Shown: in pieces, positions 1 through 64,000 of the stretch | How the letters are laid out: each line of letters begins with the position of its first letter | How positions within the stretch are numbered: the first letter of the stretch is position 1 | Assembly (NCBI GenBank): GCA_033032865.1 | Contig: JAWHQI010000523.1 | Span: 558,001 to 622,000, forward strand | Origin: Dactylorhiza incarnata | Lineage: Eukaryota > Streptophyta > Magnoliopsida > Asparagales > Orchidaceae | Reading direction: 5' to 3' | DNA: 64,000 nucleotides | Notes under the pieces: generated by a model | What the model saw: the letters and a program-made list of their open reading frames with translations, nothing else | Told to the model about the DNA's origin: nothing | Database searches by the model: none | Made by a program: the position numbers and the translations under genes

Positions 1-2973
1 TCCCCCTGATGGAAGACCGAACTTCGACAATTCATCTGCCTCCTCATTTTGCGTTCTTGGGATGTGCTCGATAATAAATGACTTGAATCTTCCGATTTCC
101 TTTTTGGCTAATAGCAGATACTTTCGCAGAATTGGCTCCCTTGTCTCATAATTTCCCAAGACCTGGGAAGCCATCACCAATGAATCAGTTCTAACATGTA
201 CATATTCTATACCCAACTCTTTCGCGAGCCTTAGCCCAGCCAGAAGTGCTTCATATTCTGCCTGGTTATTCGTAACTGGGAAGAAGAACTTGATAGCTTG
301 CTCTAGCCTGATGCCATTTGGACTGATCAACACTACTCCAGCTCCCACGGAGTTTTTGCCAGAAGCCCCATCCACATAAATGATCCAAGCCAGAGGAGAT
401 CGTACCACCTGTTCTGGACTAAGCTCTGTTGTATCTACCAGGAAGTCTGCCAAGATTTGCGCTTTGATTGCTGTTCGGGGGATGTACGATATCTCAAATT
501 CACTTAGTTCAATAGCCCATTTTGCCAACCTCCCTGAATGATCTGGCTTTTCAAGAATACTTTTTAGAGGATGATCTGTAACAACTTGGACGGAATGAGC
601 CTGAAAATAAGGGCGAAGCCTTCGCGCAGACATAACTAAAGCCAAGGCCAGTTTCTCCAGGATCGAATATCTGGTTTCGGCATCCTTAAGGATGTGGCTG
701 ACATAGTATATTGGAAACTGCCTCCTCTTCTCTTCCCGAACGAGGACAGAACTCACCGCTTCTGGTCCGACTCCCAGATATAAGAATAGTTTTTCCCCCT
801 CACGGGGACTTTGGAGTAGTGGAGTCGAAGTTAACTGTCCCTTCAGCTGCTCGAAAGCCTTGTTACATTCCTCGCTCCATTCGAACTTTGATCCCTTCCG
901 CAAGGTTTTAAAGAATGGGGCACTTTTTTCTCCGGATTTAGAGATAAACCTGCTCAATCCTGCCAATCTCCCCCCAAGTTGTTGAACTTCTTTAGTATTT
1001 CGAGGAGGGGTCATATCAAGGATGGCCTTCACCTTATCTGGATTTGGTGCAAGGCAATCAGGAGTTAAGAGATGCCCAAGAAATTTTCCTTTGTTTGACC
1101 CGAACACACATTTCAATGGGTTTAATTTTAACTTGAACCTCCGTAGAGTAGCGAACGTCTCTACGAGGTCTTCCAAGTGTAATGAGAATGTTTTACTTTT
1201 GAGAAGAAGGTCATCAACGTAAACTTCGAGATTCCTGCCTTTTTGATGTTTAAAGACGGTATCCATCATTCTTTGGTATGTTGCACCCGCATTCTTAAGA
1301 CCGAAGGGCATTACGAGATAGCAGTAACACCCATCGTTTGTGATAAATGAGGTATGCGGGATGTCGGGTTTATGCATTTTAATTTGATGATACCCGGAGA
1401 AGGCATCGAGGAAACTCATAAAACCATACCCAACTGCGGAATCAACTAAAACATCTATCCGAGGCAAAGGGTAACAATCTTTAGGGCACACTTTATTAAG
1501 TTTGGTGAAGTCCACGCACATGCGCCACTTCCCACCAGATTTCTTAACCATTACAACATTCGACATCCACGTGGGATATTGAATCTCAGAAATGAAACCC
1601 GCTTTTAGGAGTTTGGAAACCTCCTCTCTGATGGGCAATGCCAGCTTGGTCGCCACTTCTCTCTTCTTTTGCTGGACGGGCTTGAACTCAGGAGATACGT
1701 TTAGATGATGACAAGCCACGTCTGGATCCACTCCAGGCATATCCTCCGCTGACCAAGCGAAGATATCCAGATTCCCCAACAGACAAGAGATTAGCTCCAC
1801 TTTCTCCTCCTCTGACAACTCAGCGTTGATGACCAGCTTATTTTCTGCCCCCTCAGCGATAGGAACTTCTTGGGTCACTTGGGCAGGTTCCAAGTGAGCC
1901 CCTTCTCGATCTTTTCCCTCCTTGACGGCCTCTGGAGAATCAGCAACCTCCAGCACCTCATCCATGATCTTGGGAAGCGGAACGTCAGTGATCATGTTGA
2001 CAGTTTGGACGTAGCACTCCCGAGCTACTTTGGGGTTGCTTCTAACCCGATATTGTTTTCCTTCAGCAGCGAACTTGAGGGCAAGGTGAAAGGTGGACAC
2101 TACCGCCCTATACGCATTGAGAATCGGCCTCCCGAAGATGGCACAGTAGTTGCTTGGGGCATCTACTACCACAAAATTGATCAATTTTATCACTCCTCCA
2201 AGAGAGACCAGGAGCTTCACTGAACCTTCTACTTCCTTCTTCTCCCCAGGAAAACCGTAGAGGGGCCCATCGGTGGGAAGCAAATGCTTTCCAGTCTTCA
2301 GGGCCTCGAAAGTTGGGCGGAAAAGGAGATTGACGGAGCTGCCAGTATCAATCAAAATCTTATGGACGGTATAGTTTTCGATGACGGCCCTGATAACCAC
2401 CGCATCATCGAAAGGATTAGCATTGGGGGGAAGGTCATCCTGACCAAACGTGACAATAGTGCTTTCGGGAGGAGAACTTGTAGTGGCTGCCACTTCCTGC
2501 TTTAGAACTCTCGCAATGCTGGATTTACGAGATGATTCCGCTCCAGCTCCCCCATGGATACAATAGATGTCCCCTAAGGGGCCCACATCATTGACTTCGA
2601 TGCATTCGGTAGAAGGATGAATGTCACCATAATAGCCGGCGTGCTTGACGTCGGCGCATTCCCAGGTTACTTCTACTGTTTCCTTCTCCTTTTTCTTCTC
2701 GGTAGTTGGCTCAGCAGTTTTATCTTTCCGAATTAGACCCCGGAGCTTTCCTTCTCCCAGGAGTCTTTCTATGAGCAGACGAAGGGCCCGACAGTCTTCA
2801 GTTAGATGTCCTCCCTCTTTAAGATATTCACAATAAAGGCTCGGATTCCGATTACGAATATCCGACTTCAGAGCAGCGGGCCTTTTGAAATCTGGCCTCT
2901 TTTGCAGAATCTGGACTACCTCGTCCATGGTAACGTTTAGAGGAGTGAATGAGTCTTGCGAATCATCGTATTG
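1..2973 (-). CDS. Element 1 gag-pol fragment (gag C-terminus, protease, RT, RNase H, start of aRNase H)
   Basis: Read on the minus strand, this stretch has no stop codon in the pol frame over its whole length (991 codons; I checked every triplet). It aligns with the intact Element 5 polyprotein without any net indel. It begins upstream (at 2973) inside the gag C-terminal half. It then passes through a C/H-rich knuckle-like motif, a protease with a DTGSS motif (near 2340), an RT with an intact MPFGLKNA motif and YVDD, a first RNase H, and the YVDGAS start of the second, archaeal-type RNase H. It runs off the left edge before integrase. The N-terminal ~450 residues of gag and the 5' LTR are missing: the frame is cut off by satellite DNA at 2974. 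It is a fragment of a once-coding copy; whether the rest is intact lies outside the window. Confidence 0.93.
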
Positions 2974-5900
2974 GTTGTGACGAGGGCTCCTCTTGACACA
3001 TAAACTGTAACAGCCATAACTTTTGATCTGGTTATCCGATTTTTGCGCACAACACCTTTTTGGAAAGAGCTCGGAGCCCTGCCTCCAATGGAGAGCAAAT
3101 TTCACCCATCCAGTTTGTTTAGTGGTCAATATACAGCGGGTTTGTAATAATGTATTTAGCTCGAAAGGAGACCTAAGCTTTAAAGATCCATAACTTTTTA
3201 TCCGGTTGTCCGATTTTCGCCCACAATACCTTTTCGTAAAGAGATCGGAGCCCAAAATCCAATGGAGAACGAATTTCACCCATTCAAGGTCGTTTACAAG
3301 TCGATATAAAGTGGGTTGTAGTGGTAATGTGAGATTTAGTTCCAAATGACACATAAATTTCAAAATGAAAGAATTTTAGATGCGGTTTGTAGTGAAAGTG
3401 AGAGATTTAGCTACAAATAACACTCAAACTTTAAAAGAGCAATAACTTTTGATCCGGTTGTCTGAATTTACCCCATACAACACCATTTAGGAATGATATC
3501 GGAGCCCTACATTCATTAAAGCACAAGTTTTACCCATTACAGTTCATTTAGTTGTCTATATTGAGCGGGTTGCACTGTTAATGCAAAATGTAGCTCCAAA
3601 TGACACCTAAACATCAAACAGCTATAACTTTTGATCAGGTTGTGTGATTTTTGCCCACAACACCTCTTCGAAATGAGCCCTGAGCCCTACATTCAATGGA
3701 GAGCAAGTTTTACCCAATGTAGTTTATTTAGTGGTCGATATACATTGAGTTGAAGTGGTAATGTGGGATTTAGCTCCAACCTACACCTAAACTTCAAAGA
3801 GCTCTAACTTTAGATCCGGATGTCCGGATTTTGCACAAAACACCTTTTCGGAAAGAGCTCAGAGCCATACATCTTAAGGATAATAGGATTTACTCGATCA
3901 AGTTCATTTAGTGGTCGACGTATGGTGGACTGTGGTAGAAATGAGGGAGTTTGCTCCAATTGGCACCTAAACTTCAAACATCCATAACTTTTGATTCGGT
4001 TGTTTGAGTTTTGCCCACAACGCCTTTTCAGAATGAGATCGGAGCCCTGCATCCATTGGACAGCAAATTTTACCCATTCCAGTTCGTTTGCGGTTGATCT
4101 ACAGTGGGTTGTAGGGAAAAATGAGAGATTTAGCTCCAAATGACACTCAAACATTAAACCGCAAAGACTTTTGATCCGGTTGCCTGATTTGACCACACAA
4201 CACCTTCTCGAAATGAGCTCATAGCACTACATTCATTGGAGCACAATTTTTACCCATTCCAGTTCATTTAGTTGTCAGTATTTAGAGCGTTGCAGCGGTA
4301 ATGCAAAATTTCGCTTCAAATGACACCTAAACTTCTAACAGGCATAACTTTGGATTTGTATGTTTGATTTTTGCCCACATCACCTTTTCGGAATATGCTC
4401 GGAAGCATACATCCAATGGAGCACAATTATAAACCCTTCCAGCTCATTTTAGTGGTCAATATACAGGGTGTTGCAATGGTGACGAGGGCTCCTCTTGACA
4501 CATAAACTGTAACAGCCATAACTTTTGATCTGGTTGTCCGATTTTTGCGCACAACACCTTTTTGGAAAGAGCTCGGAGCCCTGCATCCAAGGGAGAGCAA
4601 ATTTTACCCATCCAGTTTGTTTAGTGGTCAATATACAGCGGGTTTGTAATAATATATTTAGCTCGAAAAGAGACCTAAGCTTTAAAGATCCATATCTTTT
4701 TATCCAGTTGTCCGATTTTCGCCCACAATACCTTTTCGTAATGAGATCGGAGCCCAAAATCCAATGGAGAACGAATTTAATCCATTCAAGGTCATTTAGA
4801 GGTCGATATACAGTGGGTTGTATTGGTAATGCAGGAATTTATTTCCAAATAACACATAAATTTCAAAATGAAAGAATTTTAGATGCGGTTTGTAGTCAAA
4901 GTGAGAGATTTAGCTCCAAATGACACACAAACTTTAAATGAGCAATAACTTTTGATCCGGTTGTCTGATTTTACCCCATACAACACCATTTAGGAATGAT
5001 ATCGGAGCCCTACATTCATTGAAGCACAAGTTTTATCCATTACAGTTTATTTAGTTGTCTATATTGAGCGAGTTGCACTGTTAATGCAAAATGTAGCTCC
5101 AAATGACACCTAAACATCAAACAGCCATAACTTTTGATCAGGTTGTGTGATTTTTGCCCACAACACCTCTTCGAAATGAGCCCTGAGCCCTACATTCAAT
5201 GGAGAGCAAGTTTTACCCAATGTAGTTCATTTAGTGGTCGATATACATTGAGTTGAAGTGGTAATGTGGGATTTAGCTCCAACCTACACCTTAACTTCAA
5301 ACAGCTATAACTTTAGATCCGGATGTCCGGATTTTGCACAAAACACCTTTTCGGAAAGAGCTCAAATCCATACATCCTGAGGAGAATAGGATTTACTCGA
5401 TCAAGTTCATTTAGTGGTCGACGTATAGTGGATTGCGGTAGAAATGTGGGAGTTTGCTCCAATTGGCACCTAAACTTCAAACATACATAACTTTTGATCC
5501 GGTTGTCTGATTTTTGCCCACAACGCCTTTTCAGAATGAGATCGGAGCCCTGCATCCATTGGACAACAAGTTTTACCCATTTCAGTTCGTTTGCAGTTGA
5601 TCTACAGTGGGTTGTAGGGAAAAATGAGAGATTTAGCTCCAAATGACACTCAAACATTAAACCGCAGCGACTTTTGATCCGGTTTCCTGATTTGACCACA
5701 CAACACCTTTTCGAAATGAGCTCGTAGCACTACATTCATTGGAGCACAAGTTTTACCCATTCCAGTTCATTTAGTTGTCAATATTTAGAGCGTTGCAGCG
5801 GTAATGCGAAATTTCGCTCCAAATAACACCTAAAAACATCTAACAGGCATAACTTTGGATTTGTATGTTTGATTTTTGCCCACATCACCTTTTCGGAATA

Positions 5901-7615
5901 TGCTCGGAGGCATACATCCAATGGAGCACAATTATAAACCATTCCAGCTCATTTTAGTGGTCAATGTACAGGGGGTTGCAATGGTGACGAGGGCTCCTCT
6001 TGACACATAAACTGTAATAGCCATAACTTTTGATCTGGTTTTCCGATTTTTGCGCACAACACCTTTTTGGAAAGAGCTCGGAGCCCTGCATCCAATGGAG
6101 AGCAAATTTTACCCATCCAGTTTGTTTAGTGGTCAATATACAGCGGCTTTGTAATAATGTATTTAGCTCGAAAGGAGACCTAAGCTTTAAAGATCCATAA
6201 CTTTTTATCCGGTTGTCCGATTTTTGCCCACAATACCTTTTCGTAATGAGATCGGAGCCCAAAATCCAATGGAAAACGAATTTAACCCATTCAAGGTCGT
6301 TTAGAGGTCGATATACAGTGAGTTGTAGTGGTAATGCGAGATTTAGCTCCAAATGACACATAAATTTCAAAATGAAAGAATTTTAGATGCGGTTTGTAGT
6401 GAAATTGAGAGATTTAGCTCCAAATGACACTCAAACTTTAAGAGAGCAATAACTTTTAATTCGGTTGTCTGATTTTACCCCATACAACACCATTTAGGAA
6501 TGATATCGGAGCCCTACATTCATTGAAGCATAAGTTTTACCCATTACAGTTCATTTAGTTGTCTATATTGAGCGGGTTGCACTGTTAATGCAAAATGTAG
6601 CTCCAAATGACACCTAAACATCAAATAGTCATAACTTTTGATCACGTTGTGTGATTTTTGCCCACAACACGTCTTTGAAATGAGCCCTGAGCCCTACATT
6701 CAATGGAGAGCAAGTTTTACCCAATCTAGTTCATTTAGTGGTCGATATACATTGAGTTGAAGTGGTAATGTGGGATTTAGCTCCAACCTACACCTAAACT
6801 TCAAACAGCTATAACATTAGATCCGGATGTCCGGATTTTGAACAAAACACCTTTTCGGAAAGAGCTCAGAGCCATACATCCTGAGGAGAATAGGATTTAC
6901 TCGATCAAGTTCATTTAGTGGTCGACGTATAGTGGATTGCGGTAGAAATGTGGGAGTTTGCTCCAATTGGCACCTAAACTTCAAACATCCATAACTTTTG
7001 ATCCGGTTGTCTGATTTTTGCCCACAACGCCTTTTCAGAATGAGATCAGAGCCCTGCATCCATTGGACAACAAGTTTTACCCATTCCAGTTCGTTTGCGG
7101 TTGATCTACAGTGGGTTGTAGGGAAAAATGAGAGATTTAGCTCCAAATGACACTCAAACATTAAACCGCAGCGACTTTTGATCCGGTTTCCTGATTTGAC
7201 CACACAACACCTTTTCGAAATGAGCTCGTAGCACTACATTCATTGGAGCAAAGGTTTTACCCATTCCAGTTCATTTAGTTGTCAATATTTAGAGCGTTGC
7301 AGCGGTAATGCGAAATTTCGCTCCAAATAACACCTAAACTTCTAACAGGCATAACTTTTGATTTGTATGTTTGATTTTTGCCCACATCACCTTTTCGGAA
7401 TATGCTCGGAGGCATACATCCAATGGAGCACAATTATAAACCCTTCCAGCTCATTTTAGTGGTCAATATACAGGGGGTTGCAATGGTGACGAGGGCTCCT
7501 CTTGACACATAAACTGTAACAGCCATAACTTTTGATCTGGTTGTCCGATTTTTGCGCAGAACACCTTTTTGGAAAGAGCTCGGAGCCCTGCATCCAATGG
7601 AGAGCAAATTTTTCC
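2974..7615. repeat. Satellite array, left block (1.5-kb higher-order repeat of ~180-bp monomers)
   Basis: A block starting GACGAGGGCTCC recurs at 2979, 4481, 5986 and 7488, giving periods of 1502, 1505 and 1502 bp with near-identical copies. Inside each 1.5-kb unit a shorter motif (around CATAACTTTTGATCCGG) recurs. In the unit 4481-5985 its spacings are 174, 181, 72, 182, 180, 180, 180, 182 and 174 bp, so the unit holds eight full monomers and one truncated 72-bp monomer. Monomers within a unit are clearly diverged, while whole units are very similar; this is the definition of a higher-order repeat. No coding content is credible. The block is cut at 7615 by the Element 2 LTR and resumes at 36004 in register. 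Confidence 0.93.
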
Positions 7616-8380
7616 TGTTGAGTCCGAAATCGCACCTCCGAAGGAAACCGGAGGCTGCGGGTTGCCGGTTACTTTTAGGGTGGAAGGATGAGACCGCTAG
7701 CAGCGGTCGAGGCCAGACTTCGCCCGTCACAGCGAATGCCACTCCTGTGATGGGCTTTCCTTTGATTAAAATGAGGCGGTTACAAGTGCAGGAAAAGAGA
7801 AGCCGGCCGGTCAGACAATCCGCAAGACGGGAAACTCGAGTCCGCAGCTCAAACAAGCGAGCTCCTAGATTCGAGTGTGCGTGTCTTGGGAACAGTGCCG
7901 CCCCCTATTTATAGGCTTGGTGGCCTGCCCGAACGGGCAGGGATAAAATAACCGCCTGCTCGGGTATAGGAGAAACGGGCAGGCGGTGACGGGATACACA
8001 AAGAAGGAAAGAAATAAAGAAGCCGGCTTGGCGGCTTGCCCTTCCGACCTGTCTGACCAGAAGCTGAAGATGATGCGGCCAAGGCGACGATGCTATCCGA
8101 GCGGTCTATGTCTTGAGACCGCGGCTTGTTCTTTGACCTCGAACCTTGGCTTATCTCCATGGCACAAACCGCACGATCTCCGACTTGAGACCGTGACTTG
8201 CCCTGTTGGACTTGGGCTTGGATTATCTTTAGTACTTGGTGGCGGTCTGAATTATGTCAGACCGCCCGGCCTGTGCTAGCCGGTGCTGATGGAACCTGTA
8301 CAGCCTGAGCCGGGCGACTTGGATCCGCCGACCGCACGGTCTGCGAGTAAACCTATTGAAAGCGGTCTTCCGGGTAAACA
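7616..8380 (-). repeat. Element 2 3' LTR (left)
   Basis: This is a 765-bp direct repeat of 35231-35998, starting TGTTGAGTCC and ending GGGTAAACA on the plus strand, so it has the canonical TG...CA ends. A TATA box for minus-strand transcription lies at 7906-7913 (TATTTATA as written on plus). It is the 3' LTR because pol reads leftwards. Confidence 0.93.
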
Positions 8381-8581
8381 TAATCCCCGTATATTTTTAA
8401 ATTTCCGAGAAAATTTCGAAAATATCAGTTCTAGCCGGAGACCGCGCCGACTTCACCCTGTTGGTAATAAATGTTCCAGAAGCTTCAATTCTGGCACAAC
8501 TCCATTGCTACCACGAGTCACTACTCGCCTATTACGGTTAGGACTTTCGGGTTGAACAGCCCGAAAAAAATTGTGGAATTA

Positions 8582-10589
8582 ATGGCTCAGCTCGAAGTTC
8601 TTGAGAAGCCCGGAAAGAACCGCGAGAGAGACCGCTCGAAAGATAAGAAGAAGAAAAAAGCGACGCGGCCTGATAAGACAGTAACAATTGCTTCTACGAG
8701 TAAGCCGACCGACCCGCCTGCCGGGCTGGCAATTGACTTATCGAAAAAGGAGGCGAATAAGCCAACCGACCTGCTTCCCGAGCAGACGGTCGACTTATTG
8801 ACTGAAAAGGAGGCGAATTGTCCGAACCCACCCCCAGCTGATCACCCAACCTTCTCTTAAAAGGAAACAAACCGCCTTCCCCGCCGGATAAGACAGACTT
8901 GGAGACTGTCGCCCCGAAGAGCGGCGGTGATGATTCTTTTAAGATGGAGGTCACCCCGTCCGGGGTTTTTCATCTAAAAATAAGAGATGAAGGGGGGAGG
9001 CAGTTGAATCCCCTAAGACGAGCGACCAGCAAGCTTCAGTAGTCGATATCGAGGATAGCCCGGAAAAGCCGGCCGCCCTGAAGTCGAAAAAGAGGAAGTA
9101 GGAGTCCGCGGCGGACAGGCTTCTGAAGAAGATGAAGAGGCTAAAGGCCAAGAACAAGGCAGCGTCCGGGAAACCGAGAGCGGACGGCCTGCAAGGGCGC
9201 GAGAATGAAGTCTCGGAGGGCATGATTACTCCCTCCCCCCAGTCGAATTACCAGGCTCCCGTTGATGCTCATAGCATTTCCGTAAGTGATCTCCTCAAGG
9301 ACTTTGATTCTCTTCAGAAGCAAGATGATCAGCTGAGAACCTCTTCCGAACTGCAGGCTGCCAACCCGCCAGGGGAGAAAAGAGCCACCCCGTCTGAGGA
9401 TGCGAACAGCTTTAAGGAGGCCATCCTCCCTGAAGTTGCGACCGAAAAAATCGTACCGGCACCCGAGGTTACCGTGATGACAGGTCGCGGCTTATGCAGG
9501 TGAAGGCAGAGTGAGTAAGAGATCAGCTTTCCAGACCGCCACCGCCACCTCCCAACCTTCTGCTGCAAGGTAAGAAGGAAGCGGTTTACCGCCCTGTTCG
9601 TTTTTTCAAGCCGCGGCCTCGAAACAAGTCGCTCGCCTCGTTGTTGAACCCGTCGCCCAGCTTCTTTCCCTTCGCTGCTCAATTTTCTGCTGCTAAGCGG
9701 AGGCAAAGCGAGAGGTCGTGGAGAGAACAACGCCGAAAGTTTGACACCGAGCAAGCAAGGCGACCTGTCCGCCCGAATTCAACCCAAACCGATGCGGCTT
9801 GTAAGCGAGGGAGATTCGATGAGAGCGATCTCCTTTTGAACACTCTTTGACCGTTTTTTCTTTATTGCAGATGATCGTGACTCTATTCCGAAACCGGGCG
9901 AACTGGTGACCTATCTTCCCCCTCTTGATCCCCCTCTGCCTCATTCTTCGCTGCCGGATACCCGGATGGAGGACGAGATGTCCCGGCTCCAAAAGAATCT
10001 CGAAACCCTTGCGAAGCAGTTGAGGGCTATGGAGGAGAGAGAGAAGGCCGCCCAGGATGAGAAAGCTGCTCTTCGGGCTGAGTTGGAAGCCGAACGGAAG
10101 GAGAGCCGAACAGCGCTGGAGGCCGAGCGGAGAGAGCGCCGAGAGAAGGAAACGGCGCAGCAAGACCAGGTGGCTCCCCTGACCGCCCGGGTTGATCGTG
10201 GAAAGAAAGAAGTCTGCAAGCTCGAAGAAGACTGCGCCTATTATAGGGATAGATACCTTCATTTGGCAAGGGAAGCCGGCGGAAGTCGGCGCCCTATTAA
10301 CGTGGTTGACGAAGGCCGGCGTGGGTCACGCCGCCCAGATGCAGGGACGAGCTCGTCTCTTCCTGCAGCCGGGGTGATCCACCCAGTTGCTAGCCTTCAT
10401 GAGTCCGCAGCGGCCTCGCCTACTCGCGCGATCCCCGCGGCGCGAGTAGAGAGAGATGCCGCGCGAATTCATAACATGATCAACCGCCTTAATCACAATA
10501 TGAACCAAATGAAAGGAACTGTCCTTCAGATCGGCGATCATGTCGCGCGGCTTCACAGGGAGGATGAATCGAGTGAAACCCGTCCATAA
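8582..10589 (+). pseudogene. Element 2 antisense gene a1 (Lys-rich / coiled-coil protein), decayed
   Basis: This is homologous to a1 of Elements 3, 4 and 5 and lies antisense to pol next to the 3' LTR. The usual start (MVNLMAELEV) is lost: its ATG reads ATTG here, and the next Met begins at 8582. A TAA stops the first exon near 8858, a TAG lies near 9098, and small indels break the frame further on. The intron is still recognisable: donor CAAG/GTAAGA at 9570, acceptor TTGCAG ending at 9870. The second exon (9871-10589) is open and encodes an almost continuous coiled coil rich in Glu, Arg and Lys. The upstream TATA-like box of other copies is changed to TAATAAATG. The gene is certainly dead. 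Confidence 0.8.
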
Positions 10590-10909
10590 TGAGTGACTCT
10601 AAGATATTAGTTTGTAATAACATTTCTATTCGGTCCCTTGGACAACTGCTTGAATCTGACTCCATAATATTCGATCTGTCTTCAAGGCCGTGCGGCTTAA
10701 ATATTCGAATTTATTTCTTTGCCTTCTTGCTGTGTTGTTTGATGCCTGTGGGTTACTTTACATAAACCGGCCTGCTTGTTTTTGTGAATTTTTAATTCGC
10801 TTGTTTGAATTATACTTGTCTTTGTGGTTGGCTTTTGTGGTTATGTACCCGTACGGGTTGGCTGGTCTAGCCGTGATTTAACTCTTGCTAAGCGCAGATC
10901 AGCCGTTCC

Positions 10910-10918
10910 TATAAGTAG
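10910..10918 (+). promoter_or_regulatory. Putative TATA box of Element 2 gene a2
   Basis: TATAAGTAG lies 36 bp before the a2 ATG at 10954. The same box at the same spacing precedes a2 in Elements 3, 4 and 5. This is inferred from position and conservation; a transcript start has not been shown. Confidence 0.5.
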
Positions 10919-11620
10919 CGCCCTTCCGAAAGTCTTCTTACCAAAACTTGAAGATGGGAGCAAAGCGCCAGCCGAAGCGACCTGCCAAGACTTCTGCTAC
11001 CCGCTCTGAAGCCGCTGTGGCCTTTCACTCAGCAGACCTCGATGAATGTCGTTTGACAAAGGCCGAACTGGATGAATTCGTTGAGAAACATATGACTGAC
11101 AGCCCGCTGCTCGCGCAGCTTCCGCTCCGTGACGAGCGGTTGAATTCTTCCGGGCTGAACCAGATCGCGATCCCAATCGACCATTTCGATTGTGGTTTCA
11201 AGTTTCCCATTTCGATTGAGCCCGCCACGATCTTTGACCATTATGGAGTTGTACCCGGCCAAATTTCTCCTAACTCGATGGTCGGGATTTGCAGCTTCAT
11301 CTCCTACCTGCGGTCTGAGAGAGTCCGCTTCTCTATGGGCCTTTTGAAGAAGATATTCTCGGTGCGGGCTATCCCAGACTCCGAGTCGAATATCTTCAAA
11401 GGCCACCTCTACTTCGGTTGCCGCGGGCTAAAGATGGTCAACCTGGCGAACAAGGTCACGGCCTGGTCGGAGAGGTACTTGATCTTCGAAGGCCGACTTG
11501 GCCTGTTGAACCCGAATCCGCAAGTGCGGCCTGAGGAGGCCTTTCAACAGGTCCCAATAAGCGAGGTCGAGAAGGGAACCTGCAAGCTTCTCAAGGATGA
11601 GCGGCTTAACATAAGCTACT

Positions 11621-13271
11621 TGATGAGTCCTGATTATATACACCTTCATGGACTCATCCGGGCCATTATTTAGTCAATATCACGCACTTTAGCCTTATTA
11701 TAGTTTATAATTGATAACCCATGCTAGGTGCACATTTTGGCCCACTTGGGTGTGTTTTCGTGTTTATTTCCTTTCATAGTACTCATATGTTGTTAAGTGC
11801 CACTTTTGGTGGCTAGATCTGTGTTTGTGCTGGAATAGGAGGCGTGCAAGTGTTTCCGGTGCAATTCTGCACAGGAACACTGCGCACGATCACTTGTTCT
11901 AGTGCGCACGACCACCGGTCGTGCGCCACTAATCGTGCGCACTTAACCCTTTTTCACGAGTTCTGTCTGGTGTAGTGCGCACGACCATCGACTCCAGTGC
12001 GCACGACCATCGGTCGTGTGCCACTGCTCGTGCGCATTGACCATTAAATTTCTGAGTTCTGTTTGCTGTAGTGCGCACGACCATCAACTCCAGTGCGCAC
12101 GACCACCGGTCGTGCGCCACTGGTCGTGCGAACATTGTATTTCATGATTTCATCTCGTGCAGGTTCTGTCCAGGCAGTGCGCACGATCGCAGGATTCCAG
12201 TGCGCACGACCACTGGTCGTGCGCCAATGATCGTGCGCAGTGTTTAATTTAGCGCCTATTTATTGACCTGTTCGCGAATTAGGTCGGGAGGAGGGAACTC
12301 TGCTCCGTTCAGTCCGCCGTTTTCGCCGTTTTCAGGGGATTTCCGCCCCCTAGGCCTCCTCCATCATCCAAAGGCTTAAAGGAAGGGGTCCTACACTCAT
12401 TTTGACCGCTAAGGAAGAGGTTCTCCGCAATAGACGTGGCTGGATTGTAAATCGCTGGAGAAGACGGGTCCATTGGGAGGTGTGACAGCCCTCTTCTACC
12501 CCGGACGCAGTTGGGACCGAGTTAGGACCCGGATTGACAACCCGGTGCTTCCTACCGTAAATCTACTACGAGACTCCAGATTCGGTCGTATCTCTTGCCT
12601 TTTTCCTCTATTTTTGTGGTTATGTGTGATGTATTCTCTTTATCTTGATGATGAACACTATGAATCATGCCTAATGTTGCTAATTTCATGTTTATGAAAT
12701 TATTTTGTTCATTTGTGTCATTGAGGCGCGCTCCATTCCATTTTCCATCCCACCACCGTGTCCGGTGCCGCACTAGCAATTGCTAGTGGCGTGCTTATCG
12801 AAGAGGTGCTTGTGACCCTCTTTCCGCTAGCCCACTCGCCCATCCGCCTACCGAAGCGTGGCATCGCGGCCCGTATTCCATCCCGCCTAACGAAGCAGCG
12901 CGCTCAAGGCCTGCATAGTTCGATCCGTTTGCCTACTCGTCCAGCCGCCCTTTCGACGCAGCGCGCTCAAGGCCTGCCTAGTCTCCATCCCGCCAAGCGA
13001 AGCTTTGCATAGCGGCATTGCATAGGAGTAGTGGTAATATTTATTTTAAGTATTCACAAACCCCCAAAGCCCTTTCATTCGCATTCCGCCTTTCGCAGGA
13101 CTTCAATCTCAAGTCTTTCCTCGATAATAAACTCCACCTTACTGTGTTCCTTGAGAGATTCGATACTCGGGGATTACTCCTCGTTTTATATTACTTGAAC
13201 GATCGGTACACTGCCGTTTCGTGCCGCAGTCGAGCTACCGCCTATAGCGGTGTGTGAGATTTGCGCCATCA
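11621..13271. mobile_element. Solo LTR of an unrelated element (1,651 bp)
   Basis: It is flanked by a perfect 5-bp direct repeat, CTACT (11616-11620 and 13272-13276), and interrupts the a2 gene exactly there. Its ends are TGATG...CATCA, short inverted repeats with TG...CA as in LTRs. No coding sequence or internal domain is present, so it is best read as one LTR left by recombination between two LTRs. It shares no visible sequence with the LTRs of the main family. Its superfamily cannot be told from the sequence alone. It contains a cluster of palindromes at 11904-12224. Confidence 0.85.
11885..12240. repeat. Four spaced palindromes (GCGCACGACC / GGTCGTGCGC) in the solo LTR
   Basis: Palindromes with 10-bp arms and a 3-bp spacer occur at 11904-11926, 11999-12021 (one mismatch), 12095-12117 and 12202-12224. 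They form tandem units of about 95-107 bp. Additional half-sites (GTGCGCACGA, TCGTGCGCA) lie between them. Such clusters in an LTR are usually regulatory or products of unequal exchange; the sequence does not say which. Confidence 0.8.
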
Positions 13272-14255
13272 CTACTACATCCCACTACTTGCCGAGCTAG
13301 AGAATGTTCAGCCTGAAGATAGTAAGCTTTCCTTCGTTTCCGACTCCAATGTTAACCGCTCGATCTCTTGTGCTGACTCTTCTCCTTTTGTAGCCCAGGC
13401 TGTTGTTCCTGCTAACAAGCCGATCAGCCCGGCCGGTTTAGTCTTGACTTAGACGGAGAAGAGAAAAAGACAAGCCAGGAACAAGCCACTGCCGTCCGAT
13501 GGGGAGGATTCGGGTTCCTCGGGCGACTTCTCCGCCCTTTGCTCCTTCAGCAAGGTGAAGGATATAAAAGGCCGCCCGGTCTTGACCTGGCATCCGGACA
13601 GCGATGGTGTCCAGGTCTCTACTGCGCTTCACCACTGGGCGAACGAGAAGTCGGGCCGGCATGCTGAGGCCGCCAGCATCGCTATGTTCGGCCGACGAAA
13701 CTTCAGGAGGTTGAGGAAAATTCCTGAAGAAGAGCTCGCCAGGGAGGCCGCGCGGGTTGGTGCCGAGAGCCTCATCACCAACGTCTTCATGGGAATGACC
13801 TTCAAGAGGTTGATTAAAGCAAATGATCACCTAGAGAAGGAAATTGCCGAACTGAAGAAAGAGAATGCCCGGCTAAAGGAAGCCGAGTCGGTAAGTCATC
13901 ACCTGGCCAGCCTCAACACCAATGTTCTCAGACCGCACGGTCTTACCTTACTCTTTTCTCTTGCATGCAAAGTATGATGAGACCGACCCGGTCTATCAAC
14001 AGGAACTCTTCCCTCATGTCGCCGAGGGAATTGATAATGTTGTTAACTGCTTGCGGGAGCTCAAAGGGTTCGCGCCTGGTTTCGAGCATTTCACCTTCTC
14101 GGACGCCTACCCGATCTTGCAAAAAAAGTTAAGAAATGATCAGGCGGAAAGCCAAAGGAAAGAATAAAGCCGACGGATCCAGTTCAGAGGAGAGCGACGA
14201 CGGGGATGATGAGGCTGAAGAACCCGCAGCGGCGAAGAGTGGTGAGGGTAGCTCG

Positions 14256-15866
14256 GAAGGTGCCAACTTATTATGAATACATTATGATATCCAGGAAGCC
14301 GAACACAATCAAGCCGCGCGGTTACTACTAGACCCTACATACTTGCTTTCCAGGATGAAGAATGACAAGTCATAAGAACAGTTATTAGACCGAGCGGTCA
14401 GTATTTTAACTCAGGCGACTTGCAGCTAGTATTGCTGCAAGTCCCACCTCCGTGAATGTAACTGATAACCGATGGGGAATTTGAAATAATCAAGTCGTGC
14501 GACCATAAACTGGCTCTACATAATTGCCTTGCAAAACAGAATATCAAGTCGCAAGAAGATCAGTTGATAGACCGTGCGATTAACATTTAATCCGAACAAT
14601 CTATATGACAGCTTTATAAAATATTGGCTGACAAGCCGCACGGGCTGTATATAGAATTTGTGCGATTAGCAGGTTTAATGCTCGCAATGAGAATCATAAC
14701 TGCCTGATCGAAAAGAGCCTGTAATTAACCGATCGGATTGAGTTGGAACCCATAAAGATGATAGATTCACAACCCGAATAATGAGGTCGGCCGGTCATGA
14801 CTATGCTTGCTTCCTTGATATTTACCTTGTGATATTTTAATGATACCCTGTTTATTTCAAGCCGTCCGGTCTGAAAACTGGACCGCATGACATCTTTGGA
14901 ATCCGCTGATTTTAGACCGCCCGGTTTAATAACCAGACAGCCCAACAGTCCTGGTACCTGCTTATTTCAAACCGCCCGGTTTGAATGTCAAGTCGACCGG
15001 CTTGTGATGTTCATAAGGATCCTGCTCTTTTCTCTAAATGTTCTATATTAACCATATAAGGCGAGATAATTCCCTGTAATGGAATTAGAGGTGGCTACAG
15101 ACTCAGATGACCAAGTGGGCAGGTGGGCCTAGGCGGCGAACATTGCTTTCCTCAAGTGGTCATAAAAGCTGTAGAAATAAAGAAAAAGACAAGTACAGAC
15201 CCGGATGACCAAGTGGGCAGGTGGGCCTAGACGGCGAACATTGCTTTCCTCAAGTGGTCATAAAGGTTGTAAGCGACTCGACTATTCTCTTGCCTAGGGC
15301 TACAAGCCGAGTTGATCAATTGGGCAGGTGGGCCTAGGCGGCGAACATTGCTTTCCTCAGAGAGATCAACTCAGTTGTGGGTCCCGCTTAGGCATCGCTT
15401 GAGAGTACCTAGGAGTATTCGATGGTCACAGACTAAGATGATCAGTTGGGCAGGTGTGGTTGTGCCGCGGGGGCTATACCGACATTGCTTTCCTCAGAAA
15501 GATCATCAAAGCTGTAACTATATCCCTCTCGGGGCATGATAGAGCCAACATTCACCTAGAACTCCCTTGATGCAGGGGTGTGTCGGATATCAGCCGGGAT
15601 CCAAGGTTCTGAAGACCACCACACGGGAATTGGCAAGCTACCACTACACGTGTGCGAAAACTCCCCGCTACACATGATCTTCATGGTTTTACGCTAATGA
15701 CTACAATCCGAGGGGGTTCGAGCAGAACTTGGCGATGTCTCCGTGGTTCAGTGAGGTTGATATGTATATATGTATTTATAATGTAGAGAACCATCAGACA
15801 AGGAGAAGTGTCAGTATAGGGCTTTTCATTTAATACCAAAGAAACGTAAAGAATGAAAGAGACAGT
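14256..15866. other. Element 2 non-coding region between a2 and pol, with hairpin cluster
   Basis: No credible gene is present here. The left two thirds hold diverged short motifs (repeated ACCGCCCGGTTT-like stretches around 14850-15000). The right part carries four hairpins: 15096-15173, 15194-15271, 15301-15379 and 15427-15516. Each contains a conserved apical block ending GAACATTGCTTTCCTCA (the fourth reads CGACATTGC), and their stems differ from one another but pair. Hairpin 2 of this copy has GGTTGTA where others have GGGCTGTA, leaving a G-U pair if read as plus-strand RNA. Confidence 0.8.
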
Positions 15867-16248
15867 TCAAGGATAAAATCGTTTAAGATCGTCACCGCTC
15901 CAGGTGCGTGAGATGTCTTCTCCTTCGCTGGTTTGGAGACGGTAGGCCCCATTCTTTAATACTTCTTTGATGATGAAAGGCCCTGCCCAATTGGGATCCA
16001 GCTTTCCAACATTGCCAGACCTAGCTGCGGGATCTACCTTCTTTAATACCAAATCCCCAACTATAAACTGCTTCACTCTGACATTCTTGTCAAAATATTT
16101 CGCCATTCTCCTTTTAACTTCTTCCTGTCTGATTGTTGCCTCATCCTGAAGTTCTTCGATCAGATCCAGACTATACTTGATAGCCTCATCATTTTCATCT
16201 ATCCATGATTCTCCTCCCTCTTTTGCATACACAACTCTTTGAGTGACC
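15867..16248 (-). pseudogene. Element 2 pol, C-terminal end of integrase
   Basis: This is the 3' end of the Element 2 pol frame, read leftwards and ending ..WSGDDLKRFYP with a TGA at 15867-15869. It contains the integrase C-terminal domain with the NPNWAGPF motif. It is separated from the rest of the frame (29956-35181) by insertion of Element 3 at the duplicated TGACC site. This portion has no stop, but the gene as a whole is dead. Confidence 0.92.
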
Positions 16249-16998
16249 TGTTGAGTCCGAGATCGCACCTCCGAGGGAAACCGGAGGCTACGGGTTGCCG
16301 GTTACTTTTTGTGTAAAAGAATGAGACCGCAAGCAGCGGTCAAGGCCAGACTTCGCCTGCCGCGGCAAATGCCACTCCTGCGACGGGCTTTCCTTTGATT
16401 ACAAAGAAGTGGTTACAGCGGGCTGCAAGTGCAGGAAAAGAGAAGCCGGCCGGTCAGACAGTCCGCAAGACGAGAAACTCAAGTCCGCAGCTCAAACAAG
16501 CGAGCTCCTAGATTCGAGTGTGCGTGTCTTGGGAACAGTGCCGCCCCCTATTTATAGGCTTGGGGGCCTGCCCGAATGGGCAGGGATAAAATAACCGCCT
16601 GCCCGGGTACAGGAGAAACGGGCAGGTGGTGACGGGATACACAAAGAAGGAAAGAAAGAAGCCGCGCGGCTTGGCGGCTTGCCCCTCCGAATTGTCTGAC
16701 CAGAGGCTAAAGATGATGCGGCCAAGGCGACGATGCTACCCGCTCGATCTTTGTCTTGAGACCGCGGCTTCTTCTTTGACTTTGGACCTTGGCTTATCCC
16801 CATGGCATAAACCGCGCGACCTCCGACTTGAGACCGCGACTTGCCCTGCTGGACTTAGGCCTGGACTATCTTTAGTACTTGGCGGCGGTCTGAGTTATGC
16901 CAGACCGCCCGACCTGTGTTAGCTAGTGTCGATGGATCTCGTTTAATCTGAGCTCGGTCTGCGAGTAATCCTCTTGGAAGCCGTTTCCCGGGTAAACA
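16249..16998 (-). repeat. Element 3 3' LTR (left)
   Basis: Starts TGTTGAGTCC and ends GGGTAAACA. It lacks 25 bp present in its partner: GAGC is followed directly by TCGGTCTGCG near 16955. Several substitutions separate it from the right LTR; I counted eight in the first ~150 bp. Confidence 0.93.
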
Positions 16999-17083
16999 TA
17001 ATCCCCGCATATTTTTAAATTTCCGTGAAGATTTCGAAAATATCAGTGCTAGCCGGAGACCGCGCCGTCTTCACCCCGTTGGT

Positions 17084-17091
17084 TATAAATG
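17084..17091 (+). promoter_or_regulatory. Putative TATA box of Element 3 gene a1
   Basis: TATAAATG lies ~100 bp before the preferred a1 ATG at 17188 and only ~85 bp inside the 3' LTR boundary. It is conserved in Elements 4 (42141) and 5 (43150) and altered in the decayed Element 2 copy. Confidence 0.45.
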
Positions 17092-17187
17092 TTCCAGAAG
17101 CTTCGATTCTGGCATAACTCCATTGTTACCACGAGTCACTACTCACCTATTGCGGTTAGGGCTTTCGGATTGAACAGCCCGAAAAAG

Positions 17188-19220
17188 ATGGTGAACCTGA
17201 TGGCTGAGCTCGAAGTTCTTGAGAAGTCCGGAAAGAACCGCGAGAGAGACCGCTCGAAAGAGAAGAAGAAGAAAAAGTCAAAGCGGCCTGATAAGACCGT
17301 AACAGTTGCTTCTACGAGTAAACTGACCGACCTGCCTGCAGAGTTGACAATCGACTTTTCATCTAAAAAGGAGGAGAACAAACCGACCGAACTGCTTCCT
17401 GAGCAAACAGTCGTCCTGTCGACTAAAGATGAGGCGAGCTATCTGAACCCGCCCACAGCTGATCCCCCAACCTTCTCTGACAAAGGGAACAACCCGCCTT
17501 CTCCGCTGGGTAAGACAGACTTGGAGACTGCTTCCCAAAAAGGCGATGGGGATGAGTCTTTCAAGATGGAGGTCACCCCGTCCGGGGATTTTCATCTAAA
17601 AATTAGAGATGAAGGGGGAGAGGCAGTTGACTCCCCCAAGCCGACCGATCTGGAAGCTCCAGTTATTAACGTCGAGGACAGCCCGGACAAACCAACCGTC
17701 CTGAAGTCAAAAAAGAGAAAGAAGGAGGAGTCCGCTGCGGACAGACTTCTCAAGAAGATGAAGAAGCTGAAGGCCAAGAATAAGGCAGCATCTGGGAAAC
17801 CGAAAGCGGACAGCCTGCAAAGCAAGTCGCGCGAGAATGAAGTTTTGGAAGGCTTGAGTACTCCTCCCCAGCCGAGCGACCAGGTTCCAATTGATGCTCA
17901 TAGCATTTCCGTAAGCGACCTCCTTAAGGATTTTGATTCTTTTCAGAAGCAAGATGATCAGCTGAGAACTTCTTCCGAACTGCAGGCTGCTAACCCGCCA
18001 GGAGAGAAAGGATCCGCCATGTCTGAGGATGCCACCAGCCTTAAGGAAGCCATCCTTCCTGAGGTCGCGACTGAAAGAACCATACCGGTACCTGAAGATA
18101 CCGTGATGGCCGGTCTGCGGTTTATGCAGGTGAAGGCGGAGCGAGTAAGAGATCAGCTTGCCAGGCCGCCCCCGCCGCAAGCCAATCTTTTGCTGCAAGG
18201 TAAAAGGGGAGCGGATTACCACTCCGTTCGTTTTTTCATGCCGAGGCCTCGAAACAAGTCGCGCGCTTCGATGTTGAACCCGTCGCCCAGCTTCTTTCCC
18301 TCCGCTGCTCAACTTTCTGCTGCTAAGCGGAGGCAAAGTGAGAGATCGTGGAGAGAGAACAACGCCGAAAGTTCGATACCGAGCTAATAAGGCGACCCGT
18401 CCGCCCGAATTCAATTCAAACTGCCGCGGCTTGTAAGCGAGGAAAATTCGATGAAAGCGGTTTCCTTTTGAATACTCCTTGACTATTTTCTCTTATTGCA
18501 GATGACCGTGACTCTATCCCGAAGCCGGGCGAACTGGTGACCTATCTTCCCCCTCTTGATCCACCCTTGCTGAGTTCTTCTCGGCCGGATACTCGGATGG
18601 AGGACGAGATGTCCCGGCTTCAAAAGAATCTGGAAACCCTTGCTAAGCAGCTGAGGGCTGTGGAGGAGAGAGAGAAGGTCGCCCAAGATGAGAAAGCTGC
18701 TCTTCGGGTTGAATTGGAAACCGAACGGAGGGAAAGCCGAACAGCGCTGGAGGCCGAGCGGAGAGAGCGTCGAGAGAAAGAAAAGGCGCAGCAAGACCAA
18801 GTGGCTGCGCTGACCGTCCGGATTGATCGTGAAAAGAAGGAAGTCCGCAAGCTCGAAGAGGACTGTGCCTATTATAGGGACAGATACCTTCATTTGGCCT
18901 AGGAAGCCGGCGGAAGTCGGCGCCCTATTAACGTAGTTGACGAAGGCCGGCGAGGGTCAAGCCGCCCGGACGCAGGGATGAGCTCGTCTCTTCCTGTAGC
19001 CGGGACGACCCGCCCAGTTGTTAGTGTTCATGAGTCCGCAGCGACCTTGCCTACTCGCATGATCCCCGTGACGCGAGTAGAGAGAGATGCCGCGCGGATT
19101 CATAGCATGATCAACCGCCTTAATCATAATATGAACCAAATGCAGGGAACTGTACTTCAAATCGGCGATCATGTCGCGCGGCTTCACAGGGAGGATGAAC
19201 CGAGCGATACCCGTCCGTAA
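17188..19220 (+). pseudogene. Element 3 antisense gene a1 with premature stop in exon 2
   Basis: The start chosen is MVNLMAELEVLEKSG at 17188, because upstream in-frame Met codons overlap the TATA-like box. Exon 1 (17188-18199) encodes a charged protein with a Lys run (KEKKKKKSKRPDK) and a second basic stretch (KSKKRKKEE), both resembling nuclear localisation signals. Donor CAAG/GTAAAA at 18200 and acceptor TTGCAG ending at 18501 give a 302-nt intron; joining them keeps the frame (phase 1) and restores a GAT codon. Exon 2 (18502-19220) is a long coiled coil, broken by TAG at 18900-18902 where others have AAG. Unspliced, the frame runs into the intron and shifts near 18355. Function is unknown. 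Confidence 0.8.
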
Positions 19221-19541
19221 CGAGTGGCTCTGAGATATGAACTTTGTAATAATATTTCTATTCGGTCTCTTGGACAATTTGCTTGAATCTGACTCTATAA
19301 TATTCGATCTGCCATTCAGGCCGTGCGGCTTAAATATTTGAATTTACTTTTTTGCCTTCTTGTTGTGTTGATTGATGCCTGTGAGTTATTTTACATAAAC
19401 CGATCTGCTTGTTTTCGTGATTCTTTAATTCGCTTGTTTGAATTACACGGTCTTTGTGGTTGAGTTTTGTGATGATATACCTGCACGGGTTGACCGGTCT
19501 AGCCGTGATTTGACCTTTGCTAAATGCAGATCATCCGTTCT

Positions 19542-19550
19542 TATAAGTAG
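19542..19550 (+). promoter_or_regulatory. Putative TATA box of Element 3 gene a2
   Basis: TATAAGTAG lies 36 bp before the a2 ATG at 19586, conserved at the same spacing in all four copies. Confidence 0.5.
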
Positions 19551-19585
19551 CACCCTTCCGAAATTCCTTTTACGAAAATTTCAAG

Positions 19586-21395
19586 ATGGGAGTAAAGCGC
19601 CAGTCGAAGCGACCTTCGAAGACCTCTGCTACCCGCTCCGAAGCCGCTGTGGCCTTTCACTCTGCAGACCTCGAGGAGTGCCGTTTGATAAAGGCCGAGC
19701 TGGACGAATTTGTCGAGAAGCACATGACTGACAGTCCGCTGCTCGCGCGGCTTCCGCTCCGTGATGAGCGGATGAATTCGTCTGGCCCAAACCATATCGC
19801 GATTCCAATCGACCATTTCGATTGCGGATTCAAATTCCCGATTTCGATTGAGCTCGCCATGGTCTTTGACCATTATGGAGTTGTTCCCGGCCAGATTTCT
19901 CCCAACTCGATGGCCGGGATATGTAGCTTCATCTCCTACCTGCGATCTGAGAGAGTCCGCTTCTCTATGGACCTCTTCAGGAAGATATTCTCGGTGCGAG
20001 CCATCCCGGACTCTGAATCGGATGTCTTCAAAGGCCACCTCTACTTTGGCTGTCGCGGGTTGAAGATGGTCAATCTGGCGAAAAAGGTCACGGCCTGGCC
20101 GGAGAGATACTTGATCTTCGAAGGCCGACTTGGTCTGTTGAACCCGAATCCGCAAGTGCGGCCTGAGGAGGCCTTTCAACCGGTCCCAATAAGCGAAGTG
20201 GAGAAGGGAATCTGCAAGCTTCTCAAGGATGAGCGGCTTAACATAAGCTACTATATCCCTCTACTTGCCGAGCTAGAGAACGTTCGGCTTGAAGATAGTA
20301 AGCTTCCCTTTGCTTCCGACTTTAATGTTAACCGCTCGGTCTCTTGTGCTGACTCTTCTCTTTTTGTAGCCCAAGCCGTTGTTCCTGCTAACAAGCCGAT
20401 CAGTCCGTCCGGTTTAGTCTTGACTCAGACGGAGAAGAGGAAGAGGCAAGCCAGGAACAAGCCGCTGTCGTCTGATGGGGAGGATTCGGGTTCCTCGGGC
20501 GACTTCGCCGCCCTTCGCTCCTTCAGCAAGGTGAAGGATCTAAAAGGCCACCCGGTCTTGACCTGGCACCCGGACAGCGATAGTGTCCAGATCTCTACTG
20601 CTCTTCCCCACTGGGCGAACGAGAAGTCGGACCGGCATGCTGAGGCCGCTAGCATCGCTATGTTCGGCCGACGGAACTTCAGGAGGTTGAGGAAAATTCC
20701 CGACGAAGAGCTCGCCAGGGAGGCCGCGCGGGTTAGTGCCGAGAGCTTCATTACCAACGCCTTCATGGGGATGACCCTTAAGAGGTTGATTAAAGAAAAC
20801 GCTCTTCAAGAGAAGGAAATTGCCGAACTGAAGAAAGAAAATGCGCGGCTAAAGGAAGCCGAGTCGGTAAGTCATCACCTGGCCAGCATCAACACCAATG
20901 TTCTCAGACCGCACGGTCTTACCTTACTCTTTTCTTTTGCAGGCTAAGTATGATGAGACCGACCCGGTCTATCAGTAGGAACTCTTCCCTCATGTCGCCG
21001 AGGGAATTGATAATGCTTTTAACCGCTTGCGGGAGCTCAACGGGTTCGCGCCCGGTTTCGAGCATTTCACCTTCTCGGACGCCTATCCGATCTTGCAAAA
21101 GAAGTTAGAAAAGATCAGGCGGAAAGCCAAAGGAAAGAATAATGCCGACGGATCCAGTTCGGAGGAGAGCGATGATGGAGATGACGAGGTCGAAGAACCC
21201 GGAGCGGCTAAGAGTGGTGAGAGTGGCTCGGAGTCCGAATCCAGCGATTCTGAAGAAGATGCTGGTCGCAAATCGGGTGAATTGAGCAGCTCATCCTCGT
21301 CGGGTAGCGAGGGTTATTCTCCTGACGTTTCGATTGATGGCAGCGAACATTCAAGTGCTCCTGCGTCTAAGAAACTCAAGTCGCACAATCAGTAG
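19586..21395 (+). pseudogene. Element 3 antisense gene a2, one nonsense codon
   Basis: Exon 1 (19586-20866, 427 codons) is open and carries the plant gypsy-type transposon-like domain (roughly residues 70-185) and a coiled coil before the splice site. The intron is 20867-20942 (76 nt), with GTAAGT donor and TTTTGCAG acceptor, phase 0. Exon 2 (20943-21395) starts AKYDETDP. It has TAG at 20976-20978 in place of CAG, after 11 codons; the rest of the frame, including the acidic Ser-rich tail, remains open. A single-base lesion suggests recent loss. Confidence 0.85.
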
Positions 21396-21420
21396 CTGTA
21401 TTTTTCTTATTATTTTGAAT

Positions 21421-21453
21421 AGCCGTCGGCTTGATGTTGTTAGCCGGACGGCT
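21421..21453 (+). terminator. Hairpin just after a2 of Element 3
   Basis: An inverted repeat AGCCGTCGGCT ... AGCCGGACGGCT (11 pairs, one bulge) lies ~25 bp after the a2 stop. The same hairpin follows a2 in Elements 4 and 5. It could be a 3'-end or stability signal for the a2 transcript; plant termination does not normally need such a hairpin, so the role is open. Confidence 0.45.
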
Positions 21454-23507
21454 TAAAACATAATGTAAACAATGTTTTGATAATGAAATGAAAAGCTTTT
21501 ACCTTTCTATCCGTCTACCTTCTGCGACTTACTTGCGATTGTTTGCGATCTCTTTCTGTGTTAAATCTAACCAAGTCGTGCGACTTAATGTCAACTTATC
21601 CGGTTAGGATAGCGATCTTCATAAGATTCCGGTAAAGTATCTAAAAACCCACTCGCATAGCTTGCTTCTTTTAATCCGAATCGAATTTATCCGATTTATT
21701 CTGAGAAAGTGCTAACTTATTACGAATGTATTACGACATCCTGGAGACCGGACACAATTGATCCGCGCGGTTACTACTAGACCCGGCATACTTGCTTTCC
21801 AGGATAAAGAAGGACAAGTCATGAGAACAATTTTCAGACCGAGCGGTCAGCGTCTTAACTCAGGCGACTTGCAGTTAACATTGCTGTAAATCCCACCGCC
21901 GTGAATACAATCAGATAACCGATCGTGAATTTGAAATAATCAAGCCGTGCGACCGTAAGCAGAATATCCAGTCTCAAGAAGATCAGTTGATAAACCGTGC
22001 GATTAACATTTAATCCGATCAATCTATATGACAGTTATATATAACATTGGCTGACAAGCCGTACGAGCTGTATATAGAATTCGTGCGATTAGCAGGTTTA
22101 ATACTTGCAACGAGAATCATAACCTGACAAGCCGTACGAGCTGTATATAGAATTCGTGCGTTTAGCAGGTTTAATACTTGCAACGAGAATCATAATCGCC
22201 TGATTGAAAAGATCCTGTGATTATCCGATTGGATTGAATGGAAACCCATAAGGATGATAAATTCATAATCCGGATAATAAGGTCGGCCGGTCATGATTAT
22301 GGTTGCTTCCCTGATATTTACCTTGATACCTTAATGATACCCTGTTCACTTCAAACCGTCCGGTCTAAAAACCGAACCGCATGACGTCTTTGGAACCTGC
22401 GGATTTTAGATCGCCTGGTTTAATAACCAGACCGCCTGAAAGCCCTGGTACCTGCTTATTTCAAACCGCCCGGTCTAAAAACCGAACTGTATGACATCTT
22501 TGGAACCTGCTGATTTTAGACCGCCTGGTTTAATAACCAGACCGCCAGGTTTAATAACCAGACCGCCAGGTTTAATAACCAGACCGTCTGAAAGCCCTGG
22601 TACCTGCTTATTTCATACCGCCCAGTTTGAGTATTAAGTCGTCCGGTTTATGCTGCACATAGAAATCCTGCTTTTTCCTCCAAATGGTCTATAATGACCA
22701 TATGGGACGAGATAATCCCTGGTAATGCAATAAAGATGATTACAGACTCAGATGACCAAGTGGGCAGGTGGGCCTAGGCGGCGAACATTGCTTTCCTCAA
22801 GTGGTCATAAGAGCTGTAGAAATAAAGAGAAATAAGTACAGACCCAGATGACCAAGTGGGCAGGTGGGCCTAGGCGGAGAACATTGCTTTCCTCAAGTGG
22901 TCATAAGGGCTGTAAGCGACTCGACTGCTCTCTTGCCTAGGGCTACAAGCCGAGTTGATCAATTGGGCAGGTGGGCCTAGGCGGCGAACATTGCTTTCCT
23001 CAGAGAGATCAACTCAGTTGTGGGTCCCGCTTAGGCATCGCTCGAGAGTACCTTGGAGTATTCGATAGTCACAGACTAAGATGATCAGTTGGGCAGGTGT
23101 GGTTATGCCGCGGGGGCTATACCGACATTTCTTTCCTCAGAAGGATCATCAAAGCTGTAATTATATCCCCCTCGGGGCATGATAGAGCCAACATTCACCT
23201 AGACCTCCCTTGATGCAGGTGTGTGTCGGATATCAGCCGGGATCCAAGGTACTGAAGACCACCGCACGGGAATTGGCAAGCTACCACTACACGTGTGCGA
23301 AAACTCCCCGCTACACATGATCTTCATGGTTTTACACTAATGACTACAATCCGAGGGGGTTCGAGCAGAACTTGGCGATGTCTCCGTGGTTCAGTGAGTT
23401 TGATATATGAGAAAATGCAGAAAGGAAACATCAGACATGGAGAAGTGTCAGTATGGAGCTTCTTATTAAAATATCTCAAAAAACTGCAGGAAAGTAAAGA
23501 AGACATT
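21454..23507. other. Element 3 non-coding region between a2 and pol, with minisatellite and hairpin cluster
   Basis: No gene is seen. Contents in order: a ~73-bp tandem duplication (units from 22051 and 22124, with GCTGTATATAGAATTCGTGC); three 21-bp tandem units with the core TTTAATAACCAGACCG (22519-22581) within a wider zone of related ACCGCC motifs; then four hairpins at 22741-22818, 22837-22914, 22944-23022 and 23070-23159. The last ~350 bp before the pol stop are well conserved among all copies. Confidence 0.85.
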
Positions 23508-26500
23508 TCAAGGATAGAACCGTTTGAGATCGTCGCCACTCCAGGTGCGCGGGATGTCTTCTCCTTCACTTGTTTGGAGGCGATAAGCCCCACTTTTTAG
23601 TGCCTATTTGACGATGAAAGGTCCAGCCCAATTAGGATTTAGCTTCCCAACATTACCTGTTCGGGCTGCTACATCAACCTTTTTTAATACGACGTCGCCG
23701 ACAGCAAAATGCTTTACCCTAACATTTTTGTCAAAGTGCTTGGCCATCCTCCTTTTAACTTCTTCTTGCCTTATTGTTGCCTCATCCTGAAGTTCTTCGA
23801 TTAGATCCAAACTATACTTGACAGCCTCGTCATTGTATTCTACCCACGCTTCTCCTCCTTCTTTTCCGTACACAACTCTTGGAGTGACCACCTCAAACTC
23901 CACAGGAACAACAGCCTCCGAGCCATGAGACAGTTTGAATGGTGTCTCCCCTGTAGCTGAAGATGGAGTAGTACGAAGAGTCCAAAAGATGGAGGGAAGT
24001 TGATCTGCCCAGTTTCCTTTCTGATTCCAAACTCTTTTCATCGGGAGCTGCTGGATTCGCCTGTTGGCTGCTTCTACCTGACCATTGGTCCTTGGATGAT
24101 GTACTGAGGAAAACCGCAGGTCAATTCCAACCTAATCGCAAAATTTTATCATCTCGGGATTATTGAATTGTGGACCATTATCAGTGTCAATTGCTAGCGG
24201 AATTCCGTGTCGGCAGACTATTTCTCCCCAGATGAAGTTTCTGATGATTTGGGTAGTAGTTCTTGCCAGTGCCTTAGCCTCGATCCACTTACTGAAGTAG
24301 TCAATCATCACTATGATAAAGCGGCGCTGACCGCTAGCCATTGGAAAGGGTCCGATGAGATCCATCCCCCAAACTGCGAAGGGCCAGGGTGCAGTTATTG
24401 ACCTAAGCGACTGAGCGGGCAGATGCTGAAGAGGAGCGAACTTTTGGCACTGCACACACCGCTTGGCAAATGCTTCAGCATCCTTTCTCATAGTCGGCCA
24501 AAAATATCCTTGCCGCAGGATCCTTTTTTCTAAGGTTTTTGCCCCTGAATGGCTACCACATTCCCCAGAATGAACTTCCTGAAGTACGATAGGGATCTCT
24601 TCTTCTGAAACACATCGTGCTGAGGGGGAAATCAAAGTTTTTCTGTAGAGAACTCCTGCTATTAGATAATACTATGCCGCCTTCCTTTTGAATCTTCTCC
24701 GATCTTTGATGGAATGGTGGAACTCCCCCTTTGATAGGAATAACTCGTAAGGATCCTTCCATGAAGGATTATGATCAATTTGCATGAGTTCTGCCTCATC
24801 TATTGCCGAATGAAAGAGTTGAAAGGTCACTCCCCCTGATGGAAGTCCGAACTTCGACAATTCATCTGCCTCCTCATTTTGCGTTCTTGGGATGTGCTCG
24901 ATAATAAATGACTTGAATCTTCCAATTTCCTTTTTGGCTAATAGCAGATATTTTCGCAGAATCGGCTCCCTTGTCTCATAATTTCCCAAGACCTGGGAGG
25001 CCATCACCAGTGAATCGGTTCTAACATGTACATATTCTGTGCCCAACTCCTTCGCATGCCTTAGCCCAGCCAGAAGTGCTTCGTATTCTGCCTGGTTATT
25101 TGTAACTGGAAAGAAGAACTTGATAGCTTGCTCCAGCCTGATGCCATTTGGGCTGATCAACACTACTCCGGCTCCCACGGAGTTTCTGCCAGAAGCCCCA
25201 TCCACATAAATGATCCAAGCCAGAGGAGATCGTACCACCTGTTTAGGACTAAGCTCTGTTGTATCTACCAGGAAGTCTGCCAAGATTTGCGCTTTGATTG
25301 CTGTTCGGGGGATGTACGATATCTCAAATTCACTTAGTTCAATAGCCCATTTTGCCAACCTCCCTGAATGATCTGGCTTTTCAAGAATATTTTTTAAAGG
25401 ATGATCTGTAATAACTTGGACGGAAAGAGCCTGAAAATAAGGGCGAATCCTTCGCGCAGACATAACCAAAGCCAAGGCCAGTTTCTCCAGGATCGAATAT
25501 CTGGTTTCTGCATCCTTAAGGATGTGGCTGACATAGTATATTGGAAACTGCCTCCTCTTTTCTTCCCGAACGAGGACGGAACTCACCGCTTCTGGTCCGA
25601 CTCCCAGATATAAGAATAGCTTTTCTCCCTCACGGGGACTTTGGAGTAGTGGAGTCGAAGTTAACTGTCCCTTCAGCTGCTCGAAAGCCTTGTTACACTC
25701 CTCGCTCCATTCGAACTTTGATCCCCCTCGCAATGTTTTAAAGAATGGGGCACTTTTATCTCCGGATTTGGAGATAAACCTGCTCAATCCTGCCAATCTC
25801 CCCCCAAGCTGTTGAACTTCTTTAGTATTTCGAGGAGGGGTCATATCAAGGATGGCCTTCACCTTATCTGGATTTGGTGCAAGGCCATCAGGAGTTAAGA
25901 GATGCCCAAGAAATTTTCCTTTGCTTGCCCCGAACACACATTTCAATGGGTTTAATTTTAACTTGAACCTCCGTGGAGTAGCGAACGTCTCTACGAGGTC
26001 TTTCAAGTGCAATGAGAATGTTTTACTTTTGAGAAGAAGATCATCAACGTAAACTTCGAGATTCCTGCCCTTTTGATGTTTAAAGACGGTATCCATCATT
26101 CTTTGGTATGTTGCACCCGCGTTTTTAAGACCCAAGAAGTAACACCCATCGTTTGTGATAAATGAGGTATGCGGGATGTCAGGTTTGTGCATTTTAATTT
26201 GATGGTACCCGGAGAAGGCATCGAGGAAACTCATAAAACCATACCCAACCGTGGAATCAACTAAGACATCTATCCGAGGCAAAGGGTAACAATCTTTACG
26301 GCACGCTTTATTAAGTTTGGTGAAGTCCACGCACATGCGCCACTTCCCACAAGATTTCTTAACCATTACAACATTCGACATCCACGTGGGATATTGAATC
26401 TCAGAAATGAAACCCGCTTTTAGGAGTTTGGAAACCTCCTCTCTGATGGGCAACGCCAGCTTGGTCGCCACTTCTCTCTTCTTTTGCTGGACGGGCTTAA

Positions 26501-29128
26501 ACTCAGGAGATACGTTTAGATGATGACAAGCCACGTCTGGATCCACTCCTGGCATATCCTCCGCTGACCAAGCGAAGATATCCAGATTCCCCAACAGACA
26601 GGAGATTAGCTCCACTTTCTCCTCTTCTGACAACTCAGCGTTGATGACCAGCTTCTTTTCTACCCCCTCAGCAATAGGAACTTCTTGGGTCGCTTGGGCA
26701 GGTTCCAAGTGAGCCCCTTCTCGATCTTTTCCTTCCTCGGCGGCCTCTGGAGACTCAGCAACCTCCAAAACCTCATCCATGGTCTTGGGAAGTGGAGTGT
26801 CGGTGACCATGTTGACAGTTCGGACGTAGCACTCCCGAGCTACCTTTGGGTTGCTTCTGACCCGATACTGTTTTCCTTCAGCAGCGAACTTGAGGGCAAG
26901 GTGAAAAGTGGACACTATTGCTCTATACGCATTGAGAATCGGCCTCCCGAAGATAGCACAGTAGTTGCTTGGGGCATCTACTACCACGAAATTGATCAAC
27001 TTTATCACCCCTCCAAAAGAGACCAGGAGCTTCACTGAACCCTCTACTTCCTTCTTCTCCCCAGAAAAACCGTAGAGGGGCCCATCGGTGGAAAGTAGAT
27101 GCTTTCCGGTCTTCAGGGCCTCGAAAGTCGGGCGGAAAAGGAGATTGATGGAGCTGCCGGTATCAATAAGAATCTTGTGGACTGTATAGTTTTCGATGAT
27201 GGCCTTGATAACCACCGCATCATCGAAAGGATTAGCATTGGGGGGAAGGTCTTCCTGACCAAATGTGACAATAGTGCTTTTGGGAGGAGAACTTGTAGTG
27301 GCTGCCACTTCCTGCTTTAGAACTCTCGCAATGCTGGATTTGTGAGATGATTCCGCTCCAGCTCCCCCATGGATACAATAGATGTCCCCTAAGGGGCCCA
27401 CATCATTGACTTCGACGCATTCGGTAGAAGGATGGATGTCACCATAGCAGCCGGCGTCCTCAACGTCGGCGCATTCCCAGGTCACTTCTACTGTTTCCTT
27501 CTCCTTTTTCTTCTCGGTAGTTGGCTCAGCAGTTTTATCTTTCCGAACTAGACCCCGGAGCTTTCCTTCTCCCAGGAGTCTTTCTATAAGCAAACGAAGA
27601 GCTCGACAGTCTTCAGTTAGATGTCCCCCCTCTTTATGATATTCAAAATAAAGGTTCGGATTTCGATTGCGAATATCCGACTTCAGAGGAGCAGGCCTAT
27701 TGAAATCTGGCCTCCTTTGCAGAATCTGGACTACTTCGTCCATGGTGACGTTTAGGGGAGTGAATGACTCTTGCGAATCATCGTATTGAGTTGATGGAAT
27801 GACTGGAGGTGGCTGCGCGGCATACTGTTGCAAATATACCGGCATGATTTGCGGAAAGGGAGCAGATGGAGCGGGGGCGACGGCCAACGGTGGTTTCTGA
27901 TCTTGAAACCGCTGATGGGCCCATAAATGGTTGCTTATTTTTGTAGTTCCTTCCCCTTTGGGAACGGGGTTCAAAGTGGGACTGATTCAATGGTGGATGA
28001 TGGAAGGACGGATTTGATGGCTCCTTGTCGCTTACCAGCTTCGCGACGTAGTCTGGATTGCTCTTCTCTCCTCTGATAAACATATTTGCCAAACTTATCA
28101 TTTCCTGATAAGTCTTAGGCTCCCTTATATTTGCTTCGAACTTTAGGGGGCCCTCTCTTAGGCTATGGATGAGGGCAACCCTATACAGCTCCGGGTCCAC
28201 ATTTTGGACTTCCATGATCTCTTTCTGGAATCGATCCACAAAACGAGCCCATGTCTCGCCTTCCCGTTGTTTTATATCGAAAAGGGCCGCCGGGCCGCTC
28301 TTTCTCTTCCTTGAGGTGGAGAATCTCAGCAGGAATTCTCTTCGCAGCTCCGCGAAACAACGGATCGACCTGGGGTGCAAACCGTAAAACCATTCCCTCG
28401 CTTGTCCTTCAAAGGAGGTTACAAGAAGCTTGCACTTGGTTGCATCAGTTAAGGTTCTGAGAGCAATGGCTGACTCGAAAGCTTGTAAATGAACCGTGGG
28501 ATCAGTCTCCCCATTGAAAGCTGGCAGGCGAGGCTCCCTGAAATTATTAGGGGCAGGCTCCCCTCTGACTTCGTCCACAAAGGAAGAAGTTTCTTCCATG
28601 TCTTCATACAGAGGAGCAGGGTAATAAGCCGTCGGAGCTGCGGCTATTCGCGGACAAGCCGCCTGATAAGAAGACCGGGGCAGCAGCTTCTGGCGAGTAG
28701 GAGTGATGAATAGGAACTTCAGGCGGGTAGGAGAGACGGGTCGCGCCCTCCTGCGGGTAGGAAAGGTGGGCAGCGTGAGAAGTCGCCCCCTGGAAGTCGA
28801 GGACTCGAGCTGGCATGTTGTGCGCGGCTTCCTGATAGAAGTTTTTCCTAGCCGCAGGGTCTTCTTGATGGAGCTGGAAATTAACGGCTTGCGGTAGCGA
28901 GTAAGGAGGAGGTGGAGGAAGGACCGGGGTCACCGCCTGATTAGCCGCGGCTTGTTGCGGAACTAGTCGCTCGGTTAGCATTGCTAAAGTCTGACTGATC
29001 GCTTCAAGTCGCTGATCAGTGGCCCTCTGAGCCCGCTCGGCTTCTCTCCTTGATTGCTCCAGGGCTTCCCATAAAGAGTCCTCGCTATGATCGGAGCGAT
29101 CTCCAAGGGGGAACTAACGATCTGACAT
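23508..29128 (-). pseudogene. Element 3 gag-pol polyprotein, multiply disabled
   Basis: This is the full-length gag-protease-RT-RNase H-aRNase H-integrase region, read leftwards from MSDR at 29128 to a TGA at 23508. Visible lesions: a TAG at codon 5 (29114-29116); frameshifts in gag near 28680 and near 27970 (an extra G in the GGGCCC stretch); a 15-bp in-frame deletion near 26135 that removes most of the conserved VMPFG motif of RT; and TAG codons at 24672, 24132 and 23604. Protease (DTGSS), YVDD, both RNase H domains and the integrase HHCC and DDE regions are otherwise recognisable. It cannot make active pol by itself. Confidence 0.93.
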
Positions 29129-29180
29129 CGTGGCGAAAAGGATTTCACCGACAATCCGCGATCTGAAGGTCGCGTGTTTC

Positions 29181-29955
29181 TGTTGAGTCCGAGATCGCAC
29201 CTTTGAGGGAAACCAGAGGCTGCGGGTTGCCGGTTACTTTTTGTGTAGAAGAATGAGACCGCTAGCAGCGGTCAAGGCCAGACTTCGCCCGCCGCAGCAA
29301 ATGCCACTCCTGCGACGGGCTTTCCTTTGATTAGAAAGAAGTGGTTACAGCGGGCTGCAAGTGCAGGAAAAGAGAAGTCGGCAGGTCAGACAGTCCGCAA
29401 GACGAGAAACTCGAGTCCGCAGCTCAAACAAGCGAGCTCCTAGATTTGAGTGTGTGTGTCTTTGGAACAGTGCCACCCCCTATTTATAGGCTTGGTGGCC
29501 TGCCCGAACGGGCAGGGATAAAATAACCGCCTGCCCGGGTACAGGAAAAACGGACAGGTGGTGACGGGATACACAAAGAAGGAAAGAAAGAAGTCGCGCG
29601 GCTTGGCGGCTTGCCCCTCCGAATTGTCTGACCAGAGGCTAAAGATGATGCGGCCAAGGCGACGATGCTACCCGCTCGATCTTTGTCTTGAGACCGTGGC
29701 TTGTTCTTTGACTTTGGACCTTGGCTTATCCCCATGGCATAAACCGCGCGACCTCCGACTTGAGACCGCGACTTGCCCTGCTGGACTTGGGCCTGGAATA
29801 TATTTAGTACTTGGTGGCGGTCTGAGTTATGCCAGACCGCCCGACCTATGTTAGCTGGTGTCGATGGATCTCGTTTAATCTGAGCCGGGCGACTTAGATC
29901 CGCAAACCGCTCGGTCTGCGAGTAATCCTCTTGGAAGCGGTTTCCCGGGTAAACA
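29181..29955 (-). repeat. Element 3 5' LTR (right), with promoter
   Basis: This 775-bp LTR with TG...CA ends drives minus-strand transcription. The TATA box TATAAATA (minus strand) is at 29481-29488. Just upstream of it on the minus strand lie the paired CCTGCCCG / CGGGCAGG inverted repeats seen in all family LTRs, here with one changed base. Confidence 0.92.
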
Positions 29956-32900
29956 TGACCACCTCAAACTCTACAGGAACAACAGCCTCCGAGCCATGAG
30001 ATAGTTTGAATGGTGTCTCCCCTGTAGCTGAAGATGGGGTAGTACGAAGAGTCTAGAGGATGGAAGGAAGCTGGTCCGCCCAATTTCCTTTTTGATTTAA
30101 GACTCTTTTCATCAAGAGCTGCCGGATTTGCCTGTTTGCTGCTTCTACTTGACCATTGGTCCTCGGATGATGTACTGAGGCAAATCGTAGATCAATTCCC
30201 ACCTGATCACAAAAGTGTATCATCTCAGGATTATTGAACTGTGGACCGTTATCAGTGACAATTGCTAGCGGAATTCCATGCCGGCAGACTATTTCTCCCC
30301 AGATGAAGTTTTTAACAATTTGAGTTGTAGTTCTTGCCAGCGCTTTTGCCTCAATCCACTTACTGAAATAGTCGATCATCACAATGATAAAACGACGTTG
30401 ACCGCTAGCTATTGGAAAAGATTCCATAAGATCCATCCCCCATACTGCAAAAGGCCACGACGCAATTATTGACCTGAGTGACTGAGCAAGCAAATGCTGA
30501 AGAGGAGCTAACTTTTGGCACTGAACACATCGCTTGGCAAATGCTTCAGCATCCTTTCTCATGGTTGGCCAAAAATACCCCTGCCGCAAGATTCTTTTCT
30601 CCAGAGTCTTTGCTCCTGAATGACTACCGCACTCCCCTGAATGAATTTCCTGGAGTATGATTGGGATTTCATCCTCCGAAATGCATCGTGCTGAGGGAGA
30701 GATCAGGGTCTTTCTGTAGAGAACTCCTGCTATCATATAATAATATGCTGCCTTCCTTTTGAATCTTCTCTGATCCTTGATGGAATGATGGAATTCCCCT
30801 TTTGATAGAAATAGCTCGTAAGGGTCCTTCCACGAAGGATTATGATCAATTTGCATGAGTTCTGACTCATCTGTTGCCGGATGAAAGAGTTCAGATGTCA
30901 CTCCCCCGGACGGAAGACCGAACTTGGACAACTCATCCGCCTCCTCATTTTGTGTCCTTGGAATATGCTCAATGATGAATGACTTGAATCTTCCGACTTC
31001 CCTTTTAGTTAGCAGTAGATATTTCCTCAGAATCGGCTCCCTTGTCTCATAATTTCCCAAGACCTGAGAAGCCATTACCAGCGAATCAGTTCTAACATGT
31101 ACATGTTCTATGCCCAGCACTTTTGCAAGTCTCAACCCTGCCAAGAGTGCCTCGTATTCTGCCTGGTTATTTGTAACTGGAAAGAAGAACTTGATAGCCT
31201 GCTCCAGCCTGATGCCATTCGGGCTGATCAATACTACTCCGGCTCCCACAGAGTTTTTGCCAGAAGCCCCATCCACATAAATAACCCAAGCTAGAGGAGA
31301 TTGCATCGCCTGTTCGGAACCAGGTTCTGTTGTATCTACCAAGAAGTCTGCCAAAATTTGCGCTTTGATCGCTGTCCGAGGGATGTAGGATATCTCAAAT
31401 TCGCTTAGTTCAATGGCCCATTTTGCTAACCTCCCTGAATGATCTGGCTTTTCAAGAATATTTTTTAAAGGATGATCTGTAATAACTTGGATGGAATGAG
31501 CTTGAAAATAGGGCCGAAGCTTTCGCGCAGACATAACCAAGGCCAGGGCCAGTTTCTCCAAGATCGAGTATCTGGTTTCTGCATCTTTTAGAATATGGCT
31601 GACATAGTATATTGGAAACTGCCTCTTCTTTTCCTCCCGAACGAGGACAGAACTTAACGCATCCGGGCCGACTCCCAGATATAAGAATAACATTTCCCCC
31701 TCACGGGGACTTTGGAGTAGTGGAGTCGAGGTTAACTGTTCTTTCAGCTGCTTAAAAGCCTTGTTACACTCCTCGCTCCATTCGAACTTTGATCCCCCTC
31801 GTAATATCTTAAAGAAAGGGGCACTTTTGTCTCCGGATTTGGAGATAAACCTGCTCAATCCTGCCAATCTTCCCCCAAGTTGCTGAACTTCTTTAGCATT
31901 TCGAGGAGGGATCATATCAAGGATGGCCTTCACCTTATCTGGATTCGGTGCAAGACCGTTAGGAGTTAAGAGGTGCCCAAGAAACTTTCCCTTGTTTGCC
32001 CCAAACACACATTTCAACGGGTTTAATTTTAACTTGAACCTCCGTAGAGTAGCGAACGTCTGTACGAGGTCTTTCAAGTGTAATGAGAATGTTTTACTTT
32101 TTAGAAGGAGGTCGTCAACGTAAACTTCAAGGTTCCTGCCCTTTTGATGCTTAAAGACGGTATCCATCATTCTTTGGTACGCTGCGCCCGCATTTTTAAG
32201 ACCGAAAGGCATTACGAGATAGCAGTAACACCCATCGTTTGTGATAAATGAAGTATGCGGGATATCAGGTTTGTGCATTTTAATTTGATGATACCCTGAG
32301 AAAGCATCGAGAAAACTCATAAAGCCATACCCAACCGCGGAATCAACTAAGACATCTATCCGAGGCAAAGGGTAGCAATCTTTAGGGCACGCTTTATTAA
32401 GTTTGGTGAAGTCCACGCACATGCGCCACTTCCCACCAGATTTCTTAACCATTACAACATTCGACATCCACGTGAGATATTGAATTTCAGAAATAAAACC
32501 AGCTTTCAGGAGCTTGGAAACCTCCTCTCTGATGGGCAACGCCAGCTTGGTTGCCACTTCTCTCTTTTTTTGTTGGACGGGCTTGAACTCAGGAGATACG
32601 TTTAGATGATGACAAGCCACATCTGGATCCACTCCTGGCATATCCTCCGTTGACCAAGCGAAGATATCCAAATTTTCTAGCAGGCAGGAGATTAGCTCCA
32701 CTTTCTCCTCCTTGGGTAACTCAGCGTTGATGACCAGCTTCTTTTCTACCCCTTCAGCAATAGGAACTTCTTGGGTCGCTTGGGCATGTTCCAAGTGAGC
32801 CCCTTCTCGATCTTTTCCTTCCTCGGCGGCCCTTGAAGACTCAGCAATCTCCAAAACCTCATCCCCGACCTTGGGAAGTGGAACGTCGGTGATCATGTTG

Positions 32901-35181
32901 ACAGTTCGGACGTAGCACTACCGAGCCACCTTTGGGTTGCTTCTGACCCGATACTGCTTTCCTTCGGCAGCGAACTTGAGGGCAAGATGAAAGGGGGATA
33001 CTACTGCCCTATACGCATTGAGAATCGGCCTCCCGAAGATAGCACAGTAGTTGCTCGGGGCATCTACTACCACGAAATTGATCAACTTTATTACTCCTCC
33101 AAGAGAGACCAGGAGCTTTACTGACCCTCTACTTCCTTCTTCTCCCCCGAAAAACCGTAGAGGGGCCCGTTGGTGGAAAGCAAATGCTTTCCGGTCTTCA
33201 GGGCCTCGAAAGTCGGGCGGAAAAGGAGATTGACGGAGCTGCCAGTATCAATCAGAATCTTGTGGACTGTATAGTTTTCGATGACGGCCTTGATGACCAC
33301 CGCATCATCGAAAAGATTGGCATTGGGGGGAAGATCATCTTGACCAAAGGTGACAATAGTGCTTTCGGGAGGAGAACTTGAGGTGGCTGCCACTTCCTGG
33401 TTTAAAACTCTCGCGATGCTGGATTTGCGAGAGGATTCCGCTCCAGCTCCTCCATGGATACAATAGATGTCCCCTAAGGGGCCCACATCATTGACTTCGA
33501 CGCATTCGGTAGAAGGATAGATGTCACCATTGCAGCCGGCGTCTTCGATGTCGGCGCATTCCCAGGTCACTTCTACTGTTTCCTTCTCCTTTTTCTTCTC
33601 GGCAATTGGCTCAGCAGTAGTATCTTTCCAAACCAGACCCCAGAGCTTTCCTTCTCCAAGGAGTCTCTCTATGAGCAAACGAAGGGCCCGACAGTCTTCG
33701 GTCAGATGCCCCCCTTCTTTATAATATTCACAATAGAGGTTCGGATTTCGACTGCGGATATCCGACTTCAGAGGAGCAGGCCTTTTGAAATCTGGCCTCT
33801 TTTGCAGAATCTGGACCACTTCGTCCATGGTGACGTTTAGGGGAGTGAATGACTCTTGCGAGTCATCATATTGAGTGGATGGAATGACTGGAGGTGGCTG
33901 CGCAGCATACTGTTGTAAGTATACCGGCATGATTTGCAGAAGGGGAGCGGATGGAGCGGGAGCGACGGCCAACAGTGGTTTCTGATCTTGAAACCGCAGA
34001 TGGCTCATAAATGGTTGATTATTTTTGTAGTTTCTCCCCCTTTGGGAACGGGGTTCAAAGTGGGACTGATTCGATGGCGGATGATGGAAGGATGGATTTG
34101 ACTGCTCCTTGTCGCTTACCAGTTTCGCGACGTAGCCTGGATTGCTCTTCTCTCCTCTGATAAACATATTTGCCAGACTTATCATTTCCTGGTAAGTCCT
34201 AGGCTCCCTTATATTTGCTTCGAATTTTATGGGGCCCTCTCTTAAGCCATGGATGAGGGCAACCCTATATAACTCTGGATCCACATTTTGAACTTCCATT
34301 ATCTCTTTTTGGAAGCGATCTACAAAACGAGCCCACGTCTCGTCTTCCCGTTGTTTTATATCGAAGAGGGCCGCCGAGCCACTCTTTCTCTTTCTTGAGG
34401 TAGAGAATCTCAGCAGGAATTCTCTTCGCAGCTCAGCGAAACAACGGATCGACCTGGGGTGCAAACCGTAAAACCATTCCCTTGCTTGTCCTTCAAAGGA
34501 GGTTACAAGAAGCTTGCACTTAGTTGCATCAGTTAAGGTTCTGAGAGCGATGGCTGACTCTAAGGCTTATAAATGAACCGTGGGATCAGTCTCCCCATTG
34601 AAAGCTGGCAGGCGAGGTTCTCTGAAATTATTAGGGGCTGGTTCCCCTCGGACTTCGTCCACAAAGGGAGAAGTTTCCTCCATATCTTCATATAGAGGAG
34701 CAGGGCAACAAGTCGCCGGAACTGCGGCTAGTCGCATGCAAGCCGCTTGGTAAGAGGATCGTGCAGCAACTTCTGGCGGGTAAGAATGACGGGCCGCGCC
34801 TTCTTGCAGGTAGGAAACGTGGGCAGCATGAGAGGCCGCCCCCTGGAAGTCGAGGACCCGAGCCGGCATGCTGTGCGCGGCTTCCTGATAGAAGTTTTGC
34901 CTAGCCGCAAAGCCTTCTTGCTGGGGCTGGAAGTTAGCGGCTTGCGGTAGCGGGTAAGGAGGAGGTGGAGGAGGAACTGGGGTTACTGCCTGATTAGCCG
35001 TGGCTTGCTGTGGAACTAGTCGCTCGGTTAGCACTGCTAGAGTCTGAGTGATCGCTTCAAGGCGTTGATCAGTGGCCCTCTGAGCCCGCTCGGCTTCCCT
35101 CCATGATTGCTCCAGGGCTTCCCACAAAGAGTCCTCGCTGTGATCGGAGCGGTCTCCAAGGGGGAACTGACGGTCTGACAT
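29956..35181 (-). pseudogene. Element 2 gag-pol polyprotein, main part, disabled
   Basis: This is the main part of the Element 2 polyprotein, from MSDRQFPLGD at 35181 leftwards to the Element 3 insertion point; it continues at 16248-15867. Lesions: TAA at 34567-34569 in gag (CAG/CAA in others); a 1-bp deletion near 33122 after the protease; TAG at 32918-32920; and TAG at 30053-30055 replacing a Trp in integrase. Between them long stretches remain open (for example 947 codons, 32896-30053). These include intact RT MPFGLKNA and YVDD, aRNase H (YVDGAS, NNQAEYEALL, RTDS, EEADELS), the integrase HHCC finger and the DDE core (D of MDL, TDNGPQF, GQVEAAN). Confidence 0.93.
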
Positions 35182-35230
35182 TGTGGTGAGGATTTCACCG
35201 ACAATCCGCGATCTGAAGGCCGCGTGTTTC

Positions 35231-35998
35231 TGTTGAGTCCGAAATCGCACCTCCGAAGGAAATCGGAGGCTGCGGGTTGCCGGTTACTTTTTGGGTGGAA
35301 GGATGAGACCGCTAGTAGCGGTCGAGGCCAGACTTTGCCCGTCACGGCGAATGCCACTCCTGTGACGGGCTTTCCTTTGATTAAAATGAGGCGGTTACAA
35401 GTGCAGGAAAAGAGAAGCCGGCCGGTCAGACAATCCGCAAGACGGGAAACTCGAGTCCGCAGCTCAAACAAGCGAGCTCCTAGATTCGAGTGTGCGTGTC
35501 TTGGGAACAGTGCCGCCCCCTATTTATAGGCTTGGGGGCCTGCCCGAACGGGCAGGGATAAAATAACCGCCTGCCCGGGTATAGGAGAAACGGGCAGGCG
35601 GTGACGGGATACATAAAGAAGGAAAGAAAGAAAGAAGCCGCGCGGCTTGGCGGCTTGCCCTTCCGACCTGTCTGACCAGAAGCTGAAGATGATGCGGCCA
35701 AGGCGACGATGCTATCCGAGCGGTCTCTGTCTTGAGACCGCGGCTTGTTCTTTGACCTCGAACCTTGGCTTATCTCCATGGCACAAACCGCACGATCTCC
35801 GACTTGAGACCGTGACTTGCCCTGTTGGACTTGGGCTTGGATTATCTTTAGTACTTGGTGGCGGTCTGAATTATGTCAGACCGCCCGGCCTGTGAAAGCC
35901 GGTGCTGCTGGAACCTGTACAGCCTGAGCAGGGCGACTTGGATCCGCCGACCGCACAGTCTGCGAGTAAACCTATTGAAGCGGTCTTCCGGGTAAACA
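35231..35998 (-). repeat. Element 2 5' LTR (right), with promoter
   Basis: This 768-bp LTR is paired with 7616-8380. The minus-strand TATA box is at 35521-35528. Two inverted repeats lie immediately upstream of it on the minus strand: 35539-35556 (arms CCTGCCCG/CGGGCAGG, 2-nt spacer) and 35567-35601 (11-bp arms CCGCCTGCCCG/CGGGCAGGCGG). The gag ATG lies only 50 bp beyond the LTR. Confidence 0.92.
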
Positions 35999-38900
35999 TT
36001 ACCCATCCAGTTTGTTTAGTGGTCAATATACAGCGGGTTTGTAATAATGTATTTAGCTCGAAAGGAGACCTAAGCTTTAAAGATCCATAACTTTTAATCC
36101 AGTTGTCCGATTTTCGCCCACAATACCTTTTCGTAATGAGATCGGAGCCCAAAATCAAATGGAGAATGAATTTAACCCATTCAAGGTCGTTTAGAGGTCG
36201 ATATACAGTGGGTTGTAGTGGTAATGCTAGAATTAGCTCTAAATGACACATAAATTTCAAAATGAAAAAATTTTAGATGCGGTTTGTAGTGAAAGTGAGA
36301 GATTTAGCTCCAAATGACACTCAAACTTTAAAAGAGCAATAACTTTTGATCCGGTTGTCTGATTTTACCCCATACAACACCATTTAGGAATGATATCGGA
36401 GCCCTACATTAATTGAAGCACAAGTTTTACCCATTACAGTTCATTTAGTTGTCTATATTGAGCGGGTTGCACTGTTAATGCAAAATGTAGCTCCAAATGA
36501 CACCTAAACATCAAACAACCATAACTTTTGATCAGGTTGTGTGATTTTTGCCCACAACACCTCTTCGAAAAGAGCCCTGAGCCCTACATTCAATGGAGAG
36601 CAAGTTTTACCCAATGTAGTTCATTTAGTGGTCGATATACATTGAGTTGAAGTGGTAATGTGGGATTTAGCTCCAACCTACACCTAAACTTCAAACAGCT
36701 ATAACTATAGATCCGGATGTCTGGATTTTGCACAAAACACCTTTTCGGAAAGAGCTCAGAGCCATACATCCTAAGGAGAATAGGATTTACTCGATCAAGT
36801 TCATTTAGTGGTCGACGTATAGTGGATTGCGGTAGAAATGAGGGAGTTTGCTCCAATTGGCACCTAAACTTCAAAAATCCATAACTTTTGATCCGGTTGT
36901 CTGATTTTTGCCCACAACGCCTTTTCAGAATGAGATCGGAGCCCTGCATCCATTGGACAACAAGTTTTACCCATTCCAGTTCGTTTGCGGTTGATCTACA
37001 GTGGGTTGTAGAGAAAAATGAGAGATTTAGCTCCAAATGACACTCAAACATTAAACTGCAACGACATTTGATCCGGTTTCCTGATTTGACCACACAACAC
37101 CTTTTCGAAATGAGCTCGTAGCACTACATTCATTGGAGCACAAGTTTTACCCATTCCAGTTCATTTAGCTGTCAATATTTAGAGCGTTGCAGCGGTAATG
37201 CGAAATTTCGCTCCAAATGACACCTAAACTTCTAATAGGCATAACTTTTGATTTGTATGTTTGATTTTTGCCCACATCACCTTTTCGGAATATGCTCGGA
37301 GGCATACATCCAATGGAGCACAGTTATAAACCCTTCCAGCTCATTTTAGTGGTCAATGTACAGGGGGTTGCAATGGTGACGAGGGCTCCTCTTGACACAT
37401 AAACTGTAACAGCCATAACTTTTGATCTGGTCGTCCGATTTTTGCGCACAACACATTTTTGGAAAGAGCTCGGAGCCCTGCATCCAAAGGAGAGCAAATT
37501 TTACCCATCCAGTTTGTTTAGTGGTCAATATACAGCGGGTTTGTAATAATGTATTTAGCTCGAAAGGAGACCTAAGCTTTAAAGATCCATAACTTTTTAT
37601 CCGGTTAACCGATTTTCGCCCACAATACCTTTTCGTAATGAGATCGGAGCCCAAAATCCAATGGAGAACGAATTTCACCCATTCAAGGTCGTTTAGAGGT
37701 CGATATACAGTGGGTTGTAGTGGTAATGCGAGATTTAGCTCCAAATGACACATAAATTTCAAAATGAAAGAATTTTAGATGCGGTTTGTAGTGAAAGTGA
37801 GAGATTTAGCTCCAAATGACACTCAAACTTTAAAAGAGCAATAACTTTTGATCCGGTTGTCTGAACTTTACCCCATACAACACTATTTAGGAATGATATC
37901 GGAGCCCTACATTCATTGAAGCACAAGTTTTACCCATTACAGTTCATTTAGTTGTCTATATTGAGCGGGTTGCACTGTTAATGCAAAATGTAGCTCCAAA
38001 TGATACCTAAACATCAAACAGCCATAACTTTTGATCAGGTTGTGTGATTTTTGCCCACAACACCTCTTCGAAAAGAGCCCTAAGCCCTACATTCAATGGA
38101 GAGCAAGTTTTACCCAATATAGTTCATTTAGTGGTCGATATACATTGAGTTGAAGTGGTAATGTGGGATTTAGCTCCAACCTACACCTAAACTTCAAACA
38201 GCTATAACTTTAGATCCGGATGTCTGGATTTTGCACAAAACACCTTTTCGGAAAGAGCTCAGAGCCATACATCCTAAGGAGAATAGGATTTACTCGATCA
38301 AGTTCATTTAGTGGTCGACGTATGGTGGATTGCGGTAGAAATGAGGGAGTTTGCTCCAATTGGCACCTAAACTTCAAACATCCATAACTTTTGATCCGGT
38401 TGTCTGATTTTTGCTCACAACGCCTTTTTAGAATGAGATCGGAGCCCTGCATCCGTTGGACAACAAGTTTTACCCATTCCAGTTCGTTTGCGGTTGATCT
38501 ATAGTGGGTTGTAGGGAAAAATGAGAGATTTAGCTCCAAATGACACTCAAACATTAAACCGCGACGACTTTTGATCCGGTTTCCTGATTTGACCACACAA
38601 CACCTTTTCAAAATGAGCTTGTAGCACTACATTCATTGGAGCACAAGTTTTACCCATTCCAGTTCATTTAGTTGTAAATATTTAGATTGTTGCAGCGGTA
38701 ATGCGAAATTTCGCTCCAAATGACACCTAAACTTCTAACAGGCATAACTTTTGATTTGTATGTTTGATTTTTGCCCACATCACCATTTCGGAATATGCTC
38801 CGAGGCATACATCCAATGGAGCACAATTATAAACCATTCCAGCTCATTTTAGTGGTCAATGTACAGGGGTTTGCAATGGTGACGAGGGCTCCTCTTGACA

Positions 38901-41279
38901 CATAAACTGTAACAGCCATAACTTTTGATCTGGTCGTCCGATTTTTGCGCACAACACCTTTTTGGAAAGAGCTCGGAGCCCTGCATCCAAAGGAGAGCAA
39001 ATTTTACCCATCCAGTTTGTTTAGTGGTCAATATACAGCGGGTTTGTAATAATGTATTTATCTCGAAAGGAGACCTAAGCTTTAAAGATCCATAACTTTT
39101 TATCCGGTTGTCTGATTTTCGCCCACAATACCTTTTCGTAATGAGATCGGAGCTCAAAATCCAATGGAGAACGAATTTCACCCATTCAAGGTCGTTTAGA
39201 GGTCGATATACAGTGGGTTGTAGTGGTAATGCGAGATTTAGCTCCAAATGACACATAAATTTCAAAATGAAAGAATTTTAGATGCGGTTTGTAGTGAAAG
39301 TGAGAGATTTAGCTCCAAATGACACTCAAACTTTAAAAGGGCAATAACTTTTGATCCGGTCGTCTGAATTTACCATATACAACACCATTTAGGAATGATA
39401 TCGGAGCCCTACATTCATTGAAGCACAAGTTTTACCCATTACAGTTCATTTAGTTGTCTATATTGAGCGGGTTGCACTGTTAATGCAAAATATAGCTCCA
39501 AATGACACCTAAACATCAAACAGCCATAACTTTTGATCAGGTTGTGTGATTTTTGCCCACAACACCTCTTCGAAAAGAGCCCTGAGCCCTACATTCAATG
39601 GAGAGCAAGTTTTACCCAATGTAGTTCATTTAGTGGTCGATATACATTGAGTTGAAGTGGTAATGTGGGATTTAGCTCCAACCTACACCTAAACTTTAAA
39701 CAGCTATAACTTTAGATCCGGATGTCTGGATTTTGCACAAAACACCTTTTCGGAAAGAGCTTAGAGCCATACATCCTAAGGAGAATAGGATTTACTCGAT
39801 CAAGTTCATTTAGTGGTCGACGTATAGTGGATTGCGGTTGAAATGAGGGAGTTTGCTCCAATTGGCACCTAAACTTCAAACATCCATAACTTTTGATCCG
39901 GTTGTCTGATTTTTGCCTACAACGCCTTTTCAAAATGAGATCGGAGCCCTGCATCCATCGGACAATAAGTTTTACCCATTCCAGTTCGTTTGCGGTTGAT
40001 CTACAGTGGGTTGTATGGAAAAATGAGAGATTTAGCTCAAAATGACACTCAAACATTAAACCGCAACGACTTTTGATCCGGTTTCCTGATTTGACCACAC
40101 AACACTTTTTCGAAATGAGCTCATAGCACTACATTCATTGGAGCACAAGTTTTAACCATTCTAGTTCATTTAGTTGTCAATATTTAGAGCGTTGCAGCTG
40201 TAATGCGAAATTTTGCTCCAAATGACACCTAAACTTCTAACAACATAACTTTTGATTTGTATGTTTGATTTTTGCCCACATCACCTTTTCAGAATATGCT
40301 CGGAGGCATACATCCAATGGAGCACAATTATAAACCCTTCCAACTCATTTTAGTGGTCAATATACAGGGGGTTGCAATGGTGACGAGGGCTCCTCTTGAA
40401 ACATAAACTGTAACAGCCATAACTTTTGATCTGGTTGTCCGATTTTTGCGCACAACACCTTTTTGGAAAGTGCTCGGAGCCCTGCATCCAATGGAGAGCA
40501 AAATTTACCCATCCAGTTTGTTTAGTGGTCAATATACAGCGGGTTTGTAATAATGTATTTAGCTCGAAAGGAGACCCAAGCTTTAAAGATCCATAACTTT
40601 TTATCTGGTTGTCCGATTTTCGCCCACAATACCTTTTCGTAATGAGATCGGAGCCCAAAATCCAATGGAGAACGAATTTAACCCATTCAAAGTCGTTTAG
40701 AGGTCGATATACAGTGGGTTGTAGTGGTAATGCGAGATTTAGCTCCAAATGACACATAAATTTCAAAATGAAAGAATTTTGATACGGTTTGTAGTGAAAG
40801 TGATTGGTTTAGCTCCAAATGACACTCAAACTTTAAAAGAGCAATAACTTTTGATCCGGTTGTCTGATTTTACCCATACAACACCATTTAGGAATGATAT
40901 CGGAGCCCTACATTCATTGAAGCACAAGTTTTACCCATTACAGTTCATTTAGTTGTCTATATTGAGCGGGTTGCACTGTTAATGCAAATTGTAGCTCCAA
41001 ATGACACCTAAACATCAAACAGCCATAGCTTTTGATCAGGTTGTGTGATTTTTGCCCACAACACCTCTTCGAAAAGAGCCCTGAGCCCTACATTCAATGG
41101 AGAGCAAGTTTTACCCAATGTAGTTCATTTAGTGGTCGATATACATTGAGTTGAAGTGGTAATGTGGGATTTAACTCCAGCCTACACCTAAACTTCAAAC
41201 AGCTATAACTTTAGATCCGGATGTTTGGATTTTGCACAAAACACCTTTTCGGAAAGAGCTCAGAGCCATACATCCTAAG
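35999..41279. repeat. Satellite array, right block
   Basis: The array continues in phase after Element 2: TTACC at 35999-36003 is the target duplication and 36004 resumes the unit broken at 7615. Unit starts (GACGAGGG) are at 37378, 38881 and 40382, giving periods of 1503 and 1501 bp. The array is cut at 41279 by the Element 4 LTR within CATACATCCTAAG. It has the same ordered set of monomers as the left block, including the truncated 72-bp one. No gene is present. Confidence 0.93.
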
Positions 41280-42054
41280 TGTTGAATCCGAGATCGCACC
41301 TCCGAGGGAAACCGGAGGCTGCGGGTTGCCGGTTACTTTTTATGTAGAAGAATGAGACCGCCAGCAGCGGTCAAGGCCAGATTTCGCCCGCCGCGGCAAA
41401 TGCTACTCCTGCGACGGGCTTTCCTTTGATTAGAAAGAAGTGGTTACAGCGGGCTGCAAGTGCAGGAAAAGAGAAGCCGGCCGGTCAGACAGTCCGCAAG
41501 ACGAGAAACTCGAGTCCGCAGCTCAAACAAGCGAGCTCCAAGATTCGAGTTTGCGTGCCTTGGGAACAGTGCCGCCCCCTATTTATAGGCCTGGGGGCCT
41601 GCCCGAGCGGGCAGGGATAGAATAACCGCCTGCCCGGGTACAGGAGAAACGGGCAGGCGGTGACGGGATACACAAACAAGGAAAGAAAATAAGCCGCGCG
41701 GCTTGGCGGCTTGCCCTTCCGACTTGTCTGACCAGAAGCTGGAGATGATGCGGCCAAGGTGACGATTCTACCCGCTCGGTCTCTGTCTTGAGACCGTGAC
41801 CTGTTCTTTGGCTTTGGACCTTGGCTTGTCTCCATGGAATAAACCGCGCGACCTCCGACTTGAGACCGCGACTTGCCCTGTTGGACCTGGGCTTGGATTA
41901 CCTCTGGTTCTCGGAGGCGGCCTGAATTATTACAGACCGCCCGCCCTATGTTAGCTGGTGCCGATGGAGCTTGCTTAACCTGAGCCGGGCGACTTGGATA
42001 CGCAAACCGCTCGGTCTGCGAGTAATCCTCTTGAAAGCGGTTTCCCGGGTAAAC
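41280..42054 (-). repeat. Element 4 3' LTR (left)
   Basis: This 775-bp LTR starts TGTTGAATCC (one change from the usual TGTTGAGTCC) and ends GGGTAAACA. The minus-strand TATA box is at 41580-41587. It is close in sequence to the Element 5 LTRs, sharing several changes not found in Elements 2 and 3. Confidence 0.92.
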
Positions 42055-42140
42055 ATAATCCCCGCATATTTTTAAATTTCCGTGAAGATTTCGAAAATAT
42101 CAGTGCTAGCCGGAGACCGCGCCGTCTTCACCCCGTTGGT

Positions 42141-42148
42141 TATAAATG
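42141..42148 (+). promoter_or_regulatory. Putative TATA box of Element 4 gene a1
   Basis: TATAAATG lies ~104 bp before the a1 ATG at 42245, at the same place as in Elements 3 and 5. Confidence 0.45.
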
Positions 42149-42244
42149 TTCCAGAAGCTTCGATTCTGGCATAACTCCATTGTTACCACGAGTCACTACT
42201 CGCCTATTGCGGTTAGGGCTTTCAGTTTGAACAGCCCAAAATAG

Positions 42245-42288
42245 ATGGTGAACCTGATGGCTGAGATGGAAGTTCTCGAGAAGTCCGG
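42245..42288 (+). pseudogene. Element 4 antisense gene a1, 5' piece
   Basis: This is the start of a1 (MVNLMAEMEVLEKSG), interrupted after the 15th codon by Element 5. The TCCGG at 42284-42288 is the duplicated target site; the gene resumes at 55933. Confidence 0.85.
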
Positions 42289-43064
42289 TGTTGAGTCCGA
42301 GATCGCACCTCCGAGGGAAACCGGAGGTTGCGGGTTGCCGGTTACTTTTTATGTAGAAGAATGAGACCGCTAGCAGCGGTCAAGGCCAGACTTCGCCCGC
42401 CGCAGCAAATGTCACTCCTGCGACGGGCTTTCCTTTGATTAGAAAGAAGTGGCTACAGCGGGCTGCAAGTGCAGCAAAAGAGAAGTCGGCCGGTCAGACA
42501 GTCCGCAAGACGAGAAACTCGAGTCCGCAGCTCAAACAAGCGAGCTCCTAGATTCGAGTGTGCGTCCCTTGGGAACAGTGCCGCCCCCTATTTATAGGCC
42601 TGGGGGACTGCCCGAGCGGGCAGGGATAGAATAACCGCCTTCCCGGGTACAGGAAAAACGGGCAGGCGGTGACGGGATACACAAAGAGGGAAAGAAAATA
42701 AGCCGCGCGGCTTGGCGGCTTGCCCTTCCGACTTGTCTGACCAGAAGCTGGAGATGATGCGGCCAAGGTGACGATTCTACCCGCTCGGTCTCTGTCTTGA
42801 GACCGCGACCTGTTCTTTAGCTTTGGACCTTGGCTTGTCTTCATGGCATAAACCGCGCGACCTCCGATTTGAGACCGCGACTTGCCCTGTTGGACTTGGG
42901 CTTGGATTACCTCTGGTTCTTGGAGGCGGCCTGAATTATTATAGACCGCCCGGCCTGTGTTAGCTGGTGCCGATGGAGCTTGCTTAACCTGAGCCGGGCG
43001 ACTTGGATCTGCAAACCGCTCGGTCTGCGAGTAATCCTCTTGAAAGCGGTTTCCCGGGTAAACA
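42289..43064 (-). repeat. Element 5 3' LTR (left)
   Basis: 776 bp, TG...CA ends, minus-strand TATA box at 42589-42596. The purine-rich stretch GCGGGGATTA (minus strand) directly precedes it and may be the polypurine tract. Confidence 0.93.
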
Positions 43065-43149
43065 TAATCCCCGCATATTTTTAAATTTCCGTGAAGATTT
43101 CGAAAATATCAGTGCTAGCCGGAGACCGCGCCGTCTTCACCCCGTTGGT

Positions 43150-43157
43150 TATAAATG
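43150..43157 (+). promoter_or_regulatory. Putative TATA box of Element 5 gene a1
   Basis: TATAAATG lies 104 bp before the a1 ATG (43254) and 86 bp inside the LTR boundary. It lies in the internal region, so the antisense gene would have a promoter separate from the LTR. Confidence 0.45.
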
Positions 43158-43253
43158 TTCCAGAAGCTTCGATTCTAGCATAACTCCATTGTTACCACGA
43201 GTCACTACTCGCCTATTGCGGTTAGGGCTTTCAGATTGAACAGCCCGAAAAAG

Positions 43254-45284
43254 ATGGTGAACCTGATGGCTGAGCTGGAAGTTCTCGAGAAGTCCGGGAA
43301 GAACCGCGAGAGAGACCGCGCGAAAGAGAAGAAGAAGAAAAAGGTGAAGCGGCCTGATAAGACCGTAACAATTGCTTCTGCGAGTAACCCGACCAACCTG
43401 CCTGCGGAGTTGACAATCGATTTGTCATCTAAACAGGAGGGGAATAAGCCGACCGAACTGCTTCCTGAGCAAACAGTCGTCTTGTCGACCAAGAATGCGG
43501 AGAGCTGTCTGAACCCACCCCCAGCTGATCCCCCAACCTTTTCTGACAAAGGAAATAGCCCGCCTTCTCCGCCGGATAAGACAAACTTGGAGGCTGCTTC
43601 CCAGAAAGGCGACGGGGATGAGTCTTTTAAGATGGAGGTCACCCCGTCCGGGGATTTTCATTTAAAGATTAGAGATAAAGGAGAGACAGTCGACTCCCCC
43701 AGGCCGAGCGAACAGCAAACTCCAATAGTCAACATCGAGGATAGTCCGGAAAAAACAACCGGTCAAAAGTCGAAGAAAAGGAAGAAGGAAGAGTCCGCGG
43801 CGGACAGGCTTCTCAAGAAGATGAAGAGGCTGAAGGCCAGGAATAAAGCAGCATCTGGGAAATCGAAAGCGGACAGCCTGCAAGGCAAGTCGCGCGAGAA
43901 TGAAGTTTCGGAAGGCCTGATTACTCCTTCACCCCAGCCGAACGACCAGGTTCCAATTGATGCTCATAGTATTTCCGTAAGCGACCTCCTCAAGGATTTT
44001 GATTCTTTTCAGAAGCAAGATGAACAACTGAGGACTTCTTCCGAACTGCAGGCTGCCAATCCGCCAGGAGGGAAGGGATCCGCCCTGTCTGAGGATGAGA
44101 CCAGCCTTAAGGAGGCCATCCTTCCTGAGGTCGCGACTGAAAGAACAATATCGGTACCTGAAGATACCGTGGCGGCTGGCCAGCGATTTATGCAGGTGAA
44201 GGCGGAGCGAGTAAGAGATCAACTTGCCAGGCTGCCCCCGCCGCAACCCAATCTTTTGCTGCAAGGTAAAAGGGGAGCGGATTACCCCTCTGTTCGTTTT
44301 TTCATGCCGCGGCCTCGAAACAAGTTGCGCGCTTCATTGTTGAACCCGTCGCCTAGCTTCTTTCCCTCCGCCGCTCAATTTTCTGCTGCTAAGCGGAGGC
44401 AAAGTGAAAGATCGTGGAGAGAACAACGCCGAAAGTTCGATACCGAGCTGGCAAGGCGACCCGTCGGCCCGATTTCAATTCAAACTGCCGCGGCTTGTAA
44501 GCGAGGGAAATTCGATGAAAGCGGTTTACTTTTGAACACTCCTTGACCATTTTCTCTTATTGCAGATGACCGTGGTTCGATTCTGAAGCCGGGCGAACTG
44601 GTGACTTATCTTCCCCCTCTGGATCCTCCCCTGCTGCATTCCTCTTTGCCGGATACCCGGATGGAGGACGAGATGTCCCGGCTTCAAAAGAACTTGGAAA
44701 CCCTTTCCAAGCAGTTGCGGGCTGTGGAGGAGAGAGAGAAGACCGCCCAGGACGAGAAAGCTGCTCTTCGGGCCGAATTGGAGACCGAAAGGAAGGAGAA
44801 CCGTGCGGCGCTGGAGGTCGAACGGAGAGAGCGCCGATAGAAGGAAAAGGCGCAGCAGGACCAAGTGGCTGCGCTGACCGCCCGGATTGACCGGGGAAAG
44901 AAAGAAGTCCGTAAGCTCGAAGAGGACTGCGCATATTATAGGGACAGATACCTCCATTTGGCGAAGGAAGCCGGAGGAAGTCGGCGCCCTACCAACATGA
45001 TTGACGAAGGCCGGCGTGGGTCAGGCCGCCCGGATGCAGGGACGAGTTCGTCTCTCCCTGTAGCCGGGACGACCTACCCAGTTATGAGTGTTCATGAGCC
45101 CGCAGCAGCCTTGCCTACTCGCGTGATCCCCGCGCCGCGAGTAGAGAGAGATGCCGCGCGGATTCATAGCATGATCAACCGCCTTAATCATAACATGAAC
45201 CAAATGCAGGGAACTGTCCTTCAGATCGGCGATCACGTCGCGCGGCTTCACAGGGAGGACGAGCCGGGTGAAAACCGTCCGTAA
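43254..45284 (+). pseudogene. Element 5 antisense gene a1 (two exons), one nonsense codon
   Basis: Exon 1 is 43254-44265 (337 codons plus one base). It starts MVNLMAELEVLEKSG, followed by a Lys-rich stretch (residues ~22-32) and a second basic cluster near residues 165-190. The intron 44266-44565 (300 nt) has donor CAAG/GTAAAA and acceptor TTATTGCAG. Splicing in phase 1 gives ..NLLLQ-DDRGSI... Exon 2 (44566-45284) encodes PGELVTYLPPLDPP and then a ~100-residue coiled coil (about residues 370-470). A TAG at 44838-44840 replaces GAG in the coil. Without the stop the protein would be 576 residues. The unspliced frame is also open to 44546. I recognise no family; a nuclear coiled-coil protein is an inference from composition. 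Confidence 0.8.
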
Positions 45285-45605
45285 TGAGTGGCTCTAAAGC
45301 ATGGGCTTGTAATATTATTTCAATTCGGTCCTTTGGACAATTGCTTGACTCTGATTATGTAATATTCGATCTACCTTTCAGGCCGTGCGGCCTAAGTATT
45401 CAAACTTATTATTTTTTCTGCCTTGTTGTGTTGATTAATGCTTGCGGGTTGCTTTACATAAACCGATCTGCCTGTTTTTGTGATTCTTTAATCTGCTTGT
45501 TTGGGTATATTTAGTCTTTGTGGTTGGCTTTTGTGGTGATGTGCCCGTACGGGTTGACCGGTCTAGCCGTGATTTGACCTTTACTAAATGCAGATCAGCC
45601 GTTCT

Positions 45606-45614
45606 TATAAGTAG
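45606..45614 (+). promoter_or_regulatory. Putative TATA box of Element 5 gene a2
   Basis: TATAAGTAG lies 36 bp upstream of the a2 ATG (45650), conserved in position and sequence in all copies. Confidence 0.5.
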
Positions 45615-45649
45615 CGCCCTTCCGGAAGTCCTTTTACCAAAATCTCAAG

Positions 45650-47459
45650 ATGGGAGTAAAGCGCCAGCCGAAGCGACCTGCTAAGACTTCTGCTACCCGC
45701 TCCGAAGCCGCTTTGGCCTTTCATTCTGCGGACCTCGAGGAGTGTCGCTTGACAAAAGCCGAGCTGGACGAATTCGTTGAGAAGCACATGACCGACAGTC
45801 CGCTACTCGCGCGGCTTCCGCTCCGGGATGAGCGGATGAATTCGTCTGGCCCAAACCAAATTGCGATCCCAATCGACCATTTCGATTGCGGATTTAGGTT
45901 CCCTATTTCGATTGAACTCGCCATGGTCTTTGACCAATATGGAGTTGTTCCCGGCCAGATTTCCCCCAACTCGATGGCCGGGATATGTAGCTTCATCTCC
46001 TACCTGCGGTCTGAGAGAGTCCGCTTTTCTATGGATCTCTTCAGGAAGATATTCTCGGTTCGGGCCATCCCGGACTCTGAATCGAACGTCTTCAAAGGCC
46101 ATCTTTATTTCGGCTACCGCGGGTTGAAGATGGTCAACCTTGCGAACAAGGTCACAGCCTGGTCGGAGAGGTATCTGATCTTCGAAGGCCGACTCGGCCT
46201 GTTGAACCCGAATCCGCAAGTACGGCCGGAGGAGGCCTTTCAACCGGTCCCAATAAGCGAGGTGGAGAAGGGGATCTGCAAGCTTCTCAAGGATGAGCGG
46301 CTTAACATAAGCTACTATATCCCTCTACTTGCCGAATTAGAGAACGTCCGGCTTGAAGATAGTAAGCTTCCTTTTGCTTCCGACTTCAATGTTGACCGCT
46401 CGATTTCTCGTGCTGACTCTTCTCCTTTTATAGCCCAAGCCGTTGTTCCTGCTAACAAGCCGATCAGTCCGGCTTGTTTAGTCTTGACTCAGACGGAGAA
46501 AAGGAAGAGGCAAGCCAGGAACAAGCCGCTGCCGTCTGATGGGGAGGATTCGGGCTCCTCGGGCGACTTTGCCGCTCTTCGCTCCTTCAGCAAGGTGAAG
46601 GATCTAAAAGGTCGCCCGGTTTTAACTTGGCACCCGGACAGCGATAGTGTCCAGATCTCTACTGCGCTCCCCCACTGGGCGAACGAGAAGTCGGGTCGTC
46701 ATGCTGAGGCCGCCAGCATCGGTATATTCGGCCGACGAAACTTCAAGAGGCTGAGGAAAATCCCTGAGGAAGAGCTCGCCAGGGAGGCCGCACGGGTTGG
46801 TGCTGAGAGCTTCATCACCAACGCCTTCATGGGAATGACCTTAAAGAGGTTGATTAGAGAAAACGCCCTTCAAGAAAAAGAAATCGCCGAATTGAAGAAA
46901 GAAAATGCGCGGCTAAAGGAAGCCGAGTCGGTAAGTCGTCACCTGGCCAGTATCAATACCAATGTTCTCAGACCGCACGGTCTTACCTTATTCTTTTCTT
47001 TTGCAGGCTAAGTATGATGAGACCGACCCGATCTATCAGCAAGAACTTTTCCCTCATGTCGCTGAGGGAATTGATAATGCTTTTAACCGCTTGCGGGAGC
47101 TCAACAGGTTCGCGCCTGGTTTCGAACATTTCACCTTCTCGGATGCCTACCCGATTTTGCAAAAGAAGTTAGAGAAAATCAGGCGGAAAGCCAAGGGAAA
47201 GAACAAAGCCGACGGATCTAGCTCAGAGGAGAGCGACGACGAGGATGATGAGGTCGAAGAACCCGCAGCGGCTAAGAGTGGCGAGAGCGGCTCGGAGTCC
47301 GAATCCAGCGATTCTGAAGAAGATGCTGGTCGCAAGTCGGGCGAATTGAGCAGCTCATCCTCGTCGGGTAGCGAGGGTTATTCCCCTGATGCTTCGACTG
47401 GTGGCAGCGAACATTCAAGTGCTCCTGCGTCTAAGAAACTCAAGTCGCATGATCAGTAG
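45650..47459 (+). CDS. Element 5 antisense gene a2: gypsy-type transposon-like domain protein, two exons, intact
   Basis: Exon 1 is 45650-46930 (427 codons). The intron is 46931-47006 (76 nt; donor GTAAGT, acceptor CTTTTGCAG, phase 0). Exon 2 is 47007-47459 (150 codons plus TAG). The protein has 577 residues. The N-terminus is basic (GVKRQPKRPAK). Residues ~70-185 (IAIPIDHFDCGFRFPISIELAMVF..) resemble the plant 'putative gypsy-type transposon' domain found in proteins linked to Tat-like elements. A coiled coil (about 396-427) ends at the splice site. The C-terminus (about 498-560) is a Ser/Glu/Asp-rich acidic tail. The gene is antisense to pol, with its own TATA-like box. No catalytic motif is visible and the role is unknown. 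Reading on through the intron would give a 453-residue form ending ..LTLFFSFAG. Confidence 0.8.
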
Positions 47460-47484
47460 CTGTATTTTACTTTTTATTTTGAAT

Positions 47485-47517
47485 AGCCGTCGGCTTGATG
47501 TTGTTAGCCGGACGGCT
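47485..47517 (+). terminator. Hairpin just after a2 of Element 5
   Basis: Arms AGCCGTCGGCT and AGCCGGACGGCT pair with one bulge, 25 bp after the a2 stop. The hairpin is conserved in Elements 3 and 4. A role in 3'-end formation is only a suggestion. Confidence 0.45.
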
Positions 47518-49464
47518 TAAAACATAATGTAAACAATGTTTTGATGATGAAATGAAAAGTTTTTACCTGTCTATCCGTCTACCTTCTGCGACTTACTTGC
47601 ATTTGTTTGCGATCTCTTTCTGTGTTAATTTTAACCAAGTCGTGCGACTAAATGTTAACTCACCCGGTTAGGATAAGATTCCGGTAGAGTATCTAAAAAA
47701 CCACTCGCATGACTTGCTTCTTTTAATCCGAATCGAATATATCCGATTTATTCTGAGAAAGTGCTAACTTATTGCGAATGTATTAAGTCGCGCGCTTACT
47801 GTTAGACCCGGCATATTTGCTCTTCTAGGATAAAGAAATACAAGTTATGAGAACAATCATCAGCATGAGCGGTCAGTTTTTAAACTTAGGCGACTTGTAG
47901 CTGACACCGCTGTAAATCCCACCTCCGGGAATGTAACCAGATAACCGACCCGGAATTTAAAATAATCAAGCCGTGCGACCATAAACTGGTCCTACGTAAT
48001 TGCCTTGCGAAACGGAATGTCTCTCGAAGATCAGCTGATAGACCGTGCGATTAACATTTAACCCGAACAATCTATATGACAGCAATATATAACATTGGCT
48101 GATAAGCCGCACGGGCTGTATATAGAATTCGTGTGATTAGGAGGTTTAATACTTGAAATGAGAATCATAAACGCCTGATTGAAGGAACCTGTGATTATCC
48201 GATCGTATTGAGTGGAAACCCATAAGGATGATAAATTCATAACCCGGGCAATAAGGTCGGCCGGTCATGATTATGCTTGCTTCCCCGGTATTTATCTTAA
48301 TACCTGAATGACACCCTGTTTTATTTCAAACCATCCGATCTAAAAAACCGAATCGCAGGTCACCTTTGGAAACTGCTTATTTCAAACCATCCGATCTAAA
48401 AAACCGAATCGCATGTCACCTTTGGAAACTGCTTATTTCAAACCGCCCGGTATAAAACCGAACCGCATGACATCTTTTGAACCTGCTGGTTTCAGACCGC
48501 GAAGTTTAATAACCAGACCGACCGGATTAACAATCCGACCGCTTGAAAACCTTGGCACCTGCTTATTTCAAACCGCTCGGTTTGAGTATTAAGCCGTCCG
48601 GTTTATGCTGCATATAGAAATCCTGCTTTTTCCTCCAAATGGTCTATAATGACCATATGGGATGAAATAATACCTTGTAATGCAATAGAGATGATTACAG
48701 GCTCAAATGACCAAATGGGCAGGTGGGCCTAGGCGGCGAACATTGCTTTCCTCAAGTGGCATAAGAGCTGTATAAATAAAGAGAAACAAGTACAGACCCA
48801 AATGACCAAGTGGGCAGGTGGGCCTAGGCGGCGAACATTGCTTTCCTCAAGTGGTCATAAGGGCTGTAAGCGACTCGACTGCTCTCTTGCCTAGGGTTAC
48901 AAGCCGAGTTGATCAATTGGGCAGGTGGGCCTAGGCGGCGAACATTGCTTTCCTCAGAGAGATCAACTCGGTTGTGGGTCCCGCTTAGGCATCGCTTGAG
49001 AGTACCTTGGAGTATTCGATAGTCACAGACTAAGATGATCAATTGGGCAGGTGTGGTTATGCCGCGGGGGCTATACCGACATTGCTTTCCTCAGAAGGAT
49101 CATCAAAGCTGTAATTATATCCCCCTCGGGGCATGATAGAGCCAACATTCACCTAGGCCTCCCTTGATGCAGGGGTGTGTCGGATATCAGCCGGGATCCA
49201 AGGTTCTGAAGACCACCGCACGGGAATTGGCAAGCTACCACTACACGTGTGCGAAAACTCCCCGCTACACATGATCTTCATGGTTTTTACGCTAATGACT
49301 ACAATCCGAGGGGGTTCGAGCAGAACTTGGCGATGTCTCCGTGGTTCAGTGAGTTTGATATATGAGAAAATGCAGAAAAGAAACATCAGACATGGAGAAG
49401 TGTCAGTATGGAGCTTCTTATTAAAATATCTCAAAAAGAACTGCAGAAAAGTAAGGAAGACATT
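47518..49464. other. Element 5 non-coding region between a2 and pol, with four-hairpin cluster
   Basis: No credible gene is present. The first ~1.1 kb contains AT-rich sequence with scattered ACCGCCCGG-type motifs and a ~66-bp tandem duplication near 48325-48445. Four hairpins follow at 48696-48772, 48791-48868, 48898-48976 and 49024-49113. The first has lost one T in its 3' arm (TGGCAT for TGGTCAT). The remaining 350 bp up to the pol stop are conserved among all copies. Transcripts of pol and of a2 would converge here. Confidence 0.85.
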
Positions 49465-52400
49465 TTAAGGATAGAACCGTTTGAGATCGTCGCCACTCCA
49501 GGTGCGCGGGATTTCTTCTCCTTCACTTGTTTGGAGGCGATAAGCCCCACTTTTTAATGCCTCCTTGACGATGAAAGGTCCAGACCAATTAGGATTTAGC
49601 TTCCCGACATTACCTGTTCGGGCTACTACATCAACCTTTTTTAGTACGACGTCGCCGACCGCGAAATGCTTTACCCTGACATTTTTGTCAAAGTACTTTG
49701 TCATCCTCCTTTTAACTTCTTCTTGCCTGATTGTTGCCTCATCCTGAAGTTCTTCGATTAGATCCAGACTATACTTGATAGCCTCGTCATTGTAGTCTAC
49801 CCACGCTTCTCCTCCTTCTTTTCCGTACACAACCCTTGGAGTGACCACCTCAAACTCCACAGGAACAACATCCTTCGAGCCATGAGACAGTTTGAATGGT
49901 GTCTCCCCTGTAGCTGAGGATGGAGTAGTACGAAGAGTCCAAAGGATGGAGGGAAGTTGATCCGCCCAGTTTCCTTTCTGATTCCAAACCCTTTTCATCA
50001 GGAGCTGCTGGATTCGCTTGTTGGCTGCTTCTACCTGACCATTGGTCCTTGGATGATGTACTGAGGAGAACCGCAGGTCAATTCCAACCTGATCGCAAAA
50101 TTTTATCATCTCGGGATTATTGAATTGTGGACCATTATCAGTGACAATTGCCAGCGGAATTCCGTGTCGGCAGACAATTTCTCCCCAGATGAAGTTTCTG
50201 ATGATTTGGGTAGTAGTTCTTGCCAGTGCCTTAGCCTCGATCCACTTGCTGAAGTAGTCAATCATCACTATGATAAAGCGGCGCTGACCGCTAGCCATTG
50301 GAAAGGGTCCAATGAGATCCATCCCCCAAACTGCAAAGGGCCAGGGTGTCGTTATTGACCTAAGCGACTGAGCGGGCAGATGCTGAAGAGGAGCAAACTT
50401 TTGGCACTGCACACACCGCTTGGCAAATGCTTCAGCATCCTTTCTCATGGTCGGCCAAAAATATCCTTGCCGCAGGATCCTCTTTTCTAAGGTTTTTGCC
50501 CCTGAATGGTTACCACATTCCCCAGAATGTACTTCCTGAAGTACGATAGGGATCTCTTCTTCTGAAACACATCGTGCTGAGGGGGAAATCAAAGTTTTTC
50601 TGTAGAGTACTCCTGCTATTAGATAATAATATGCCGCCTTCCTTTTGAATCTTCTCCGATCTTTGATGGAATGGTGGAGCTCTCCCTTTGATAGGAATAG
50701 CTCGTAAGGATCCTTCCATGAAGGATTATGATCAATTTGCATGAGTTCTGACTCATCTATTGCCGGATGAAAAAGTTCAAAGGTCACTCCCCCGGATGGA
50801 AGACCGAACTTCGACAATTCATCTGCCTCCTCATTTTGCGTTCTTGGGATGTGCTCGATAATAAATGACTTAAATCTTCCGATTTCCTTTTTGGCTAATA
50901 ACAGATATTTTCGCAGAATCGGCTCTCTTGTCTCATAATTTCCCAAGACCTGGGAAGCCATCACCAATGAATCAGTTCTAACATGTACATATTCTATGCC
51001 CAACTCTTTCGCGAGCCTTAGCCCAGCCAGAAGTGCTTCATATTCTGCCTGGTTATTCGTAACTGGGAAGAAGAACTTGATAGCTTGCTCCAGCCTGATG
51101 CCATTTGGGCTGATCAACACTACTCCGGCTCCCACGGAGTTCCTGCCAGAAGCCCCATCCACATAAATGATCCAGGCCCGAGGAGATCGCACCACCTGTT
51201 CAGGACTAAGCTCTGTTGTATCTACCAGGAAGTCTGCCAAGATTTGCGCTTTGATTGCTGTTCGGGGGATGTACGATATCTCAAATTCACTTAGTTCAAT
51301 AGCCCATTTTGCCAACCTCCCTGAATAATCTGGCTTTTCAAGAATATTTTTTAGAGGATGATCTGTAATAACTTGAACGGAATGAGCCTGAAAATAAGGG
51401 CGAAGCCTTCGCACAGACATAATCAAAGCCAAGGCCAGTTTCTCCAGGATCGAATATCTGGTTTCTGCATCCTTAAGGATGTGGCTGACATAGTATATTG
51501 GAAACTGCCTCCTCTTCTCTTCCCGAACGAGGACAGAACTCACTGCTTCTGGTCCGACTCCCAGATATAAGAATAGTTTTTCCCCCTCACGGGGACTTTG
51601 GAGTAGTGGAGTCGAAGTTAACTGTCCCTTCAGCTGCTCGAAAGCCTTGTTACACTCTTCACTCCATTCGAACTTTGATCCCTTTCGCAATGTTTTAAAG
51701 AATGGGGCACTTTTATCTCCGGATTTAGAGATAAACCTGCTCAATCCTGCCAATCTCCCCCCAAGTTGTTGAACCTCTTTAGTATTTTGAGGAGGGGACA
51801 TATCAAGGATGGCCTTCACCTTATCTGGATTTGGTGCAAGGCTATCAGAAGTTAAGAGATGCCCAAGAAATTTTCCTTTGTTCGCCCCGAACACACATTT
51901 CAATGGGTTTAATTTTAACTTGAACCTCCGTAGAGTAGCGAACGTCTCTACGAGGTCTTCCAAGTGCAATGAGAATGTTTTACTTTTGAGAAGAAGGTCA
52001 TCAACGTAAACTTCGAGATTCCTGCCCTTTTGATGTTTAAAGACGGTATCCATCATTCTTTGGTATGTTGCACCCGCATTTTTATGACCGATGGGCATTA
52101 CGAGATAGCAGTAACACCCATCGTTTGTGATAAATGAGGTATGCGGGATGTCAGGTTTATGCATTTTAATTTGATGATACCCGGAGAAGGCATCGAGGAA
52201 ACTCATAAAACCATACCCAACCGCGGAATCAACTAATACATCTATCCGAGGCAAAGGGTAACAATCTTTAGGGCACGCTTTATTAAGTTTGGTGAAGTCC
52301 ACGCACATGCGCCACTTCCCGCCGGATTTCTTAACCATTACAACATTCGACATCCACGTGGGATATTGAATCTCAGAAATGAAACCCGCTTTTAGGAGTT

Positions 52401-55098
52401 TGGAAACCTCCTCTCTGATGGGCAACGCCAGCTTGGTCGCCACTTCTCTCTTCTTTTGCTGGACGGGCTTGAACTCAGGAGATACGTTTAGATGATGACA
52501 AGCCACGTCTGGATCCACTCCTGGCATATCCTCCGCTGACCAAGCGAAGATATCCAGATTCCCCAACAGGCATGAGATTAGCTCCACTTTCTCCTCTTCT
52601 GACAATTCAGCGTTGATGACCAGCTTCTTCTCTGCCCCCTCAGCAATAGGAACTTCTTGGGTCGCTTGGGCAGGTTCCAAGTGAGCCCCTTCTCGATCTT
52701 TTCCTTCCTCGATGGCCTCTGGAGACTCAGCAACCTCCAATACCTCATCCATGATCTCGGGAAGCGGAACGTCGGTGACCATGTTGACAGTTCGGACGTA
52801 GCACTCCCGAGCAACCTTTGGGTTGCTTCTGACCCGATACTGTTTTCCTTCAGCAGCGAACTTGAGGGCAAGATGAAAGGTGGACACTACCGCCCTATAC
52901 GCATTGAGAATCGGCCTCCCAAAGATAGCGCAGTAGTTGCTCGGGGCATCCACTACCACGAAATTGACCAGCTTTATTATTCCTCCAAGAGAGACCAGGA
53001 GCTTCACTGAACCCTCTACCTCTTTCTTCTCCCCAGAAAAACTGTAGAGGGGCCCATCGGTGGAAAGCAGATGCTTTCCAGTCTTCAGGGCCTCGAAAGT
53101 TGGGCGGAAAAGGAGATAGACGGAGCTGCCAGTATCAATCAAAATCTTGTGGACGGTATAGTTTTCGATGACGGCCCTGTTAACCACCGCATCATCGAAA
53201 GGATTAGCATTGGGGGGAAGGTCATCCTGACCAAACGCGACAATAGTACTTTCGGGAGGAGAACTTGTAGTGGATGCCACTTCCTGCTTCAGAACCCTCG
53301 CAATGCTGGATTTGCGAGATGATTCCGCTCCAGCTCCCCCATGGATACAATAGATGTCCCGTAAAGGGCCCACATCATTGACCTCGACGCATTCGGTAGA
53401 AGGATGGATATCACCATAGTAGCCGGCGTCCTCGACGTCGGCGCATTCCCAGGTCACTTCTACTGTTTCCTTCTCCTTTTTCTTCTCGGTAGTTGGCTCA
53501 GCAGTTTTATCTTTCCGAACTAGACCCCGGAGCTTTCCTTCTCCCAGGAGTCTTTCTATAAGCAGACGAAGAGCTCGACAGTCTTCAGTTAGATGTCCCC
53601 CCTCTTTATGATATTCACAATAAAGGTTCGGATTCCGATTGCGAATATCCGCCTTTAGAGGAGCGGGCCTTTTGAAATCTGGCCTCTTTTGCAGAATCTG
53701 GACTACCTCGTCCATGGTGACGTTTAGGGGAGTGAATGGCTCTTGCGAATCATCATATTGCATTGATGGAACGACTGGAGGTGGTTGCGCGGCATACTGT
53801 GGTAAATATACCGGCATGATTTGCGGAAGGGGAGCGGATGGAGCGGGAGCGATGGCCAACGGTGGTTTCTGATCTTGAAACCGCTGATGGCCCATAAATG
53901 ATTGCTTATTCTTGTAGTTCCTCCCCCTTTGGGAACGGGGTTCGAAGTGGGACTGATTCGATGGTGGATAACGGAAGGATGGATTTGATGGCTCCTTGTC
54001 GCTTACCAGCTTCGCGACGTAGTCTGGATTGCTCTTCTCTCCTCTGATAAACATATTTGCCAAACTTATCATTTCCTGATAAGTCTTAGGCTCCCTTATA
54101 TTTGCTTCGAACTTTAGAGGGCCCTCCCTTAGGCCATGGATGAGGGCAACCCTATACAGCTCCGGGTCCACATTTTGGACTTCCATGATCTCTCTCTGGA
54201 ATCGATCCACAAAACGAGCCCATGTCTCGCCTTCCCGTTGTTTTATATCGAAAAGGGCCGCCGGGCCGCTCTTTCTTTTCCTTGAGGTGGAGAATCTCAG
54301 CAAGAATTCTCTTCGCAGCTCCGTGAAACAACGGATTGACCTGGGGTGCAAACCGTAGAACCATTCCCTCGCTTGTCCTTCAAAGGAGGTTACAAGAAGC
54401 TTGCACTTAGTTGCATCAGTTAAGGTTCTAAGAGCAATGGCTGACTCGAAAGCTTGTAAATGGACCGTGGGATCAGTCTCCCCATTGAAAGCTGGTAGGC
54501 GGGGTTCCCTGAAATTATTAGGGGCAGGCTCCCCTCTGACTTCGTCCACAAAGGGAGAGGTCTCTTCTATGTCTTCATATAGAGGAGTAGAATAATAAGC
54601 CGCAGGAGCTGCGGCTGTTCGCGGACAAGCCGCCTGATAAGAAGACCGGGCGGCTGCTTCTGGCAGGTAGGAGTGATGAATAGGAACTTCAGGCGGGTAG
54701 GAGAGACGGGCCGCGCCCTCCTGCGGGTAGGAAAAATGGGCAGCGTGAGAAGTCGCCCCCTGGAAGTCGAGGACTCGAGCTGGCATGTTGTGCGCGGCTT
54801 CCTGATAGAAGTTTTCCCTAGCCGCAGGGTCTTCTTGATGGAGCTGGAAATTAGCGGCTTGCGGTAGCGAGTAAGGAGGAGGTGGAGGAAGGACCGGGGT
54901 CACCGCCCGATTAGTCGCGGCTTGTTGCGGAACTAGTCGCTCAGTTAGTATTGCTAAGGTCCGACTGATCTCTTCAAGTCGCTGATCAGTGGTCCTCTGA
55001 GCCCGCTCGGCTTCTCTCTTTGACTGTTCCAGGGCTTCGCACAGAGAGTCCTCGCTATGATCGGAGCGGTCTCCAAGGGGGAACTGATGGTCTGACAT
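49465..55098 (-). CDS. Element 5 gag-pol polyprotein, full-length open frame
   Basis: The frame runs from MSDHQFPLGD (55098; this Met is conserved in Elements 2 and 3, an in-frame Met 9 codons upstream is not) to TAA at 49465, 1,877 codons. Order, numbered from the conserved Met: Pro/Ala/Tyr-rich N-terminus; retrotransposon gag domain (about 200-370); CEYHKEGGHLTEDC knuckle-like motif (~495); aspartic protease DTGSS (~650); RT with YVDD (~1030); first RNase H lacking the usual catalytic Asp near its start; archaeal-type RNase H with YVDGAS, NNQAEYEALL, RTDS and EEADELS (from ~1310); integrase HHCC finger (~1530-1570), DDE core (MDLIGPF, TDNGPQF, GQVEAAN) and C-terminal NPNWSGPF. No chromodomain follows. 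Oddities: RT reads MPIGHKNA instead of MPFGLKNA, and the protease DTGSSVY instead of DTGSSVN, so activity is uncertain although the frame is open. Confidence 0.95.
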   Translation of the reverse strand: MSDHQFPLGDRSDHSEDSLCEALEQSKREAERAQRTTDQRLEEISRTLAILTERLVPQQAATNRAVTPVLPPPPPYSLPQAANFQLHQEDPAARENFYQEAAHNMPARVLDFQGATSHAAHFSYPQEGAARLSYPPEVPIHHSYLPEAAARSSYQAACPRTAAAPAAYYSTPLYEDIEETSPFVDEVRGEPAPNNFREPRLPAFNGETDPTVHLQAFESAIALRTLTDATKCKLLVTSFEGQAREWFYGLHPRSIRCFTELRREFLLRFSTSRKRKSGPAALFDIKQREGETWARFVDRFQREIMEVQNVDPELYRVALIHGLREGPLKFEANIREPKTYQEMISLANMFIRGEKSNPDYVAKLVSDKEPSNPSFRYPPSNQSHFEPRSQRGRNYKNKQSFMGHQRFQDQKPPLAIAPAPSAPLPQIMPVYLPQYAAQPPPVVPSMQYDDSQEPFTPLNVTMDEVVQILQKRPDFKRPAPLKADIRNRNPNLYCEYHKEGGHLTEDCRALRLLIERLLGEGKLRGLVRKDKTAEPTTEKKKEKETVEVTWECADVEDAGYYGDIHPSTECVEVNDVGPLRDIYCIHGGAGAESSRKSSIARVLKQEVASTTSSPPESTIVAFGQDDLPPNANPFDDAVVNRAVIENYTVHKILIDTGSSVYLLFRPTFEALKTGKHLLSTDGPLYSFSGEKKEVEGSVKLLVSLGGIIKLVNFVVVDAPSNYCAIFGRPILNAYRAVVSTFHLALKFAAEGKQYRVRSNPKVARECYVRTVNMVTDVPLPEIMDEVLEVAESPEAIEEGKDREGAHLEPAQATQEVPIAEGAEKKLVINAELSEEEKVELISCLLGNLDIFAWSAEDMPGVDPDVACHHLNVSPEFKPVQQKKREVATKLALPIREEVSKLLKAGFISEIQYPTWMSNVVMVKKSGGKWRMCVDFTKLNKACPKDCYPLPRIDVLVDSAVGYGFMSFLDAFSGYHQIKMHKPDIPHTSFITNDGCYCYLVMPIGHKNAGATYQRMMDTVFKHQKGRNLEVYVDDLLLKSKTFSLHLEDLVETFATLRRFKLKLNPLKCVFGANKGKFLGHLLTSDSLAPNPDKVKAILDMSPPQNTKEVQQLGGRLAGLSRFISKSGDKSAPFFKTLRKGSKFEWSEECNKAFEQLKGQLTSTPLLQSPREGEKLFLYLGVGPEAVSSVLVREEKRRQFPIYYVSHILKDAETRYSILEKLALALIMSVRRLRPYFQAHSVQVITDHPLKNILEKPDYSGRLAKWAIELSEFEISYIPRTAIKAQILADFLVDTTELSPEQVVRSPRAWIIYVDGASGRNSVGAGVVLISPNGIRLEQAIKFFFPVTNNQAEYEALLAGLRLAKELGIEYVHVRTDSLVMASQVLGNYETREPILRKYLLLAKKEIGRFKSFIIEHIPRTQNEEADELSKFGLPSGGVTFELFHPAIDESELMQIDHNPSWKDPYELFLSKGELHHSIKDRRRFKRKAAYYYLIAGVLYRKTLISPSARCVSEEEIPIVLQEVHSGECGNHSGAKTLEKRILRQGYFWPTMRKDAEAFAKRCVQCQKFAPLQHLPAQSLRSITTPWPFAVWGMDLIGPFPMASGQRRFIIVMIDYFSKWIEAKALARTTTQIIRNFIWGEIVCRHGIPLAIVTDNGPQFNNPEMIKFCDQVGIDLRFSSVHHPRTNGQVEAANKRIQQLLMKRVWNQKGNWADQLPSILWTLRTTPSSATGETPFKLSHGSKDVVPVEFEVVTPRVVYGKEGGEAWVDYNDEAIKYSLDLIEELQDEATIRQEEVKRRMTKYFDKNVRVKHFAVGDVVLKKVDVVARTGNVGKLNPNWSGPFIVKEALKSGAYRLQTSEGEEIPRTWSGDDLKRFYP

Positions 55099-55151
55099 TA
55101 TGGCGAGAGGGGATTTCACCGACAATCCGCGATCTGAAGATCGCGTGTTTC
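55099..55151 (-). other. Element 5 leader between 5' LTR and gag, with small hairpin
   Basis: Only 53 nt separate the 5' LTR from the gag ATG. The leader contains the perfect inverted repeat CGCGATC-TTCA-GATCGCG (minus strand), which starts ~6 nt after the LTR. A conventional primer-binding site beginning TGG is not visible. The hairpin is imperfect in Elements 2 and 3. Confidence 0.7.
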
Positions 55152-55927
55152 TGTTGAGTCCGAGATCGCACCTCCGAGGGAAACCGGAGGTTGCGGGTTG
55201 CCGGTTACTTTTTATGTAGAAGAATGAGACCGCTAGCAGCGGTCAAGGCCAGACTTCGCCCGCCGCGGCAAATGCCACTCCTGCGACGGGCTTTCCTTTG
55301 ATTAGAAAGAAGTGGCTACAGCGGGCTGCAAGTGCAGGAAAAGAGAAGCCGAGCGGTCAGACAGTCCGCAAGACGAGAAACTCGAGTCCGCAGCTCAAAC
55401 AAGCGAGCTCCTAGATTCGAGTGTGCGTCCCTTGGGAACAGTGCCGCCCCCTATTTATAGGCCTGGGGGCCTGCCCGAGCGGGCAGGGATAGATTAACCG
55501 CCTGCCCGGGTACAGGAGAAACGGGCAGGCGGTGACGGGATACACAAAGAGGGAAAGAAAATAAGCCGCGCGGCTTGGCGGCTTGCCCTTCCGGCTTGTC
55601 TGACCAGAAGCTGGAGATGATGCGGCCAAGGTGACGATTCTACCCGCTCGGTCTCTGTCTTGAGACCGCGACCTGTTCTTTGGCTTTGGACCTTGGCTTG
55701 TCTTCATGGCATAAACCGCGCGACCTCCGATTTGAGACCGCGACTTGCCATGTTGGACTTGGGCTTGGATTACCTCTGGTTCTTGGAGGCGGCCTGAATT
55801 ATTATAGACCGCCCGGCCTGTGTTAGCTGGTGCCGATGGAGCTTGCTTAACCTGAGCCGGGCGACTTGGATCTGCAAACCGCTCGGTCTGCGAGTAATCC
55901 TCTTGAAAGCGGTTTCCCGTGTAAACA
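55152..55927 (-). repeat. Element 5 5' LTR (right), with promoter
   Basis: 776-bp LTR. The minus-strand TATA box TATAAATA is at 55452-55459. Just upstream of it (minus strand) lie inverted repeats 55470-55487 (arms CCTGCCCG/CGGGCAGG) and 55498-55532 (arms CCGCCTGCCCG/CGGGCAGGCGG, 13-nt spacer). By the TATA position, transcription should start near 55430 and run leftwards. Confidence 0.93.
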
Positions 55928-55932
55928 TCCGG

Positions 55933-57728
55933 GAAGAACCGCGAGAGAGACCGCTCGAAAGAGAAGAAGAAGAAAAAGGTGAAGCGGCCTGATAAGACCG
56001 TAACAATTGCTTCTGCGAGTAACCCGGCCAACCTGCCTGCGGAGTTGACAATCGATTTGTCATCTAAACAGGAGGGGAATAAGCTGACCGAACTGCTTCC
56101 TGAGCAAACAGTCGTCTTGTCGACCAAGAATGCGGAGAGCTGTCTGAACCCGCCCCCAACTGATCCCCCAACCTTCTCTGACAAAGGAAACAGCCCGCTT
56201 TCTCCGCCGGATAAGACAAATTTGTAGGCTGCTTCCCAGAAAGGCGACGGGGATGAGTCTTTTATGATGGAGGTCACCCCGTCCGGGGATTTTCATTTAA
56301 AAATTAGAGATGAAGGAGAGGCAGTTGACTCCCCCAGGCCGAGCGAACAGCAAACCCCAATAGTCAACATCGAGGATAGTCCGGAAAAAACAACTGCTCA
56401 AAAGTCGAAGAAGAGGAAGAAGGAAGAGTCTGCGACGGACAGACTTCTCAAGAAGATGAAGAGGCTGAAGGCCAAGAACAAAGCAGCATCTGGTAAACCG
56501 AAAGCGGACAGCCTGCAAGGCAAGTCACGTGAGAATGAAGTTTCGGAAGGCTTGATTACTCCTTCCCCCTAGCCGAACGACCAGGTTCCAATTGATGCTC
56601 ATAGTATTTCCGTAAGCGACCTCCTCAAGGATTTTGATTCTTTTCAGAAGCAAGATGAACAACTGAGGACTTCTTCCGAACTGCAGGCTGCCAACCCGCC
56701 AGGAGAGAAGGGATCCGCCCTGTCTGAGGTTGCGACCAGCCTTAAGGAGGCCATCCTTCCTGAGGTCGCGACTGAAAGAACAATACCGGTACCTGAAGAT
56801 ACCGTGACGGCTGGTCTGCGGTTTATGCAGGTGAAGGCGGAGCGAGTAAGAGATCAACTTGCCAGGCCGCCCCCGCCGCAACCCAATCTTTTGCTGCAAG
56901 GTAAAAGGGGAGCGGATTACCCCTCTGTTCGTTTTTTCATGCCGCGGCCTCGAAACAAGTCGCGCGCTTCATTGTTGAACCCGTCGCCTAGCTTCTTTCC
57001 CTCCGCCGCTCAATTTTCTGCTGCTAAGCGGAGGCAAAGCGAAAGATCGTGGAGAGAACAACGCCGAAAGTTCGATACCGAGCTGGCAAGGGGACCCGTC
57101 CGCCCGATTGGAGGATGAGATGTCCCGGCTTCAAAAGAACTTGGAAACCCTTTCCAAGCAGTTGCGGGCTGTGGAGGAGAGAGAGAAGACCGCCCAGGAC
57201 GAGAAAGCTGCTCTTCGGGCCGAATTGGAGACCGAAAGGAAGGAGAACCGTGCGGCTCTGGAGGTCGAGCGGAGAGAGCGCCGAGAGAAGGAAAAGGCGC
57301 AGCAAGACCAGGTGACTGCGCTGACCGCCCGGATTGACCGGGGAAAGAAAGAAGTCCGCAAGCTCGAAGAGGACTGCGCATATTATAGGGACAGATACCT
57401 CCATTTGGCGAAGGAAGCTGGCAGGAGGCGCCCTGCTAACATGATTGACAAAGGCCGGCGTGGGTCAGGCCGCCCGGATGCATGGACGAGTTCGTCTCTC
57501 CCTATAGCCGGGGCGACCCATCCAGTTGTGAGTGTTCATGAGCCCGCAGCAGCCTTGCCTACTCGCGTGATCCCCGCGTCGCGAGTAGAGAGAGATGCCG
57601 CGCGGATTCATAGCATGATCAACCGCCTTAATCATAACATGAACCAAATGCAGGGAACTGTCCTTCAGATCGGCGATCATGTCGCGCGGCTTCACAGGGA
57701 GGACGAACTGGGCGAAAACCGCCCGTAA
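55933..57728 (+). pseudogene. Element 4 antisense gene a1, main part, disabled
   Basis: Continues a1 from 42288 after the Element 5 insertion (..EKSG then KNRERDRSKEKKKKK). TAG codons at 56225-56227 and 56570-56572 interrupt exon 1. The intron donor CAAG/GTAAAA is present at 56901. A deletion near 57105 joins the middle of the intron to exon 2 (..CCGAT/TGGAGG..) and removes the acceptor and the first ~30 codons of exon 2. The coiled-coil part (57108-57728) is open, and the terminal NRP and TAA are retained. It is not functional as a spliced gene. Confidence 0.85.
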
Positions 57729-58049
57729 CGAGCGGTCTCTAAGATACGAGCTTGTAATATTATTTCAATTCGGTCCCTTGGACAATTGTTTGACTCTTGA
57801 TTATGTAATATTTGATCTGCCTTTCAGGCCGTGCGGCCTAAATATTCGAATTTTATCTTTTCTGCCTTATTATGTTGATTGATGCTTGTGGGTTGCTTCA
57901 TATAAACCGATATGCTTGTTTTCGTGATTCTTTAATCCGCTTGTTTGGATATACTTAGTCTTTGTGGTTGGTTTCTGTGGTGATGTACCCGTACGGGTTG
58001 ACCGGTCTAGCCGTGATTTGACCTTTACTAGATGCAGATCAGCCGTTCT

Positions 58050-58058
58050 TATAAGTAG
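58050..58058 (+). promoter_or_regulatory. Putative TATA box of Element 4 gene a2
   Basis: TATAAGTAG lies 36 bp before the ATG at 58094, as in the other three copies. Confidence 0.5.
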
Positions 58059-58093
58059 CGCCCTTCCGGAAGTCCTTTTACCAAAATCTCAAG

Positions 58094-59903
58094 ATGGGAG
58101 TAAAGCGCCAGCCGAAGCGACCTGCCAAGACTTCTGCTACCCGCTCCGAAGCCGCTTTGGCCTTTCATTCCGCGGACCTCGAGGAGTGTCGTTTGACGAA
58201 AGCTGAGCTGGATGAATTCGTCGAGAAGCATATGAAAGACAGTCCGCTACTCGCGCGGCTTCCGCTTCGGGACGAGCGGATGAACTCGTCTGGTCCAAAC
58301 CACATCGCGATCCCAATCGACCATTTCGATTGCGGATTTAAATTCCCGATTTCCATTGAGCTCGCCATGGTCTTTGACCATTATGGAGTTGTTCCCGGCC
58401 AGATTTCTCCCAACTCGATGGCCGGGATATGTAGCTTCATCTCTTACCTGCGATCTGAGAGAGTTCGCTTCTCTATGGACCTCTTCAGGAAGATATTCTC
58501 AGTGCGAGCCATTCCGGACTCTGAATCGGATGTCTTCAAAGGCCACCTCTACTTTGGCTGCCGCGGGTTGAAGATGGTTAACCTGGCGAACAAAGTCACG
58601 GCCTTGTCGGAGAGGTGTTTGATCTTCGAAGGCCGACTTGGCCTGCTGAATCCGAATCCGCAAGTGCGGCCTGAGGAGGCCTTTCAACCGGTCCCAATAA
58701 GCGAAGTGGAGAAGGGAATCTGCAAGCTTCTCAAGGATGAGCGGCTTAACATAAGCTACTATATCCCCCTACTTGCCGAGCTAGAGAACGTTCGGCTAGA
58801 AGATAGTAAGCTTCCCTTTGCTTCCGACTTTAATGTTAACCGCTCGATCTCTTGTGCTGACTCTTCTTCTTTTGTAGCCCAAGCTGTTATTCCTGCTAAC
58901 AAGCCGATCAGTCCGGCCGGTTTAGTCTTGACTCAGACTGAGAAGAGAAAAAGGCAAGCCAGGAACAAGTCGTTGCCGTCTGATGGGGAGGATTCGGGTT
59001 CCTCGGGTGACTTCGCCGCCCTTCGCTCCTTCAGCAAGGTGAAGGATCTGAAAGGCCGCCCGGTCTTGACCTGGCATCCGGACAGTGATAGTGTCCAGGT
59101 CTCTACTGCGCTTCCTCACTGGGCGAACGAGAAGTCGGGCCGGCATGCTGAGGCCGCTGGCATCGCCATGTTCGGCCGACGGAACTTTAGGAGGTTAAGG
59201 AAAACTCCTGTGGAAGAGCTCGCCAGAGAGGCCGCGCGGGTTGGTGCCGAGAGCTTCATCACCAACGCCTTCATGGGGATGACTCTTAAGAGGTTGTTTA
59301 GAGATAACGCTCTTCAAGAGAAAGAAATTGCCGAATTGAAGAAAGAGAATGCGCGGCTAAAGGAAGCCGAGTCGGTAAGTCATCACCTGGCCAGCATCAA
59401 CACCAATGTTCTCAGGCCGCACGGTCCTACCTTACTCTTTTCTTTTGCAGGCTAAGTATGATGAGACCGACCCGGTCTATCAGCAGGAACTCTTCCCTCA
59501 TGTCGCTGAGGGAATTGATAATGCTTTTAACCGCTTGCGGGAGCTCAACGGGTTCGCGCCTGGTTTCGAACATTTCACCTTCTCGGACGCCTATCCGATT
59601 TTGCAAAAGAAGTTAGAGAAAATCAGGCGGAAAGCCAAGGGAAAGAACAAAGCCGACGGATCTAGCTCAGAGGAGAGCGACGACGAGGATGATGAGGTCG
59701 AAGAACCCGCAGCGGCTAAGAGTGGCGAGAGCGGCTCGGAGTCCGAATCCAGCGATTCTGAAGAAGATGCTGGTCGCAAGTCGGGCGAATTGAGCAGCTC
59801 ATCCTCGTCGGGTAGCGAGGGTTATTCTCCTGATGTTTCGATTGAAGGCAGCGAACATTCAAGTGCTCCTGCGTCTAAGAAACTCAAGTCGCATGATCAG
59901 TAG
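58094..59903 (+). CDS. Element 4 antisense gene a2, two exons, intact
   Basis: Exon 1 is 58094-59374 (427 codons), intron 59375-59450 (76 nt, GTAAGT..TTTTGCAG, phase 0), exon 2 59451-59903 (150 codons plus TAG). The 577-residue product is nearly collinear with that of Element 5, without indels. The gypsy-type transposon-like domain (70-185), coiled coil ending at the splice junction, and acidic Ser-rich tail are all kept. The gene remains open although the host element is split twice and its a1 is dead. It could be a recent copy or be under constraint; which of the two cannot be told by eye. Confidence 0.8.
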
Positions 59904-59929
59904 CTGTATTTTGCTTTTTTATTTTGAAT

Positions 59930-59962
59930 AGCCGTCGGCTTGATGTTGTTAGCCGGACGGCT
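59930..59962 (+). terminator. Hairpin just after a2 of Element 4
   Basis: This is the same inverted repeat as after a2 in Elements 3 and 5 (AGCCGTCGGCT with AGCCGGACGGCT), 26 bp beyond the stop. Confidence 0.45.
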
Positions 59963-61975
59963 TAAAACATAATTTAAATAATGTTTTGATGATGAAATGA
60001 AAAGCTTTTACCTGTCTATCCGTCTACCTTCTGTGACTTACTTGTAATTGTTTGAGATTTCTTTCTGTGTTAAATCTAACCAAGTCGTGCGGCTTAATGT
60101 CAACTCATCCGGTTAGGATAAGATTCCGGTAGAGCATCTAAAAAACCCACTCGCATGGCTTGCTTCTCTTAATCCGAATCGAATATATCCGATTTATTCT
60201 GAGAAAGTGCTAACTTATTACGAATGTATTACGACATCCTGGAAATCGAACATAATTAAGTCGCGTGGTTACTGTTAGATTCGGCATACTTGCTTCCCAG
60301 GATAAAGAAGTACAAGTCATGAGAACAATTATCAGACCGAGCGGTCAGTGTTTTAACTCAGACGACTTGCAGCTGACATTGCTGTAAATCCCACCTCCGG
60401 AAATGTAACCAGATAACCGATCAGGAATTTAGAGTAATCAAGCCGTGCGACCATAAGCTGGCCCTACGTAAATGCCTTGCAAAACAGAAAATCCAGTCTC
60501 TAGAAGATCAGCTGATAGACCGTGCGATTAACATTTAACCCGAACAATCAATATGACTAATATATAACATTGACTGGCAAGCCGCACGGGCTGTATGTAG
60601 AATTCGTGCGATTAGCAGATTTAATACTTGCAATGAGAATCATAACCTGACGAGCTGTATATATAGAATTCGTGCGATTAGGAGGTTTAATACTTGCAAC
60701 GAGAATCATAACCTGACGAGCTGTATATAGAATTCGTGCTATTAGCAGGTTTAATATGTGAAAAGAGAATCATAACCGCCTGATTGAAGGAACCTGTGAC
60801 TATCCGATCGGATTGAGTGGAAATCCATAAGTATGATAAATTCATAATCCGGATAATAAGGTCGGCCGGTCATGATTATGCTTGCTTCCCTGATACTCAC
60901 CTTGATACCTTAATGATACCCTGTTTATTTCAAACCGTACGGTCTAAAAACCGAACCGCATGACATCTTTGGAACCTGCTGATTTTAGCTCGCCTGGTTT
61001 AACAACCAGACCGCCAGGTTTAATAACCAGACCGCCGGATTAATAACCAGACCGCCTGAAAACCTTGGTACCTGCTTATTTCAAACCGCCCGGTTTGAGT
61101 ATTAAGCCGTCCGGTCTATGTTGCACATAGAAACCCTGCTTTTTCTCCCAAATGGTCAATAATGATCGTTTGGGATGAGATAATCCCTTGTAATGTAATA
61201 AAGATGATTACAGACTCGAATGACCAAGTGGGCAAGTGGGCCTAGGCGGCGAACATTGCTTTCCTCAAGTGGTCATAAGAGCTGTAGATATAAAGAGAAA
61301 CAAGTACAGACCCAGATGACCAAGTGGGCAGGTGGGCCTAGGCGGCGAACATTGCTTTCCTCAAGTGGTCATAAGGGCTGTAAGCGACTCGACTGCTCTC
61401 TTGCCTAGGGTTACAAGCCGAGTTGATCAATTGGGCAGGTGGGCCTAGGCGGCAAACATTGCTTTCCTCAGAGAGATCAACTCAGTTGTGGGTCCCGCTT
61501 AGTCACCGCTTGAGAGTACCTTGGAGTATTCGACAGTCACAGACTAAGATGATCAATTGGGCAGGTGTGGTTATGCCGCGGGGACTATACCGACATTGCT
61601 TTCCTCAGAAGGATCATCAAAGCTGTAATTATATCCCCCTCGGGGCATGATAGAGCCAACATTCACCTAGACCTCCCTTGATGCAAGGGTGTGTCGGATA
61701 TCAGCCGAGATCCAAGGTTCTGAAGACCACCGCACGGGAATTGGCAAGCTACCACTACACGTGTGCGAAAACTCCCCGCTACACATGATCTTCATGGTTT
61801 TACGCTAATGACTACAATCCGAGGGGGTTCGAGCAGAACTTGGCGTTATCTCCGTGGTTCAGTGAGTTTGATATATGAGAAAATGCAGAAAAGAAACATC
61901 AGACATGGAGAAGTGTCAGTATGGAGCTTCTTATTAAAATATCTCAAAAAACTGCAGAAAAGTAAGGAAGACATT
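59963..61975. other. Element 4 non-coding region between a2 and pol, with tandem repeats and hairpin cluster
   Basis: No gene is seen. Three ~68-bp tandem units with TATAGAATTCGTGC lie at about 60580-60777 (two in Element 3, one in Element 5). Units related to TTTAATAACCAGACCG lie near 60990-61060. Hairpins are at 61209-61286, 61305-61382, 61412-61490 and 61538-61626. Confidence 0.85.
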
Positions 61976-63378
61976 TCAAGGATAGAACCGTTTGAGATCG
62001 TCGCCACTCCAGGTGCGCGGGATTTCTTCTCCTTCACTTGTTTGGAGGCGATAAGCCCCACTTTTTAATTCCTCCTTGACGATGAAAGGTCCAGACCAAT
62101 TAGGATTTAGCTTCCCGACATTACCTGTTCGGGCTGCTGCATCAACCTTTTTTAGTACGACGTCGCCAACCGCGAAATGCTTTACCCTGACATTTTTGTC
62201 AAAGTACTTTGCCATCCTCCTTTTAACTTCTTCTTGCCTGATTGTTGCCTCCTCCTGAAGCTCTTCGATTAGATCCAGACTATACTTGATAGCCTCGTCA
62301 TTGTAGTCTACCCACGCTTCTCCTCCTTCTTTTCCGTACACAACCCTTGGAGTGACCACCTCAAACTCCACAGGAACAACAGCCTCCGAGCCATGAGACA
62401 GTTTGAATGGTGTCTCCCCTGTAGCTGAAGATGGAGTAGTACGAAGAGTCCAAAGGATGGAGGGAAGTTGTTCCGCCCAGTTTCCTTTCTGATTCCAAAC
62501 CCTTTTCATCAGGAGCTGCTGGATTCGCTTGTTGGCTGCTTCTACCTGACCATTGGTCCTTGGATGATGTACTGAGGAGAACCGCAGGTCAATTCCAACC
62601 TGATCGCAAAATTTTATCATCTCGGTATTATTGAATTGTGGACCATTATCAGTGACAATTGCCAGCGGAATTCCGTGTCGGCAGACTATTTCTCCCCAGA
62701 TGAAGCTTCTGATGATTTGGGTAGTAGTTCTTGCCAGCGCCTTAGCCTCGATCCACTTGCTGAAGTAGTCAATCATCACTATGATAAAGCGGCGTTGACC
62801 GCTAGCCATTGGAAAGGGTCCGATGAGATCCATCCCCCAAACTGCAAAGGGCCAGGGTGCAGTTATTGACCTAAGTAATTGAGCAGGCAGATGCTGAAGA
62901 GGAGCGAACTTTTGGCACTGCGCACACCGCTTGGCAAATGCTTCAGCATCCTTTCTCATAGTCGGCCAAAAATATCCTTGCCGCAGGATCCTCTTTTCTA
63001 AGGTTTTTGCCCCTGAATGGCTACCACACTCCCCAGAATGAACTTCCTGAAGTATGATAGGAATCTCTTCTTCTGAAACACATCGTGCTGAGGAGGAAAT
63101 CAAAGTTTTTCTGTAGAGTACTCCTGCTATTAGATAATAATATGCCGCCTTCCTTTTGAATCTTCTCCGATCTTTGATGGAATGGTGGAACTCCCCCTTT
63201 GATAGGAATAGCTCGTAAGGATCCTTCCATGAAGGATTATGATCAATTTGCATGAGTTCTGCCTCATCTATTGCCGGATGAAAAAGTTCAAAGGTCACTC
63301 CCCCTGATGGAAGACCGAACTTTGACAATTCATCTGCCTCCTCATTTTGCGTTCTTGGGATGTGCTCGATAATAAATG
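61976..63378 (-). CDS. Element 4 pol, C-terminal part (end of aRNase H plus integrase), cut by Element 6
   Basis: The open frame reads leftwards from the insertion point at 63378 to a TGA at 61976. It starts in the last part of the archaeal-type RNase H (FIIEHIPRTQNEEADELSKF). It continues with the integrase HHCC finger (HSGECGSHSGAK.., CAQCQKFAP), the DDE core (MDLIGPF, TDNGPQF, GQVEAANK) and the C-terminal NPNWSGPF, ending ..DDLKRFYP. No stop or frameshift is visible. The upstream protease-RT part lies beyond Element 6, outside the window. Confidence 0.92.
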
Positions 63379-64000
63379 TGTTTGCCCGGAAAACCGCTTC
63401 TCGGGTTGGACCATTAGCAGACCGTTCGAACTCCTGGGTCAGGCCGCTGGGTCCCGGGATCAGCAGTTCCCAGTTCAAGAAGGGCCAGGCCGGGCGGCCT
63501 GGTGTCATTTCCGGATCGCCCCCAAAGGGAGAAGATCGTCAAAAGCTAAGGCAAAAAGTTCATCCGCAGTCTCAGCTAGAAGGCCGCGCGGGTTGTCCCA
63601 TAGAAACTCGAGGTTCCAGCCCCGAAGAACAGGCCGGGGCTCCAGATCAAAGGCTATCCAAGTTACCTCGTGAAGATCGGCTAAGTCATGACCAGAAGGC
63701 AGACCGCGGTCTCAATCTCCAAACCGCGCGGTCTGCATTATTGACTTGGTCCCGGTGTCCTCAGCCTCAAGCAAGACAGGTCGGAAGAGCAAGCCGCCAA
63801 GCCGCGCGGCTTCTTTCTTTTTTCTTCCTTGTGCATCCCGTCACCGCCTGCCCGTTTCTCCTGTACCCGGGCAGGTGGTTATTTTATCCCTGCCCATTCG
63901 GGCAGGCCCCCAAGCCTATAAATAGGGGGCGGCACTGTTCACAAGACACGCACACTCGAATCGAAGAGCTCGCTTGTCGGAGCTCCGGTCTCGAGTTTCA
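63379..64000 (+). mobile_element. Element 6: LTR of a plus-strand relative, truncated by window end
   Basis: Begins TGTTTGCCCGG after AAATG (63374-63378, the presumed target site) in the Element 4 pol frame. It is a diverged reverse complement of the family LTR. On the plus strand it contains the paired CCGCCTGCCCG / CGGGCAGG repeats (here imperfect) and the TATA box TATAAATA at 63917-63924, then runs off the edge. It is the only copy in this orientation. The middle (63400-63700) barely resembles the other LTRs, so it is a separate subfamily. Whether it is a whole element or a solo LTR cannot be seen. Confidence 0.85.

Follow-up and report, generated by a model that had tools for sequence, protein, structure and literature searches.

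Four related retrotransposons in a stretch of the Dactylorhiza incarnata genome each carry a non-coding array of four successive hairpins that share a nearly invariant two-strand core. The array is probably a selected RNA structure, and we tentatively propose that it is a putative cis-acting RNA element on the pol-sense genomic RNA, read by a protein for export or packaging. All of the evidence for the array comes from four elements of one 64-kb window, the window being the whole stretch of DNA that was analysed (64,000 nt).

Self-comparison of the window revealed an LTR unit of ~777 nt in seven copies, and four related elements with pol on the minus strand (Table 1). The pieces assigned to element 4 are a reading of this self-comparison together with the LTR and target duplication data, and the two tandem LTR-plus-233-bp copies at 41280-43297 and 55152-55928 are best explained by insertion of element 3 at a site in element 4 immediately internal to the 3' LTR. 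For element 1, no target duplication was found within the offsets compared. Pfam scans identified RVT_1, RT_RNaseH and a further RVT_3/RNase_H domain in a pol piece of element 2 and an integrase in a pol piece of element 4, with no chromodomain in either of these two pieces. A reverse transcriptase followed by two RNase H domains is a mark of Tat elements. The Pfam family PF04195 (TRP28) was found above the cut-off in all three of the antisense 453-aa ORFs scanned (elements 2-4), which lie on the plus strand between pol and the 3' LTR. In addition, the dimensions of element 3 (LTR of 777 nt, internal region of ~12.1 kb and ~6.4 kb from the pol stop to the LTR) lie within the ranges given for Retand elements, with LTRs of 315-1,194 bp, internal regions of 7,380-12,869 bp and 2,933-6,566 bp between pol and the 3' LTR (PMC11963269). 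Judged by the TRP28 gene, the domains and these dimensions, the four elements fit the Retand lineage of Tat within Ty3/gypsy.

Several other features of the window were observed. A second long plus-strand ORF is located between the 3' LTR and the TRP28 ORF of element 2 (17089-18387, 432 aa) and element 3 (43236-44546, 436 aa), for which Pfam gave no match at E 0.01. The stretches 2977-7615 and 35999-41279 are made of a 180-bp satellite, which has a higher-order repeat of ~1.5 kb. They are ~96% identical, and element 1 with element 2 inside it separates them. At 63704-63999, an inverted match to the LTR (~300 nt, 84-86%) indicates that something else starts close to the right edge of the window, in or beside element 4.

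Table 1. Coordinates of the retrotransposons, genes and hairpin arrays in the window (aa, amino acids).
Feature	Position	Strand	Remarks
Element 1	~7612-16248 + 29956-35999	pol on -	Interrupted by element 2
Element 2	16249-29955	pol on -	Target duplication TGACC; nested in element 1
Element 3	42289-55927	-	5-bp target duplication TCCGG; nested in element 4
Element 3, LTRs	42289-43065 and 55152-55928		98.2% identity between them
Element 4	41280-42288 + from 55928	pol on -	Similarity followed to 63378
Element 3, long ORF	49465..55125	-	1886 aa; taken as gag-pol by homology to element 2 pol
Element 3, antisense ORF	45650..47011	+	453 aa; Pfam Transposase_28 (PF04195)
Array, element 1	15096..15516		Four hairpins
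Array, element 2	22741..23159		Four hairpins
Array, element 3	48696..49113		Four hairpins
Array, element 4	61209..61627		Four hairpins
Hairpin 1, element 3	48696..48772		One base missing in 3' arm
Hairpin 2, element 3	48791..48868		
Hairpin 3, element 3	48898..48976		Long uninterrupted stem
Hairpin 4, element 3	49024..49113		Different apex, 11 nt longer
Conserved block, element 3	48696..49363	- (pol-sense)	Array plus extension
Extension, pol side of array	49114..49363		250 nt; non-coding

The original prediction placed the array of element 3 within the shared 3' region of pol and the antisense gene. The array is found in neither gene, lying instead between the 3' ends of the two, which are convergent (pol stop at 49465 on the minus strand, antisense ORF end at 47011 on the plus strand). 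The same four hairpins in the same order had been described for elements 2, 3 and 4, as is indeed the case, and element 1 carries them too, for a total of 16 hairpins. The four arrays together contain 16 copies of the core strand ACATTGCTTTCCTCA (15 exact, one with a single mismatch), four in each element with the order unchanged. If up to three mismatches are allowed, the window holds 17 matches, the 17th outside the arrays, compared to 2.6 +/- 1.4 in shuffled sequences, none of 100 of which reached 17. A covariance model built from the 16 hairpins recovers all of them from the window at E <= 3e-23; of its eight further matches, five are these hairpins read on the other strand (E 0.006-0.018) and the remaining three are weak (E 1.1-6.4).

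Read on the plus strand, each unit consists of a 5-bp base, one unpaired purine, 2-3 bp and then a helix that is either continuous over 9 bp or made of a 2-nt internal loop and 7 bp, above which 2-3 unpaired nucleotides are followed by TGGGCAGGTG, the apex and ACATTGCTTTCCTCA. From base to core, the 5' arm is 20 nt in length and ungapped in all 16 hairpins, and the unpaired column 6 is a purine in 16 of 16 although the letters of the stem vary. The constant top that had been predicted does not hold, as the apex is common to units 1-3 only and unit 4 has another. The constant part is the two-strand core TGGGCAGGTG/ACATTGCTTTCCTCA, near-constant apart from a few single-copy changes, which sits between a covarying outer stem and an exchangeable apex. 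For hairpin 1, the arms given in the prediction are not those of the copy cited, in element 3, which has TGG-CAT rather than TGGTCAT and GCTC rather than ACTC, while the full stem is present in the other three elements. With one base lost, the common fold is no longer obtained on the plus strand for this copy.

Paired changes at both arms, as described in the prediction, are found in five of the 17 aligned outer-stem pairs, where both letters vary without loss of pairing: 5-86 (G-C/A-T), 8-84 (T-A/C-G), 9-83 (C-G/G-C), 12-80 (A-T/T-A) and 16-76 (C-G/T-A). Exceptions occur at 9-83, with A.A in unit 4 and C.A in units 1 and 2 of element 1, and at 8-84, with C.A in unit 3 of three of the four elements. 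Over the 17 pairs and 16 sequences there are 225 Watson-Crick pairs, five G.U pairs on the plus strand, nine A.C on the plus strand (G.U on the minus strand), 32 unpaired cells and one gap, in an alignment where one gap was shifted by hand to line up the stem columns, which leans towards structure. The shuffle test used the unrealigned alignment A2 with 14 pairs. There, the covariation score is 0.229 compared to 0.129 +/- 0.021 in shuffles (0/500) and 0.024-0.152 for slid partners, paired cells amount to 86.6% compared to 80.7 +/- 1.2 (0/500) and 26-45% for slid partners, and cells with paired changes number 14 compared to 5.8 (0/500), with the caveat that related sequences can outscore every shuffle. 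Two of the five measures are unexceptional, namely pairs with paired changes (4 vs 3.5; 252/500) and pair types (7 vs 8.8; 494/500). RNAalifold gives three pairs with a two-sided change on the plus strand and five on the minus strand. The core pairs hardly vary and therefore provide no test of core structure. A selected RNA fold is thus supported by the paired changes and the shuffles, and weakened by the two unexceptional measures and by the number of independent paired changes, which is ~5 or 6, all within one array.

This small number also favors the explanation that the array has no function and arose by tandem duplication, by template switching that matched the arms (quasi-palindrome correction) and by an old recombination that made the block of element 1 like the others. 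Tandem repeats are, moreover, frequent in elements of the Retand lineage (PMC11963269). Duplication with random decay, named in the prediction as what would refute it, fits poorly because independent decay of the arms rarely gives the pairing of hairpin 3: from unit 1 or 2 to unit 3, the arm-decay test gave p 0.0004-0.003 with 14 pairs, 0.002-0.011 with 15 and <=0.0013 with 17. The evidence is weaker for unit 4 with unit 1 or 2 as the start (p 0.01-0.35), and the one paired change from unit 1 to unit 2 is not significant alone (p 0.08-0.20). The 14-pair version omits 10-82, 11-81 and 18-74 of the 17 pairs; on restoring 18-74 or all 17 pairs, the result for hairpin 3 holds and that for hairpin 4 weakens. 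In addition, template switching would be expected to erase internal loops and the bulge, yet both persist.

The array is part of a longer conserved stretch that reaches ~49363, 250 nt beyond hairpin 4 and ~100 nt from the pol stop. A coding role of the block is rejected on its stops, with 6-14 in every frame in all four elements; open stretches reach at most 88 codons, in a single frame in each of elements 1, 3 and 4. In 160-nt windows, elements 1 and 3 are 92.3, 96.2, 95.0 and 98.8% identical across the block and 77.6 and 74.0% in the flanks. This is the most conserved four-window run among the 83 windows with a match (85 windows along element 3) and includes three of the five windows at >=95.0%; the next-best run is at the reverse transcriptase, as placed by offset (93.7, 92.5, 96.8 and 94.4%). 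Counted in bins of 60 nt (element 3 coordinates), the divergence of element 1 from elements 2-4 is 0-8% across 48735-49331, 10-14% over the left edge, 12-63% in the repeat-rich and poorly aligning upstream region (48279-48675) and 12-32% downstream (49332-49865). Compared to the majority of the others, element 1 differs in nine of 325 hairpin columns, eight of 96 spacer columns and six of 250 extension columns, and in 67 of 204 flank columns, made up of 20/80 upstream, 6/17 immediately ahead of hairpin 1 and 41/107 from the block to the pol stop. In the pol end and 3' tail (49364-49745), the 12-32% difference of element 1 is above that of most of pol; by this divergence in sequence, the integrase end may have a separate history.

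The branch of element 1 is shorter in the block (18/667) than in the flanks (28/168 and 88/476), and old recombination could be the source of this short branch. However, sites that divide the elements two against two group element 1 with 2 and element 3 with 4 in both the block (3/3) and the flanks (4/5 and 8/10), so that element 1 is not nested within the others, and the last flank differences of element 1, at 48694-48695, directly abut the start of hairpin 1 at 48696. Among elements 2-4, the block is not more conserved than pol, with private changes at 25/667 compared to 14/476 downstream, a point in favor of an array without function. Constraint in the active lineage followed by neutral decay after insertion would leave the block unremarkable among elements 2-4, and an old exchange predicts this as well. 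Within the array, variable columns are fewer in hairpins (20/325) than in spacers (15/96; p=0.006, or p 0.03 for element 1 alone), a contrast that falls to p 0.09 (0.15 for element 1) without the first spacer. We consider an array without function unlikely. The extension matches the hairpins in conservation and has stops in every frame, yet shows no significant fold (z 0.19 and -0.12 for 49110-49363), which counts against the proposed RNA element. Near its ends are two complementary GC-rich 9-mers, CCCCCTCGG at 49121-49129 and CCGAGGGGG at 49306-49314, with one base different in element 1; they are perhaps a closing helix of the extension, or chance.

When folded in isolation, hairpin 1 (from element 2) and hairpins 2-4 (from element 3) are more stable than shuffled sequences, with z of -2.3 to -3.7 on the plus strand and -3.1 to -4.2 on the minus strand, lower on the minus strand in four of four. 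When element 3 is scanned in 90-nt sliding windows, best z values of -3.1, -3.3 and -2.5 are obtained for hairpins 2-4 on the plus strand, there is no signal for hairpin 1, and windows outside the block also reach -3.4 (48520-48609). Windows in 48500-48669 likewise outfold shuffles on the plus strand (z to -3.4). A short palindrome at 48639-48656 (ATGGTC...GACCAT), just outside the block and altered in element 1, resembles the stem of hairpins 1-2.

The hairpins fold on both strands, and the functional RNA could instead be the antisense TRP28 mRNA, with the array as a 3' UTR or 3'-end-formation element that separates the convergent transcripts. In element 3 the array is downstream of the TRP28 ORF on the plus strand, ~1.7 kb past its stop, and elements 1-3 have AATAAA between hairpins 1 and 2; element 4, on the other hand, has ATATAAA, and the site is in the most variable spacer. 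The plus strand is favored by the sliding windows of hairpin 3 (z -3.3 vs -0.9) and hairpin 4 (-2.5 vs -1.2) and by the whole block (-2.3 vs -1.3; 20 shuffles per strand). RNAalifold energies are slightly lower on the plus strand (-10.55, covariation term -0.96) than on the minus strand (-9.85, term -1.67). In contrast, interior stem mismatches lean to the minus strand, five cells being mismatched on the plus strand and G.U on the minus strand compared to one in the reverse direction (nine vs five with terminal pairs included), although deamination after insertion produces both kinds of mismatch. The lower z of all four isolated hairpins also speaks for the minus strand. The strand evidence is weak and mixed; given a selected RNA structure, we lean slightly towards the genomic, pol-sense minus strand as the active one, and regard a role in the antisense mRNA as possible but unlikely.

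At the DNA level, the four units could be repeated protein sites (iterons), for example for TRP28, with arms that are incidental or form a cruciform. TRP28 is called DNA-binding by a published predictor (PMC11963269), and the near-invariant core is repeated four times. For a DNA site, however, matched changes in arms ~40-50 nt apart would be superfluous, as would the kept unpaired purine and the internal loops, and we judge this explanation improbable.

In microRNA precursors and the terminal repeats of MITEs, the conservation expected is opposite to that of the array, in which changes fall in the stem around a near-invariant inner part. On this reversed pattern, identity as a small-RNA source or captured MITE, that is, a microRNA-like precursor or nested inverted-repeat transposon, was rejected as highly improbable, despite arms with ~20 nt of stem each and the finding that plant transposons yield such stem-loops (PMC10578108; PMC10760457).

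Other identities were rejected as well. There is no Rfam match at the gathering score in the window and none at E <= 5 in 48600-49500, which argues against a ribozyme, riboswitch or other RNA described in Rfam, and ARAGORN found no tRNA-like structure. The apices contain the palindromes GCCTAGGC (hairpins 1-3) and CCGCGG (hairpin 4), but shuffled apices hold palindromes of equal length with p 0.047 and 0.30; a dimer-forming role for them was therefore rejected and the palindromes are not counted as evidence. A search with the core pattern gave no strict and five relaxed matches in a viral contig collection, and 81 stretches matched the relaxed pattern in a genome contig collection. With regard to three neighboring core features, 59 of these 86 relaxed matches have none, 23 have one, four have two and none has all three, and they are thus taken as chance. 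The element 4 integrase has one pattern match in viral contigs, which is unconfirmed. Among the best 7,994 candidates by shared words, the TRP28 protein has one relative, from the orchid Platanthera zijinensis, with 42% identity over 68%. No description of such a hairpin array was found in the titles and abstract openings of the open-access literature among the matches listed.

The closest described repeats are those of a survey of tandem repeats in Retand elements, which concerns the same region of the same lineage and reports arrays in about half of the elements surveyed (PMC11963269). Those arrays were counted with Tandem Repeats Finder at three or more copies, whereas for the window the finder assigns 1.8 copies to elements 2 and 4 and lists neither of the arrays of elements 1 and 3. 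The words hairpin, stem and secondary structure do not occur in the main text of that survey. A study that it cites has, by its title, a similar unit length and place (cited in PMC11963269).

Among known systems, the array may be compared to retroviral export elements. It is likewise a non-coding structured segment between pol and the 3' LTR, presumably acting as RNA. The constitutive transport element (CTE) of the retrovirus MPMV and the RNA transport elements of the mouse retrotransposons IAP (RTE) and musD (MTE) are situated after the last structural gene and ahead of the 3' LTR, and their stems scaffold conserved loops. The MPMV CTE spans 162 bp and the musD element 412 bp, and a reporter assay for transport elements is given in the same source (PMC11379458); the IAP and musD elements are also described elsewhere (PMC12786077). 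The array differs from the CTE, RTE and MTE in its four tandem units with one core, in having no Rfam match and in its host, a plant, as plants are said not to use TAP/NXF1, the receptor of animals and yeast (PMC12786077). As in the Rev/RRE and Rec/RcRE systems, these elements also encode an extra protein, TRP28; unlike in those systems, it is encoded in antisense, and its binding to the array RNA would be hypothetical. An antisense-encoded protein of maize Grande is reported to be nuclear (PMC7264820). A structure model of the TRP28 protein had a mean pLDDT of 34 and was unusable.

A near-invariant core, a freely varying but paired stem, an exchangeable cap and repetition are what would be expected if a protein recognizes an internal loop. 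In the proposed mechanism of a cis-acting element, the letters of the stem would be free provided that they pair, the fixed two-strand core would be the surface read by the protein, the exchangeable apex would cap each unit, and four units in series would strengthen binding. We infer that the array acts as RNA and not as DNA, on the pol-sense strand, and that a protein binds it. Within a long unspliced genomic RNA, a position between pol and the 3' LTR suggests export or packaging, and the most likely job of the array would be the handling of full-length unspliced RNA, either by export as with a retroviral CTE/RTE or by selection for packaging. Given a selected structure on the genomic strand, nuclear export, argued by analogy, has about an even chance of being this job, and packaging or dimerisation a somewhat lower one; the preference for export over packaging is a guess.

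Export of the RNA of plant LTR elements is described as being without direct study so far (PMC12786077). It is conceivable, though doubtful, that the array represents the first RNA export element known from any plant LTR retrotransposon, independent of NXF1 and acting alone or with TRP28 as a counterpart of Rev/RRE. If the proposed role is true, the repeated, conserved short RNA element could be used directly as bait to find the factor recognizing it, and a first function would be assigned to part of the long, unexplained region between pol and the 3' LTR of Retand elements.
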